DNA of 64,000 bases from NCBI GenBank assembly GCA_028279475.1, contig JANQNR010000013.1, forward strand, positions 83,524 to 147,523, in the 5' to 3' direction. Positions 1 to 64,000 of this stretch are shown one piece after another. The stretch comes from Rickettsiales bacterium (GTDB lineage Bacteria; Pseudomonadota; Alphaproteobacteria; Rickettsiales; UBA998). The notes under the pieces are model-generated. The model was given only the letters and a program-made list of their open reading frames with translations. It made no database searches and was not told the DNA's origin. The translations under genes were made by a program, and so were the position numbers. Numbering within the stretch: position 1 is the stretch's first letter; each line of letters starts with the position of its first letter.

Positions 1-638
1 ATCTTTCCGGCGCGAATGAGGGGATAGCAGCCGATTTCCGCTTCCGGATGCGCTAATTGGATGGCATTCAGTTTCGCTGCAATATCGCCCTCCGGCGCCC
101 AAACGCTCAAATGACGGGATTGCGTTACCACCCCGCCCTTCAACAGATGCTTAAGATGATCAAACATCGCCTGCATAATCGAGGGCACCCCGGCCAGCAC
201 GAATACATTGTCCAGGCGAAATCCGGGCGCAGCACTGACGGGATTATCAATCAATTCCGCCCCCTCAGGAATATCAGCCATTTTCAGCCGCGCCTCATTG
301 AGTTTCTCCGGCGGGTAATGCTCTATCAGCCGCTGCTCGGCCTCCGGGTGACGTAATACCGGTACACCAAACGCTTTCGCAATTGCCGCCGTGGTAATGT
401 CGTCATGGGTCGGGCCGATCCCACCGGTGGTAAACACATAGTCATGCGCCGCACGCGCCTCATTGACGGTGCGGATAATTTCCTCCTCAATGTCGGGGAT
501 GACATAGGCACGGCGCTTGTTGATGCCAATCTCATTGAGCGCACCGGAGAGCCAGACGAGGTTCTTGTCCTGCGTCCGCCCGGAGAGCAGTTCGTTGCCA
601 ATCATAATCAGGCAGGAGGTGGGGTTCGATATTTCCAT
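1..638 (-). CDS. CinA-like competence/damage-inducible protein A (MoaB/Mog molybdopterin-binding domain), truncated at left window edge
   Basis: Minus-strand reading frame from ATG at 638 gives MEISNPTSCLIMIGNELLSGRTQDKNLVWLSGALNEIGINKRRAYVIPD...VFTTGGIGPTHDDITTAAIAKAFG, open to the window edge. Confidence 0.85.
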   Translation of the reverse strand, partial: MEISNPTSCLIMIGNELLSGRTQDKNLVWLSGALNEIGINKRRAYVIPDIEEEIIRTVNEARAAHDYVFTTGGIGPTHDDITTAAIAKAFGVPVLRHPEAEQRLIEHYPPEKLNEARLKMADIPEGAELIDNPVSAAPGFRLDNVFVLAGVPSIMQAMFDHLKHLLKGGVVTQSRHLSVWAPEGDIAAKLNAIQLAHPEAEIGCYPLIRAGK

Positions 639-695
639 GATATTCTCATACTATAAGTTATTGCTCGATACCAACGGTTGTTTTATGGTGAACGA

Positions 696-1484
696 ATGAT
701 TCATGACATCACCATTCACGACGCCGCCGATTATGCGGGTATGCGCAAGGCCGGGCGCTTATCGGCGGAGATACTGGACGAGCTGGTGGCATTCATCCGC
801 CCCGGCATCACCACCGACAGCATTAACAGCTACTGCCATGAGCGTATCGTGGAAGCAGGTGCAACCCCTGCCCCGCTCGGCTATCGCGGATTTCCGAAGT
901 CGGTCTGCACCTCGGTGAATCACGTGGTCTGTCATGGTATCCCCGGTGACAAGGTGCTGCAAAATGGCGACATCATCAATGTGGATGTCACCAGCATTGT
1001 CGATGGCTGGCACGGCGATACCAGCCGCATGTATTATGTCGGCGACGTACCGATCAAGGCGCAACGGCTGATTCAAGTGACCTATGACTGTATGATGCGC
1101 GGCATCGAGCAGGTGCGCCCCGGCGCCACCACCGGCGATATCGGCGCCGCTATTCAGGAATATGCCGAAGGGCAAGGCTTCTCCGTGGTGCGGGAATATT
1201 GCGGCCATGGGCTGGGGCGTGTCTTCCACGCTATGCCCAATATCCTGCATTACGGCAGGAAGGGCGAAGGTACACGCATTGAAGAGGGCATGTTCTTCAC
1301 CGTGGAACCGATGATCAATATCGGTAAGCCGCATACCAAGCTGCATAAAAGCGATGGCTGGACGGTCACGACCAAGGATCGCAGCCTGTCGGCGCAGTTT
1401 GAACATTCACTGGGCGTCACCGCTGACGGGTTTGAACTCTTCACCGAATCCCCCACCGGACAGCACTTCCCTCCATATAAATAG
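696..1484 (+). CDS. map: Type I methionine aminopeptidase
   Basis: CTSVNHVVCHGIPGDKVLQNGDIINVDVT, EYCGHGLGRVFH and FFTVEPMINIG motifs; internal ATG at 696 is the likely start. Confidence 0.95.
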   Translation: MIHDITIHDAADYAGMRKAGRLSAEILDELVAFIRPGITTDSINSYCHERIVEAGATPAPLGYRGFPKSVCTSVNHVVCHGIPGDKVLQNGDIINVDVTSIVDGWHGDTSRMYYVGDVPIKAQRLIQVTYDCMMRGIEQVRPGATTGDIGAAIQEYAEGQGFSVVREYCGHGLGRVFHAMPNILHYGRKGEGTRIEEGMFFTVEPMINIGKPHTKLHKSDGWTVTTKDRSLSAQFEHSLGVTADGFELFTESPTGQHFPPYK

Positions 1485-1575
1485 CTATGAATATGAACAG
1501 ATAAAAAAAATGCCCTAATGCTTCCAGTAATCAGGTCGTATCAGGGCAATCTAAGTTTCTTCTGGGAGTTTTAGT

Positions 1576-1857
1576 TTAATTTACAGGCGTGTCATACACA
1601 AACCTGCCTCCCGGAGGTGCAAGACTAGCGGAGCTGGCCTTCACCCTATATTGAGTGGCAAAGTTAGCAATCGATTGTCGATCGCTTTCTTCTGGATACT
1701 CAACCTCGAAGGTTGCTACGGTACGGTTGTCTCTATATACTAACGTATTAGAAATATCCATTATAGCGGCTATAGCGCTAACGCACTGCTCTAGTGCATC
1801 TACGCTCTTTCCGGCTATTTGGAAATAACCGCAACGTACATTTACTCTCATAGGCAT
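1576..1857 (-). CDS. Hypothetical protein (93 aa)
   Basis: ORF in an otherwise empty gap between convergent/divergent neighbours; no recognised family. Confidence 0.4.
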   Translation of the reverse strand: MPMRVNVRCGYFQIAGKSVDALEQCVSAIAAIMDISNTLVYRDNRTVATFEVEYPEESDRQSIANFATQYRVKASSASLAPPGGRFVYDTPVN

Positions 1858-1946
1858 TGTTCAGCTCACTCCCTAAGGAAATTAACATTTCATTAATACC
1901 ATTTCATTGCTTGATTGTCAAATCCCTGTCCATTACACATTCATCC

Positions 1947-3269
1947 ATGAAACCATTAGAACAGATACTGGAACTGGCAAAACAATCCGGCGCGGACGCC
2001 GCCGACGCGCTGTATGTGCATGGCGTGGATCTCTCCGTTGCCTGTCGCAAAGGCAAGCAGGAAGAGCTGGAACGCTCCGAATCCAGCGGCATTGGCCTGC
2101 GCGTCTGGTGCGGCAAGCGGCTGGCCAATGTGTCTACCAGCGACCTGTCGGGCACCAGCCTTAAGGAACTGGCACAGCGCGCCGTTTCCATGGCGAAAGT
2201 CGCCACCGAAGACCCGCATACCACCTTGGCACCGAAAGCACTACTGGCACAGGAGCGCCCAGCACTGCAACTGGCTGACACCCATGAGCCGGACGCCGAT
2301 ACGCTACAGGACATGGCCATGCAGGCGGAACAGGTGGCGCTGGACACCACCGGCATCACCAATTCCGAAGGTGCCGATTGCAGCTATGGTAAAACAGAAG
2401 TCGCGCTGGCCACTAGCCACGGCTTTACCGGCAGCTATACCGATACGACCTATGCGATGTCCGTGTCCGTACTGGCCGGGAAGGACGACGCGATGGAGCG
2501 CGATTACGACTATGCCGTCACCCGCTTCTTCAGTGATTTACCGGAACCTCAGCAGATTGGCCGCATCGCCGCTGAGCGCACCCTCAAGCGACTGAATCCG
2601 CAGAAGAAAGCAACCTGCCAGGTGCCGGTGGTCTATGATCCGCGCGTCGGGCGCTCCCTGCTCGGCAGTTTCGCCGGGGCGATTAACGGGGCGTCTATAG
2701 CACGCGGCACCTCATTTCTAAAAGATGCGATGGGTGAGGCCGTGTTCGCCGATCAGGTGCGCATCATTGACGACCCGCTACGTGTGCGGGGGCTGGGATC
2801 GCAACCGTTCGATGCGGAAGGCGTGCAAGGCGAAAAGCGCGTAATGGTCGAAGACGGGCGGCTACAATCCTGGTTCCTCGATCTGCGTAGTGCCAGCAAG
2901 CTGGGACTGACCACCACCGGCCATGCCTCGCGCGGGCTGGGCGGCAACCCGTCCCCTTCCTCCTCTAATCTATATATGGAAGCTGGGGACGTGACCCCCG
3001 ATGCACTGATTGGCGACATCACGGACGGGTTTTATGTGACGGAGACCTTCGGCATGGGCGTCAACCTGATTACCGGAGATTATTCGCAGGGCGCATCCGG
3101 GTTCTGGATTGAGAACGGAGAGATCACCTATGCCGTGTCCGAACTAACCATTGCTGGACAGTTGCGCGACATGTTCCGCCAACTCACCCCTGCCAATGAT
3201 CTGGAGTTCCGCTATGGCACCAACACCCCGACCCTGCGGGTGGACGGCATGACCGTGGCGGGGAGTTAA
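1947..3269 (+). CDS. pmbA: TldD/PmbA family metallopeptidase (PmbA/TldE-like)
   Basis: MKPLEQILELAKQSGADAADALYVHG; C-terminal SPSSSNLYMEAGD, FYVTETFGMGVNLITGDYSQGASGFWIENGEI. Confidence 0.9.
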   Translation: MKPLEQILELAKQSGADAADALYVHGVDLSVACRKGKQEELERSESSGIGLRVWCGKRLANVSTSDLSGTSLKELAQRAVSMAKVATEDPHTTLAPKALLAQERPALQLADTHEPDADTLQDMAMQAEQVALDTTGITNSEGADCSYGKTEVALATSHGFTGSYTDTTYAMSVSVLAGKDDAMERDYDYAVTRFFSDLPEPQQIGRIAAERTLKRLNPQKKATCQVPVVYDPRVGRSLLGSFAGAINGASIARGTSFLKDAMGEAVFADQVRIIDDPLRVRGLGSQPFDAEGVQGEKRVMVEDGRLQSWFLDLRSASKLGLTTTGHASRGLGGNPSPSSSNLYMEAGDVTPDALIGDITDGFYVTETFGMGVNLITGDYSQGASGFWIENGEITYAVSELTIAGQLRDMFRQLTPANDLEFRYGTNTPTLRVDGMTVAGS

Positions 3270-3325
3270 TCCTTGTCCAAGTGTCCCACATATGGTACAC
3301 TTCAAGTAACAGAGGAAATACGATC

Positions 3326-3550
3326 ATGCCCACGCAACATCCCCGCATTCAGGTAACATTGGATAAGGAAACTAGCCATCTGCTGGCCACATTGGCTGAG
3401 CGTCAGCAGCAATCCATGTCCGCCACCGCATCGGCGCTCATTCGTGATGCCATCGAACTGCATGAAGACCGCCTCCTCTCTGATCTGAGCAATCAGCGCA
3501 TAGATACCGATAACGGTGTGCGCATTGCGCATGATGACGCGTGGAAGTGA
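3326..3550 (+). CDS. Ribbon-helix-helix type antitoxin (RelB/CopG-like)
   Basis: PRIQVTLDKETSHLLATLAERQQQSMSATASALIRDAIEL; 9 nt upstream of a RelE-like ORF. Confidence 0.75.
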   Translation: MPTQHPRIQVTLDKETSHLLATLAERQQQSMSATASALIRDAIELHEDRLLSDLSNQRIDTDNGVRIAHDDAWK

Positions 3551-3559
3551 TGCCTGCTG

Positions 3560-3823
3560 ATGGAATATAGTGTCGAGTATACGGAACAGGTCGTCACCAA
3601 AGACATCCCCAAACTCTCGAAAAGCGCTAAGGCTCTCATCAAACGTGCCATTGAAACACGGCTGATGCACGACCCGCTATCTTACGGAAAGCCACTACGC
3701 TATGGCCTGCATGGTCAGCGCCGTTTGCGGGTCAGTGACTATCGTATCCTGTATACGATCAACCATGACACACGGGTTGTCACCATCCATGCGATCGCCC
3801 ATCGCAGCAACGTGTATGAGTGA
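3560..3823 (+). CDS. RelE/ParE family toxin
   Basis: YSVEYTEQVVTKDIPKLSKSAKALIKRAIETRL...GKPLRYGLHGQRRLRVSDYRILYTINHDTRVVTIHAIAHRSNVYE. Confidence 0.85.
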   Translation: MEYSVEYTEQVVTKDIPKLSKSAKALIKRAIETRLMHDPLSYGKPLRYGLHGQRRLRVSDYRILYTINHDTRVVTIHAIAHRSNVYE

Positions 3824-4306
3824 TTACCGAATATGCAACACACACATCAGTGTGAACAGCCGGCGGGCAGTGTCAAAATCCATCGTCACCTTCTCCGCCA
3901 TCAGCTTTTTCAGCATCTCCGAGCCTTCGTTATGGATACCGCGCCGCCCCATATCGACGGCCTCTACCTTGTAAGGATCAGCGGTTTTCAGCGCATCGAA
4001 ATAGCTCTCACAGATCAGGAAATAATCTTTCACAATGGTACGAAACGGCGTCACCGGCAGATGCACCACATGCGGCTCCCCGTTCAGTCGCTCGCTACTC
4101 AGCGTAAACACCATGCGGTTATCGGCAATGGCCAGCGCCACATCATACGGCCCGGCGGCACAATCTTTCGGGGCGAACTGATTGGCACGCAGCAGATCGC
4201 CCATCGCCACCTGCCGCTCCTGCTCGATTTCCGGCTTGCGGCGCACGACATTGGCATGATCCATATGCAGCGTGGCGATATATTCCGTCTCAGGCACATC
4301 TGTCAT
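3824..4306 (-). CDS. UPF0262 family protein
   Basis: Length and sequence resemble the alphaproteobacterial UPF0262 family (FxxxCESYFDAL..ADPYKVEAVDMGRRGIHNEGSEML). Confidence 0.75.
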   Translation of the reverse strand: MTDVPETEYIATLHMDHANVVRRKPEIEQERQVAMGDLLRANQFAPKDCAAGPYDVALAIADNRMVFTLSSERLNGEPHVVHLPVTPFRTIVKDYFLICESYFDALKTADPYKVEAVDMGRRGIHNEGSEMLKKLMAEKVTMDFDTARRLFTLMCVLHIR

Positions 4307-4411
4307 AACGCCACTATAGGACAGTCACTGCGATTGCACAATGCAAGATCATTTGTTACATAGGTCTTACTCGTCATTCTTAAAGGCTGGCAAACAGGTG
4401 GTTCGTACCGC

Positions 4412-4555
4412 CATTCTCCCCCTGCGGGAGAGTCGAAGAGAGCAAGCGTAGCGCCGCTCGATTCGGTGAGGGGTGGATAGTAATTAACCCCTCACGCATC
4501 GTCTTCGGCTCCGTTGTCGCTTCGACTCTGCTGCTCTCCCGCAAGGGGAGAGCGG
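4412..4555. repeat. Composite palindromic intergenic element
   Basis: Contains CTCCCCCTGCGGGAGAG, GTGAGGGGT...ACCCCTCAC and CTCTCCCGCAAGGGGAGAG, with outer TCGAAGAG/CTTCGACTCT arms. Confidence 0.7.
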
Positions 4556-4594
4556 AAACAGTGTAAAAGGAATGATAAAATACAGGAACACACC

Positions 4595-5587
4595 ATGCAA
4601 TTCATCGACGAAGCGAAAATCTTCATCAAATCCGGCAATGGCGGTGCCGGGTGTGTCAGTTTTCGGCGCGAAGCCAATATCCCTCATGGCGGCCCCGATG
4701 GCGGCAATGGTGGACGCGGTGGGCATGTCTTTATGCGCGCTACCGAAAGCCTCAACACCCTGCTCGACTATCGCTACAAGCAGCATTTCAAGGCCAAAAC
4801 CGGGATGCATGGCATGGGACGGCAACGCGACGGAGCGAAGGGGCAGGACATCACCCTCACCGTCCCCGTCGGCACGCAAATCTATGATGAGTCCGGCGAC
4901 GTGCTTATCGCTGATTTCTCCGAAGATGGTGAGGAAATCATCCTGGCGCAGGGCGGCAAGGGCGGCGTCGGTAACATGCATTTCAAATCCAGCACCAACC
5001 AGGCACCCCGCAAAGCGACGCCCGGTGAACTCGGTAGTGAGCAATGGATTTGGCTGAAGCTAAAACTGTTTTGTGATGTCGGACTGGTCGGACTGCCCAA
5101 TGCCGGAAAATCCACCTTGCTCTCGGTCGTCTCCCGCGCCCGTCCCAAAATCGCTGATTATCCCTTCACCACCCTCAAGCCTCAACTGGGTGTGGTGTAT
5201 GTCGATGACGAGGAATTCGTCATGGCTGACATTCCCGGCCTGATCGAAGGCGCGCATGAAGGCACCGGGCTGGGCATTCGCTTCCTCAAACATATCGAGC
5301 GTAGCAAGGTCATGCTGCATCTGGTCGATGGCACGCAGGACGATGTTGCAGACGCCTACCGCACCATCCGCCGGGAGCTGGAAGCCTACAGCGAAACCCT
5401 GGCCGCCAAGCCGGAACTGGTAGCCCTGACCAAGGCTGATGCGCTGGATGCCGAGATGCTGGAGGCGCAACGCACCGCCCTGTCCGATGCCTGCGGTACG
5501 GACGTACAGGCACTCTCATCGGTCGCAGGTACCGGGGTGGACGGGTTAATGCGTGCGTTGATGCAGACGATTGAGAAAAACACATAA
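4595..5587 (+). CDS. obg: GTPase Obg/CgtA
   Basis: [71 protein letters not shown]. Confidence 0.97.
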
Positions 5588-5627
5588 CCCATAGCATTCT
5601 ATTGCACATTACTATAATACGTGCGCC

Positions 5628-6278
5628 ATGGCCTCTATTCTCACCCATCGCGCCTATATCCTCATCGAATTTCTGATCCTCGCCGTCGTGCTGCCGACCG
5701 TGATCATCGTCGAAAAACTGGCGCCGTATATGTTCCAGTTCCTTTGGGGTACGACGGCCTATTGCCTGCTGGTGTTCTGGACGTGCTACCATCAGAAAGG
5801 CGATGCCGTCTGGCGCTGGGATGAAGTGACCTGGAAGCATCTGCGCCCCATGCTGATCCGCTTTGCCATTTCCAGCGTGTTCCTGTTGATCTTCATCAGC
5901 ATCTATGACCCGGCGCGCCGCTTCGGCCTCATTGGTGATCGCACCGATGTGTGGATGATGGTGATGTTCTTCTACCCCGTGCTCTCCGCCCTGCCGCAGG
6001 AGTTTGTGTTCTGCACGTTCTTTTTCGTGCGCTACAAGAACCTGTTTCCCAAAACGTCCTCTATGGTCGCCGCCAGCACCGTCGTCTTTGCTTATGCGCA
6101 TGTGCTGTTCATCAACCCCGTCGCCCCTCTGCTCAGCCTGATCGGCGGGTATTTCTTCGCCTCCACCTATGCACAACGCCGTTCCCTGGCACTGGTCACG
6201 ATTGAACATGCGCTCTACGGCAACATGCTGTTTACGCTAGGCATCGGCTGGTATTTCTGGGGCGGCGCCCTGCGCTAG
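5628..6278 (+). CDS. CPBP-type intramembrane protease-like membrane protein
   Basis: Hydrophobic; ALPQEFVFCTFFFVRYKN and AYAHVLFINPVAPLLSLIGGYFFASTYAQRRSLALVTIEHALYGN resemble CPBP motifs. Confidence 0.75.
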   Translation: MASILTHRAYILIEFLILAVVLPTVIIVEKLAPYMFQFLWGTTAYCLLVFWTCYHQKGDAVWRWDEVTWKHLRPMLIRFAISSVFLLIFISIYDPARRFGLIGDRTDVWMMVMFFYPVLSALPQEFVFCTFFFVRYKNLFPKTSSMVAASTVVFAYAHVLFINPVAPLLSLIGGYFFASTYAQRRSLALVTIEHALYGNMLFTLGIGWYFWGGALR

Positions 6279-6312
6279 ACCGTATCATCTAGTGCTAATA
6301 ATACTTGCATTT

Positions 6313-6326
6313 ATACCAACTGGTAT
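6313..6326. promoter_or_regulatory. Probable TetR-family operator upstream of tetR
   Basis: ATACCAACTGGTAT palindrome, 7 nt before TATAAT (6333-6338); half-sites match the two operators at 7029 and 7064. Confidence 0.7.
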
Positions 6327-6367
6327 GTATGCTATAATAATAGCCATAAAAAAACGGACAGACGATC

Positions 6368-6994
6368 ATGCGCAAATCGACCAACACAAAAACGCAATTG
6401 ATGGATACCGCTACACGGCTGATCTGGCAGAGTAATTACGCCAATGTCGGGGTAGCGGAAATCTGCAAGCAGGCGGGCGTGACCAAAGGCAGTTTCTATC
6501 ACTATTTTGAAACCAAGGCTGACCTGTTTTATGAAGCGTCCCAGCATTACTGGGAAGGCATGCGGCAGGAACTGGATGCGATCTTTTCCCCCAGCCATTC
6601 GCCGCTGGAGCAACTGGAGAATCTGATTCAATTCATCATCCAGAAACAGGAAACCGGCACGGAACAGGACGACAACCCTGTCTCCGGCTGTCCCTTCTTC
6701 ACCGCCGGCGGACAAACCGGCTCCGGCGAAGAAAAGGTGCGCCAAGCCGCGATGGAAATGTCGGAAAAAGCCATCCGCTACAATACGGCACTGATGCGCC
6801 AATTAAAAGCCGATGACGCACTGTGCGGCGACCCAGATCCGGAACAAATAGGTCGTATGGTCTATCAATATATCATGGGACTGTTGATTTACGGGCGCGT
6901 TCTCCGCAGCTTGGAAGCGGTGTCACAAGATCTACGCGAGGCCATCTATCGCATCATTGCCCTGAAAGACGAACATCGCAAACTGATCGCATAA
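6368..6994 (+). CDS. TetR/AcrR family transcriptional regulator
   Basis: N-terminal HTH: TRLIWQSNYANVGVAEICKQAGVTKGSFYHYFETKADLF. Confidence 0.93.
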   Translation: MRKSTNTKTQLMDTATRLIWQSNYANVGVAEICKQAGVTKGSFYHYFETKADLFYEASQHYWEGMRQELDAIFSPSHSPLEQLENLIQFIIQKQETGTEQDDNPVSGCPFFTAGGQTGSGEEKVRQAAMEMSEKAIRYNTALMRQLKADDALCGDPDPEQIGRMVYQYIMGLLIYGRVLRSLEAVSQDLREAIYRIIALKDEHRKLIA

Positions 6995-7023
6995 ACATAT
7001 ATGCATAGACATATATATGGGAC

Positions 7024-7081
7024 TTGACACATACCGACCGGTATGTTAATACTAAAGTCTAGAACATACCATTCGGTATGT
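7024..7081 (+). promoter_or_regulatory. Efflux operon promoter with two TetR operators
   Basis: TTGACA (7024-7029), 17 nt, TAATAC (7047-7052); operators ACATACCGACCGGTATGT (7029-7046) and ACATACCATTCGGTATGT (7064-7081). Confidence 0.8.
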
Positions 7082-7094
7082 ATAAACAGAGTTC

Positions 7095-8261
7095 ATGAAA
7101 TGGAGACCCGCCATGCCCACCATCATTCACTACCTCAGAACGCATAGCGCCACTGCCATTGTTGCAGCGCTCTTCGTGCTGATCGCCGGCGGCAGCGCAC
7201 TCCTGCACGCGGGTAAGACCGATGGCGAAACCACGATGGGAAGCGCCATACAAGAAGTCGAAGTCGTCACTATCACACCGCAGCAGATACGCATCTGGAA
7301 CGAATTCTCCGGCAGGCTGGAAGCCACAGATCATGTCAATATCCGTCCCCGCGTTGGCGGTGCCATCACTGACGTCTTATTTAAAGAGGGCGCGATCGTC
7401 CAACAAGGCGACCCACTTTTTATCATTGATCCCCGTCCCTACAAAGCCTCACTGGAACGCGCAAAAGCACGTATGCAAGCCGCAAGCTCTGAAATGCGTC
7501 TGGCTAGAACCGAATTCAACCGGGCAAAACAGTTGGTCGACAAAAAAGTCATTTCCAAAAGCCGTTATGACAGCGCCTACCATTCGTACAAAGCGGCTTC
7601 TGCCAATGTCAGCGCTGCCAAAGCAGAGCTGGAGCAAGCGGAACTCGATTACGAACACGCACATATCAAAGCGCCGGTCACTGGACGTGCCAGCCGTGCG
7701 GAAATCACGGAAGGCAATGTTATTGAAGCCGGCCCCAATGCGCCGATACTGACATCCATTGTCTCTACCGAGCAACTCTACGCGGAATTCGATGTTGATG
7801 AACAAACCTACTTGAAAACCGTTCGCGCCTCTACGACAGGTAACATGCCGGTTGCCGTGACGCTGCCAGGTGATGACGGCACGGTCTATCATGGGGTGAT
7901 TCATGCGTTTGACAACCAGCTGGATACCAACTCCGGTACCATCCGCGCGCGCGCAATCTTGGACAATATAGACGGCGCTCTGATCCCCGGCATGTTTGTG
8001 AATGTGAATCTCGGCTCCGCCAGCCCTCAAGCGACACTGCTTGTCAATGAGCAGGCCATCGGCACCGATCAGAGCAAAAAATATGTCTATGTCGTCACGC
8101 CAGAGAACGAAGTCGCGTACCGGGAAGTCACACTGGGACACACAATTAAGGGAAAACGTGTGATTCTCTCAGGCGTCAGCGCCGGAGACCGGGTGCTGGT
8201 CAATAGCCAGCAGCGTGTGCAACCGGGCATTCTGGTGGAACCGGTAGAAGCCGCACTGTAA
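7095..8261 (+). CDS. RND efflux periplasmic adaptor subunit (AcrA/MexA-like)
   Basis: RPRVGGAITDVLFKEGAIVQQGDPLFIIDPRPYKA; IKAPVTGRASRAEITEGN. Confidence 0.93.
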   Translation: MKWRPAMPTIIHYLRTHSATAIVAALFVLIAGGSALLHAGKTDGETTMGSAIQEVEVVTITPQQIRIWNEFSGRLEATDHVNIRPRVGGAITDVLFKEGAIVQQGDPLFIIDPRPYKASLERAKARMQAASSEMRLARTEFNRAKQLVDKKVISKSRYDSAYHSYKAASANVSAAKAELEQAELDYEHAHIKAPVTGRASRAEITEGNVIEAGPNAPILTSIVSTEQLYAEFDVDEQTYLKTVRASTTGNMPVAVTLPGDDGTVYHGVIHAFDNQLDTNSGTIRARAILDNIDGALIPGMFVNVNLGSASPQATLLVNEQAIGTDQSKKYVYVVTPENEVAYREVTLGHTIKGKRVILSGVSAGDRVLVNSQQRVQPGILVEPVEAAL

Positions 8262-8296
8262 CCCTTACTCATTCTCCACAAGTTCCAGAGACTCAC

Positions 8297-11200
8297 ATGA
8301 ACCTATCTACCTTCTTTATCGATCGCCCGATCTTTGCCAGCGCCTTATCGGTCGTCATCTTCCTCGCTGGGCTGATTGCCATGTTTCAGTTACCCATTTC
8401 TGAATATCCTGACGTGACTCCTCCCTCGATTGTAGTCAATGCCCAGTTCCCCGGTGCCAACCCGAAAGTGATCGCCGAAACCGTTGCCACCCCGCTGGAA
8501 GAGCAGATCAATGGCGTAGAAGGCATGCTCTATATGTATTCACAATCGACGACCGACGGCCGCATGACTATTACCGTCACCTTTGAAATCGGCACTGATC
8601 CCGACCTGGCGCAGCAACTTGTGCAGAACCGGATTTCACAGGCCTTACCGCGCCTGCCGGAGGTTACACGCCAGATCGGCGTTACTACAGTCAAAAGCTC
8701 CCCTGACCTGACCATGGTGGTACACCTCAACTCTCCCAATGAACGCTATGACATGCTGTATCTGCGTAACTACGCACTGCTCAATGTCAAGGATCAGCTA
8801 GCAAAGATTAAAGGGGTGGGACAGGTGCGATTGTTCGGTGCCGGGGATTATGCCATGCGGCTATGGCTGAATCCGGAAAAACTTGCACAGCGCAACCTGA
8901 CCGCCGGTGATATCGCACAGGCGGTTCGCGCACAAAATGTTCAGGTTGCTGCCGGCGTAATTGGTGGCGCCCCGTATGCCGACTTTGTCGAATTGCAATT
9001 GCCCATCAATGCCAAAGGCCGCCTGGAGACAAAGGAAGAGTTTGAAAACATGATTATCCGGGTGGGAGAAGACGGCCAAATCACCCGGCTTTCCGACATT
9101 GCCACGGTCGAGCTTGGTGCATCTGAATATGCGCTGCGGTCACTGTTGAACAATAAAAATGCCGTTGCCATCCCTATTTTCGCCTCCCCTGGCGCCAATG
9201 CGCTCGATATTTCCTCCAATGTACGCGCCACCATGGAATCACTGAAACAGCACTTTCCGCAAGGGGTCGACTACAGCGTCGTTTACGACCCGACCATCTT
9301 TGTGCGTGACTCGATTCAATCCGTCATTACCACATTGCTGGAGGCCGTTGCACTGGTCGTTCTGGTGGTGATTGTCTTCCTGCAGCGCTGGCGTGCGGCC
9401 ATCATCCCGTTACTAGCCGTACCGGTATCCATCGTCGGTACCTTCGCCTTGATGTACGTATTCGGCTTCTCTATCAATGTGCTCTCGCTGTTCGGACTCA
9501 TCCTCGCCATCGGTATCGTGGTGGATGACGCCATCATCGTTGTGGAAAATGTCGAACGCAACATTGAGGAAGGGCATCGTCCCAGAGACGCGACCATCAA
9601 AGCCATGCGCGAAGTGACCGGCCCGATTATCGCCACGACCCTAGTGTTACTTGCCGTGTTCATTCCCATCGCCTTTATCAGTGGACTGACCGGACAGTTC
9701 TATAAACAATTTGCCCTGACCATTGCCATTTCCACGGTGATTTCCTCCTTCAATTCCCTGACCCTCAGCCCGGCGATGGCACGCCTGCTACTCAAACCCG
9801 ATAGTGAAACCAAGGACTGGCTAACCCGCGCGATGGAGCGGTGGTTCGGTGGGTTCTTCCGCTGGTTCAACCGGTTTTTCAACCGACGCTCCGAGAGCTA
9901 TGCCAGCAACGTCACCGGCCTGATGCGGCGCCGAGGGCGGGGAATGGGCGTCTATGTCATTCTGCTGGCCATCACCTATGGCATGTTTCAGGCCGTGCCG
10001 ACAGGTTTCGTCCCCGTACAGGACAAACAATACCTCATCAGCTTTGCCCAATTACCTGACGGTGCCACGTTGGATCGCACCGAAGCCGTGATCCGCGAGA
10101 TGTCAGACATTGCATTAAAAACACCGGGCGTGACAGGTGCTGTTGCCTTCCCCGGATTGTCGATCAATGGCTTCACCAATTCTTCCAGCGCCGGTATTGT
10201 CTTTGTCACGCTTGATGATTTTGACCAACGCACCGACCCTGAATTATCGGGATTTGCCATTTCTCAGAATTTACAATCTGCCTATAACGGAATCGAGGAG
10301 GCTTTTATTGCCATCTTCCCGCCGCCACCGGTGCGGGGACTCGGCACAACCGGCGGATTCAAGCTACAGATTCAGGATCGCACCGATCAGGGCTATGAGG
10401 CACTCAATACCACACTTAATGACGTCCTTCAAAAAGCCCGCCAAACACCGGAACTCGCCGGTATCTTCTCCAGTTACAAGATCAATGTGCCACAACTATA
10501 CGCGGCACTGGATCGTACCAAGGCCATGCAATTGGGTCTGAACGTCAATGATGTGTTCGAGGCCATGCAGATTTATCTCGGATCACTCTACATCAACGAC
10601 TTCAATAATTTTGGCCGTACCTACCGGGTGATTGCACAGGCGGAAAAGCAGTTCCGTGATACGCCGGATGACATTCTGCGACTGCAAGTGCGCAATGATA
10701 AGGGCGATATGATCCCCCTCGGTTCGGTCATTCGCGTTTCCGAAACCTTCGGCCCGGAATCGGCGCAACGCTATAACGGCTTTCGTGCGGCCGACCTGAA
10801 CGGCAATGCCGCACCTGGCTATTCTTCCGGTCAGGCGCAAGATGCCATTGTGAAGATTCTGGGTGACACCCTCCCCCCTGGCATGGCGTTTGAATGGACG
10901 GAGCTGACCTATCAGCAGATTCTGGCAGGGGATACGACCCTGTTCGTCATCCCGCTGGTGCTGTTTCTGGTGTTCCTGGTGCTGGCGGCGCAATATGAAA
11001 GCCTGACGCTGCCACTCGCCATCATCCTGATCGTACCGATGAGCATGTTGTCCGCTTTGATCGGCGTATGGATCAGTGGTGGCGACAATAATATTTTCAC
11101 CCAGATCAGCCTGTTTGTCCTGATGGGACTGGCCACCAAAAATGCAATTCTGATTGTCGAATTCGCCCGTGAATTGGAACATCAGGGACGCAGTATCGTC

Positions 11201-11449
11201 GAGGCTGCCATTGAGGCAAGCCGCCTGCGCCTGCGCCCCATTCTTATGACTTCGTTTGCGTTCATCATGGGAGTGCTGCCACTGGTCGTCTCACACGGTG
11301 CCGGTGCGGAAATGCGGCAGGCGCTGGGTGTTGCCGTATTCTCCGGGATGCTGGGCGTCACCTTTTTCGGTCTGTTCCTGACACCGGTTTTCTATGTAAT
11401 CCTACGCACTCTGGAAACACGCCGCCACCGAACAATTCCCAATCCTTGA
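8297..11449 (+). CDS. RND efflux permease (AcrB/MexB-like, HAE1)
   Basis: 1050 aa; [68 protein letters not shown]. Confidence 0.96.
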
Positions 11450-11484
11450 ACTTTCCCGACAAAGCAGCTATAGACTTGCGCGAC

Positions 11485-12387
11485 ATGAAAAAAAGCACTC
11501 CTCTCAAACCGCAAGCCTTCCTACGCGCCGCACGTACCATTACGGAAGCGCTGCCCTATATGCGACGGTTCGCCGGGGAGACCTTTGTCATCAAATATGG
11601 CGGTCATGCCATGGGCAATGCAGCGCTGTCTGAAACCTTCGCTCAAGACATTGTGCTGCTCAAAACTGTCGGCATCAACCCGGTCGTGGTGCATGGCGGC
11701 GGCCCACAAATCGGCCGCATGCTGGAACGTTTAAAAATCCAAAGCGAATTCATCGATGGCCTGCGCGTCACCGATAAAGCGGCAGTGGAAATCGTCGAAA
11801 TGGTGCTCTCCGGCACCATTAATAAGGAAATCGTGACCGCCATCAACCAGGCCGGCGGGCAGGCCGTTGGCATCTCAGGTAAAGACGGACACCTCATTCA
11901 AGCGCGTAAACTGCAACGCACCACCCGTGACCCGGATTCCAACATTGAAAAAGTGCTGGATCTGGGGTTTGTCGGAGAACCGGCGCAGGTGAATCCGGAT
12001 ATCATTCACCGCCTTACGGCCTCTGATATGATTCCTGTGGTCGCTCCTATTGGTATTGATGCAGAAGGACACACCTATAACATTAATGCTGATACGGCTG
12101 CTGGAGCAATTGCCTCATCCATTGGCGCATGCAAGCTAATGATGCTCACCGACGTGCCGGGCGTACTGGATAATACCGGCGAATTGATCAGCGAACTGAA
12201 TGCCGAGGAGGCACGCGCATTAATCCGTGACGGCGTCATTTCCGGTGGCATGATTCCCAAGATTGAAACCTGCATCGCCGCCATACAGCGTCCTGGTGCC
12301 AGTGCCCATATTCTCGACGGGCGTATCCCACATGTGCTACTACTGGAGACCTTCACCGACCACGGCGCCAGCACGATGTTGGTTTAG
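11485..12387 (+). CDS. argB: Acetylglutamate kinase
   Basis: [57 protein letters not shown]. Confidence 0.96.
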
Positions 12388-12477
12388 CCAGTGATTTGGT
12401 CGGCATAAAATCAACCAAAAATCTTGCGGTAATACCACTATCACGTTACAGTGGCAGAGTAGATTGCATATTATAGC

Positions 12478-12681
12478 ATGCTAAGAAACTTGCGTAAACG
12501 CTGGTTAAAACTCGGTAGTAACACGCGCCTAAGCGTATATTTCACTCTGGCTTTAATTGGCATTATTGTTTTTGGCTGGTTATCCGTTAAGTTTTGGGTA
12601 GTTGGTATTTGGGGAAGAGTATTTATGGCTCTTGGTTTTTGCTGTTTTGCAGTGCTTTGTGCTATTAGCGGCGAAAGCTAA
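12478..12681 (+). CDS. Small hypothetical membrane protein (67 aa)
   Basis: ORF with two hydrophobic segments; weak evidence. Confidence 0.35.
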   Translation: MLRNLRKRWLKLGSNTRLSVYFTLALIGIIVFGWLSVKFWVVGIWGRVFMALGFCCFAVLCAISGES

Positions 12682-12849
12682 AAATCTTCCCCTTTTTTTT
12701 CTTTCTTTTCGGATAGCACTAAAATTGCATCGCTGTCCATGCAACAATTATCAGAACATCTTATACAAATCCCGGTTTATTCACCCTTTTTTTACATATG
12801 GCATGGTAGGAGTGCCATAATAGAAAATGTATCTCTTGGATGTAGGTGA

Positions 12850-14991
12850 ATGATAATGGAATTCTTCAACCGCTTGAATGTAAAAAAGAAAATATCTGCG
12901 CTGGTCATTGCAGCCGCCCTGCTCAGCTCCATTGCGACCGGCGTCCTGTCCATTCTTGAATCCCGCAGCCTGCTGATTGCAGAAATCAAAAAAGAAGCAG
13001 GGATTCTGGCGACTCTGAAACAGAAAGAGCTCAATAATTACCTGAAATCCATCGAGAAAAACCTGCTGCTGGTTTCCAAGAACCAGCAAACCATCAATGC
13101 CCTACGTGAGTTTTCCAACGGCTGGTTTGGTATCTCACTGGAGGGCAGTCCTACCACCATCCTTAAGCGGCTTTACATCAAAGATAATCCCAACCCGCTG
13201 GGTGAAAAGGAAAAGCTGGATTATGCTTCGGATGGCAGCCTGTACTCACTGACCCACAAGAAGCATCACCCCTGGTATCGGGATTTACTGAGAGAGCAGG
13301 GATATTACGATATTTTTCTGTTCGATATGGATGGAAACCTGATCTATAGCGTGTTCAAGGAAGAAGATTACGCAACGAACATGTTGAAGGGGCAGTATAA
13401 GGATACCGACCTTGCAAATGCGTTTAGAGCTGCCGCAGCCCCTTCCGCTAAGCCGGGTGACACTTTTTTCTTTGACTTTAAGCCCTATGCGCCAAGCCAC
13501 GGCGCGCCCGCCAGTTTCATTTCCACTCCTATCTTCGGTTACGGCAGCTCCGATAAAATTGGAGTGCTCGCCTTCCAGATGCCGGTCGATGAGATCAACA
13601 GCATTATGCAAATTGGCCGAACACTGGGCAATTCCGGCAAAGCCTTTCTGGTTGGTGAAGATTTGTTATTTCGCAGCGATCTGAAACCGGATGACGATGT
13701 ACAAAATATCCTCTCCACGAAGGCTGATACAGAATCCGTGCACCGGGCAATATCCGGTGAAAATGGCGTCATGGATACAGGTGATTATCGCAACATTCGC
13801 GTGTTCTCTGCGTATACACCTGTCAATGCCTGGGGCACACGGTGGGCACTGGTTGTGGAAGAAGATCGTAGTGAAGCGCTGGGTCCGGTTTATGAGATGC
13901 AATGGATTGCCGTAGGGATTACCCTGTTGGTTGTTGCCGGATTAGGGATTGTCGCTTATCGCATGTCGCACACCGTCTCTGCTCCCCTGGAAGAAATGAC
14001 GCATGTTTTGCGACAACTGTCAAAAGATGACCTCGAGACAGAGATCAAACACACAGATCGCAACGACGAAATCGGTGAGCTGGCACAATCCGCCCTCGTC
14101 TTCAAACAGAATATTGAAGAGAAGAAAGCGCTGGAAGCGATGCAAGATCAGGATCGGCTGTCACTCGCCGACCAGTTTGAGCGCGACATCAAAGGCTTTG
14201 TCTCGATGGTCGCCTCGGCAGCAACGGAACTCTCACAAACGGCGGAAGGCGTGGCCGAATCCATCAAACGCTCGAATCAGACGACCGGGAATGCTTCCGC
14301 TGCTGCTCAGCAGACGACCGGGAATGTCCAGTCTGTGGCCTCTGCTGCGGAACAACTCTCTGCTTCGGTGAAGGAAATCTCTTCTCAAATGCAACGTTCC
14401 AATGAACTGGTCTCTGACTCTGTGTCTAAAGCAGAGGTGGCTGACGAGCACGCCGCGTCTCTCAGCCTGGCAACCGGTAAGGTGAAAGAAGTCATTGAGT
14501 TGATCTCGGACATTTCCGGACAGATCAACTTGCTGGCGCTAAACGCCACCATTGAATCAGCGCGAGCCGGTGAAGCAGGGAAAGGTTTTGCCGTGGTTGC
14601 CAGCGAAGTGAAAACGCTTGCGAACCAGACCGATAAGTCGATCGAAGAGATTACCCGCGTCATTGAACAGATGAACGGCGCATCGGAAGATATTGTATGC
14701 TCACTAAACTCTATTAAAGAGTCGATCCGTAACATTTCTGAATCGTCCAACAGTGTGGCGTCTGCCGTTGAGCAGCAATCCGCCACGACCAATGAAATTG
14801 CTCATAACATGCAGGTAGCTGCCAAGGGCACCGATGTCATCATGAGCAGCATGAGCCAGGTTTCCGAATCCTCTAAGGAAGCCGACGGCTCGGCCAGCCA
14901 GATTCTTGACGCGTCGCAGGAACTCTCTCGCCAAGCGGAAAGCCTGAATACCAAAGTGGACGAATTCCTGAAGACGTTGCGCGGGAAGTAG
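12850..14991 (+). CDS. Methyl-accepting chemotaxis protein (periplasmic sensor + HAMP + signalling domain)
   Basis: HAMP-like segment, then [40 protein letters not shown]. Confidence 0.95.
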
Positions 14992-15102
14992 CGCCAGGAT
15001 ATAGTGTTTTCGCTTTTTATTTACGCTAGATGCTTCAAGGTGAGGAAGATTCTAGCGTACACAAGGTACGTGAATCCGACGAATCCGAAGAAGCATGACG
15101 CG

Positions 15103-15162
15103 TATAGCAGTTCAACTTAAGAATTCCCCATTCGGGGGAATTTCTTAAGTTGAACTGCTATA
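15103..15162. repeat. Near-perfect palindrome, TATAGCAGTTCAACTTAAG termini
   Basis: TATAGCAGTTCAACTTAAGAATTCCCC-ATTC-GGGGGAATTTCTTAAGTTGAACTGCTATA. Confidence 0.9.
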
Positions 15163-15173
15163 TATTAGAGATC

Positions 15174-15225
15174 ATACTCGTTACACTTTTAAATTCCATA
15201 GGGAATTTTAAAGTGTAACGAGTAT
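15174..15225. repeat. Second near-perfect palindrome (terminator-like or repeat)
   Basis: ATACTCGTTACACTTTTAAATTCC / GGGAATTTTAAAGTGTAACGAGTAT. Confidence 0.85.
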
Positions 15226-15259
15226 AAATGAAAATGGGAAATACTATAGTACTTGCAAA

Positions 15260-16337
<1,078 letters not shown>

Positions 16338-16346
16338 GAATGAGAG

Positions 16347-16380
16347 ACTAGGGTATAGGGATTAGGGGCTAGGGTATAGT
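16347..16380. repeat. Left inverted copy flanking the four-helix-bundle gene
   Basis: ACTAGGGTATAGGGATTAGGGGCTAGGGTATAGT; 15-nt core GGGGCTAGGGTATAG at 16365-16379. Confidence 0.85.
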
Positions 16381-16383
16381 GGG

Positions 16384-16758
16384 ATGCCGATTACCTCGTT
16401 TAAACAATTGGCCATTTGGCAGCGCAGTTTTGCACTGGCTAATCGCTTCTATAGGCTTTCATCCGGGTGGCCAAATGAACATCGCTATGGTTTAACATCT
16501 CAGCTACTAAAATCAGCTGTCTCAGTTCCATCCAATATTGCTGAAGGGTATAACCGTAAATCCAGGAAGGAGTACTTATATTTTCTTAACGTCGCGATGG
16601 GCTCGTTAGCAGAGCTAGAAACACAAGCAATGATTGCCACTGAGCAGCAATTTATAAAAGATTGCGACGCAGCCTGCATTCTGCAAGAAATCGATGAAAT
16701 TGGAAAAATGCTTCGTACTGTAATGCATAAACTCACCCATACATCACCTGCCCAATGA
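16384..16758 (+). CDS. Four-helix bundle protein (S23/intervening-sequence-protein family)
   Basis: FKQLAIWQRSFALANRFYRLSSGWPNEHRYGLTSQLLKSAVSVPSNIAEGYNRKSRKEYLYFLNVAMGSLAELETQ. Confidence 0.9.
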   Translation: MPITSFKQLAIWQRSFALANRFYRLSSGWPNEHRYGLTSQLLKSAVSVPSNIAEGYNRKSRKEYLYFLNVAMGSLAELETQAMIATEQQFIKDCDAACILQEIDEIGKMLRTVMHKLTHTSPAQ

Positions 16759-18329
16759 CTACACCCTATACCCTAGCCCCTATACCCTCCTCTCGAATCA
16801 CCATCTTCGACACAACACTCAGAGACGGCGAACAATCGCCGGGCATGTCCATGACCAAAGAAGAAAAGCTCCTGGTCGCGGAAGTGCTCGACGGGATGGG
16901 TGTCGACGTGATCGAGGCTGGATTCGCCATGGCTAGCGAGGGAGATTTCCAGTCGGTTAAAGCCATCGCCGAGGCGAGTAAAAACGCCGTAATCTGCTCG
17001 CTATCGCGTGCCAAACATGCCGATATTGAGCGCGCCGCCGAGGCCATCAAACCCGCCAAGCGCGGACGCATCCACACCTTTATCTCCACCAGCGACATTC
17101 ATCTGACCTACCAGTTCCGGTTGGAAAAACCAGAGGTGCTGGAGATCATCAAGGACACGGTCGGCTTTGCTCGCTCCTTCACCGATGATGTCGAATGGTC
17201 GGCGATGGATGCCACGCGCTCGGAGCTGGATTTTCTATGCCAGGCGGTCGAGACCGCCATTGCCGCCGGAGCCACCACCATCAACCTGCCCGATACGGTG
17301 GGCTACGGCACCCCCGACGACATCAGTGCCATGTTCCGCGACGTGATGGCGCGTGTGCCTAATGCCGATAAAGCCATCTTTTCTTTTCACGGGCAGAACG
17401 ATTTGGGGCTTGCTACTGCCAACACGCTGGCAGCCTTGCAGGCGGGAGCACGGCAGGCGGAGTTGACCATCAACGGCATTGGCGAACGTGCCGGTAATAC
17501 CTCGCTGGAAGAGGTCATCATGACGCTGAACACCCGCAAAGATGTGTACGGGCTGGAATGCAATGTCGATACCACCCGTATCATGCAGGCTTCCCGCCTG
17601 ATCCAGTCGGTGACCGGTCAGCCGGTGCAGGTGAATAAGGCCATTGTTGGGGCGAATGCGTTCGCCCATGAATCCGGCATCCATCAGGACGGGATGCTCA
17701 AGCATAGCGGCACCTATGAGATCATGACGCCGGAATCGGTTGGGCTGACCAAGTCGAACCTGGTGATGGGCAAGCACTCCGGCCGCCATGCCTTCCGCAA
17801 CAAGCTTGAAGAGCTGGGCATCACGCTGGGTGACAATGCGCTGGAAGACGCCTTTGCCCGCTTCAAGGCACTGGCCGACAAAAAGAAAGACGTCTACGAT
17901 GAGGACATTCTGGCGCTGGTCGATGACGGAGACGCATCCACGCAAGCACTGGCACTGGAGTCACTGGCCGTGCGTTGCGGTACCGGGGTGCATGAGGTGG
18001 ACATGGCCTTGCGCATCCACGGGGAATCGGTATCCGTCACGCAGGCAGGCAATGGGCCGGTTGATGCCATCTTTAAGGCCATCAAGGCACTGATTCCTGA
18101 TGCACAAGGTGCCCGGCTAAAACTGTACCAGGTGCACGCCGTCACCGCCGGCACCGATGCGCAGGCGGAAGTGACCGTACGGCTGGAGATGGAAGACGGC
18201 GCGATCATCAATGGCCATGGCGCCGATGTTGACACGCTGGTTGCCAGCGCCACTGCCTATCTGGATGCACTCAACAAGGCCGACACCATCCGCGCCCGTA
18301 GGGATAATTTGTTAGAGAAGCTGTCATGA
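16755..18329 (+). CDS. leuA: 2-isopropylmalate synthase
   Basis: ITIFDTTLRDGEQSPGMSMT; NLPDTVGYGTP; HESGIHQDGMLKH. Confidence 0.97.
   Translation: MTTPYTLAPIPSSRITIFDTTLRDGEQSPGMSMTKEEKLLVAEVLDGMGVDVIEAGFAMASEGDFQSVKAIAEASKNAVICSLSRAKHADIERAAEAIKPAKRGRIHTFISTSDIHLTYQFRLEKPEVLEIIKDTVGFARSFTDDVEWSAMDATRSELDFLCQAVETAIAAGATTINLPDTVGYGTPDDISAMFRDVMARVPNADKAIFSFHGQNDLGLATANTLAALQAGARQAELTINGIGERAGNTSLEEVIMTLNTRKDVYGLECNVDTTRIMQASRLIQSVTGQPVQVNKAIVGANAFAHESGIHQDGMLKHSGTYEIMTPESVGLTKSNLVMGKHSGRHAFRNKLEELGITLGDNALEDAFARFKALADKKKDVYDEDILALVDDGDASTQALALESLAVRCGTGVHEVDMALRIHGESVSVTQAGNGPVDAIFKAIKALIPDAQGARLKLYQVHAVTAGTDAQAEVTVRLEMEDGAIINGHGADVDTLVASATAYLDALNKADTIRARRDNLLEKLS
16761..16790. repeat. Right inverted copy, inside the leuA coding sequence
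   Basis: CTATACCCTAGCCCC (16766-16780) is the exact reverse complement of 16365-16379. Confidence 0.85.
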
Positions 18330-18679
18330 AACTGAAGTATACCCTGCTGCCCCTGCTCCTTATCTCCACTGCTGCCCACGCCGGTTCCATCTACACCACG
18401 AAGGACGGCGATGATTGTCACCCAGTGCACACCTCCACTGACGCGGATGTGGCGTACCAGCCTGAGTATCCGGAAGAGTATGGCACCACTCACCCCGAAT
18501 TACGCATAGATTTGCGCCCGCAACTGGATGCGGTGACGAAGAATCGCGCCCTTCAGGAACGCGCCGGGATGTCAGAACTCCATGTCGGCAGTTTCCGCAT
18601 GGACAAAGAAGGCGGCCAGACCATCGAGATTCTCGGTGATACCGCGGATACGCATACACAAGAATGCCACACGGAATAA
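18326..18679 (+). CDS. Hypothetical secreted protein
   Basis: Signal-peptide-like MKLKYTLLPLLLISTAAHAGS; ATGA overlap with leuA stop. Confidence 0.6.
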   Translation: MKLKYTLLPLLLISTAAHAGSIYTTKDGDDCHPVHTSTDADVAYQPEYPEEYGTTHPELRIDLRPQLDAVTKNRALQERAGMSELHVGSFRMDKEGGQTIEILGDTADTHTQECHTE

Positions 18680-18696
18680 AAGAGCATTGATTGGCT

Positions 18697-18787
18697 CGTC
18701 ATTCCGGACAAGCGATAAGCGCGATCCGGAATCCATTGTGGTTCTTGCTCGTTGATAGATGGATTCCGGGTCAAGCCCGGAATGACG
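18697..18787. repeat. Palindromic repeat with CGTCATTCCGG termini
   Basis: CGTCATTCCGG...GATCCGGAATCCAT...ATGGATTCCGGGTCAAGCCCGGAATGACG. Confidence 0.8.
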
Positions 18788-18928
18788 AAAAACTTACACC
18801 ACCGCTACAGCAATGTATCAAACATGGATTTATTCAGGCGCAAAGTCTTGGATTAGTGGTTGACTTTGAGCGAATGCCCCGTATGATGCGTCTCTATTTT
18901 TCACTAACCCGTATGAGGAAGCAGGAAC

Positions 18929-19297
18929 GTGGCACGTATTGCTGGAGTAAACATACCGTCGGGTAAGCGCCTGGAAGTCGCGCTGACCTATATTCATGGG
19001 CTGGGCAGAACCCGTGCGAAGGAAATCTGCACCAAGGCCGGGCTGGACACCACCAAGCGTGTCAACCAGCTGAATGACTCGGAAATCATCAAATTGCGCG
19101 AAATCATTGACGCCGATTACACTGTGGAAGGTGAATTGCGGCGTGAAGTCGGCATGAATATCAAACGTCTGATGGATTTGGGTTGCTATCGTGGCCTGCG
19201 CCATCGCCGCCGCCTCCCTGTACGTGGTCAACGTACCCATACCAATGCCCGTACACGTAAGGGTAAAGCAGTTCCAATCGCAGGTAAGAAGAAGTAA
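18929..19297 (+). CDS. rpsM: 30S ribosomal protein S13 (GTG start)
   Basis: [63 protein letters not shown]. Confidence 0.98.
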
Positions 19298-19299
19298 TC

Positions 19300-19689
19300 A
19301 TGGCTAAAGACACCGCAAAAACCAAAAAGAAAGAACGCAAAAACATTCCCTATGGCATTGCCCATGTGAATGCCAGCTTCAACAATACGATCATTACCAT
19401 TACTGATCCCAATGGCGGAGCAGTGTCCTGGTCATCTGCCGGTGAGCGTGGATTCAAAGGCTCTAAGAAAGCTACGCCTTATGCAGCGCAGATTACGGCG
19501 GAAGACGCCGGGCGCAAGGCACAGGAGCACGGTATGAAGACCTTGGAAATTCGTGTAAAAGGACCCGGCAGTGGACGCGAATCAGCACTTCGCGCGTTTC
19601 AGGCGATTGGTTTTAACGTGACATCAATTCGTGACGTGACCCCGATCCCGCACAACGGATGCCGTCCACCGAAACGCCGCCGCGTATAA
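19300..19689 (+). CDS. rpsK: 30S ribosomal protein S11
   Basis: [59 protein letters not shown]. Confidence 0.98.
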
Positions 19690-19740
19690 CTCTCGATTCT
19701 CTCCCATTCAATCTAAAGACTAGCAAGCAGGAAAACGATC

Positions 19741-20766
19741 ATGGCAAATATCCTCAACAAGAACTGGCAAGACCTCATCAAACCCAGCAAAATCGACATT
19801 GAAGCCGCTCATACGCAGAAGCACCGAGCATCACTGGTTGCAGAGCCACTAGAGCGTGGATTCGGGATGACGCTGGGCGTGGCACTGCGCCGTATTCTGC
19901 TCTCCTCTATTCAGGGTGCAGCCGTTACCTCTATCAAGATTGACGGTGTCGTGCATGAGTTTTCTGCCATTCCTGGTGTGCGCGAAGATGTCACCAACAT
20001 CATCCTGAACATCAAGGATTTGCGCATCAAAGCCCACTCTACCGAGCGTAAGAAAATTACCATTAATGCGAAAGGTCCCGGTGAAATCACCGCTGCCAAG
20101 ATCGAAACCGATGCCGATATTGAAATCATCAATAAGGATCTGGTCATCTGCACGCTGGATAAGGGCGCGGAACTGAACATGGAAATGTTCGTTGAGGTTG
20201 GCAAAGGGTATGTACCTGCGGCGCAAAACCGTGATGAGGATCAGCCGATCGGTGTCATCCCGGTTGATTCCCTGTACTCGCCGGTACTGAACGTAGCCTA
20301 TCGGGTGGAGAACGCTCGTGTTGGTAACCGTACCGACTATGACAAGCTGATCATGGATGTCACCACCGACGGCTCACTGGCACCGGATGATGCTGTAGCA
20401 CTAGCAGCGCGCATTCTGCAGGATCAGTTGCGCCTGTTCATCAACTTTGAAGATATTCCGATGGAACAGGATTCTTCCGATAAGAATGACCTGCCATTCA
20501 GCCCATACCTGCTGAAGAAAGTGGATGAATTAGAACTGTCCGTGCGTTCGGCGAACTGCCTGAAGAATGATAACATCGTCTACATTGGTGATCTCGTGCA
20601 GAAGACAGAAAGCGAAATGCTGAAAACACCGAATTTTGGCCGGAAGTCTCTGAATGAAATCAAGGAAGTACTGGCCAATATGGGACTGCGCTTCGGTATG
20701 GATGTGGCGGAATGGCCGCCGGAAAACATCGAAGAGCTGGCTCGCAAATTCGAAGAACCCTACTAA
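19741..20766 (+). CDS. rpoA: RNA polymerase alpha subunit
   Basis: [77 protein letters not shown]. Confidence 0.98.
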
Positions 20767-20805
20767 GCTGTTAAACTCAATCTAAGGTAACCCTAGGAGA
20801 CGATC

Positions 20806-21237
20806 ATGCGTCATAACCTCAAAGGCCGTAAGCTAAACCGCACCAGCGCCCATCGCAAAGCTATGTTAGCCAATATGGCGGCGGCGCTCGTGAAACATGA
20901 GCAAATCACCACGACTCTGCCCAAGGCAAAGGAACTGCGTCCGTTTGTCGAAAAGCTGGTCACGCTGGGCAAACGCGGCGACCTCCATGCACGGCGTCTG
21001 GCCATTGCCACGATGCGTGACAAGGCTATGGTTGAAAAACTGTTTTCTACACTGGCTGAGCGTTATCAGGATCGCAAAGGCGGCTATATCCGTGTGCTTA
21101 AAGCCGGATTCCGTTATGGTGATAATGCACCGCTGGCCATTATCGAATTCGTTGATCGCGATGTCGATGCGAAGGGTCAGGATTCCGGGCCAGTCTTTGA
21201 CGACACGCTGGACGAGACCGCTGACGTCGCGGCTTAA
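20806..21237 (+). CDS. rplQ: 50S ribosomal protein L17
   Basis: [53 protein letters not shown]. Confidence 0.98.
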
Positions 21238-21238
21238 A

Positions 21239-22324
21239 CTACGAAGCTTCTTTATCCAACACATCGATGCAATGCTGCGCGATGGTGCATTCCTCATCGG
21301 TGGGCATCACCCATAGTTCAATGGCGCTGTCTTCCGCGTGAATGGCCGAAGCGTGCGTATCATTGGCCTGAGCGTTTAACGTTACCCCCATACATGCCAG
21401 ATGCTGACAAATACCTGCGCGAATCCCGGCGCTGTTTTCACCAATCCCGGCGGTAAACACCAGGGCATCCAGTCCACCTAGCGCCACGGCCAGCCGTCCG
21501 GCTTCACAGGCTGCACGATAACAGAATAAATCCAGCGCCTCTCTTGCCTCCGGTGCATCACTGCGTTCCAGTTCCCGCACATCATGACTGATCCCGGAGA
21601 CACCAAGCAACCCAGACTGCCGGGAGAGCATGGTATTGACCTCCGCCGCACTCCAGCCACGCTCTTCCAGCAGATAGAGCAGTACACCCGGATCGATTGC
21701 CCCACACCGCGTCCCCATCATCAATCCATCCAGCGCACTGAACCCCATAGAAGTGGCAACACTCTCGCCATGCTGCATCGCGCACATGCTTGCCCCGTTC
21801 CCCAGATGCGCTACAATGACCCGCTTTGCTTCCGTCACGCGCGGCAACTGTCCGGCAATATAGGCATAGGACAATCCATGAAATCCGTAGCGAATCATCC
21901 CCTCATCCGATAAAGCGCGGGGAATGGCAAATAGTGTCGCCAGCCGCAACTGCGTGCGATGAAATGCCGTATCAAAACAGGCAATATGCGTTCCACTAAA
22001 GACAGATTGTGCCTGACGAATCGCGTCCAGTTCCGGAGGCAGATGCAATGGCGCTAGCGGCTTCAAGGCTTCAAGATCTGTTAGCACGGTCTCATCCAGT
22101 ACCACTGGTTCACTATATATTTTGCCACCATGCACCAGCCGGTGTCCCACCGCTCTTATCCGTACTTGTGGCCATTCATTCGCCAGCTTTTCCCGCACTA
22201 CGGAAAGATCATGATGCTCTAGTGTTTCACGAAGTAACGGCTCAGAGGACACATCGACAGCAAACAACGCATATTTCAGGGTCGATGACCCGACATTCAA
22301 TGTTAAAATGGTGTCGTGCGTCAT
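21239..22324 (-). CDS. ackA: Acetate kinase family protein
   Basis: ILTLNVGSSTLKYALF; RYGFHGLSYAYIA; VIVAHLGNGASMCA; VFTAGIGENSAGIR. Confidence 0.95.
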   Translation of the reverse strand: MTHDTILTLNVGSSTLKYALFAVDVSSEPLLRETLEHHDLSVVREKLANEWPQVRIRAVGHRLVHGGKIYSEPVVLDETVLTDLEALKPLAPLHLPPELDAIRQAQSVFSGTHIACFDTAFHRTQLRLATLFAIPRALSDEGMIRYGFHGLSYAYIAGQLPRVTEAKRVIVAHLGNGASMCAMQHGESVATSMGFSALDGLMMGTRCGAIDPGVLLYLLEERGWSAAEVNTMLSRQSGLLGVSGISHDVRELERSDAPEAREALDLFCYRAACEAGRLAVALGGLDALVFTAGIGENSAGIRAGICQHLACMGVTLNAQANDTHASAIHAEDSAIELWVMPTDEECTIAQHCIDVLDKEAS

Positions 22325-23721
22325 GCGGCCAACTGTTGCGCCCTGCGGGCATAGAGTAAAGCCAGCGCGCAAGATGCCTTGCGCGTCAACCCCTTACCGG
22401 CCGCACGGCTGGTCAGTATAATCGGCGCGCGCGCACCGAGTACGATCCCAGCAGCCTCTACACCGGACAAATAGCGCATCTGCTTATAGAGCATGTTGCC
22501 GGCTTCCACATCGGGCGCAATGATAATATCGGCGTCTCCCGCCACCTGCGAGACGATCCCTTTGGTTTCGGCGGCTTCACGGGAGACGGCATTATCAAAA
22601 CCGAGCGGCCCGTCCAATATGCCGCCGGTGATCTGGCCACGTTCCGCCATTTTACACAATGCGGTTGCATCCAGTGTGGAGGGAATCTTTTCATCCACGG
22701 TTTCTATGGCGGAGACAATCGCCACCTTCGGTGTCCCGTATCCCAGCGCTAGGTACAGATCAATCGCGTTCTGCACAATATCTTTCTTCTGACTCAGATT
22801 GGGCTGAATATTCAGTGCTGCATCGGTCAGGAACAGGGGCTTATGGTAAGATGGCACATCCAGCAGGAAAACATGGCTCATGCGCCGTTCAGTGCGCAGT
22901 CCCGTCTGAGCGTTGACAATCGGCTGCATGAATTCCTGTGTGTGCAGCTTGCCCTTCATCAACGCTTCCGCTTCACCATTATGCACCATGGCCACTGCCC
23001 TAGCCGCTGCTTCATGGCTGTGCTCCGTCGGCACGATACGGTAAGGACTGAGATCAAAACCTTGTGCTTCGGCCACGGCCTGAATTTTTGCTTCCGGTCC
23101 GACGAGTATCGGCGTAATCAATCCTTCTTCCGCCGCTTCAATCGCACCGCCCAGCGAGTTCACATCCACCGGGTGCACCACGGCGGTTTTCAGCGGTGCC
23201 AACCCGTCTTTGAGTGCAACTAACTGTTCATAATGCGTGTTACGGGCTTCCTTCAGTTCCACCTGCGGCAATTCTACGCGTGGCCGCTTGACTTTCTCCG
23301 TCGGTGCCATCACCTGCGCTGTACCGACCACCACTTCCTTACCCTGCTGATTCAGGCAGGCACACTCCAGCACCACGACATGCTTTTCGTCCTGTTTTTC
23401 CGTTACGCGCACGGTCGCCGTGACGGTATCACCGATTTTAACCGGTCGCCGAAAGGAAAGCGTCTGTTCCAAATAAATCGTTCCCGGTCCGGGCAATTGC
23501 GTCCCCAGTACTGTGGAGATCAGCGACCCACTCCACATACCGTGGGCAATAATGCTATGGAAAAAATCGCTACGGGCAAACTCTTCATCGACATGCGCCG
23601 GGTTGACGTCCCCGGACATTACCGCAAACAGCTGAATGTCCTGGCGGGTCAGCACATGGGATATACTGGCGCTATCACCGACCTCAATCTCGTTAAAGGT
23701 ACGATTCTGGATGTATTGCAT
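22321..23721 (-). CDS. Bifunctional MaoC-like enoyl-CoA hydratase / phosphate acetyl(butyryl)transferase
   Basis: N-terminal MaoC-like NPAHVDEEFARSDFFHSIIAHGMWSGSLIS; C-terminal PTA-like DADIIIAPDVEAGNMLYKQMRYLSGVEAAGIVLGARAPIILTSRA. Confidence 0.93.
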   Translation of the reverse strand: MQYIQNRTFNEIEVGDSASISHVLTRQDIQLFAVMSGDVNPAHVDEEFARSDFFHSIIAHGMWSGSLISTVLGTQLPGPGTIYLEQTLSFRRPVKIGDTVTATVRVTEKQDEKHVVVLECACLNQQGKEVVVGTAQVMAPTEKVKRPRVELPQVELKEARNTHYEQLVALKDGLAPLKTAVVHPVDVNSLGGAIEAAEEGLITPILVGPEAKIQAVAEAQGFDLSPYRIVPTEHSHEAAARAVAMVHNGEAEALMKGKLHTQEFMQPIVNAQTGLRTERRMSHVFLLDVPSYHKPLFLTDAALNIQPNLSQKKDIVQNAIDLYLALGYGTPKVAIVSAIETVDEKIPSTLDATALCKMAERGQITGGILDGPLGFDNAVSREAAETKGIVSQVAGDADIIIAPDVEAGNMLYKQMRYLSGVEAAGIVLGARAPIILTSRAAGKGLTRKASCALALLYARRAQQLAA

Positions 23722-23765
23722 CTGGTTCCTTTATAAACACCTGATGCCATCATAATGAAAGCACC

Positions 23766-24698
23766 TTAATCAAACAAGCTAGAAACGGACGACTCTTCAC
23801 TGATGCGATGGACAGCCTCGGCCAACAGTGAAGCAATGGTGATAATGCGGATATTATGCGCCGCTTTGACATCCTCACGCGGGTGGATACTGTCGGTAAT
23901 GACCAGTTCTTTGAGCACGGAGCCAGTAATCCGCTCCACTGCCTTGCCGGAAAGCACCCCATGCGTAATATAAGCGGATACATTGCTGGCACCCTGCTCT
24001 TTCAATGCAGCAGCAGCGTTACATAACGTCCCGCCCGAATCGGCAATATCGTCAAACAAGATACAATCCCGGCTACTGACATCCCCGATCACATTCATCA
24101 CTTCGGAGACGCTGGCTCGCTCACGACGCTTATCGACAATCGCCAAGTCGGCTTCCAGCCGTTTGGCTAGTGATCGCGCTCGCGCCACCCCGCCGGCATC
24201 CGGGGAAACGATGACCAGATTCGAGGTGTCGTAATTCTGTCGGATATCGTTGACGATCACCGGGGATGCATACAAATGGTCCAGCGGAATATCGAAGAAT
24301 CCCTGAATCTGGCTGGCGTGCAAATCCAGTGTCAGCACACGGTCCGCCCCGGCGGAGGTCATCACATTGGCAATCAGCTTGGCAGAAATCGGCGTGCGCG
24401 GTCCCGGCTTTCTGTCCTGACGGGCATAGCCGTAATAGGGAATTACGGCGGTAACGCGCTTGGCCGATGCACGCTTGAGCGCATCCAGCGTAATCAGCAG
24501 TTCCATAATATGGTCATTGGCAGGGTTGGAGGTTGACTGCACCAGGAACACGTCCTCGCCACGCACATTTTCATTGATTTCAATGCGTATCTCCGAGTCG
24601 GGAAAACGATGAATTGTGGCGTCCATCATGGGAATCTTGAGATATTCTGCCATAGATTTAGCCAATGGCAAGTTGCTGTTCCCGGAAATCAGTTTCAT
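23766..24698 (-). CDS. prs: Ribose-phosphate pyrophosphokinase
   Basis: [79 protein letters not shown]. Confidence 0.97.
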
Positions 24699-24782
24699 CG
24701 TCGGTACCCTCTGTGATATGAAGCGTGTGTCACGGCTATGTACCAAGCCTGAACACAATAGTAAAATGAAGATTTATGTAAT

Positions 24783-25523
24783 ATGAAACCAGCTCCCCAC
24801 GCCTTCATCACCGGCAGTGCAAAACGTATAGGGCGGCACATTGCGCTTGCACTGGCAGAGCGCGGCTATGACATCAGCATTCACTATCACCACTCGGCGG
24901 ACGAGGCACTTAGCCTTAAGTCGAAGATTGAAGGGCTGGAGCGGCAATGCTGTCTGGTTCAAGGGGATCTATCCTCTCCCAACACCGCAGGCACATTACT
25001 AGATGCCGCCGTCAGCATGATCGGTCCGATCACCCTGTTGATCCATAATGCCTCCATCTTTGAAAAAGATAATTTGGAAGGCATAACCACGGCCTCACTG
25101 CAAGCACATATGCAGGTGAACTGTCTCAGCCCCATCCTGTTGACACAAGCCTTTGCCCGACAACTACCTACCGATGGCTCCGGCCATGTGATCTGCCTGA
25201 CTGACGGCATGGATGGCTGGAGCATCTCCCCCAATTTTCTTTCCTATGCCTTAAGCAAGAAATCACTGGAACAGTTCGTATTACTGACGGCGAAGGCACT
25301 AGCTCCCCGGATTCGTATTAACACCATTGCCCCTGGTGCTAGCCTTTCCGGCACTATGGACACACCGCACACATTTGAAAAATTGCGCACCATGACACCA
25401 CTTCAACGCACCAGCACACCGGATGAAATCGTTGAGGCCGTATTAGCATTAGAACAGCTGCCTTCCATCACCGGCCAGATTCTGAATCTTAGTGGCGGAA
25501 TGCATTTGCCATCCATGGCATGA
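24783..25523 (+). CDS. SDR family oxidoreductase (pteridine-reductase/FolM-like)
   Basis: AFITGSAKRIGRHIALALAERGYDISIHYH; YALSKKSLEQFVLLTAKALAPRIRINTIAPG. Confidence 0.88.
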   Translation: MKPAPHAFITGSAKRIGRHIALALAERGYDISIHYHHSADEALSLKSKIEGLERQCCLVQGDLSSPNTAGTLLDAAVSMIGPITLLIHNASIFEKDNLEGITTASLQAHMQVNCLSPILLTQAFARQLPTDGSGHVICLTDGMDGWSISPNFLSYALSKKSLEQFVLLTAKALAPRIRINTIAPGASLSGTMDTPHTFEKLRTMTPLQRTSTPDEIVEAVLALEQLPSITGQILNLSGGMHLPSMA

Positions 25524-25866
25524 TGCATTGCAGCAACATTTATCCCCATATAAGAAATAATCGCTAAAAATTCGGTATTTTTTGTAGTATTATGCACAAT
25601 GATGGCATAAAGGATCATTCCTTTTTCTGCCACTCTTAATTTCCTGACTCTTTTGCAGTGCAACTTAATATTATATTGATATTTCATATGGTTATATGTT
25701 CAACACATGAAAATGAAAACCGTTAAAAAACCCATGGTGACAAGTACTTAACGTTAGAATCCGGCAGTTTCTCACATAGTTATCCACAACCTTCGTGGAT
25801 AAGAATACAACGCACTGAATTACGTCATAAAATTGATTTCTATTCTTCGATCTGACCTCTATAGTC

Positions 25867-27165
25867 ATGCAGATGCAACACTCTCTTGAGGTACAATGTG
25901 ACGGGTTGATTGGCCCTACCCATAACTATGCCGGACTGAGCATTGGCAACCTGGCATCGCAATTCCATGCTGGAGAAACGGCACACCCAAAAAAGGCCGC
26001 ACTTCAGGGGCTAGAGAAAATGCGTTTCGTACATGGGCTTGGTTGTGAGCAAATTATCCTGCCGCCCCCGTTACGACCGAACCTCAACTTATTACAACAG
26101 CTGGGCATTGCGATGGGCGCCCATGATCTAACCACAACGGAGCAACACCTAATCCATAGTGCTTGGTCTGCCTCCAGCATGTGGGCGGCTAATGCCGCGA
26201 CAGCTAGCCCGGCACCGGACACGGAGGATGGTGCTCTGCATTTGAGCGCTGCGAACCTGGTCAGTACTCTGCACCGAACACAGGAAGCACAGGAGCATGT
26301 GGAAACCCTGCGCCATGTATTCGGTAACGTGGCGACTATCCATCCTCCCCTGCCTGCCTGCCTCTCACTGATGGATGAAGGAGCCGCCAACCATATGCGT
26401 CTGTGTCCAGCTCATGGACAACCGGGTCTGGAGCTCTTTGTCTATGGTCGTGATGCCAGCACAACCGACACTCCCTCCCGTTATCCGGCGCGTCAGACAC
26501 GGCAGGCCAGCGAGTGCATCGCACACCGGCACCGACTACCGCCGGAACGCTGTATCTTTGCCCGGCAGCACCCGGATGCCATCGACGCCGGTGTGTTTCA
26601 TAACGATGTCATCGCTATGAGCAATGAACACGTGTTGATCTATCATGAATACACGTTTGCCGATGAGCAATCCGTGTTGGACGCTATCCATGCCAGAGCT
26701 GACTTCCCCATCACCACCATCCGATTCTCTGACAACGAATTGCCGTTGCAAGATGCTGTTGCCAGCTATCTCTTCAACAGTCAGTTACTTTCACTCGAGA
26801 AAGATCGCATGGCACTGATTGCACCCATCGAATGCCAACAGAACGCGGCGGCGGCGATTGCTGTGGAACGTCTCATTGTTAATCATAACCCGATACACGA
26901 GGTGCACTATCTGGATGTGCGTGAAAGTATGCACAACGGTGGTGGCCCCGCCTGTCTGCGTTTGCGTGTCGTGCTGGAAACCGGGCTGCTGGAACAGATT
27001 CCATCGGCCTATCGCTTTTCAGAAGAGCGCTATGAAACCCTGCGCCGTTTTATTACCGACCATTACCCAGAGACGCTCACGCCGGATCAACTCTATGATC
27101 CCGTCTGCGCTCAGGCGATGCATCACGTATACCATCAATTAATGACACACTTTCAACATACATAG
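25867..27165 (+). CDS. astB: N-succinylarginine dihydrolase
   Basis: CDGLIGPTHNYAGLSIGNLAS; FHNDVIAMSNEHVLIYHEYTF; MHNGGGPACLRLRVVL. Confidence 0.95.
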   Translation: MQMQHSLEVQCDGLIGPTHNYAGLSIGNLASQFHAGETAHPKKAALQGLEKMRFVHGLGCEQIILPPPLRPNLNLLQQLGIAMGAHDLTTTEQHLIHSAWSASSMWAANAATASPAPDTEDGALHLSAANLVSTLHRTQEAQEHVETLRHVFGNVATIHPPLPACLSLMDEGAANHMRLCPAHGQPGLELFVYGRDASTTDTPSRYPARQTRQASECIAHRHRLPPERCIFARQHPDAIDAGVFHNDVIAMSNEHVLIYHEYTFADEQSVLDAIHARADFPITTIRFSDNELPLQDAVASYLFNSQLLSLEKDRMALIAPIECQQNAAAAIAVERLIVNHNPIHEVHYLDVRESMHNGGGPACLRLRVVLETGLLEQIPSAYRFSEERYETLRRFITDHYPETLTPDQLYDPVCAQAMHHVYHQLMTHFQHT

Positions 27166-27224
27166 AGCACCTCAAACATTCCATGACCAAACAAAATATT
27201 TGAGAACGTGACGTATGCGCCTTG

Positions 27225-27881
<657 letters not shown>

Positions 27882-27890
27882 GGCGACTCT

Positions 27891-28589
27891 CTACGCCTCC
27901 CTCACGGTTTTGAATTCAATGCGTTTTTCAAACTGATCGCCAACAAACAAATGATCAACGAAGATACCAGGTGTATGTATCTGATCCGCGTCCAGCGCTT
28001 CTGACTCTACCAGTTCTTCAATTTCCACCACGGTAAAGCGGGCGGCGGTGGCCATTGGTGTATTAAAATTTCGGGCGGTTTTGCGGTAGACCACATTCCC
28101 GTAGCGATCCCCCTTCCACGCCTTAACAATTGTCAGATCAGCTTTCAGCCCGGTTTCCATCACATAGGTCTCACCGTGGAAGTCGCGCGTTTCTTTACCT
28201 TGGGCGATCATGGTACCGACGCCAGTTCTGGTGTAAAAGGCCGGAATGCCCGCGCCACCAGCGCGGATGCGCTCGGCCAGCGTTCCCTGCGGGTTGAATT
28301 CCACCTGTAATTCTCCATCGAGAAACTGCCGCTCAAATTCCTTGTTCTCTCCCACGTAGGACGATACCATCTTGCGGATTTGCCGTGCTGCCAGCAATTT
28401 ACCCAGGCCAAAGTCATCCACGCCGCAATTATTGGATATGACGGTCAGGTCGTTGACACCACTACTCCGGATGATCTCAATACAATGCTCCGGGATACCG
28501 CATAGGCCGAATCCTCCAGCCATGATCGTTATGCCGTCACGTAGCTGCCCTTCCAATGCTTCAGCAGCATTACCGACCAGCTTGTTCAT
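27891..28589 (-). CDS. 3-oxoacid CoA-transferase subunit A
   Basis: LRDGITIMAGGFGLCGIPEHCIEIIRSSGVNDLTVISNNCGVDDFGLGKLL. Confidence 0.95.
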   Translation of the reverse strand: MNKLVGNAAEALEGQLRDGITIMAGGFGLCGIPEHCIEIIRSSGVNDLTVISNNCGVDDFGLGKLLAARQIRKMVSSYVGENKEFERQFLDGELQVEFNPQGTLAERIRAGGAGIPAFYTRTGVGTMIAQGKETRDFHGETYVMETGLKADLTIVKAWKGDRYGNVVYRKTARNFNTPMATAARFTVVEIEELVESEALDADQIHTPGIFVDHLFVGDQFEKRIEFKTVREA

Positions 28590-29224
28590 ACACCACCCCG
28601 ATTGCGGTTGACACCGCGTTCTTGCAACTTTCCGGTCTTCTCCAGTCGCTTAGGATCATCTTTCAATCGCACATAACTGATGACACGCTTCACGCCCTTG
28701 GTAATGCTGGCAATATAGGCAGCGTTATGGCGTTCCTTTTCATTTTGGGCAACGCCGAGCAAGTAGGCAACACCATCGACTACTTCAACGGTGTAGTTGA
28801 CAGCGCTGATATTCTTAGTAGCTAGCAGCCTCGCTTCAATCTGCGTTTCAGTAAAATTATCCTGAGCATAATCAAGGAAGTTTGTCCCGACAGGCCCTAC
28901 CTGGATTTCGTTAATGACTTCGCGTACACCACCGGCCTGCCAGGAAAGTCGTACCGCTTCCAGTGCAACTTCCGGAGTGGCGGTGCGACCGGTCAGAAGA
29001 ACACGCCCTTCATGCACACGCACACTGACATCTTTCAGTAATTCATTGACATCTTTTTGAATGAAGAAATGATGAATTTCAGCACTGATAGAGCGGTCGT
29101 CAATATGGTCGCCAATGGAGCGTTCCTCCAATGAGGCAGTGCCGACAGCCGTTGCGCCACCAAGCACGGCTTCCGCACAGGCGGACAGCAGGAACAGGCA
29201 GGGAATCAGAGCAAACCACATACG
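28586..29224 (-). CDS. BON-domain lipoprotein
   Basis: Lipobox-like FLLSACAEA; two BON repeats (VRVHEGRVLLTGRTATPEVALEAVRLSWQAGGVREVINEIQV; VEVVDGVAYLLGVAQNEKERHNAAYIASITKGVKRVISYV). Confidence 0.88.
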   Translation of the reverse strand, partial: RMWFALIPCLFLLSACAEAVLGGATAVGTASLEERSIGDHIDDRSISAEIHHFFIQKDVNELLKDVSVRVHEGRVLLTGRTATPEVALEAVRLSWQAGGVREVINEIQVGPVGTNFLDYAQDNFTETQIEARLLATKNISAVNYTVEVVDGVAYLLGVAQNEKERHNAAYIASITKGVKRVISYVRLKDDPKRLEKTGKLQERGVNRNRGGV

Positions 29225-29296
29225 CATAGTGCAATTATTATGGCGTGCCATGATTGGTTTGCAAGTATTTATGTATACATGGTGCATCCAATAGGG

Positions 29297-29518
29297 TTAC
29301 CCCATTCGGTAACCTAGTGCATACGCAACAATCAACCCCGTACCCCACATCCAGGGCGGCATACGTTTCAAGCATTCATCGGCCAGCACCCACCAGGTAC
29401 GTGGGCGGTGTTTGAGCCAGCGTCCGTAATTGCATTTCCGACAGCCTTTGCCACAACAGTCCTTGATGGGTAATAGGCGTTTAGCGAGTCGATCTTTGGT
29501 AGTTGGGTCATTATCCAT
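29297..29518 (-). CDS. Hypothetical small protein (73 aa)
   Basis: ORF in gap, cysteine-rich CCGKGCRKCNYGRW. Confidence 0.45.
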   Translation of the reverse strand: MDNDPTTKDRLAKRLLPIKDCCGKGCRKCNYGRWLKHRPRTWWVLADECLKRMPPWMWGTGLIVAYALGYRMG

Positions 29519-29529
29519 GATGGCCGTGT

Positions 29530-29994
29530 CTAAACATTTTTTCGTTTAGAAGCAAAGAATTCGGTGAGCAAGGCACTGCATGACTGCTCGCGAATACCAC
29601 CATATATATCGGGTCGGTGATGACAGGTCGGATGAGAGAACACCCGCGCACCATGCTCCACACCGCCGCTTTTAGGATCATACGCGCCGAAATACAGACG
29701 TTCGATCCGGTGATGCGCAATAGCTCCGGCACACATGGCGCAGGGTTCAAGCGACACATACAGGTGGCAGCCTTCCAAATATTTGCGACTCAGCGCCTGA
29801 CGCGCCTGTGCCATCACCAGCATTTCCGCATGAGCCGAAGCATCCTGTAATGCTTCCACTTGGTTATGGCCAGCGGCGATAATAGCCCCCTGACAAGTGA
29901 TGACAGCACCAACCGGCACTTCCCCGCTTTGTGCTGCCTGCTGCGCTTGCCGCAGCACTTCGTCCCAAATACTATCGGAGGATAGGGTATTCAC
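29530..29994 (-). CDS. tadA: tRNA-specific adenosine deaminase
   Basis: DASAHAEMLVM; LYVSLEPCAMCAGAIAHHRIERLYFGAYDPKSGG. Confidence 0.93.
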   Translation of the reverse strand: MNTLSSDSIWDEVLRQAQQAAQSGEVPVGAVITCQGAIIAAGHNQVEALQDASAHAEMLVMAQARQALSRKYLEGCHLYVSLEPCAMCAGAIAHHRIERLYFGAYDPKSGGVEHGARVFSHPTCHHRPDIYGGIREQSCSALLTEFFASKRKNV

Positions 29995-31112
29995 AACCGG
30001 CTTGATCCCAGTTTGTCCGAGCGATAAACCCAGGCATTCATGACCAACCCGAAGGCAGCCATGATACTGAGCATGTTAGAGCCACCGTAAGAGAGCAATG
30101 GCAGGGGAATACCAACCACCGGCAAAATACCCATGACCATTCCGGTATTAATGAACAGGTGCAGGCACAGCATCGCCGCAACGCCCTGCGCCATTAGTTT
30201 TCCAAACAGGGAACTGGCATGGTAGGCAATGCCGATCACCAGCAGGATCATGATCGTATAGGTGCCGATTAATACGGCTCCGCCGATAAAACCGAATTCC
30301 TCCGCCAACACGGTAAAAATGAAGTCAGTCTGTTTTTCAGGGAGAAAATCCAGCTGCGTCTGACTACCACGCATCAGTCCCTTGCCGCCCAATCCGCCGG
30401 AGCCGATGGCAATCATCGACTGGGTGATATTGTAGCCCGAACCGAGCGGGTCTTCGCTGGGGTTCATAAAGGTCATCACACGCTGCTTCTGATAGTCGTG
30501 CAGTGATTGCCATGCTACCGGAGCCGCTACGGCTATCAGCAATAACGCGATCAGAAAATATTTTCGGTTGACGCCGGCGGCGAACATCACCCAGCCAGCA
30601 ATTGCAGATAGCAGCGTCGCCGTACCCAGGTTGGGTTGCTTCAGGATAAAAGCAACCGGCACCAGCACCAGTAGCACCGGTCCAGCCAGATATTGGATAT
30701 GACGGTATTTGAGGGGAGGGAAATGGTGAAAATAACGTGCCAGCGCCAAAATCGTGGCAATCTTGGCCAGTTCCGAAGGTTGCAGCGTCATAAACCCTAG
30801 ATTAATCCAGCGCTGTGCACCCATGCCAATATGGCCGCTAACTTCTACATATAGCAGCAATAATAGTACGATACCATACAGCACATAGGCAAAGCGCAAC
30901 CACAGACGTATGGGAATTAACGCGGCGACAAACATCATGATCACCCCCATGGCGAAGCGTATCATTTGTGGAACCGCCCAGCGGGAAAGCTCTCCTCCAG
31001 CGGCGGAATACAGCATGATAAATCCGGCGCTGGCCAGTGCCAGTACCAGCGCCACCAAAACCCAGGGAATACGATAAAGCCCGCTAATCATGGTCACCAC
31101 CAGCGTATTCAT
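29991..31112 (-). CDS. rodA: Rod shape-determining protein RodA
   Basis: SEDS-type multi-TM; FMTLQPSELAKIATILALARY; GMVMGILPVVGIPLPLLSYGGSNML. Confidence 0.95.
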   Translation of the reverse strand: MNTLVVTMISGLYRIPWVLVALVLALASAGFIMLYSAAGGELSRWAVPQMIRFAMGVIMMFVAALIPIRLWLRFAYVLYGIVLLLLLYVEVSGHIGMGAQRWINLGFMTLQPSELAKIATILALARYFHHFPPLKYRHIQYLAGPVLLVLVPVAFILKQPNLGTATLLSAIAGWVMFAAGVNRKYFLIALLLIAVAAPVAWQSLHDYQKQRVMTFMNPSEDPLGSGYNITQSMIAIGSGGLGGKGLMRGSQTQLDFLPEKQTDFIFTVLAEEFGFIGGAVLIGTYTIMILLVIGIAYHASSLFGKLMAQGVAAMLCLHLFINTGMVMGILPVVGIPLPLLSYGGSNMLSIMAAFGLVMNAWVYRSDKLGSSRL

Positions 31113-32902
31113 GATGATGTCTCCATAATTTCCTGAAGCTTCAGCATCACGTCTTTCGCTACGGGCGCGGCTGCGGAGGAACCGCCGCCACCATGTTCAA
31201 TCACCACGGAAATGGCGTAGCGTGGTTTTTGATAGGGAGCGAAAGCCACAAATAAGGCATGGTGGCGCTGTTCCCATGGAATGGTTGATTGATCCTGCCC
31301 ACGTATGGTGATGCGGCGCACCTGTGAGGTGCCGGTTTTTCCGGCCATCTCATACCCTTCCTTGCGAATTTGCGAAGCGCGGGCAGTACCTCGACTACCA
31401 TGGGTAACATCGTACATGGCCATTTGTGACAGTGCCAGGTGTGACTTGGCAACAGACACTTCCTCAAAGACAGGCACTTCCCCTTCGACGGTCAGGCGTG
31501 GAATCACTTTTCTACCTGTCGCCAGCCGTGCGGTCATCACCGCCAATTGAAGGGGTGTTGTCAGGACATAGCCCTGACCGATGCTGGCGTTAATGGTATC
31601 ACCACCCTGCCATGGCTGGTTATAGGAGGCGCGTTTCCAGTCCGGTGTTGGAATTAGCCCGCTTTTTTCACCGATAATGCCAAGGTTAAATGACTCACCC
31701 AAGCCAAATTCATGCGAAATTTCAGCCATCTTTTCAATGCCAAGCCGTTGGGCGACGTTGTAGAAAAAGGTATCACAAGATTGTTCAATGGCCATGCGGA
31801 AGTTCATATGGCCGTGCCCAGCAGGTTTCCAGCAGTTGAATCGGTGATTACCAAGGAAAAAATGCCCTGGACAAAAAAAGGTGCTGTGCGGCTTGATGAT
31901 GCCTTCCTCCAGCCCTTTGAGTCCGACCAGCATTTTATAGGTGGAGCCAGGGGGATACTGGCCGGTAATCGCTTTGTTCAGCAGCGGCGTTTTTTTGTTA
32001 TGCATCAATTCGTTCCAGTAGGTGTGACTAATACCTTTGCTGAAACGGTTCGGATCAAACGAAGGAACCGAACACAGCGCCAACACGTCGCCGGTTTCTA
32101 TATCCAGTGCGACGACGGCACCACTCTCCTCTCCCAGCCGTTCAGAAGCATAACGCTGTAGTTCGGCACTGATAGTGCAGTGAATATCCGTGCCGGCCGT
32201 GCTGTCCTGACGATCAATTTCGTGTAAATACTGTCCTTGAGCATTGACTTCCATATGACGCAAACCGGCCTGCCCCTGCAACGTTTCCTCTTCACGCTTC
32301 TCCAGCCCACTTTTGCCGATTTTAATGCCGGGCATTTTGAGCAGACGATTCCCCTTTGCTTCTTCCGGGGAGGGAGTCCCGACATAGCCGATCAGGTGCG
32401 AGGCAAAGCTTTCCAGCGTGTAGTGACGCAGTGTGCCGGTTTCAATAAAGATGCCGGGCAGTTTCGGTGCATTGAATTCGACGGCACTGACCTCGTCCCA
32501 ACTCAGGTATTCCTTGAGCATAAGGTTCTGGTCATGTGGTGTACGACGCAACTGCTTTTCCAACACGTCCGCCAACGGATAGTCTGTGTCTTCCAGTAGA
32601 GGAGCCAATATCTTGAAAAGCGTCTTTCGGTTTTTCAGTGCACTGCGCTCCATCATCAACTGGTAGTTGACCCGATTTTCCGCCAGAGGCTTGTCGAAGC
32701 GATCCTTGATAAGGCCACGCTCAGGGATAATGAGTTGCAGGTTGATGCGGTTATCTTCCGCCAGTGTTTTGTAGGTATCGGCCTTGACGGTCTGCAACTG
32801 CCAGAGCCGCCCGATCAACACACTGGAAATGCCCAGTTGCAGCCCTCCCAGCATGAAAGCGCGGCGATTGAGAAGGCGTTTGTCCTGTATGTGTTTGCGC
32901 AT
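31109..32902 (-). CDS. mrdA: Penicillin-binding protein 2
   Basis: YPPGSTYKMLVGLKGLEEG; EQSCDTFFYNVAQRLG; MAGKTGTSQVRR. Confidence 0.96.
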   Translation of the reverse strand: MRKHIQDKRLLNRRAFMLGGLQLGISSVLIGRLWQLQTVKADTYKTLAEDNRINLQLIIPERGLIKDRFDKPLAENRVNYQLMMERSALKNRKTLFKILAPLLEDTDYPLADVLEKQLRRTPHDQNLMLKEYLSWDEVSAVEFNAPKLPGIFIETGTLRHYTLESFASHLIGYVGTPSPEEAKGNRLLKMPGIKIGKSGLEKREEETLQGQAGLRHMEVNAQGQYLHEIDRQDSTAGTDIHCTISAELQRYASERLGEESGAVVALDIETGDVLALCSVPSFDPNRFSKGISHTYWNELMHNKKTPLLNKAITGQYPPGSTYKMLVGLKGLEEGIIKPHSTFFCPGHFFLGNHRFNCWKPAGHGHMNFRMAIEQSCDTFFYNVAQRLGIEKMAEISHEFGLGESFNLGIIGEKSGLIPTPDWKRASYNQPWQGGDTINASIGQGYVLTTPLQLAVMTARLATGRKVIPRLTVEGEVPVFEEVSVAKSHLALSQMAMYDVTHGSRGTARASQIRKEGYEMAGKTGTSQVRRITIRGQDQSTIPWEQRHHALFVAFAPYQKPRYAISVVIEHGGGGSSAAAPVAKDVMLKLQEIMETSS

Positions 32903-32929
32903 TTGTTTGTCAAATTTCTCGTATCTTTG

Positions 32930-33451
32930 TCACAGGCTACGAGACTGCAACGACGCAATGATAAAAGAAAACAAATAGTGCAGCAAAGGATAAAGCAGAA
33001 TTGTCAGTAAATTCCGCTCAATCACGGTGCCGGAGAGGATATCCCCACCAACCTGGATGGAAATGACCACCCATTCCACAACAAAAAACAGGCAGGCAAA
33101 GGAAGCAAAAACACCCCAGTTCGGCAGCATCCGTTCAACAAACCCGGTACGTTGTCGCAGGCGTCCAACACCGAGGCGAAATGCCAAGAATAACAGAGCG
33201 TAGGTGCCAAGCAGGCTGGTTTGAAATGCGTCATAAAACAAGCCACATAGAAAGACAACATAATGCGGCAGAAAGCGCGGTTGCCATAAGGTAAAATAAA
33301 AAATGGCCATGATCGGAAATGCCGGGTTAGTCATATCAACCAATGGAATCGGCAGATCAGTCATCGTTAGCAGAGTAAGTAACAACAGCGATACTCCCGG
33401 AAGCAGACGTAAGGTCAGCTGCCCGGAACGATGGGAAGCACGACGGCTCAC
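32930..33451 (-). CDS. mreD: Rod shape-determining protein MreD
   Basis: Multi-TM protein between mreC and mrdA with ATG overlap to mreC. Confidence 0.85.
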   Translation of the reverse strand: MSRRASHRSGQLTLRLLPGVSLLLLTLLTMTDLPIPLVDMTNPAFPIMAIFYFTLWQPRFLPHYVVFLCGLFYDAFQTSLLGTYALLFLAFRLGVGRLRQRTGFVERMLPNWGVFASFACLFFVVEWVVISIQVGGDILSGTVIERNLLTILLYPLLHYLFSFIIASLQSRSL

Positions 33452-34323
33452 TGTGCAGATGCGTGGTTATCTTCAGGAATCACGATACTGACAAAATGTA
33501 GTTTGCGCGTATCGCTGTAAGGCTTGATGCTGATCGTGTCGTCATGCACCGCACCGACTTCTCCGACCACCATATTGACCGGGAACAGTTTGCTGCTGCT
33601 GGTTACAAGGCGGTCACCGAAATCGAAAGCACTGGGGCGTTCCACATGATTCAATTGCAGTACGGTCGCGTTGTTGGTGCCAACCAGGATACCGCGTTCG
33701 CCACTGGTTTCATGTTCGACCGGAATGCGTGACTGGCGATCGGTAATCAATAAAATCTTTGCCAGATCACCGGACGTTTCCAGCACGTGTCCGATAATGC
33801 CTTCCGCTGCTACCACCGGCAACCCGGCACGTATGCCCTGATCGCCGCTGTGACGCACCAGCAGCGTATGGCTGATCGGATCATGATTCTTGCTGACAAT
33901 ATGTGCGGTTACGTAACGAGCATCGGCAATCGCTTTGATACCGAGCAAGCTGCGTAGCTCCTTGTTTTCGCGTTCCAGTTTTTGTGCCACCGTTTGCCAT
34001 TTGAGCAGCATGGCATTTTCCTCGCGTAGCGCCTGATTCTGGCTATGCATTTGCGTGACCTGCTGGACATTCTCACCAAAGCCCCGCATATAGTTTGCCG
34101 GACTGGATAGCAGGTTGATGACCGGTGCGATGATCGTTTGTGTTGCTGTACGCATACGTTGAGCAAATGCGTTTTCGCCGTGATGCAGGCTCATCAGCAC
34201 AATCCCGGTAACCAGCAGCACGATCAAACCGGTCGTCTGCAAGAGCGGACGCGGCCTAAATGCCAGTACAAGGGAGTTGGTGCTGCGGACTTTCATGTCG
34301 TGTATTTGTCGGTATATATTCAT
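33448..34323 (-). CDS. mreC: Rod shape-determining protein MreC
   Basis: ENKELRSLLG; AHIVSKNHDPISHTLLVRHSGDQGIRAGLPVVAAEGIIGHV; LVTSSSKLFPVNMVVGEV. Confidence 0.93.
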   Translation of the reverse strand: MNIYRQIHDMKVRSTNSLVLAFRPRPLLQTTGLIVLLVTGIVLMSLHHGENAFAQRMRTATQTIIAPVINLLSSPANYMRGFGENVQQVTQMHSQNQALREENAMLLKWQTVAQKLERENKELRSLLGIKAIADARYVTAHIVSKNHDPISHTLLVRHSGDQGIRAGLPVVAAEGIIGHVLETSGDLAKILLITDRQSRIPVEHETSGERGILVGTNNATVLQLNHVERPSAFDFGDRLVTSSSKLFPVNMVVGEVGAVHDDTISIKPYSDTRKLHFVSIVIPEDNHASAQ

Positions 34324-34398
34324 AACTATTACACCATAAACCTTAAGAATCCGTAAGTTGTAGCAGGGATTTTCAATTGTTGCATTCCCTTATCGTTA

Positions 34399-34478
34399 TA
34401 TAGCAGTTTGATTTTGTGATTACGCATCATTTATTCATACCAGCAGTTCATCCATTACAAAATCAAGGAACTGCTATA
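34399..34478. repeat. Imperfect palindrome P1 (TATAGCAGTT...AACTGCTATA)
   Basis: TATAGCAGTTTGATTTTGTGATTA ... ATTACAAAATCAAGGAACTGCTATA. Confidence 0.8.
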
Positions 34479-34488
34479 CTCTTAAAGA

Positions 34489-34544
34489 TATAGCACATCT
34501 TTCACTTGTGATTGCAAGGCGCAATCACAAAGTGAATGTGCTAT
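34489..34544. repeat. Imperfect palindrome P2 (TATAGCACAT...ATGTGCTAT)
   Basis: TATAGCACATCTTTCACTTGTGATTGC-AAGGC-GCAATCACAAAGTGAATGTGCTAT. Confidence 0.85.
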
Positions 34545-34577
34545 CTGGTTGACTGTGCCATAGCAGTAACAACTGAG

Positions 34578-34639
34578 TTTAGCAGTTTGGCGTTGTGATT
34601 GCGCCATCCAATACGCAATCATAAAGTGAACGCGCTATA
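34578..34639. repeat. Imperfect palindrome P3, overlapping 3' end of rsmD
   Basis: TTTAGCAGTTTGGCGTTGTGATTGCG ... CGCAATCATAAAGTGAACGCGCTATA. Confidence 0.75.
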
Positions 34640-35239
34640 CAGAAAGCTGAGTTTTGCTTTTCCGTAAATGCGTGTATCACTGAGGATGAATGCCGGGTGG
34701 GTGATGTCACGGGCTTTATCGGTTGCCGGGGTTTCAAGAATCACGACAGACTTTGAGTGCAGCCAGCCTTGCTGAGAAAGTCCTGATAAAAGTGTTTCCG
34801 TATGATCGTCGGCGTAGGGCGGATCGGCAAAGACCAGATCATAGGGAGCCTGTGCGGGCGGCAGCGTCCTGATGTCGGCGCTCCGCCATGCACAACGTTC
34901 AACTTCTCCCAGGGTCTCCGCATTGGTGCGAGTGCAGGCGAGCGAGGCAGGTGACTGATCCACAAAGGTGACATGCGCTGCACCCCTTGAGAGCGCCTCC
35001 AGGCCAATGGCACCGGAACCGCAGCATAAATCTGCCATGCGGCATCCGGGCAGCAGAGGGGTTTCGTCATTGCGTTGCCAGTGCATCAGAATATTAAACA
35101 GGGCTTCCCGTGTACGTGCTGCGGTGGGACGCACCCGTTCATTTGGAAGCGTCTGAATGCGCCGTCCCCGGTGTTTGCCTGCAATAATCTTTATCATGGC
35201 GTAACACTTACAGGATAGGTACAGGCTTGCATAGAGCAA
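34619..35239 (-). CDS. rsmD: 16S rRNA (guanine(966)-N(2))-methyltransferase RsmD
   Basis: IIAGKHRGRRIQTLPNERVRPTAARTREALFNIL; DLCCGSGAIGLEALSRGA; DLVFADPPY. Confidence 0.93.
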   Translation of the reverse strand: MLYASLYLSCKCYAMIKIIAGKHRGRRIQTLPNERVRPTAARTREALFNILMHWQRNDETPLLPGCRMADLCCGSGAIGLEALSRGAAHVTFVDQSPASLACTRTNAETLGEVERCAWRSADIRTLPPAQAPYDLVFADPPYADDHTETLLSGLSQQGWLHSKSVVILETPATDKARDITHPAFILSDTRIYGKAKLSFLYSAFTL

Positions 35240-35301
35240 CCATGCTATCTAAAACTTGCCTGCTTGTGTCCTCTTTTTAATCTACCGGCGTCGTAATAGC
35301 G

Positions 35302-35330
35302 TTGAACCTGCGTGCATAAAACGTTATACT
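35302..35330 (+). promoter_or_regulatory. Sigma70-like promoter of candidate ncRNA
   Basis: TTGAAC (35302-35307), 17 nt, TATACT (35325-35330). Confidence 0.7.
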
Positions 35331-35337
35331 CCGATTA

Positions 35338-35525
35338 CTGCGAGGTGCGTCAGGCATAACGACCCCTGGGCTAATAACAACCTCCCGGGAGCGGTCACTG
35401 TTACGGGCTTTGGCCTGTAAGATACTGCGCCCACCTATACTTAGGAGCCGAGTGTGGCTTACTCGCCAACGGCCTGCGCGGTACACATCAATAAGGGGCG
35501 CCCTCCTCATGCAGCGCCCCTTAAC
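35338..35525 (+). ncRNA. Candidate structured ncRNA, 6S RNA-like topology
   Basis: Preceded by a 17-nt-spaced promoter; closing stem GCGUCAGGC/GCCUGCGC; apical hairpin TTACGGGC-TTTG-GCCTGTAA; side hairpin CGAGT-GTGGCTT-ACTCG on the 3' strand; ends in GGGGCG...GCGCCCCTT. Confidence 0.55.
35493..35524 (+). terminator. Hairpin terminator of candidate ncRNA
   Basis: AAGGGGCG-CCCTCCTCATGCA-GCGCCCCTT. Confidence 0.65.
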
Positions 35526-35612
35526 TTTGACAGAGTGAATGCGCCGTACCAAACGGGTTACAGCATGACAGCCTTAATTTTATCTTAATATATGATGCTT
35601 ACAATGTAGCGC

Positions 35613-36428
35613 GTGGCAAAAAAAAGGCGCACATACAGCACGAAGGAAGATGGCTTTTCACTGGTTGAACTGTCAATCGTATTGGTCATTTTAGGTCTAT
35701 TGACCGGCGGAATACTGGCAGGTCAATCATTGATACGTGCCGCTGAGTTACGCAGTATTACGACAGAGATAGACCAATATAAGGTGGCCGTTAGCGCATT
35801 CCAGACAAAATATTTTGCTTTGCCCGGCGACATGCCGAATGCAACGGATTTCTGGGGCGAGGCACACGCCACACACGCCACCTGCGTGACCACTGCATCA
35901 ACCGGCACGGAAACCTGTAACGGCAATAATAACGGCCAGATACACTTCACCGTTGCCGTCGGCACGGACAGGTCGGAACGCTGGCGGTTCTGGCAGCATC
36001 TTGCCAACGCCGGGCTCATCAGCGGAACCTATACGGGTGTTACGGGGCCTGGCGGATATGAACATGCACTACCTGGTTTCAATGCTCCTGTCGCAAGAAT
36101 GAGCGGTACCGGCTATGGTATGTCATACATAGATTTCTCTAGCGGTGCAAACGCATGGTGGTACTCGAAATTTTATGGGAATGTATTTGTGTTTGGCGCA
36201 ATCCACGACGAATATGAGCCTTTTAACCCAGCACTCACGCCTGCGGAAACGTGGAGTATTGATGAAAAATTTGATGATGGTGAATCGGCCCTGGGCACGG
36301 TTATGACGTTCAAATCCTCCAATCCGGCAACGCCGGGGTGCTCTACGACCGATGTCATTACAACGGCAGAGTATGATTTGACGGATGATTCGATTCTATG
36401 CGCATTAATCGTCACGGGAGGCTTTTAG
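35613..36428 (+). CDS. Prepilin-type N-terminal methylation domain protein (type IV pilin/pseudopilin-like)
   Basis: KEDGFSLVELSIVLVILGLLTGGILAGQSLIRAAELRSITTEIDQY; likely GTG start. Confidence 0.88.
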   Translation: MAKKRRTYSTKEDGFSLVELSIVLVILGLLTGGILAGQSLIRAAELRSITTEIDQYKVAVSAFQTKYFALPGDMPNATDFWGEAHATHATCVTTASTGTETCNGNNNGQIHFTVAVGTDRSERWRFWQHLANAGLISGTYTGVTGPGGYEHALPGFNAPVARMSGTGYGMSYIDFSSGANAWWYSKFYGNVFVFGAIHDEYEPFNPALTPAETWSIDEKFDDGESALGTVMTFKSSNPATPGCSTTDVITTAEYDLTDDSILCALIVTGGF

Positions 36429-36476
36429 GCCTCGTGAAGCGTTGCGGTATTTCTATTAACGGCAGGCAATGATTAT

Positions 36477-37418
36477 TTAAAGACGCGCCGTGATAGTCTG
36501 TGAAGTACTCGCAATTCCCATGACCGGCGTCATGGATTCCGGCAAAACTGTGAGATCTGTTTCCTCAACATAATGCCAGGCAGATGGGTTGGCGAATAGG
36601 GCTTTCATCAACCGATTATTGATGGCGTGGCCTGGACGCGAGGTTTTCACTTGTCCAAGAATCCGATAACCGGCCAGGAAATAATCCCCGATGCAGTCCA
36701 GTGCCTTGTGACGGACGCATTCATCATCATAGCGCAACCCATCATTATTCATAATGCCATCATCGTCGATCACCACGGCGTTATGCAGAGAACCGCCCTG
36801 TGCCAGTCCCATCGACCGCAATGCTTCGACATCTTTTAAGAAACCGAAGGTGCGTGCGCGTGATAATACCTGCTTAAATGCCATCTCCACGTTATTGAAA
36901 TGATAGGATTGCTGCCCCACCGCATCATGTTCAAAGTCGATGTCCACGTCCAGCGCAAACCCTTCATCGCATGCTTGCAGCATCGCGCAGGAATCACCGT
37001 CATTCACCACGATCGGCGCGTCAATCTTGATGTAGCGGCGCGGCGCATCTTGCTGCTGGATACCGGCGCATTCAATCAGGAAGACAAACGGCTCCGAACT
37101 GCCATCCATCACCGGTACTTCCGGTCCGTTGATTTCAATCAGCGCATTGTCAATGCCACAACCCCACAAGGCGGCCATAAGATGCTCAACAGTGGAGACA
37201 CGCACCCCATACGGGTTTTCCAGCACGGTGCACAGACGTGTATCAACAACGTTCTTATAGTCCGCCGGAATGAGCGATGCCGCCTCTTCCTCAATATCCG
37301 TACGCTTGAAGCAAATGCCCGTATTTTCCGGCGCTGGTTTCATGACCATCGCAACGTTCTCTCCCTGGTGCAGGCTGATGCCGTCACAGGTAATGGCGCG
37401 TGCTAATGTTTGCTGCAT
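36477..37418 (-). CDS. lpxC: UDP-3-O-acyl-N-acetylglucosamine deacetylase
   Basis: QQTLARAITCDGISLHQGENVAM; TVEHLMAALWGCGIDNALIEINGPEVPVMDGSSEPFV; HKALDCIGDYFLAG. Confidence 0.97.
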   Translation of the reverse strand: MQQTLARAITCDGISLHQGENVAMVMKPAPENTGICFKRTDIEEEAASLIPADYKNVVDTRLCTVLENPYGVRVSTVEHLMAALWGCGIDNALIEINGPEVPVMDGSSEPFVFLIECAGIQQQDAPRRYIKIDAPIVVNDGDSCAMLQACDEGFALDVDIDFEHDAVGQQSYHFNNVEMAFKQVLSRARTFGFLKDVEALRSMGLAQGGSLHNAVVIDDDGIMNNDGLRYDDECVRHKALDCIGDYFLAGYRILGQVKTSRPGHAINNRLMKALFANPSAWHYVEETDLTVLPESMTPVMGIASTSQTITARL

Positions 37419-37630
37419 AGATAACTCCGCAATCTTTTGTATTTAGTCTATGCAGATTACGCAGACACAGGCGATACAACAAGGCACAGTTTGCAACAGA
37501 TTGTTACAATGAAGCATTCCCTTGGAAAACAAGTAATAAAGTTAGCATAGATAAGGTCACTATTATCGCTACATTAACATAGTGGCATAACATCATAATT
37601 CTGTAATATTGCGGTGATATTATAGATATT

Positions 37631-38638
37631 ATGCCAGCATTACCTGCGATACCATTGTTACCTACCATTGGCGGCCTCATCGTCAAGGGTGCGCTTGCCG
37701 TGCCAAAAATCGTGGTCGGTGGCATGAAGTTGGCAGGTGTGCTGGGTACCACCAAAACGGCCATTGATGTCGGCGGAAAAGTAATCACTAACCCGAGAGA
37801 GGCAATAGACGATGCCAAGCATGGCATTGTGGAAGGTGCCGAAAATGTCGGCAATACCGTCAAGGGACTGGTTACTAGCGCTCCCGCAGCTCCGTGGCTG
37901 CTTTCTGGGAGCGATACGATCAATAAAGAGATTGCCAACCTCCCCAGAGATAAACGTAATGAAATTTTCAAAGATTTGGGGGCTGAAGGACTATTGAATG
38001 GCGCACAAAATATTGCCTATGTCGCCGACAAACATTTTAGAGATTTCGATTTTGAAGCAGTGGGGGGGAAAGTCTTCGCCGGCAATAGTTGGCAACGCGC
38101 TGTGAGCAATGCCAAGAAAGCCATAGATGAAGTGTGGAGCAAAAAACACCATGACAATCCCCTCCTTGATTTTGGCTCTAAAATCTGGGGTACGATCACA
38201 GGAGGCATCACAGGATTTCTGGCTGGGTTTACCTCAACGGCACAAAACAATGTCGAAGATGCGATTATCGAAAAAGTGAATTTGATTGAAAAAGAATTGA
38301 TTGCCAGCGGTGCGCCAGAATTCTTTATCAAAGATCACGTCAGGCAGCAAATTCTGGATCAAGCCAAACAGATGGCCAAAGACAAAAGCTTTGGCGCCAT
38401 TACGCTGGACTTCGACGATAATATTAAAAAGGCGCTGGCACAGAAAAAACCGAAATCAGAGGTGGCTCAGGCTGCCAATCAGGCGGTGCAGGCCGCCAAT
38501 GAGTCCATATTGAAGGACACGGTTATCGCCCAGGAAAACGTCAATGGCGATACGCCCACTCCGCCCGGCGACACCCCACCTGTACCAGCGCAAGAAGGTC
38601 AGATTGCTCAAGGTACTGCGCAAATAGGTTCGAGCTAA
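37631..38638 (+). CDS. Hypothetical protein (335 aa), no recognised family
   Basis: Long ORF with own upstream gap; Pro/Gln-rich C-terminus. Confidence 0.7.
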   Translation: MPALPAIPLLPTIGGLIVKGALAVPKIVVGGMKLAGVLGTTKTAIDVGGKVITNPREAIDDAKHGIVEGAENVGNTVKGLVTSAPAAPWLLSGSDTINKEIANLPRDKRNEIFKDLGAEGLLNGAQNIAYVADKHFRDFDFEAVGGKVFAGNSWQRAVSNAKKAIDEVWSKKHHDNPLLDFGSKIWGTITGGITGFLAGFTSTAQNNVEDAIIEKVNLIEKELIASGAPEFFIKDHVRQQILDQAKQMAKDKSFGAITLDFDDNIKKALAQKKPKSEVAQAANQAVQAANESILKDTVIAQENVNGDTPTPPGDTPPVPAQEGQIAQGTAQIGSS

Positions 38639-38692
38639 TCGCTATCGCCAATATTACTTGATAAAACCCCTTGTTCCACACCCAAGATTCAG

Positions 38693-40351
38693 CTACACCC
38701 TGCCAACATGGCCTGATAAGGCGCTACGGAGAGTTGGCTGAGTGGTCGAAAGCGCTCCCCTGCTAAGGGAGTATATCCGAACGGGTATCGAGGGTTCGAA
38801 TCCCTCACTCTCCGCCATTTGGGATTCACCGATAAAAAAATCCTGCAAGCCGCTGAATATCATAGAGAAATTAGGGGTTCGAAACCCGTCTTTCCGGCAG
38901 TATGCCAAACGCTCCCTAAAGGCCAGTTTGAGCACGGTTCTCTTATGCTCTAATGTGCCTTCATGCCATAGTTTCTGCGGGTTTGCGAAGAATGTCATAG
39001 CGAGTTCGAACATCTCACCAAAGGGGCGGCGGTTTTGACCGATATTTTCCAGTTGTTCCTGTAATACCAGTTTTTCCCGTTCCAGCTTGTTGATCCGCGC
39101 TTCATAGGCTTTGATGACATTGGCGTTTTCAGCATCCACAATCTGATCGAGGAGCTTTTCGATGGTCTTCTGCGTGTCTTGCAGACTGGATTTAAGCGCC
39201 TGTTTTCTAGTGGCTTCATTCTCCCTTAAAATATTCCATGCCCGTTTTAGCATTGCTTGTCCCATATTTACGACGGTGGCAGATGGCCGTGCCGTTGCGA
39301 GAACCTGTTCAAACTGTGCTTCCATATCGGCACGGCGCACGGAACGCGGCGAGGCATCACACGACTTGTTGTAACAAAAATAATATGGATGCTTCTTGCC
39401 CGTCTTGCTTTTCGACCAGCAGGCGGTCATCGGATGACCGCAATTGGCACATTCAACAAAACCCCGCAGTGGAAAATCTGCATCAATATCAGACCGTACC
39501 GCCACTTTCGGCTTACCGTTCAGGCGCTCTTGAATTTTTTCAAAGGTCTCAAAGCTGATTAAACCTTCATGTTTTCCTTTGGTCAATGGAATGTCCCATT
39601 TTTTCACCTCAACATATCCTGCATACATGACACGGGTGAGAATACGATTTGCTGCTTCAATGGTGACCGTGCCAAAGCGCGTTTTGGGAAATTCAGGCTG
39701 TTTCTCCAAAAACCGCGCCACTTCCGCCTGTGTCTGAAAACGTCCGCAAGCATAACTTTCTAAGGCTTCCCTAATAATGGACGCCAGAGGTTCATCCGGT
39801 ACCATCACTTTACCATGACCCTGAATACGTTCATGCTTATAGCCAAGACTGGCAGGAAACGGCCAGTACCCTGCAATGAGTCTAGCTTGCTGACGCTTTT
39901 TGGTTTGTTCTGCATTCTTCTCGCGGTGATGCATGGCACTCAATGCCTGCATATTCTCAAAGTAGCGTCCATCGGCATCGATACCAAAGGTCATAGCAGG
40001 ACTTTCCAGCACTGCGCCGCAACTGTCTATCGCGTCCCGTAGATCGAGATGAACGCGAATATCACGCGCAAGCCTTGAGATGTCATCGACAATGACCACA
40101 TGGCGTTTCTGTTTGTTGCTCTTGAGATAGTCCAGCATCTCAAGAATACCGTCACGGTCGGCTTTACTCCCTGAAATACCGGAATCCTTAAACACATGAT
40201 GAACGTCATAGCCCTTGTAATCCGCATATTGCTTGCAATAGGTTGCTTGTGACTCGTTCCCCATTCCGGCTTTTAATTGCGCCTGTGACGACACGCGCGC
40301 ATAAATAACGGCATCGGTCAGGTCGTGGTGGTTTTGTCCAAATTCAAGCAT
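38693..40351 (-). CDS. Large serine recombinase (resolvase domain, recombinase domain, zinc ribbon), C-terminus antisense to tRNA-Ser
   Basis: AVIYARVSSQAQLKAGMGNESQATYCKQYADYKGY; GISGSKADRDG; VVIVDDISRLARDIRVHLDLRDAI; CANCGHPMTACWSKSKTGKKHPYYFCYNKSC. Confidence 0.93.
   Translation of the reverse strand: MLEFGQNHHDLTDAVIYARVSSQAQLKAGMGNESQATYCKQYADYKGYDVHHVFKDSGISGSKADRDGILEMLDYLKSNKQKRHVVIVDDISRLARDIRVHLDLRDAIDSCGAVLESPAMTFGIDADGRYFENMQALSAMHHREKNAEQTKKRQQARLIAGYWPFPASLGYKHERIQGHGKVMVPDEPLASIIREALESYACGRFQTQAEVARFLEKQPEFPKTRFGTVTIEAANRILTRVMYAGYVEVKKWDIPLTKGKHEGLISFETFEKIQERLNGKPKVAVRSDIDADFPLRGFVECANCGHPMTACWSKSKTGKKHPYYFCYNKSCDASPRSVRRADMEAQFEQVLATARPSATVVNMGQAMLKRAWNILRENEATRKQALKSSLQDTQKTIEKLLDQIVDAENANVIKAYEARINKLEREKLVLQEQLENIGQNRRPFGEMFELAMTFFANPQKLWHEGTLEHKRTVLKLAFRERLAYCRKDGFRTPNFSMIFSGLQDFFIGESQMAESEGFEPSIPVRIYSLSRGALSTTQPTLRSALSGHVGRV
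38728..38817 (+). tRNA. tRNA-Ser (anticodon GCT), CCA encoded
   Basis: GGAGAGTTGGCTGAGTGGTCGAAAGCGCTCCCCTGCTAAGGGAGTATATCCGAACGGGTATCGAGGGTTCGAATCCCTCACTCTCCGCCA: class II tRNA with long variable arm. Confidence 0.96.
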
Positions 40352-40655
40352 TGGTACTCTCCTTTTCTGTTTTCGTTGCGCGTATAAATTCTCCTACCAT
40401 GGTTGATTCTACCGTATCCGAATCGGGTTGTCTGGCGGTGCAAGCCGTATCGTTATGTTGTCCACAATTTTTCTTTTGCTCAACTTGCTGCACAGGATGA
40501 ATATTGAAGCCTATCATAGCAAACTCGCACATAATCTCCCAGATAAGCTGGAGGTACTCCCGTTTTTCGTCATCCGGTGCATCACTGGTTTCAAGCAGGT
40601 GTTCAAATTCCATCACATCGATGGTTAGGGTTGGTTTTTGTGGTGGTGTGGTCAT
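40344..40655 (-). CDS. Hypothetical protein (103 aa)
   Basis: ORF overlapping the recombinase start; co-directional. Confidence 0.5.
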   Translation of the reverse strand: MTTPPQKPTLTIDVMEFEHLLETSDAPDDEKREYLQLIWEIMCEFAMIGFNIHPVQQVEQKKNCGQHNDTACTARQPDSDTVESTMVGEFIRATKTEKESTNA

Positions 40656-40809
40656 GGCGGTGGTTCCTTTCGTTTGGTGTGTCCGGTTCCGCCGTTATCC
40701 GCACTTGTCTTACGGGCAGCAATAGGATTAATATCCTAATGCACCATAAAAATCAAGCATGGTAACGGCGCAAGCGATTCTTTTTTATGAACTTATTCCT
40801 AAGTCTTTG

Positions 40810-41748
40810 TTATCTGGACGGTTCATGGGACGGGGTGGATACATGCTCCTGTGTGTGGGGTTGTGACTGACTTTGTGCAGGTTGCGCTTTCTCCATGACA
40901 GCATCACGTTGTGCGACCATATCCTGCTGATTCAAAGGTTGCTGTGTGATCTGTTCTGGCTGTTGCGCCGGCACATGCTGTGCGGGTGCAGAAGATTGCA
41001 GTGCCATTTCATTGGCCTGTGCCTGATCGAGCCTGTCCTGTACAGCCTGATTATGATCGCGATATTGTTGCTGTATCTGTTGGATACGGGCATAAGCGGC
41101 AGGGATCATATTCTGGAGCTTAAGCAGATCATGATCATTCATGGTTCTCCCTTCACGCCACTGGCCTTGACCATCCTTATATAACTTACCGATAGAGATA
41201 TTGAGATATTTGCGTTCCTGATGTTCCCGTTCCCATAATTTGATGGTCATTGCGCCATCTTTGAATGTTTCCAGTGGTGCGTTTGGATTGTGCTGGTTTT
41301 GAGTGTTATTGCTCATAGGTGGTTCTCCTGAGTGGTGGTTAGATTGCTGGTGTGTGTGATCGTGCTGCTGTCCGCGCTGCGGTATTACCGCCCGCGTCAT
41401 GACAGCATTGCGTTGTTCGAGCATCCAGCGTTGCCCGAACGATTCCTTATGCACCGCATCGCGAATAGGGGGTGGTGGCACATAGGTCGGGGCAAGACGG
41501 TCGTCTTTGACCATGTTTGATGTGCCCTGTTCGGTGTTGTCCTGTTCTTTGATGTACGGCGGCGTTTGCCGATATGTGTCCAGCAGATCAAAATCATGAC
41601 GGAGGTACGGCAACCGCTCCGATGGACTCCATGGTGCGAGCACGTCACGCGGGGTGGGTTCGTTCTGCGCTGCCAGCCGTGCATTAAACGCCGCATGGGA
41701 CGGATGTGCATAACGGATATTCGGATTATCTGGCGTGCGATCATTCAT
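40810..41748 (-). CDS. Hypothetical Gln-rich element protein
   Basis: Co-directional with the coupling protein gene; central ETFKDGAMTIKLWEREHQERKYLNISIGKLYKDGQGQWREG segment. Confidence 0.7.
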   Translation of the reverse strand: MNDRTPDNPNIRYAHPSHAAFNARLAAQNEPTPRDVLAPWSPSERLPYLRHDFDLLDTYRQTPPYIKEQDNTEQGTSNMVKDDRLAPTYVPPPPIRDAVHKESFGQRWMLEQRNAVMTRAVIPQRGQQHDHTHQQSNHHSGEPPMSNNTQNQHNPNAPLETFKDGAMTIKLWEREHQERKYLNISIGKLYKDGQGQWREGRTMNDHDLLKLQNMIPAAYARIQQIQQQYRDHNQAVQDRLDQAQANEMALQSSAPAQHVPAQQPEQITQQPLNQQDMVAQRDAVMEKAQPAQSQSQPHTQEHVSTPSHEPSR

Positions 41749-42055
41749 AAAACTTTCTCTGATTGGCCGGACTCATCATCATCAGAAGTGGGCAGCCGAT
41801 GGCGTAGAGTCCGTCATGATGGATGAGACCGCGATTGCCGAGATAGACACAGCTTTGATATGATGGCTTATCCTGAAGACGGATGTGCGGCACGTCATCG
41901 AGCAATGCGTAGGCGATGATGGCGAGCAATTTCCAATTGCTGAGCAGATGCGCCAGCAATCGCAGCAGCCTTGCTGTGCGGAGCATCCAGCGAATACGGG
42001 TGATGGCGTTCATCTGCGCCCCCGTTTTAGCCCATAACGCAGTCGCACCCACCAT
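41741..42055 (-). CDS. Hypothetical protein (104 aa)
   Basis: ORF overlapping flanking co-directional genes. Confidence 0.45.
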   Translation of the reverse strand: MVGATALWAKTGAQMNAITRIRWMLRTARLLRLLAHLLSNWKLLAIIAYALLDDVPHIRLQDKPSYQSCVYLGNRGLIHHDGLYAIGCPLLMMMSPANQRKFYE

Positions 42056-43920
42056 GGTGCACGTCTTGTGCCAAGCCGCAGCGTGATCGGTAAACGATAC
42101 GGTGTGTTATAAAACGGATTATCCGCCACAACGTCACGCCACGGATCAATCGCGGCGTAAGATGGTAAATCCGTCAGCACAGGGCGATTATTGCGGATGA
42201 AGGTGATGGTTTTGGAGCAACGGCGGATTTCATCTTGCGTCAGTAGCGGGCGGGACTGTTCCTGCAAATTCTGCCCCTGCATGGTGAAGCCATGAAAGGC
42301 AGCATTATGGTGTTGCGCGATATAGGCGTGCTGACCGAGCATTTTCTCAATCAGTTCCAGCATTTCAGGGTCACGCTGATGCGGCAGGAAACTCACCACA
42401 TCAGACTGGCCGAGGAACGTGCCGACCGATTCCTTGCCGTATACCTCGCGACAGGCGCTAATCGACTGTATATACAGGATAAGATAAATCGAGAACTCTC
42501 TTGCCCACGTAAAAAATTGCGGCAATTGATAGATTTCCGCATTTAACGCCTCGTCCCCGACATAATAGACGGGCACATGCTTGTTCGCATGGCGCTTCCA
42601 TTCGGTCTGGGCGGCAGATTGGAGCGCCGCCATGATTTTTTCACCTTGACCCATGCGGCTGGAATCCAGCATCAGGATCACGGCAACGGGCTTGCCGTCC
42701 TGTCGTTTCATATCCCCGAAGCGGAAGGTGGCGTGTGACAATGCCGCATGGGACTTACTCACCGCGCTAAATGGCTTTAGCGCATTATACGCACCTTTTA
42801 AAAAGCTGGTGGCCATGTTGCTTTGATCGTTCATCGTCAATTGTTTGGCCAACTCGCCGCAGCGTGTGCGGAATTCGGTAATGAACGCATCGCGTTCCGC
42901 TTGCGGGTGGTGATGCAGTAACGGTGCACGTTCCAACGGCATCGATGCGACGGGGTGCTGGTTTTCATCCACCAGACCGCCGGAGACCCAGAGCATGTCT
43001 TTGAGCAGCGCGTCACGGTTCAGGATCAAGAGCCGCGTATCGGACAAGGTCGCGTATTCGCCTTTGACCAGAATGACCATCAAGCCCGCCAGTTCCAACA
43101 CCTCACGGCTGCCTTCATCCCAGAAGTCCTGATTATTATTGGCCGTTGCACCTTTCTGTTTAGGGTGGAGTTGCAGGATCAGCTCATGCATCCCTGTCAC
43201 CGCATCGGCCAGTGATCCACGCAAAAAGTCATCGATGATGATTTGCAGCAGATTATAGCTGGCGGCATGGTTGCCAATGATGTCGGTTTGCAGCCCGCCA
43301 ATATTGACGACATGAATATCATAGCCACGTGCTTGCAGATACGGGATGACCATCGCCGCGATATTCGGTTTGAAGTCGTTGATGAGCATACTGTGACCCG
43401 CATTCGCCAATGATAAGATCATCGGAATCACACTGCCTACGCCCTTACCGGCTCCGGCTGTGCCGAAGCAGAGGAAATTGGTGAAGTCGGTGAAGATCGG
43501 CGTGCCGCGATGCCTCCGGCCTTTGCCAGCATAGATGCCAAAATATCCCGCCCAGCCATAGCGGTAGCAGGCATGTTTAATGTCCTTCCACAAGGCAAAT
43601 CGTGCATCGGATTGATAGCCGCGTACAATCAGAGCGCTACGATATTCCAGCCATCCGGCCAGTCGTTCACAGAGCCGCGCCGAGAGCATCACCAGATTAG
43701 CCGCACAGATTCCTGCCGCCAGCGCAGGCCACGGATGGATCATCCGCCCCTCCATCACCATCGGCACATCCCCAAGCGGCGTGGGCAGCGTCGCAGGTGC
43801 AATCTCACAGAGCACCCATGCACTCGCCACAGCCAATGCCGCATGACCGAAGACACTGCTCTTCGGCTGTGCTGAAGGTTGAGGATGAAACGGCGCACTC
43901 ATATACGCCTCATCCGCCAA
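42010..43920 (-). CDS. Type IV secretion/conjugation coupling protein (VirD4/TraD-like ATPase)
   Basis: FLCFGTAGAGKGVGSVIPMILSLANAGHSMLINDFKPN (Walker A); VAVILMLDSSRMGQGEKIMAALQSAAQTEW; YYVGDEALNAEIYQLPQFFTWAREFSIYLILYIQSISACREVYG. Confidence 0.88.
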   Translation of the reverse strand: MADEAYMSAPFHPQPSAQPKSSVFGHAALAVASAWVLCEIAPATLPTPLGDVPMVMEGRMIHPWPALAAGICAANLVMLSARLCERLAGWLEYRSALIVRGYQSDARFALWKDIKHACYRYGWAGYFGIYAGKGRRHRGTPIFTDFTNFLCFGTAGAGKGVGSVIPMILSLANAGHSMLINDFKPNIAAMVIPYLQARGYDIHVVNIGGLQTDIIGNHAASYNLLQIIIDDFLRGSLADAVTGMHELILQLHPKQKGATANNNQDFWDEGSREVLELAGLMVILVKGEYATLSDTRLLILNRDALLKDMLWVSGGLVDENQHPVASMPLERAPLLHHHPQAERDAFITEFRTRCGELAKQLTMNDQSNMATSFLKGAYNALKPFSAVSKSHAALSHATFRFGDMKRQDGKPVAVILMLDSSRMGQGEKIMAALQSAAQTEWKRHANKHVPVYYVGDEALNAEIYQLPQFFTWAREFSIYLILYIQSISACREVYGKESVGTFLGQSDVVSFLPHQRDPEMLELIEKMLGQHAYIAQHHNAAFHGFTMQGQNLQEQSRPLLTQDEIRRCSKTITFIRNNRPVLTDLPSYAAIDPWRDVVADNPFYNTPYRLPITLRLGTRRAPWWVRLRYGLKRGRR

Positions 43921-44497
43921 TCAGGGTGGGGGTACAGACAGAACGGGCGAAGTCTAACGTCTCCTGACTGACCCCCGCTTTGCGAAGGACGGAGCGGTTC
44001 AACGCAACATCGCCACTGGGGTTTCTGATGCTGAGATGACGGTCTTCCTTCACGTCACCATGTCCCAGATTGATATAACAAAAATAGGACGGTGCGCGTT
44101 CGGCATCGACGATGCGTGTATAACGGGTTCCGACCGTAATACTCAGATCGCTGTGCGGATCGTCATGCGTATCAAACAGCGTGATGGTATCCACCGAGTC
44201 CTCCACCAGCTTCAAACGTGCCAGCTTCCCCTCCGCCGCCCGCGTCTTCGCCACCAGCGCCTCCAGCTCCCCCTCCAGCGCATTCATCTCCTCGCCATAA
44301 CGCGGACACTCAGGACGTTCCACTATCCCTAATCGACACTGGATTGAAACCCATTCAGGGGTTTCTTCAATATATTTGATTGGATACAACGCCATCAGCC
44401 CTACGGCACATGCTGCCATCCCCGCCGCTACAGCGATCTGTAATGCATTACCCATGCAGGCAAGGGACAAATTGGTAAAAAAACGGAACAGTTTCAT
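43910..44497 (-). CDS. Hypothetical membrane-anchored protein (195 aa)
   Basis: N-terminal TM; overlaps both neighbours by a few nt in an operon-like array. Confidence 0.7.
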   Translation of the reverse strand: MKLFRFFTNLSLACMGNALQIAVAAGMAACAVGLMALYPIKYIEETPEWVSIQCRLGIVERPECPRYGEEMNALEGELEALVAKTRAAEGKLARLKLVEDSVDTITLFDTHDDPHSDLSITVGTRYTRIVDAERAPSYFCYINLGHGDVKEDRHLSIRNPSGDVALNRSVLRKAGVSQETLDFARSVCTPTLIGG

Positions 44498-45720
44498 GAT
44501 GATACCTCTTGTTTAGGAAAAGGGTTAGTATGCGTAGAAGCAGACGTTGCGGATTGTGAGGCGTTCAGAAGCTCACTGCGTTTTTGCTCCATCATGGAAC
44601 GGCTCACCATTAACGTGCAGGCATAGAAGAGCGCCATGAAATCAACGGCGATTGCCAGCATGATCAGGGGGATATTCCTCTGCCAGTACGCCCACATCGC
44701 CTGATCCATATCCATTAAGGGAATGGGCTTTGCAGGACGTGTCATATCTTCCTGAAGAAACTCCTTGAGTGCCTCTTCCGTTATCACAAGGGATTGCTTC
44801 AACGCTTCAAGGATATGCGCCTGTTTGCGGTGCAGGCTACTTTTTTGCCCTTCAATTTTTGCGACATCACCCCGCATAGTCTTGATCTGCGCCTGCAACA
44901 GAGTGCGGATATTTTCAGCATCAGAAGCCGCCACAAGCTTGTCTAGCGCCGTTTGCTCCAAGACAAATTTTTCCTTGCGGGCAAAGAGGGAGGTATTGCT
45001 GTCATTGGAGATTCCATGCAATACGGTCAGGCGCGTTTCCGCTTCCGCCTGACGGTCTTCCGTGCGCTGAATGGTATCGTCCAGAGTGCCTAAAATGCTT
45101 TGCAAACTGGTGCACCGGGAAGAGAGAGCAAAATAGGCTAGCCCTTTGCCGGGTGCACCCGTCCCTAACCCTTTCTTCTCATGCTTCGCTTTCGCACAGG
45201 CATTATGTGTCTGAGGGGTCAGAATAGCCTTGGAATTGCGCGCCGCAGAGGCTTGTGCAAACGTATCATCAAGATAGGCGGCATATCCGGTGACAGTATC
45301 TTTCATATGATAGGCAACGGATGTCGCCCCCGTGACCCCGCTAATACTGAAATAAGTGCTCAGAAAGACGATAAAAACAGCCAACACACTTGTCAGTGCC
45401 ATTAAAGGCCAACGATGCGTCTTACCGGCATTCATGGCTAATCCAAAAATCAGTATGACACTTGTTCCCAGCAATGTTGCCGAGACAGCCGCCGCCATGC
45501 CGGATGTGATCATGCCTGTCAGGTTTGCCACGCCCGCTTCGATGAATTTCTCAAATATGCCTTTGCCGGAACTGGCAAACGTGAAAAACATGGGAGCCAG
45601 CATCGCCAATGTGATGATCACATGCCGTCGCTGGTGGTCATCTTCCAGCGCAGCAAGGTCTTTTTGAAGCTGGTTCACTTCTGCGTTACGCAGCGTTTGT
45701 TTTGAGGTAAGGAATTGCAT
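44494..45720 (-). CDS. Hypothetical multi-TM coiled-coil protein (408 aa)
   Basis: TM segments at both ends, central coiled coil; ATGA overlap with 43910-44497. Confidence 0.75.
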   Translation of the reverse strand: MQFLTSKQTLRNAEVNQLQKDLAALEDDHQRRHVIITLAMLAPMFFTFASSGKGIFEKFIEAGVANLTGMITSGMAAAVSATLLGTSVILIFGLAMNAGKTHRWPLMALTSVLAVFIVFLSTYFSISGVTGATSVAYHMKDTVTGYAAYLDDTFAQASAARNSKAILTPQTHNACAKAKHEKKGLGTGAPGKGLAYFALSSRCTSLQSILGTLDDTIQRTEDRQAEAETRLTVLHGISNDSNTSLFARKEKFVLEQTALDKLVAASDAENIRTLLQAQIKTMRGDVAKIEGQKSSLHRKQAHILEALKQSLVITEEALKEFLQEDMTRPAKPIPLMDMDQAMWAYWQRNIPLIMLAIAVDFMALFYACTLMVSRSMMEQKRSELLNASQSATSASTHTNPFPKQEVSS

Positions 45721-45723
45721 GAT

Positions 45724-46026
45724 TTAGTCCTCCCCATCGTCAAACGCGCAGGCCACAACACCGGACATAATCGCCGATCCCATGCCAATTTCATCGGCAA
45801 CACCCGCCTCAATTGCTTTTTCAATAATGCCGCGCCCACTCATGAACCCCGACACACCCGCCGCCGCGACCGTCACCAGATAGGTTTTTACCGGACGCCG
45901 CTCATGCGCCGTCTTTAGCGCCTTCACATCATCAGAACAGGCCACCAAATCATGGGGTGTCTCCTGATGCTGCGCTTGTTTTGCAGGATCAATGGCAAGA
46001 GAGTAAATATTCATAATATACCTCAC
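45724..46026 (-). CDS. Small membrane protein, short paralogue of the N-terminal region of 44494-45720
   Basis: SGRGIIEKAIEAGVADEIGMGSAIMSGVVA parallels SGKGIFEKFIEAGVANLTGMITSGMAAAVSA. Confidence 0.6.
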   Translation of the reverse strand: MRYIMNIYSLAIDPAKQAQHQETPHDLVACSDDVKALKTAHERRPVKTYLVTVAAAGVSGFMSGRGIIEKAIEAGVADEIGMGSAIMSGVVACAFDDGED

Positions 46027-46159
46027 TGTTGAATGGTTTCAGTTGTGAGGCTTAAGTTTCCGGAAGCTTTCGCCTATACCCTTACCCTATGGCATAAACG
46101 ATTATGCTATCAATCAACTATTGAAAGGATTTATTTTTTCATAGTAAACTCGCTTTGCT

Positions 46160-47002
46160 ATGAGAATTATCGATGAAAATGAGGCCACTGATCTAAACGA
46201 GCAGGCCAAAAGACTCTACAAAGATGGTGATTTTAAGGCAGAGGCATTTAGAACCTTTCTGTATAAGCGCGATGAGCATTATGAAGAAAGATGGAGTGGC
46301 CTATCTTATCCATCAATCACAGGAAAACTACGCAGTGGCGGTAAGGGGTTTGCGTTTAAGGGGCGCGTAGAAGATTCCATCTTTTTTAATTTGCTGGAAG
46401 AGTATATGCGGGGTGTCGTTGAGGACACTTCAAGCCTAAAGATATTTAGAGAATTAGATAATGGCTATTATTTCTCTTACCTGACACAGCATAACTTTCC
46501 TGAACAATCTGCGGAACTGAAACGAAAGTTTCGCGGACATTATGTATGCTACGAGCCGTCCATTTTGCATAAAGGAAAAATCCTTCTTAGCGTCGTAAGG
46601 GTTTTTCAGGATTACAGGGATGTTCTACACACTCACACACCCATTATTCTTCCGCAGGATGACAAGCGGCTTTACACTGGGCATATATGGATCAGAGACA
46701 CCAAAAAATGCACATGGATAGATTGGGATCATGAAAACAATGGAAAACGGGAAACACAGCTAACAATCATCGCGCATGAGTACGGCAGTGTTCTCAATAT
46801 GCATGGTATCGTGATTGGATTCTCAGAGCAGAGCGCATATTATAAAGAACTCTTTATGTACAGATTAAAAGATGAATATTTGGCTGAAGTCCAAGGCTTG
46901 GTGAACTGTTATGACGCAAATTCACCGCCGAAAGGAACCTTACAAGAATTACACAAAGACGGATTTAGAAGGGTGCAAGATAAACTTAAAACACGAGACT
47001 AA
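46160..47002 (+). CDS. Hypothetical protein (280 aa)
   Basis: Long ORF opposite to neighbouring transfer genes; no recognised family. Confidence 0.7.
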   Translation: MRIIDENEATDLNEQAKRLYKDGDFKAEAFRTFLYKRDEHYEERWSGLSYPSITGKLRSGGKGFAFKGRVEDSIFFNLLEEYMRGVVEDTSSLKIFRELDNGYYFSYLTQHNFPEQSAELKRKFRGHYVCYEPSILHKGKILLSVVRVFQDYRDVLHTHTPIILPQDDKRLYTGHIWIRDTKKCTWIDWDHENNGKRETQLTIIAHEYGSVLNMHGIVIGFSEQSAYYKELFMYRLKDEYLAEVQGLVNCYDANSPPKGTLQELHKDGFRRVQDKLKTRD

Positions 47003-47023
47003 ATACCAAAGCATCTCTTCCCA

Positions 47024-47248
47024 TTAAACGGCACTCATCCCCTTAAATCTGTCTTCTAGTCCTAATTCTTTTTCTTGTTTTTTCCATTCAAACATGGCCA
47101 CTTGATGTTTAATGCCTGTCTCTAACCATTTATCAGGTGATACATCAAGCTCTTCACATACTTTATAAATCTGCTCAATTAACTCTTTTGGCAGCGTAAA
47201 TGTTATTTCTGCAATTTCCTCTGCATCCTCAAAATCTTTTTTACTCAA
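47024..47248 (-). CDS. Small RHH-like protein (74 aa)
   Basis: AEITFTLPKELIEQIYKVCEELDVSPDKWLETGIKHQV. Confidence 0.55.
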   Translation of the reverse strand: MSKKDFEDAEEIAEITFTLPKELIEQIYKVCEELDVSPDKWLETGIKHQVAMFEWKKQEKELGLEDRFKGMSAV

Positions 47249-47307
47249 TTATCCATCTTTCTCTTAGAAAACCATATATTACAATGTGATAATAGCAAAT
47301 AATACGA

Positions 47308-47958
47308 CTAAGTAAAAGTCACCAAATCAATCCGCTCAAGCCCCCGTCGAAGCGTAGAAACAGAAACACGGCAAAGGCGGGCGGTATTCTTGACGCTCCA
47401 GCCTTTTTCGTAGATCAGGCGGTGGGCGCAGCGGAGACGGCAGTTGGAGAGTTTGGGTGGGCGTCCGAGTTTTTTGCCGGATTTACGGGCAGTCTCAAGG
47501 CCAAGCAGTGTCCTCTCTATGGCAATGGATCGCTCGAATTCGGCGATAGCCCCTAAAATCTGGCACACCAGCTTGCCGCTATGTGTCGTCGTATCAATAC
47601 CATCCGTGAGGGAGACAAACCCGATATTCTTTTGCGTGAATCCATCCAATAAGTCACAGAGATAGGTGAGTGAGCGCGCCAGCCGATCCAGTTTCCATAC
47701 GACCAGCGTATCACCGGACTGCACACAGGCAAGTGCCCGATCCAACCCGTTACGGCGCGTGCTGCTGCCACTGATTGCTTCATCTGTAAAGATTTCTGCA
47801 CATCCGGCAGCCCGTAAGGCACTCACTTGCGCGGTGACGGAGTGCTTCTGTTTATCGGTGGACACACGCGCATAGCCGATTTTTCTGCCTGTCATCCTGT
47901 GTTTTCCTCTTGCAGGTTCAAAAACGAACGATTCTGAATGTGCATGATATTCTCCCAT
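47308..47958 (-). CDS. Resolvase/invertase family small serine recombinase
   Basis: KIGYARVSTDKQKHSVTAQVSALRAAGC; GDTLVVWKLDRLARSLTYLCDLL; GSGKL/LGRPPKLSNC; C-terminal HTH. Confidence 0.92.
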   Translation of the reverse strand: MGEYHAHSESFVFEPARGKHRMTGRKIGYARVSTDKQKHSVTAQVSALRAAGCAEIFTDEAISGSSTRRNGLDRALACVQSGDTLVVWKLDRLARSLTYLCDLLDGFTQKNIGFVSLTDGIDTTTHSGKLVCQILGAIAEFERSIAIERTLLGLETARKSGKKLGRPPKLSNCRLRCAHRLIYEKGWSVKNTARLCRVSVSTLRRGLERIDLVTFT

Positions 47959-48051
47959 TAGTGGTTTTTGTGAGTCAGCAAATCCGCCGTTTTCCAGCTT
48001 TTTGTTTTACATAGAGATGCTGCCCTTGTATGGATTCATAAACCTTCCTTT

Positions 48052-48411
48052 ATGAACACTAAAATCGGCGGCGTTGCCATAGCACTGGCGGTGCTGTTTC
48101 TGGCTTATCCCCAGATTTCAGCGGCGGAGACAACCGCACAAGATGTTTTCAAGGCGTCTGAATTTTTGACGTGGGAACGCGAAGGGCAAAGTCTATATAT
48201 CGGTACTGCTGTCGGCATGGCGGCACTGATTGTCAACAAAACCAGTGTTCAACAGGCGGACTGTATTGAAGCGTGGTTTAATGTTGACAAACAAAACGAC
48301 TATTCAGAAACGCTTGAGGCCATGCAAAAATTTAAGACTTATCATCCACGCGGAATATTGCTGGCGCTCATGGAAAAGAAATGCGGCTCTTTCACTTACA
48401 AGGCAGAATAA
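48052..48411 (+). CDS. Hypothetical secreted protein (119 aa)
   Basis: Signal-peptide-like N-terminus ending ISAAE; two cysteines (QQADCIEAW, EKKCGSF). Confidence 0.6.
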   Translation: MNTKIGGVAIALAVLFLAYPQISAAETTAQDVFKASEFLTWEREGQSLYIGTAVGMAALIVNKTSVQQADCIEAWFNVDKQNDYSETLEAMQKFKTYHPRGILLALMEKKCGSFTYKAE

Positions 48412-48416
48412 ATCAT

Positions 48417-49148
48417 CTACATAACAGGCTGCGTTGGGCGAAGTGTGTCATGACTGCTCTCGTAAGAGGTTACGTCCGAAGGGTCTAATTTCGTCTGCAT
48501 ATCAACCGGCGCACCGTCAATCAAGTCTCTCTGCATACGCTTGACGTCATCGACGGTGAGGTCATTTTTGTGCGTGTCCAATTGGTGCTGAATCTCGCCG
48601 ACGCGGGTTTCATAGTCACGGTAGACACCCAGTTTTTCCTGTGTTTGCGCGATTGCCTCGGCATTGCCGCGTTGTTCCTCGTATGTCGGGCTACCGTCAC
48701 GCCAGACAATGGTGGCGGCATCCGCCGCCGAAACATACGTGCCGTCTTCAAACCGCGCCTTGCCATTCTCATCCTGAAACACCAGACGACCGTCATGCAA
48801 ACGGGTGGCGCGTGCCAGCATGTCCTCACGTTGCGTGTGCTGATTCATAAGTAAATGTTCCAACTGCTCAATCGCCGTGGAGGTCAGCAGTGCGGCGCGT
48901 CTGGCCAGATCGACCGTTTCATCATAGAGGCGCTGGAATTGTGCCTGCTGCTCCAATGTCAGTTGATGTAAGGCAAAGCGGCGGAAGTCACGCTCTTCCC
49001 GTTGCCTGTCCTGCGCGGCAGGCGTCGCCGATTCCGGTATAAACCGCTTTTGCCGCCCCGTATCAACACCTGACAATTCGTGATTATAGTCACGATTATT
49101 GCGCTGTAACTGCTGATCACGCTCCGTAATGTCAGGATATTCCTGCAT
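48417..49148 (-). CDS. Hypothetical element protein (243 aa)
   Basis: Long helical/charged ORF, co-directional with transfer genes. Confidence 0.65.
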   Translation of the reverse strand: MQEYPDITERDQQLQRNNRDYNHELSGVDTGRQKRFIPESATPAAQDRQREERDFRRFALHQLTLEQQAQFQRLYDETVDLARRAALLTSTAIEQLEHLLMNQHTQREDMLARATRLHDGRLVFQDENGKARFEDGTYVSAADAATIVWRDGSPTYEEQRGNAEAIAQTQEKLGVYRDYETRVGEIQHQLDTHKNDLTVDDVKRMQRDLIDGAPVDMQTKLDPSDVTSYESSHDTLRPTQPVM

Positions 49149-49425
49149 GGTAATCTTTCTCTTATATCAACCAATAGTATAATGGAAAATGCCCCAAAGA
49201 GTCAAAATGTGCAGCTATTGATAGGTGTGCTGCGTATTCCTGTTTATTTCTGATCACGACACCGTTCCTTCCAACACTTCAATGATCTGACATCCGCTTC
49301 CAGTGCTGCCCTTGGTGAATGCGGTTATGGCAGACGCGATATGCGCTAGCGAAGGATCGAGACATGCAACCAAGGTCGTCCTTCGCAAGCATCTCTATCA
49401 CAAAGGCTCCCTTTTAGTGCAAAGG

Positions 49426-50931
49426 CTAGGAGTTCTCCTTGTCGAAACGACTTTTGATCTTTTCCAACAGAAACTGGCTTATTGGATTAGGGGATTTGCT
49501 TTCTGCTATATCCTTTGATGGCAGTAATTTATCTGCTGGGTTAAACGCCAGTTGCTCTAAAACCAATGCCGCAATTTCTTGCTCATAATCAGATGCTTGT
49601 TTCTTAAATCCATCAACTGACGCTGCCATAGAATACTTGTATGCGTAGTGTTCCCGCAATCTAAACAATGATGAATGTCGAATTGCAGAAAAGGAGACAA
49701 ACCATGCGGCAGGAACGAGAATCACCAAACGTGCGATAACCTGCCCCAGATATTGCCAGCCTGTTTGCTGACTATTGGCACCAAATTGCTTAGAAAAATC
49801 TACAAGATGTGGGTAGCTGTCCTGTAAGAATGGAGCTATTACAGGAAAAATAATAAATGCCAATAACGGCAGAGAAGATACAAACAAAAATGCAATGCCC
49901 CAGTAAAACATTTTCCTAGCACCCTTCATGTCCTTTGATGTATCAGTCATCAGAGTGTGAAAATTAACCGCTAGTCCGGTCGTAGTAGCAGAAGACAGCA
50001 TATCTTCTGACTGTTTTATCAGGGATTCTATAGATTCTCTTTGAGCTTCGAAATCGCTAATCAACTCAGTTAAGTTCTGAGTGCCAGCGACAAAGGTTTT
50101 CTCCCTGTCATCAAGCTGTTTCTGGAACTTATTGAAATTGTCCTGATAGGCATCAATCGTAGCTTTCAGTTCTTGTGATTTTGCATGAACGGCCTCAACA
50201 TCACTGGTCTTTGTAGTAATCTCTGCCAGATACTCACTGGCCGTCTTCCGGTCATTAGCTGTTTCCTGTTGAAATCTGCCTGTTTCGTTTGCAGACTCTT
50301 CCACATTTTTTTGTATGTCACCTAACCTGTTTTCAATATCCTGCGCTCTTTTCTTGGAAGCTCGTAATTCACTGTAGGTTTTCTCGATCCTCGCAATAGC
50401 TCCAGACAAGCTGGAAATTGTAGCAGTATAATTTTCTCCCTTCTCCGGGAACATAAAAGGAATGATAGGAATCACCTGGTCAAACAGCGTATAGATACTG
50501 TCTACCAACTGATGGAATACATTTCTGACATCAACTTTATTGCCATTTTTTCCGGCAAGGTGAAAATTGTCATAGTTGAAAGATTGTATTCCTGCATTCT
50601 GTTGAGACACCTGCCTTACATGCTGCTGCACCTGTTCCGCTTTGACCTTAAAATTACTACTTTGATTCAGTAGAGTATCGACTCTTCCGCGCGATAAGAG
50701 ATGTAAATCTGACTGCTCTCCTATTGAATCAAAATAGGCAACTACCAGCTCAGCTATAGCAATCACATCAGCAACTGATATGTCTCTTCCTGATATTGTC
50801 CTATCCAACTCGAAGGTGTGCCCATCACTGAAGGATGTAAATTCCTCACAGAATGATTGAATAGCAGCAATACCATTGCCGATATTTTCTGACGCTTGCT
50901 GTATCATGCTAAAATAATTTTCAACATTCAT
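49426..50931 (-). CDS. Coiled-coil protein with two C-terminal TM segments (501 aa)
   Basis: Long heptad-rich region, then MFYWGIAFLFVSSLPLLAFIIFPVIAPFL and YLGQVIARLVILVPAAWFVSF. Confidence 0.75.
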   Translation of the reverse strand: MNVENYFSMIQQASENIGNGIAAIQSFCEEFTSFSDGHTFELDRTISGRDISVADVIAIAELVVAYFDSIGEQSDLHLLSRGRVDTLLNQSSNFKVKAEQVQQHVRQVSQQNAGIQSFNYDNFHLAGKNGNKVDVRNVFHQLVDSIYTLFDQVIPIIPFMFPEKGENYTATISSLSGAIARIEKTYSELRASKKRAQDIENRLGDIQKNVEESANETGRFQQETANDRKTASEYLAEITTKTSDVEAVHAKSQELKATIDAYQDNFNKFQKQLDDREKTFVAGTQNLTELISDFEAQRESIESLIKQSEDMLSSATTTGLAVNFHTLMTDTSKDMKGARKMFYWGIAFLFVSSLPLLAFIIFPVIAPFLQDSYPHLVDFSKQFGANSQQTGWQYLGQVIARLVILVPAAWFVSFSAIRHSSLFRLREHYAYKYSMAASVDGFKKQASDYEQEIAALVLEQLAFNPADKLLPSKDIAESKSPNPISQFLLEKIKSRFDKENS

Positions 50932-51557
50932 TTGTGTACCTAGTCTTCAAAATATTCCTCACAGTCGTATCATACCATTGCCGATTATTGGCAATTTTTA
51001 TTCCTCTGGCGTCCAATGTATTGGAAATAGCGTGGTTGCTGGTGATACCCTGCTGTTACAGGCCGTGAATAATTGGCAGGACATTGGCCACAAACGTGCT
51101 GCCTTATCCGTCACCGCTTTGATTGGTGAGTGATGCTGGTCGGTTTTCCTCTTTCCCATTTGTTGTCAACTTCATTCGGATGCGCTTGTACGATTCAGTC
51201 CGCGTTGATTCCGCATCAGTGCCTGTCATCATCGATGGCGGGTGTCATCGGGCATGTGTCACGTTATCTGATATTCTCGCCTTCATTTGGTTCTGCTTTT
51301 GGTGATGGTTGTGGCAAGGTTCGATCCTTCCCGTTTCAGCGTTTTGTTCCAATTTTGGTGGAGGCTCTTTCTGTCACCATGTCATCCGTTGTCCGACAGG
51401 TTCTCTAGCGGTGTCCTACGGACTAGTTTCCTGTAGTTTTGTGTATTTCCACTTCGCTACGCTGCGTGCAAGGTGTGCGTGAGGTTCACGCTGACTTGGC
51501 AAGGGGGAATAAATTCCCCCGTTGCATCCCCCATTAGGAGTGCTTCGCACTTGCATA

Positions 51558-52346
51558 TTATGTTTGAATTAAGCTTTCAACCCAATGAATATCACGCTGT
51601 CCCATGATTATATTTCTAGCAAATGATGATAATTCTGCTTCTTCTGACATTGCATTCTTGAGATCACGCACATGGGTATAGTAACTCTCATCTAATTCAT
51701 TATCACCCATATCAACACGATCATATATTCGATCTGCCGCCTTAATTTTATTCACTAGCTCGATAGCTAGTTTTTTCCTTTTTTCAAGCAGATCAGAATG
51801 ATTCAGGTGGTAGAGTTGAATAGAGGTCTCAGCACGCGTTTTTCGTCGTTCATGATCTGGGTATCTAGCTGTTGCCTGTCCAGTATCTCCCAAAAAATCG
51901 AGAAGCGCAGGATCATGAGCACAACACGGGTCTAGTAAGTGGGGATGCTCATTATTTTCTTCACCTTCCGCAGTAGCTCGGTTAGTTTCATCAAATAAAG
52001 GAAAGAGGTCTCCTTTTCCACCTGTAACACCTGTTTTCTTGTCATGCCTTCTACTATTGCAGTAGGTACATGCATATCGAAAATTATTGGCTGTGAATGC
52101 CAACCATTTATACAAAGATTTTGGTCTAAAATGATCGACTACATTATCTGAGCGTTCTTGCTTGATTTCACAATACCAGCATTTGTCGTGTGATATTTGA
52201 GCAAGAATATCTTTATAATCTCTCCATAAATTGCCGTAGGAATTTACATCTGCGTTATTGTTCAGTACGTCATTTTTTGCAGTAGCAGAATTATTATCCC
52301 AGTCAGCATCAGGTCTATTAAGAAAACGGTTGTCAATAAATCTCAT
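51558..52346 (-). CDS. HNH endonuclease, PtuB (Septu)-like
   Basis: KCWYCEIKQERSDNVVDHFRPKSLYKWLAFTANNFRYACTYCNSRRHDKKT; translationally coupled to the AAA ATPase by a 4-nt overlap. Confidence 0.85.
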   Translation of the reverse strand: MRFIDNRFLNRPDADWDNNSATAKNDVLNNNADVNSYGNLWRDYKDILAQISHDKCWYCEIKQERSDNVVDHFRPKSLYKWLAFTANNFRYACTYCNSRRHDKKTGVTGGKGDLFPLFDETNRATAEGEENNEHPHLLDPCCAHDPALLDFLGDTGQATARYPDHERRKTRAETSIQLYHLNHSDLLEKRKKLAIELVNKIKAADRIYDRVDMGDNELDESYYTHVRDLKNAMSEEAELSSFARNIIMGQRDIHWVESLIQT

Positions 52347-53995
52347 GAATTTCCCTTTGACGTTGCTTCTGTTAATGCCTTTTCAATAAGGCGTTTAGCT
52401 CGCGTCTTTGGGTCTTCTGCGGCACCCACTATTTTTGCCTTTCCATCAACTGACTCTGTTTCGCTTGCGTACCGAGCTTTCAAATATTCCGTATATACGG
52501 GGTCACGCATCTCATATTTAAAGCCGTAATCTTCTAACTCAGCATTTAGCTCGCCTAGTCGAGCTCTTTGTTCATCTGTCAAATTTTCTTGCATAGATAA
52601 TTTGCGCTTTTCTTCCAAGAGTTCTAGCGTATGACTGTCAACAGCAGCATCTAGACCAAAAAGATTGCTCGTGATCACACCAGCATATCCCATGCCACGA
52701 GGATGAATATCTGGTGCCTGTGATGAAACCTTGAGATCATCTTTGTCACGAACGAGAATCTGTACCTGCTCTTTGAGCAGTTCTGCAACTGCAAGAGGAT
52801 TATGTGTAGTCAAAACCACGTGACTTGTTTCATCTCCGGCATTACCAACAAAATCTTTTAGGTAATTCAAATAATCAACACTCCAGCGAGGATTTAGGTG
52901 TGTGTCAGGCTCATCAAGAAGAAATAATGCCTCATCTTCAGCACTGAAGCGCATTAGTCCTAGCACAGTAAGTAGTTGTTGCTCACCTTCACTTAGTTCT
53001 CGGAAAGTAACAGTGCCATCATTCTTCTTCAGCTTAACCTTGATTCTCACTTCATCAATTAGTTGAGAGACATACGTGCTTTCTAGATCACGAAAAAATT
53101 CAGCTGGCGTTTGTTCGCCAACGAGCTGTTTTAGAGCCTGCATATCTTTCACGTATAAATATTTGAATTGCAGAGTCTTGTTATTCCATAAAGAGACAGG
53201 AACTTTTCGTGTAACCTCAATAGGAGCCAGTGCAACATCATACAGCTTAGACAGAAATTTGCTGACTACTCCTCTGGCATTCCAAAATCGAGGATCACCA
53301 TCTTGAGCATTTGTTTTCCACGGTGGCTGTCGTAGGACAAAAAGAACGGATTCTAAACCATCTTCAGGGTCTAACCCCAAATGCTCTTTGAGAAATTTCT
53401 CTACATCATCATTTTGGTGAATTAGAAATGCGAGCAAAACGAACTGGCTATGAACAGGCAGTGCATAGAATAGCCTTTTAAGACCTGGGTCTTTACCTCC
53501 ACGTAGTTGGCTGTCATACCATTCAAGGTATGGTTCAAAGACATCGTGCATTCTTGGGCTTTCTCCCGAATAGTAGCTAAAAACATAGCGGGGAAGATAC
53601 TTTTCATTCTTTAAGAAAGCTCCAAGCCTTACAACTTCACCTGTATTTCCCTCAATTAAATCAGTGTTGTCCGTATCTGATACGTGAATCAAGAATGGTT
53701 CTGTTATTCTGTCAGGATCATGATCTATATGTACGTGATTGAGGTTAGGTGCAGAACCAATGCGATAGGAAAGCTGGAAGGCAAAATCTATTTTGGGCGA
53801 TTTCTTGGGGCTTATAAGCTCTCTGAAGATAATTGCTAATGCCTCCAGAACATTTGACTTACCCGTTCCATTCCAGCCAATAACTACCGTTACCCAATGA
53901 TCTTGGTCAAAATCAATTGTAACATCTTTGAGGTTTTTAAATTGATGGCTAGGACTATCTTTAGGGCTACCGATCGTAAGTTTTTCTAATCGCAT
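52343..53995 (-). CDS. ABC-type AAA ATPase, PtuA (Septu)-like
   Basis: Walker A IGWNGTGKSNVLEAL; signature FRELSEGEQQLLTVLGL; Walker B EALFLLDEPDTHLNP; VVLTTHNPLAVAELL. Confidence 0.88.
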   Translation of the reverse strand: MRLEKLTIGSPKDSPSHQFKNLKDVTIDFDQDHWVTVVIGWNGTGKSNVLEALAIIFRELISPKKSPKIDFAFQLSYRIGSAPNLNHVHIDHDPDRITEPFLIHVSDTDNTDLIEGNTGEVVRLGAFLKNEKYLPRYVFSYYSGESPRMHDVFEPYLEWYDSQLRGGKDPGLKRLFYALPVHSQFVLLAFLIHQNDDVEKFLKEHLGLDPEDGLESVLFVLRQPPWKTNAQDGDPRFWNARGVVSKFLSKLYDVALAPIEVTRKVPVSLWNNKTLQFKYLYVKDMQALKQLVGEQTPAEFFRDLESTYVSQLIDEVRIKVKLKKNDGTVTFRELSEGEQQLLTVLGLMRFSAEDEALFLLDEPDTHLNPRWSVDYLNYLKDFVGNAGDETSHVVLTTHNPLAVAELLKEQVQILVRDKDDLKVSSQAPDIHPRGMGYAGVITSNLFGLDAAVDSHTLELLEEKRKLSMQENLTDEQRARLGELNAELEDYGFKYEMRDPVYTEYLKARYASETESVDGKAKIVGAAEDPKTRAKRLIEKALTEATSKGNS

Positions 53996-53996
53996 A

Positions 53997-55709
53997 TTAG
54001 CCTGCCTTTTTTAATTTTATGCGATCAAATTGCTTCATTCCGTTTGAGTCGTAGGTGGTGTCAATTGCCAGTTTTCCTAGTTTATCAAGGTGACGTAACT
54101 CAGCATAAAGAGTTTCAATTTCTTCTGTTAGCGAACCGTTACCAATACCGCAAAGCTCAAAAACTTCTTGAGCAGATAGCCATTCTTGCTTTTCTGAGAG
54201 TACGTCTTGAAGCTTCTTAATCATGTGCTTACTCTTTGGTTTGTTATTCGATCTTTTCACTTTTAAATCCTCCAATATAACACGACTTAATTTTAGATTA
54301 TGGACTTGAAGTTCTTTCTCTTCTTTGATTTTTTGAAGGAGAATTGACGCTGCTTCATCCTTTGGGTCTTGTGGAACTAGTTCGCCACCAAAAGCCTTTT
54401 GCAGGATGCTTTGTAAAATCTTATCAATTCTTTCAAAAGCCGAGGCATATTTTTCTTCTATTTGATCTGCAACTGCAAAAAGCGGAAGTGTTCTTTCGAC
54501 GATAATCTCTTGCTCTTTTAAGGAGCAGAACGGGATCGGCATCTTTCCCAGTTTCTTGGCATTTATATTGGACTGACTAACCCCATCTGTTTTTACTCTC
54601 CAACAATAATCTTTGGCAAAAGAGGTATTAAGGCATATATTCAAGTATTCTGGATTCAAATACTCTGGAGGAGATATTTTGATCAAATATCCTGCATAAA
54701 TTGCTTCGTACTCCCCTCTGTAGATAGCAGTTTTTCCAACTAGCTCAGGGCTATTAGTTCTATTGAAAAGCACGTCCCCGGAACTCAGTTTATACTTTTC
54801 TATTTCATGTTTGTCTGATGTATAAACAAGATCATCCCAATTTATTATACCGCCTTGTATGTTACCCATTCTTAACACTGGTATCCGACCGTGTTTTTTA
54901 GATTTTTTTGAAGTTCCATAGGTAAACGTAGAACAGAGTTTATCCAAATTTAAAACCACCCAGTTATCGGGTAACTCGATGTCTAAGAACGTATCTTTTT
55001 CAGCGAATGTTTCTTTAAAGCCCTTCTCTTTTTGACGCACATGGTAAGCCATTTCTATTAACGCTTGGGTTTCTGGTAAATGGTTTGAATTTCTCCAAGA
55101 ACTAGAAAAAAGTCCTTTTGCAGCCGAATCATATACTGACTGTCGAAATTTCTTAAGGATATGAGGAATCTTATCAAGACGTTTTTGTATGCTGTTAATC
55201 TCAGCCATAATTTGGTCTAATTTACCAACGATCCTTGTTTGTTCGTTCATGGGCGGTAAAGGAATGCTCTGAAGACGAACTTGAGAGTCTTTTACGGCAG
55301 GATAACTTACTCCATATTGTTCACTGGATATGGCATCAACGAAATTATCGCTTATACAATAATAGTATAAATAACGCGGCTCTATCAAACTCACTGGGCG
55401 CAAAACAGAAAAGCCTGTAGATGCGATTTCTCCATCTAATTCTTTTGGTACAGCAGCAATATTACGCAAATATGGCCTGACAGTTGAGAACAAAATGTCG
55501 TTTTCTTTTACTATCTGGCGTGCCCGAGATGGTGCATTTGCCAAACTTAAGGTTTTTGCATCTACAACTGTGTTAGTTTGGTTATCAATGCTAGATATAT
55601 CAATATATTTTATGTGCCTATCTGATTCAGATTTTAAATTTATTTTGGAGATAGGAAGGGTTAATTCGCCAATAAATGTTTTTTTCCATCCCTCTGGTAA
55701 TTTGCTCAT
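53997..55709 (-). CDS. hsdS: Type I restriction-modification specificity subunit HsdS, with extra C-terminal region
   Basis: Two TRD halves: LPEGWKKTFIGELTLPISK...IPLPPMNEQTRIVGKLDQIMAEI and ELPDNWVVLNLDKLCSTFTYGTSKKSKKHGRIPVLRMGNIQGG...CSLKEQEIIVERTLPLFAVAD. Confidence 0.93.
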   Translation of the reverse strand: MSKLPEGWKKTFIGELTLPISKINLKSESDRHIKYIDISSIDNQTNTVVDAKTLSLANAPSRARQIVKENDILFSTVRPYLRNIAAVPKELDGEIASTGFSVLRPVSLIEPRYLYYYCISDNFVDAISSEQYGVSYPAVKDSQVRLQSIPLPPMNEQTRIVGKLDQIMAEINSIQKRLDKIPHILKKFRQSVYDSAAKGLFSSSWRNSNHLPETQALIEMAYHVRQKEKGFKETFAEKDTFLDIELPDNWVVLNLDKLCSTFTYGTSKKSKKHGRIPVLRMGNIQGGIINWDDLVYTSDKHEIEKYKLSSGDVLFNRTNSPELVGKTAIYRGEYEAIYAGYLIKISPPEYLNPEYLNICLNTSFAKDYCWRVKTDGVSQSNINAKKLGKMPIPFCSLKEQEIIVERTLPLFAVADQIEEKYASAFERIDKILQSILQKAFGGELVPQDPKDEAASILLQKIKEEKELQVHNLKLSRVILEDLKVKRSNNKPKSKHMIKKLQDVLSEKQEWLSAQEVFELCGIGNGSLTEEIETLYAELRHLDKLGKLAIDTTYDSNGMKQFDRIKLKKAG

Positions 55710-57103
55710 GCAGCCTCCTCTGAAGCAAGAAGTTCAAGAATATTGTGCAAATCTTCCACTGCTCCAGTGAGTTCTGTTATCGCTGTAGAAGCCAATTCTT
55801 CTGGTTCGGGAAGATTCTTATTTGAATCCATTTGCTTATCTTTTAGCCAACTTATATCTAAGCTATCATCACGTGCAGCAATGAGCTCACGGGAGAAAGA
55901 ACGGAAACGTCCTTGTTTGCCCTCATCTTTACGTTTTGAGACGCCACAAGGGTCATTGCCGTAGGCTTTGATAAAATCTGCAAAGTAATCAAGTGTGAAT
56001 GGGGTGCGTTTGCCAAATTGCGGCATATTGGTACGCATATCATAAATCCAAACATTTTCTGTCTTTACACCTTCAGTGAAAAACAAAACATTAGTCTTCA
56101 CTCCTTGGCTATAGAAAATGCCCGTAGGTAATCTCAAAAGAGTGTGTAGATTACATTTATCCATCAATTCTTGTCGTATGGCTTTGCCAGCACCATCTTC
56201 GAACAAAACATTATCGGGCAGAACGACAGCAGCACGACCACCAGACTCCAAACCAAGATATATATGTTGAAGGAAAGCTAACTGCTTGTTGCTAGTGACA
56301 TGTTTAATATCCTTGCGCTTCATACGAGCACTCCCAGCTTTTGCACCAAATGGTGGGTTAGCTAGAATCAAGTCAGCAAGTGAAAGCTCTTTTGCATCTT
56401 CGGTTAATGCATCTCCCAATATAATTTTAGCATCAAGCTGGTGTAAAAATGCATTCATCAAGCAAATACGGTATGTGCCTTTCTCAATTTCAACCCCTTC
56501 ATACTTAGGAGGGTTTTTCTTATATGCTTGAGAAGAATTATTGGTGCGGACAAAGTGATCTGCCGAGATTAAAAATCCTCCGCTACCCGTTGCAGGATCT
56601 TGAATAGTTTCCCCTAATTTTGGTTGCATTAGCTGGATGATGCATTCCACAAGTGCGCGAGGTGTAAAATACTGCCCTGCACCTGACCGCGCATCTTGTG
56701 AATTTTTTGCTAATAATCCCTCATACAAATCGCCCATACCATCTGAAGTGATTGAGTGCCAATCAATCTCAGCAATGCCATCAATAACAGCCTTTAAGTT
56801 CTCGGAGTGAGAAAATACAGTTGTTGGAAATGCATAAATCTTTTTAATTTCTGGCTTCCCAGCATGTTCACCAAGATATGTAAGCATTTCACGATAAAAA
56901 CTCAGAAGGTTATCTCCCTCAAAGTCAACAAGGTCTTTCCAACGGTGATTTTCTGGTAAGAGATGCTCTGTTTCTGTTTCTTCAGCGATTTTGAGAAATA
57001 AAAGATAAGTCAGTTCTGAAATATATTGGTGATAACTTATTCCATCTCCGCGCAAAACATTACATAGGTTCCATATTTTCTGGATGATATTTTTATTATT
57101 CAT
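55706..57103 (-). CDS. hsdM: Type I restriction-modification methyltransferase subunit HsdM
   Basis: GAGQYFTPRALVECIIQLMQPKLGETIQDPATGSGGFLISADHF; LADLILANPPFG. Confidence 0.95.
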   Translation of the reverse strand: MNNKNIIQKIWNLCNVLRGDGISYHQYISELTYLLFLKIAEETETEHLLPENHRWKDLVDFEGDNLLSFYREMLTYLGEHAGKPEIKKIYAFPTTVFSHSENLKAVIDGIAEIDWHSITSDGMGDLYEGLLAKNSQDARSGAGQYFTPRALVECIIQLMQPKLGETIQDPATGSGGFLISADHFVRTNNSSQAYKKNPPKYEGVEIEKGTYRICLMNAFLHQLDAKIILGDALTEDAKELSLADLILANPPFGAKAGSARMKRKDIKHVTSNKQLAFLQHIYLGLESGGRAAVVLPDNVLFEDGAGKAIRQELMDKCNLHTLLRLPTGIFYSQGVKTNVLFFTEGVKTENVWIYDMRTNMPQFGKRTPFTLDYFADFIKAYGNDPCGVSKRKDEGKQGRFRSFSRELIAARDDSLDISWLKDKQMDSNKNLPEPEELASTAITELTGAVEDLHNILELLASEEAA

Positions 57104-58650
57104 GCGATTACCTTTGGTGTTTGTTTTTTGCTGCCTACCAATTCACCAATAAACTGCGTGAACGGTACGATATTTTGCCTGACACTGGCCTGTTCCAAGG
57201 CAGTCATGTATTCCTGCCGTTTGTCTACGGGAACAACCGTCCACGGGTAGCCACCGGAGGCGAGCATAGCATTCATCAGGAAGCGCCCGATACGGCCATT
57301 GCCATCCGAATACGGGTGGATGTATACGAATACGAAATGCCCCAGCACCACACGCACAGCAGGCTCAGTTTCTTCTTCCAGAAGCTCAAATAAATTTGGC
57401 ATTACATCGCGTACCACCTCATGATTAGGTGGCACATGCATGGAACGACGGATATAGACAGGGTTGTTACGATACCCCGCTAAATCCGCAGGGCTAAGCA
57501 AGCCCGCTGTCACACTTGGTGCGAAAAGCTCTCGATACCATGTCCCATGATCTTTTTCAGCCACGATACCTGCATTTTTGCCAGATAATATCTGTTCAAT
57601 GCTGCTTTGCACGACTTGGAATGCCTGCCAATAACCACGTGCAGCCAGCGCGTTACGTTGCTCTCTATCTTCCGTATGAGCCTCAGGATTCCAGTTGCCA
57701 GTACGAACACGCTCAATCAATTCCGGCGTCACTTGATACCCCTCTATAGACAAAGAGTTATAGGCATCATTCACGTATGCTTCTTCTACCTGTTTCATGT
57801 AGTTTTTTGGATTGAGTACAGTCTTTGGGGATTCAGGAAAATACTTTAAGACAGGCTCACGCATCTTTTCCCACATTAAACGGATACGATTGACGTATGG
57901 TGATATGTCACGGCGCGCTAACGTAATGACGTTTTTATCTTCAAACGGATCAATTTCGCGGATATTGTACCCTGCGGAGGTCATGGCGTTGATAATATCA
58001 TCAGCAATACGCTCTCGCCCAATATTGCGGAATGCTCCGGCCAGCCTTCCGGCGATAGTGCTATGTCCGCCCTCCAATAGCAAGGCAAGTAGACTGGAAG
58101 CATCTGGCAACATAGAAAGTGCCGCTCGTGCATCTGTAGCATGTTGTGTAAAGAAATTAGCAGAGCAAGCAATTAAAGCGCTTTCTAACGAGAATAAGCG
58201 TATACCGTTTTTTACATCAACACTGGCCTCATTAGGTGGCATATTGTGCCTTACATCTAGTATGGATGTATTATGGGGGAATTGTGTCACCTTATTACGC
58301 GCTTTTGGAGAGCGAACAAGTAGCTGATTCGGCACTGACCAATTACCGCTATGTGACAACAATGACTGTTCGGGAGAAAGGCTCCATTCTTCACCAAACC
58401 GCTCTTCAAAATACCGCGTACAGAATCCCCAGAATGAGGCATACCAAGCTGTGCTCTCTCCTCGCACTTCATCTGGACGTGAAGGGATATACCACCCTTT
58501 AATAACCTCCTGCAAAAAGCCATTGGCGAGTAATCGCTCTCGATCTGTACGGGTAAGGTCTTTAGAGCGAATGGCAGAAAAACCCATTTCATATTGCAGT
58601 TTTTGCAATCGCTCCAGTGATTCAGCAAGTTTTTCAGATGGGGTTGGCAT
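57100..58650 (-). CDS. Fic family protein with N-terminal AbiEi/wHTH-like region
   Basis: Fic motif VYIHPYSDGNGRIGRFLMNAML; inhibitory-helix-like NSLSIEGYQVT; N-terminal RERLLANGFLQEVIKGWYIPSRPDE. Confidence 0.92.
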   Translation of the reverse strand: MPTPSEKLAESLERLQKLQYEMGFSAIRSKDLTRTDRERLLANGFLQEVIKGWYIPSRPDEVRGESTAWYASFWGFCTRYFEERFGEEWSLSPEQSLLSHSGNWSVPNQLLVRSPKARNKVTQFPHNTSILDVRHNMPPNEASVDVKNGIRLFSLESALIACSANFFTQHATDARAALSMLPDASSLLALLLEGGHSTIAGRLAGAFRNIGRERIADDIINAMTSAGYNIREIDPFEDKNVITLARRDISPYVNRIRLMWEKMREPVLKYFPESPKTVLNPKNYMKQVEEAYVNDAYNSLSIEGYQVTPELIERVRTGNWNPEAHTEDREQRNALAARGYWQAFQVVQSSIEQILSGKNAGIVAEKDHGTWYRELFAPSVTAGLLSPADLAGYRNNPVYIRRSMHVPPNHEVVRDVMPNLFELLEEETEPAVRVVLGHFVFVYIHPYSDGNGRIGRFLMNAMLASGGYPWTVVPVDKRQEYMTALEQASVRQNIVPFTQFIGELVGSKKQTPKVIA

Positions 58651-58952
58651 AGTAATTCATTGTAGCTTTTTATGACAATCTATTTATAGCTTATTGCGTT
58701 GTATCATTTATAGCTTATTACGTCAACATCAATCACAAGAAATGATCTTATTAGCAGCAAAAATAACATGAAAAGAAGGATTCATATTTCTTTCATCTAA
58801 CTTAGGGCGCTGCCCTCGGCGCACTGCGAGTAAAATAGATCGCATTCATCCCCACTTTTTCGGCTCCCCCTAAAGGTTATCCCCCAAAAAAGAGGCGCTG
58901 CCTGCGCCGATTTTCCTGCTCCGTTTGCACACCCGCTGTTCGCCACGAGGCA

Positions 58953-58991
58953 GGGTTACAAGCGAACCCCATAGGGTTTGCGTTGCAACCC
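58953..58991. promoter_or_regulatory. Inverted repeat upstream of ardA (leader hairpin)
   Basis: GGGTTACAAGCGAACCC-CATAG-GGTTTGCGTTGCAACCC. Confidence 0.6.
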
Positions 58992-59012
58992 AACTTAACG
59001 GGAGTGAAAGAC

Positions 59013-59519
59013 ATGACACAGTTTTACGCACAGCCCTACGACATCAGTGCAATGGGGTTTTATTTTGAGGACATGCAGGAATATGACGCTAAATACACCA
59101 CCTGCAAAAATGACTTTGGTGGTCAGGTCGAAGAGTTTGAAATTCAGTTTATTGACGGTGATTCCATTGATTCAGAGCTTTTTAAGGCGTTTGGTATTCA
59201 TCAGGGCAATATTCATCAGTTCATCGAAAAAATTGACGAATGGGACGAACAGGAAAAGCAAATCCTGATTATTGCCGTGGGTGAAGGTGGCTATAAGTTT
59301 GACCTTGCCAAAGATAGTCCAGACGATTTTGACGTGGACATATACCACACAGACAGCATGCGCGAACTGGCCATGCAGTTTGTCGATGAAGGATTATTCG
59401 GTGAGATTCCAGATAATATCCAATACTACCTCGATTATGACGCAATAGCGCGAGATTTAGCCGTGGATTACTCCGAAATACGTATTGCTGGCGAAAACAT
59501 CATTTATCGCTGCTCATAG
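59013..59519 (+). CDS. ArdA-family antirestriction protein
   Basis: FYAQPYDISAMGFYFEDMQEYDAKYTTCKNDFGGQVEEFEIQFIDGD; acidic; YYLDYDAIARDLAVDYSE. Confidence 0.88.
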   Translation: MTQFYAQPYDISAMGFYFEDMQEYDAKYTTCKNDFGGQVEEFEIQFIDGDSIDSELFKAFGIHQGNIHQFIEKIDEWDEQEKQILIIAVGEGGYKFDLAKDSPDDFDVDIYHTDSMRELAMQFVDEGLFGEIPDNIQYYLDYDAIARDLAVDYSEIRIAGENIIYRCS

Positions 59520-59532
59520 AGGAGGCTAAATC

Positions 59533-60036
59533 ATGAAAACTAAGACAATTACATGGGGCAGACATCGCGATTATGCTGGCGGCAAGTGGATCAAGCTTTT
59601 TGGTGGAAGCAATGCTTCTGATATTGCCTACCGTAAAGCACAGGGTTTTGAACTGCGCGTTATGCCTGTGTTTATGCATCCAGAAAAAACAGTCACACGG
59701 ATTTTGACAGAGGAAGATAAAAAACAGGCTTTTATTCGTGCCGTGACCAACACCACAGGCGCAAAAGACCGCTGGCAGGAGCGTGTAGAAACGGGGTTAA
59801 ATGATCAAGACTTGCATGATGCACTACGTCGTGAGCTTGGTATTGCAGGCGGTGGCGGCTGTCGTGATTCCGTCAAAGTGGAATATGAAGGGTCTGGCCT
59901 TAAAATTTGGGCAAGTTGGCAAGGTGTAATGCCATGCATAGACGCACCTATTTTTGAAGGCAGGCATACGATAGCAATCGCACGGCTGGTGTTCGGCATT
60001 CCTAATCCTGACGACCAGCAAATGAGCCTGTTTTGA
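59533..60036 (+). CDS. Hypothetical protein (167 aa)
   Basis: 14 nt downstream of ardA, same strand. Confidence 0.65.
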   Translation: MKTKTITWGRHRDYAGGKWIKLFGGSNASDIAYRKAQGFELRVMPVFMHPEKTVTRILTEEDKKQAFIRAVTNTTGAKDRWQERVETGLNDQDLHDALRRELGIAGGGGCRDSVKVEYEGSGLKIWASWQGVMPCIDAPIFEGRHTIAIARLVFGIPNPDDQQMSLF

Positions 60037-60194
60037 CAACCTAAAAATTGCGCCGCCTGCACCAAACCAGCACAGGCGGTATTTTCCTGCCATTGGAGGT
60101 AATAACGCACTGTGCAGTGCTTGCTCTTACCTTGTTACTTGTATACTATTTTGGCATGTAATTCATAAGGCAATTGAGGGATTAGGAGAGAAAT

Positions 60195-61895
60195 ATGAGC
60201 AAAAAAATCAGTGGTGCAGAATACCAGCTTTCAAAAATTTTCAGTTCTGATTTTGAGTATCATATTCCCTCGTATCAACGGCCTTATGCTTGGGCAGTGG
60301 ATCAAGCCTCTGAGCTTTTTGATGACTTGTACGATTTTTACACGACAGAAACCGATGAAGGCTATTTTCTTGGAAGCATTGTACTGATTAAAGAAGATGG
60401 CCATCCCCGTGCCGAGGTAATTGATGGTCAGCAACGCCTGACAACTTTAACAATCCTGTTAGCAACGTTGGCTTCTCAAGTGACTGGAGAGCAGCGGGAG
60501 ATGTTGTACAAATATATAGTTGAACCCGGAAATGAATTTGAGGGGTTAGAGCCAAAGCCAAGGCTGACCATTAGGGATCGGGATAAGGCTTTTTTTGCTG
60601 AATATGTCCAGAAACTTGATTTTGAGGGCCTGCTTAAGCTGAATTCAGAACATCTTGCCAATGAGTCACAGGCCAACATTCAGGCGAATAGTAAATACTT
60701 TTTGAATGTCATTCACAAAACTTTTGATGGCGACATACAACGCATAAAAGGCTTTGTGACATTCATTGTTCAGCGATGCTTTTTGGTTGCCGTTTCCACG
60801 CCTACCCAACAGTCGGCTTTCCGAGTTTTTTCAGTGATGAACAGCAGAGGACTCGATTTGCAGCCCACGGACATCATTAAAGCCGATGTTATCGGCCAAA
60901 TTTCCTCAGAAACAAAACGTGAGGATTATAATGAACGGTGGGAAGAAATGGAAATTGAGTTGGGTAGAAGCGAATTCAACGAGCTTTTCTCATTTATCCG
61001 CATGATATACGCAAAAGAAAAAGCCCGAAAATCTGTGCTGGAGGAATTTAGAAACCATGTGGTGGCTAAGATCAACAGCCCTGAGAGGCTTATTAGCGAG
61101 GTACTCGAACCATATTCAGATGCTCTTTCGATTATCAAAAAGGCCAATTACTTGTCTGCTTCGGATGCAACAACCATCAACTCGTATTTTAGATGGTTGA
61201 ATCGGATTGACAATTCAGACTGGATTCCCGTAGCAATCCTGTTTTTGTCGCAGCAGAAAAACGATTCTGATTATGTTTTATGGTTCTTCAAAAAACTGGA
61301 AAGGCTGGCAGCTTACCTGCATATATGCGGAAAAAATGTCAATCATAGGATTGAAAGATACAGCGAAGTGATTTCCAGTATTCAGGATCATCAGCATAGC
61401 TTGGAAAACCCTGTTGATACAGTTGAACTAACGGAAGAAGAAGCAGAGGAAATGCTGGATGCGCTGAATGGCGATATATATGCCCTTCCCCCACGGAAAC
61501 GTAATTACGTCATTCTCAGGCTGGATGCCTTCTTATCTGATGGTGGTGCTTTATATGACCCATCTATTTTGACTATTGAACATGTTTTACCGCAGACGGT
61601 AGACCCTGAAAGCGAATGGGCTAAACTTTGGCCTGATACAAATACACGAAAAACGTGGGTTCATCGGATAGCAAATTTAGTGCCGTTGAATCGAAGAAGA
61701 AATTCTCAGGCTCAGAATTATGATTTTGAAAAGAAAAAATCTGCTTATTTCAGCGGCAAGAAGCAAGTTTCTTCATACGTGCTTACAACTCAGGTGCTTA
61801 ACAAGCCAACATGGACAGAGGAAACATTAGAAGAGCGGCAAAATGAGTTGATGGGAGTTATGGCCGAAAACTGGAGCCTTAAAGAGGCGGCATAA
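60195..61895 (+). CDS. DUF262/DUF1524 protein (GmrSD-like restriction/defence family)
   Basis: IPSYQRPYAWAVDQASELFDDL; GSIVLIKEDGHPRAEVIDGQQRLTTLTILL (DGQQR); DPSILTIEHVLPQ (HNH-type DUF1524). Confidence 0.9.
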   Translation: MSKKISGAEYQLSKIFSSDFEYHIPSYQRPYAWAVDQASELFDDLYDFYTTETDEGYFLGSIVLIKEDGHPRAEVIDGQQRLTTLTILLATLASQVTGEQREMLYKYIVEPGNEFEGLEPKPRLTIRDRDKAFFAEYVQKLDFEGLLKLNSEHLANESQANIQANSKYFLNVIHKTFDGDIQRIKGFVTFIVQRCFLVAVSTPTQQSAFRVFSVMNSRGLDLQPTDIIKADVIGQISSETKREDYNERWEEMEIELGRSEFNELFSFIRMIYAKEKARKSVLEEFRNHVVAKINSPERLISEVLEPYSDALSIIKKANYLSASDATTINSYFRWLNRIDNSDWIPVAILFLSQQKNDSDYVLWFFKKLERLAAYLHICGKNVNHRIERYSEVISSIQDHQHSLENPVDTVELTEEEAEEMLDALNGDIYALPPRKRNYVILRLDAFLSDGGALYDPSILTIEHVLPQTVDPESEWAKLWPDTNTRKTWVHRIANLVPLNRRRNSQAQNYDFEKKKSAYFSGKKQVSSYVLTTQVLNKPTWTEETLEERQNELMGVMAENWSLKEAA

Positions 61896-61923
61896 ATATC
61901 CCCCGTTATATTATTTATTGTGC

Positions 61924-64000
61924 CTACCGTTCCAGCTTACGGCTATTGTCCGGCTGCGCTGTTGGTTCAATTCCATGCTGCGCTTCTGCCATATCGGCTT
62001 TTTGCATGAATTCTTCTCGCAGTTTGACGAATTCCTGTTGATCCAAGCTGCGGGTGGGCGTGTGGCTCTCTGCTTTCCGATCAAGCTCAGACGTTTCAAT
62101 CCAGCGGCCTGAGAATTGATGTTCAGGTTTTGGTGGCTCCTGTTGGCCTTGATCCTGCCTATGCATAAAGAAGGATTTGATGCGTTGGAATAAAGACGGA
62201 TAGGCTTCTTGCGCTGGCTCAGCTTCACTATGCCGCCCTCGCGCATCGGTGAAGTCCAGTGTCGAGAGCTTTTCACCTTGCCTGCCAAGCGATGAATGCA
62301 GCCGTGTATCGGTTTTGAAGTCTTTGCGGTTAGCATAGAGCTTTACAGCCTCTTTATGGCGTGACAGCGCCACATAGCTGGTATGCTGGTCAAAATGCGG
62401 GGTGGCCAGTACGAACGCCTGATCTACCGTTACACCCTGCGATTTATGCACCGTGGCGGCATAGCCAAGCTGGAAATGGCTGTATTCGGCAGGCGAGAAA
62501 GAGACTGTTTGGCCGCTATCCAGCGTGACCTTGAATATGCCGCCATCTACGGATTTTAATGTGCCGAACGACCCGTTCATCACGCCCATGTCACGGTTAT
62601 TCTCACGGAAGAGGATACGATCACCTACGGCGAAATCTTGCATTTCCTGCCGATCATGGTCAGCTTCTTTGACCGTGACAGGCACGGTGACGTTTTCTGT
62701 TGCCACTTTACCCACCTTGACCATTTCCGCCTTTATCATGGCATTGAGGTCAGCCACGTCTTTGCGCGTATAGGCCAATACCAGACGGGTGGCATCGGGT
62801 GAGGCTTTCTGCGCCCTCATGACATCGGCTACCAGTTTGGCTTTTGCATAATCACGGCTTTTGGCCTGCACAATGCAGCCATGATTTTGATAGGCTTTCA
62901 GGGCTTCCGTTACATTTCCTTTGGAAAGCGTAATTGTGGCTTCGCGTTGCCATTCTGTTTTCTGGCGGCGTACTTCGGTGAGGGAGGCGGAGTCATTGCG
63001 TTCCAATAAGGTACGAAACGCCGCGCCAGCTTCTACGCTCTGCAACTGCGCCGGATCACCAACCAAGACCAGCTTTGCCCCTGATTGCTTGGTGAGTTCG
63101 ATGATATGGGCGAGTTGCTTGGCCGACACCATACCCGCTTCATCGACAATCAGTACGTCTTTGCTGGTCAGCATGGCATTCTTGACAAAGGCCGCCTGTT
63201 TCGGTGTTAGCGGTTTTCCAGCATGTTCATCCAGCATCTTCTGCGCCAGTTGGATACGATATTGCAGGCTGTGTAAGGTGCCGGCATTCATGCCGATTTC
63301 ACGCAAACCACTGGCTGCTACACCCGATGGGGCAGCGCCGCGTACACGGTAGCCCTGTGATTCCAGTGCTTCCTTTGCACCGTCCATAATGGTGGTTTTG
63401 CCAGCGCCGGCCATGCCAACCACCAGCGATAATTGCTTATCACCGGCCATATGTTGTAAGGCTTGCTTCTGCTCATGGCTTAGGCTGGCTTTGCCTTCTG
63501 TTGCCTTGGCCAGCTTGTTGTTCAGGTTGAAGATAGCACGCTGCACAGCATGAGCATCTACCTTATGCGAGGTAGTATTAGCCATCGCCTGCGCGTTGTC
63601 TGCCATGCGTTGTTCCAACTCCAGCATGGCTTGTGTGGTATAAACGGGCTTTCCTTTATGCTCGCCAATACGGACAACATCAGGCGATTGTACTATGTCC
63701 TGCATCGCCGCATGCCGCTCCAGCTTGTCTTTAATGACAGGTTTGAGTGTTCGCTCCATCATCGCAGGCGTAAAGGCGGAATGATAACGCTCTACCTGTG
63801 CCAGTGCTTTTTCAGCGTCATAGGCGGGCTTTGCCTCATGCTCTAGTGCCAGCCGATCCAGAATATCTGAGACACTTGGTAAATCAGCTTCATCGCCCAA
63901 CTTGGCGCGAAATTCTTTTACGCGTAATTCAACTTGCTGACGCAGCGGGTATACCTCGCCATGCACATCCACCAGCACAAAGCGTCCACGATCTCCACGC
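61924..64000 (-). CDS. TraA-type conjugative relaxase/helicase, C-terminal part (runs off right edge)
   Basis: LSLVVGMAGAGKTTIMDGAKEALESQGYRVRGAAPSGVAA; VLIVDEAGMVSAKQLAHIIELTKQSGAKLVLVGDPAQLQSVEAGAAFR; GYAATVHKSQGVTVDQAFVLA; frame open to 64000. Confidence 0.9.
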   Translation of the reverse strand, partial: RGDRGRFVLVDVHGEVYPLRQQVELRVKEFRAKLGDEADLPSVSDILDRLALEHEAKPAYDAEKALAQVERYHSAFTPAMMERTLKPVIKDKLERHAAMQDIVQSPDVVRIGEHKGKPVYTTQAMLELEQRMADNAQAMANTTSHKVDAHAVQRAIFNLNNKLAKATEGKASLSHEQKQALQHMAGDKQLSLVVGMAGAGKTTIMDGAKEALESQGYRVRGAAPSGVAASGLREIGMNAGTLHSLQYRIQLAQKMLDEHAGKPLTPKQAAFVKNAMLTSKDVLIVDEAGMVSAKQLAHIIELTKQSGAKLVLVGDPAQLQSVEAGAAFRTLLERNDSASLTEVRRQKTEWQREATITLSKGNVTEALKAYQNHGCIVQAKSRDYAKAKLVADVMRAQKASPDATRLVLAYTRKDVADLNAMIKAEMVKVGKVATENVTVPVTVKEADHDRQEMQDFAVGDRILFRENNRDMGVMNGSFGTLKSVDGGIFKVTLDSGQTVSFSPAEYSHFQLGYAATVHKSQGVTVDQAFVLATPHFDQHTSYVALSRHKEAVKLYANRKDFKTDTRLHSSLGRQGEKLSTLDFTDARGRHSEAEPAQEAYPSLFQRIKSFFMHRQDQGQQEPPKPEHQFSGRWIETSELDRKAESHTPTRSLDQQEFVKLREEFMQKADMAEAQHGIEPTAQPDNSRKLER

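Follow-up and report, generated by a model that had tools for sequence, protein, structure and literature searches.

HsdM, HsdS and a PtuAB-like ATPase-HNH pair form a recurrent and strictly linked unit, which is found here without HsdR in a five-gene locus carried by a bacterial mobile element. There is about an even chance that HsdM-HsdS-PtuA-PtuB constitutes a four-gene immune system, with a type I methyltransferase as sensor and a Septu/retron-type ATPase-HNH pair as effector. Compared with the initial annotation of this DNA, the HsdMS-PtuAB linkage, the existence of R-less units and the lack of a detectable HsdR held up, but a simple replacement of HsdR and the inclusion of Fic as a component did not.

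Gene organization of the locus

The operon occupies positions 51558-58650 of the window (the whole 64-kb stretch of DNA analysed) and consists of five minus-strand ORFs, overlapping or abutting, that encode Fic, HsdM, HsdS, a PtuA-like ATPase and a PtuB-like HNH nuclease. Based on ORF coordinates, adjacent genes overlap by 4 nt at 57100-57103, 55706-55709 and 52343-52346, and a 1-nt gap at 53996 separates hsdS from the ATPase gene, in exact agreement with the initial annotation, whose five gene identities were also upheld by domain-model and PADLOC matches. The hsdM gene (55706..57103, minus strand) encodes a type I N6-adenine methyltransferase subunit of 465 aa (N6_Mtase, E 2e-71; PADLOC MTase_I, 1e-193) with intact motif I (DPATGSGG) and motif IV (NPPF). 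The product of hsdS (53997..55709, minus strand; 570 aa) has two Methylase_S stretches in a domain search (9e-24; PADLOC Specificity_I, 3e-104), corresponding to two target recognition domains, and an extra C-terminal tail. The gene for the ABC/OLD-type ATPase (52343..53995, minus strand; 550 aa; AAA_21, 9e-21; PADLOC PtuA1, 8e-239) retains Walker A (GWNGTGKSN) as well as LSEGEQQ and LLDEPDTHL, and its product shows weak sequence kinship to the structure-solved PtuA of retrons Ec78/Ec83 and of Septu. The HNH nuclease gene (51558..52346, minus strand; 262 aa; HNH, 2e-5; PADLOC PtuB1, 6e-91) retains DHFRPK...CNSRR. The PtuA1 and PtuB1 models align with the pair over almost their full length. In the fold comparison that had been proposed for these proteins, the AF2 model of HsdS (pLDDT 88.5) had an HsdS, 5ybb_D, as its top PDB match (E 5e-28), and all 11 PDB matches of the PtuB model (pLDDT 95) at E <= 0.001 were retron or Septu PtuA-PtuB complexes.

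The fifth gene, fic (57100..58650, minus strand; 516 aa; Fic, 1e-12), has an intact Fic motif, HPYSDGNGRIGR, and two operator-like direct repeats, ATTTATAGCTTATTRCGT, lie 24 nt apart at 58682..58723, about 30 nt ahead of its start. An ArdA gene adjoins the operon at 58983. Fic had been considered a second effector or regulator; it is instead a rare, exchangeable and independently mobile neighbour, since a Fic gene adjoins the unit at no more than a handful of loci, and the Fic families differ among them. The slot before hsdM holds Fic proteins of other families in L017, L094 and L096, an Abi_2 protein in L019, a VapC-like protein in L087 (read by eye) and a DUF6471 protein in L093, and some relatives have nothing before hsdM. 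The inspected relatives of the window Fic are solitary plasmid genes. Its N-terminal stretch of about 240 aa has no family assignment, and a known DNA-binding domain was rejected there, with zero Pfam matches even at E 10.

Linkage and selection across relatives

Of 454 relatives found, 80 were analysed, picked by similarity to seeds that are themselves M-S-A-B systems (hsdM, hsdS, ptuA and ptuB); all 80 contain hsdS-ptuA-ptuB-hsdM, save for loci cut by contig ends, and with the same exception no PtuAB pair without M and S was present among them. The recurrence of the HsdMS-ATPase-HNH linkage in other genomes, on which the initial annotation depended, is thus established for M-S-A-B, though not for Fic, and because the arrangement recurs in every relative fetched (contig-cut loci aside) it is not a matter of chance. 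S-A-B is contiguous in 79/79 testable loci, with M on either flank, and the same linkage was found in an independent set, the six closest IMG/VR relatives. A search of a phage collection gave a single weak match (24%).

R-less M-S-A-B versions are common and stable. For R-less pairs among L053, L055, L065 and L078, dN/dS is 0.04-0.06 for A, 0.07-0.13 for M and 0.08-0.11 for B, similar to the values in R-bearing pairs, and judging from these sequence comparisons M, A and B in R-less lineages are under strong purifying selection. Catalytic residues are intact in all 73 family members checked, including NPPF of HsdM (73/73). Neighbours that share 88-90% identity in M and 92-95% in A mostly have only 10-37% in their HsdS recognition domains, and this turnover in R-less loci equals that in R-bearing ones. 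It fits a signature of self/non-self recognition, though neutral recombination could have produced it.

HsdR is absent from the locus and optional in the family

No HsdR was found in the 64-kb window, as initially reported, nor was an HsdR remnant seen there. A further check looked for an intact hsdR elsewhere in the host genome (1.98 Mb, 19 contigs, about 100% complete); none was found, with zero matches to HSDR_N, EcoEI_R_C and SWI2_SNF2, three domain models that matched 9/14, 4/14 and 10/14 control genomes, respectively. HsdR domains were also absent from the genomes of seven R-less relatives. Large ORFs scanned at R-less loci as hidden HsdR candidates proved to be other genes or had no Pfam match, and an HsdR on a separate contig in L031 was ruled out as cognate because it has its own M and S.

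Among the 80 relatives, HsdR is full in 40, contig-cut in 4, split in 2 and a remnant in 2, with 23 clear absences and 9 absences at loci with short flanks. On the PtuA tree, its gain and loss require 21-22 changes, at least 17 of which are forced by starred branches. As HsdR comes and goes repeatedly, M-S-A-B is the core and HsdR is optional; and since HsdR stands next to M-S-A-B in about 46/80 relatives, PtuAB is the constant partner. The idea that PtuAB acts in place of HsdR therefore stands only in part: R-less units are common, but the retention of HsdR in about 46/80 relatives speaks against simple replacement, and because over half of the relatives keep it, PtuAB may normally back up HsdR rather than act alone.

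The locus might also be regarded as a type I RM system in decay, which has lost its HsdR and whose remainder is on the way out. In keeping with this, some relatives do hold true HsdR remnants, namely a 242-aa ORF with an internal deletion (L025), a C-terminal piece of 132 aa (L058) and a piece of 64 aa (L049), but the low dN/dS of M, A and B and the intact motifs in R-less clades, together with intact, overlapping ORFs and no visible HsdR remnant in the window, make it very improbable.

A C-terminal tail of HsdS and its relationship to PtuA

The winged-helix-like tail of HsdS (53997..54221, minus strand; about residues 497-570), a candidate PtuA dock, is conserved across 82 aligned family HsdS and has the fold HHH-EE in the AF2 model; weaker matches of the tail model resemble IHF-alpha and Fur. 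It occurs in 3/399 sampled genomes, exactly the three that have this PtuA clade, while HsdS of any kind occurs in 203/399, which rules it out as a general HsdS feature. The tail model did not detect it in L151 and L152, two more distant IMG/VR relatives with S-A-B. As far as sequence comparison can tell, the predicted winged-helix tail is a marker of the family.

Tail distances correlate with PtuA distances (r=0.84), and the partial correlation given M is also 0.84, while that between tail and M, given A and B, is 0.05. The HsdS centre correlates with M at 0.70 and the recognition domains at about 0; PtuB and PtuA correlate more weakly (r=0.36), with PtuB distances near saturation. The best reading is that HsdS is an adapter coupling methylation-based recognition to PtuAB, which sits in PrrC's slot of R-S-PrrC-M operons, although the tail is encoded beside ptuA and its correlation with PtuA could come from this physical linkage rather than contact.

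These data also bear on whether a plain Septu pair merely lies next to an orphan type I methyltransferase, joined by defence-island habit only. PADLOC names the pair PtuA1/PtuB1, i.e., Septu, and PtuAB alone suffices for Septu (PMC13096335). However, the contiguity of S-A-B is invariant, the tail is limited to this PtuA clade and covaries with PtuA, and the pair falls below the NCBI equivalog cut-offs for retron-type PtuA and PtuB (52.7/500 and 52/150 bits), so that we consider such a mere neighbourhood improbable.

Comparison with known systems

The pair resembles Septu in its ABC-type ATPase, which carries the Walker A/B and signature motifs, and its adjacent HNH nuclease of the same fold (PtuB matches Septu 8eea), but the window family is always tied to hsdM/hsdS and a winged-helix-tailed HsdS, and is far in sequence from the NCBI retron-Ec78 PtuA/PtuB models. 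In type I-A retrons (Ec78/Eco7, Ec83) the PtuAB effector is likewise gated by a partner module, there a reverse transcriptase-msDNA, whereas the putative gate in this operon is a type I methyltransferase, and none of the operon genes was recognised as a reverse transcriptase. Compared with a complete type I RM system, HsdM (motif I and NPPF), the two recognition domains of HsdS and their turnover are shared, and HsdR in over half of the relatives; the window differs in lacking HsdR and in its added PtuAB and HsdS tail.

PrrC/EcoprrI, an anticodon nuclease embedded in a type Ic RM system, also encodes an ABC-ATPase nuclease within an hsd operon, and its R-S-X-M gene order is common to many window relatives. 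Unlike the single PrrC protein, the candidate window effector comprises two genes with an HNH nuclease, HsdR is often absent and the HsdS tail is distinct; the best families are PtuA/AAA_21 and HNH, and no member of the PrrC family, bearing an ACNase domain of its own, was found. Loci of TIGR04435 ('restriction system-associated AAA family ATPase'; Sphingobium L020 and Kovacikia L138) share an ABC ATPase in hsd operons, but score about 100-140 bits against the window family and both contain HsdR; the window ATPase is under the TIGR04435 cut-off (144/300 bits). MADS combines an HsdM-like MAD2, an HsdS-like MAD5 and an AAA ATPase, MAD3, but the window proteins are far under the MADS cut-offs (85/720, 56/400 and 27/420 bits). 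RM-like loci that pair an ABC ATPase with a nuclease have been described (Krishnan 2020, NAR gkaa726, as reported in PMC12839542). No published description of HsdMS with PtuAB was found in the literature consulted, which did not include Krishnan 2020 (gkaa726) or Li 2024 (PtuAB structure).

Proposed mechanism

We infer that PtuAB is an effector under HsdMS control. By analogy with its family, HsdMS would methylate a bipartite site on host DNA, while the flexible C-terminal winged-helix tail of HsdS, given its coevolution and predicted fold, may dock PtuA. At unmethylated sites of incoming DNA, HsdMS would throw the PtuA ATPase switch, and the HNH site of PtuB, as in characterised PtuAB, would then cut DNA or tRNA. 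HsdR would be an optional extra that gives ordinary cleavage where present, with none at the window locus, and Fic would be an adjoining, independently mobile gene. In its specific form, an HsdR-free, methylation-guided immunity in which HsdMS senses unmethylated sites and the HsdS winged-helix adapter switches on a Septu-type PtuA-PtuB, possibly a tRNA-cutting and abortive effector, the model is tentative and somewhat short of an even chance.

Alternatively, HsdMS (with HsdR where present) may keep PtuAB silent in the manner of PrrC, until an anti-restriction protein of a phage or plasmid neutralises the complex and PtuAB fires, probably on tRNA, with R-less HsdMS serving as bait. PrrC is silenced by its linked type I RM enzyme and freed by T4 Stp (PMC2610378; PMC12707154), the cloned genes of the PrrC170 system are HsdR, HsdS, PrrC and HsdM, and PtuAB occupies PrrC's slot in R-S-A-B-M loci; tRNA-Tyr is depleted by PtuAB of retron-Eco7 (PMC11555353) and of Septu EcB88 (PMC13096335). 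A bait, however, needs no turnover of recognition domains, yet R-less HsdS vary like R-bearing ones, R-less forms fully keep the HsdM catalytic motifs, and the adjoining ArdA gene might be expected to trigger PtuAB. We therefore regard this arrangement as rather unlikely.

Implications

The survival of the M-S-A-B family with or without HsdR suggests a self/non-self alarm that is independent of HsdR. If methylation-guided control of PtuAB by HsdMS is true, annotation tools split one system into two unrelated ones, Septu and an incomplete type I RM system, and hsdMS loci without HsdR that now pass for orphan methylases would in many cases be whole immune systems. The question of how PtuAB is triggered where no retron is involved would also have a concrete answer, and the HsdS tail would be an adapter domain open to deletion and swapping.

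Gene content and recurrence of the operon

The five minus-strand genes at 51558-58650, with their overlaps and the 1-nt gap, were reproduced at exactly the coordinates of the initial annotation, and its identification of the products as Fic, HsdM (M), HsdS (S), a PtuA-type ATPase (A), and a PtuB-type HNH protein (B) is backed by Pfam, PADLOC, and NCBIfam. Matches of the PtuB AlphaFold model (pLDDT 95) in the PDB at E <= 0.001 were solely chains of retron Ec78, Ec83, retron I-A, and E. coli Septu complexes; solved PtuA proteins show weak sequence kinship with the window PtuA. A PtuA alignment searched against ~85,000 species genomes detected 454 relatives, of which the best 80 were retrieved. 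The hsdMS-ptuA-ptuB linkage, whose recurrence the initial annotation had left to a neighborhood search, is kept throughout these best 80 of 454, all of which carry hsdS, ptuA, ptuB, and hsdM together except where cut by contig ends. S, A, and B adjoin one another in all 79 testable loci, spaced within 60 nt in 77 of them and within 100 nt in the other two, with hsdM either ahead of S (M-S-A-B) or behind B (S-A-B-M). A separate scan of IMG/VR gave six close relatives with the same S-A-B plus M arrangement, and the four-gene unit also occurs on plasmids of Pseudoalteromonas donghaensis, Pantoea eucalypti, Vibrio vulnificus, Roseomonas haemaphysalidis, and Pseudoalteromonas KG3.

Fic, which had been proposed as a component of the system, shares the operon but lies outside the conserved system. 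Among the relatives, the slot ahead of hsdM holds Fic proteins from other families (L094, L096, and L017, whose motif is degenerate), Abi_2 (L019), a DUF6471 protein (L093), a VapC-like protein (L087, judged by eye), or nothing, and four inspected relatives of the window Fic, whose family is frequent on plasmids, had no RM genes annotated beside them. The degenerate catalytic motif of the L017 protein (Vibrio plasmid, 3558-4670) reads HPFYYGNGCTSR. Two 18-nt direct repeats 24 nt apart (58682-58723), just upstream of the window fic, are a possible operator.

Divergent from fic is an ArdA antirestriction gene (58983-59519, plus strand; PF07275, 8e-7), directly adjoining the HsdMS system, an expected ArdA binding target. 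The operon forms a small defence cluster with a nearby gene for a single-chain GmrSD-type modification-dependent restriction enzyme (60195-61895, plus strand; GmrSD_N 2e-40, GmrSD_C 6e-27). A serine recombinase gene near lpxC (38693-40351, minus strand) overlaps at its 3' end a tRNA-Ser(GCT) gene (38728-38817, plus strand); together with TraG/VirD4 (42010-43920) and a TraA-type helicase (61924-63978), this resembles one terminus of an integrative conjugative element that carries the operon. A 501-aa coiled-coil protein that appears to have membrane segments (49426-50931, minus strand) is encoded downstream of ptuB, across a gap of 626 nt, and had no convincing match in Pfam, PADLOC, or NCBIfam.

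HsdR as an optional member

No hsdR, in the window or elsewhere in its genome (1.98 Mb, ~100% complete), was found by the HSDR_N, EcoEI_R_C, and SWI2_SNF2 models, which gave zero matches; the only other N6_Mtase match was weak and on a different contig. Among the best 80 of 454 relatives, HsdR (R) was full in 40, cut by a contig end in 4, split by a frameshift in 2, present only as remnants in 2, and missing in 23 with good flanks and 9 with short flanks. Two types were found (~940 aa preceding S and ~1150 aa preceding M), one example of each being backed by Pfam domains. Mapping R onto the PtuA tree takes 21-22 changes, of which strongly supported branches force at least 17, and some R-less groups form clades (e.g., L051/L078/L055/L053/L065). 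Three models detected no HsdR domain genome-wide in seven R-less relatives (L051, L065, L071, L073, L078, L090, and L091), whose genomes are of unstated completeness. HsdR is thus an optional member beside M-S-A-B. Directly ahead of or near intact hsdS-ptuA-ptuB-hsdM, three relatives carry an internally deleted 242-aa relic ORF (L025:7519-8244), a 132-aa C-terminal piece (L058:7858-8253), and a weak 64-aa piece (L049:8000-8191), which represent HsdR loss caught in progress.

That the R-less locus is itself in decay is a very improbable reading, and R-less units look alive. Nei-Gojobori dN/dS in R-less pairs was 0.04-0.06 for ptuA, 0.07-0.13 for hsdM, and 0.08-0.11 for ptuB, similar to R-bearing pairs, these figures being approximate since dS exceeds 1 in some pairs; and 73 of 73 proteins retain NPPF, the Walker A lysine, Walker B DE, the HNH histidine, and the next asparagine.

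The HsdS tail and two-module covariation

The window HsdS (570 aa) is ~100 residues longer than normal. In its AlphaFold model (pLDDT 88.5), the usual two-domain HsdS (5ybb_D as best match, E 5e-28) leads into a long helix and, past a flexible linker, a small winged-helix-type domain (HHH-EE) that gave weak hits to winged-helix regulators. This tail is found throughout the M-S-A-B family. HsdS occurs in 203 of 399 genomes of the phylum, but with the tail in only 3; exactly the same 3 carry window-clade PtuA (> 500 bits), side by side with it. Weak matches of the tail profile to IHF-alpha-like and Fur-like proteins (L109-L135), at their N-terminal part, probably reflect common helical geometry. 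TIGR04435-type loci may be a sister design: in Sphingobium (L020:4692-6308) HsdS ends in a different C-terminal extension, and in Kovacikia (L138) an HNH-like protein follows the ATPase.

Pairwise distances across 77 loci fall into two modules, R, M, and the HsdS centre versus the tail and PtuA. Correlations were 0.90 for R-M (R-bearing loci), 0.70 for M-HsdS centre, and 0.84 for tail-PtuA, the last unchanged at 0.84 given M, whereas tail-M was 0.05 given A and B; the HsdS recognition domains showed almost no correlation with anything else. R-less and R-bearing subsets gave the same picture (0.77 and 0.90, respectively). Most simply, HsdS would act as a bridge, with its tail a candidate PtuA dock, although the tail is encoded immediately beside ptuA, so that inheritance by linkage can contribute to the covariation. 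That PtuAB and HsdMS are independent neighbors appears unlikely.

Possible mechanism

In most neighboring pairs, M and A are ~80-95% identical versus ~39-51% for HsdS, whose divergence sits in both recognition domains (windows mostly 10-37%), the centre and tail remaining at ~50-90%; L055/L078 is an exception with alike recognition domains. RM systems that change specificity typically show such divergence with a conserved remainder, and it is present without HsdR as well; neutral recombination is an alternative explanation.

Walker and HNH residues are both required in Septu EcB88, which cleaves tRNA-Tyr (PMC13096335). tRNA-Tyr is depleted with retron-Eco7 PtuAB, action on DNA is reported for E. 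coli ATCC25922 Septu, and tRNA is likely not the target of retron-Eco4 (PMC11555353). PrrC, an ABC-ATPase tRNase, is kept inactive by an RM enzyme of type I (PMC2610378, PMC12707154); one tested operon is listed in the order HsdR, HsdS, PrrC, HsdM, and PtuAB fills the PrrC slot in R-S-A-B-M loci. This precedent favors a pure guard arrangement, in which HsdMS would keep PtuAB silent, a less likely possibility. Recognition-domain turnover in R-less forms favors direct sensing. We give an even chance to HsdMS being a self/non-self sensor that gates PtuAB. The gating would run via the HsdS tail, with HsdMS responding either to unmethylated DNA or to inhibition of itself. The linkage, optional HsdR, constraint, and tail-PtuA covariation are established. 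The kind of system is already known; the literature searched gave no account of an R-optional M-S-A-B core, of the proposed adapter tail of HsdS, or of coevolution in two modules.
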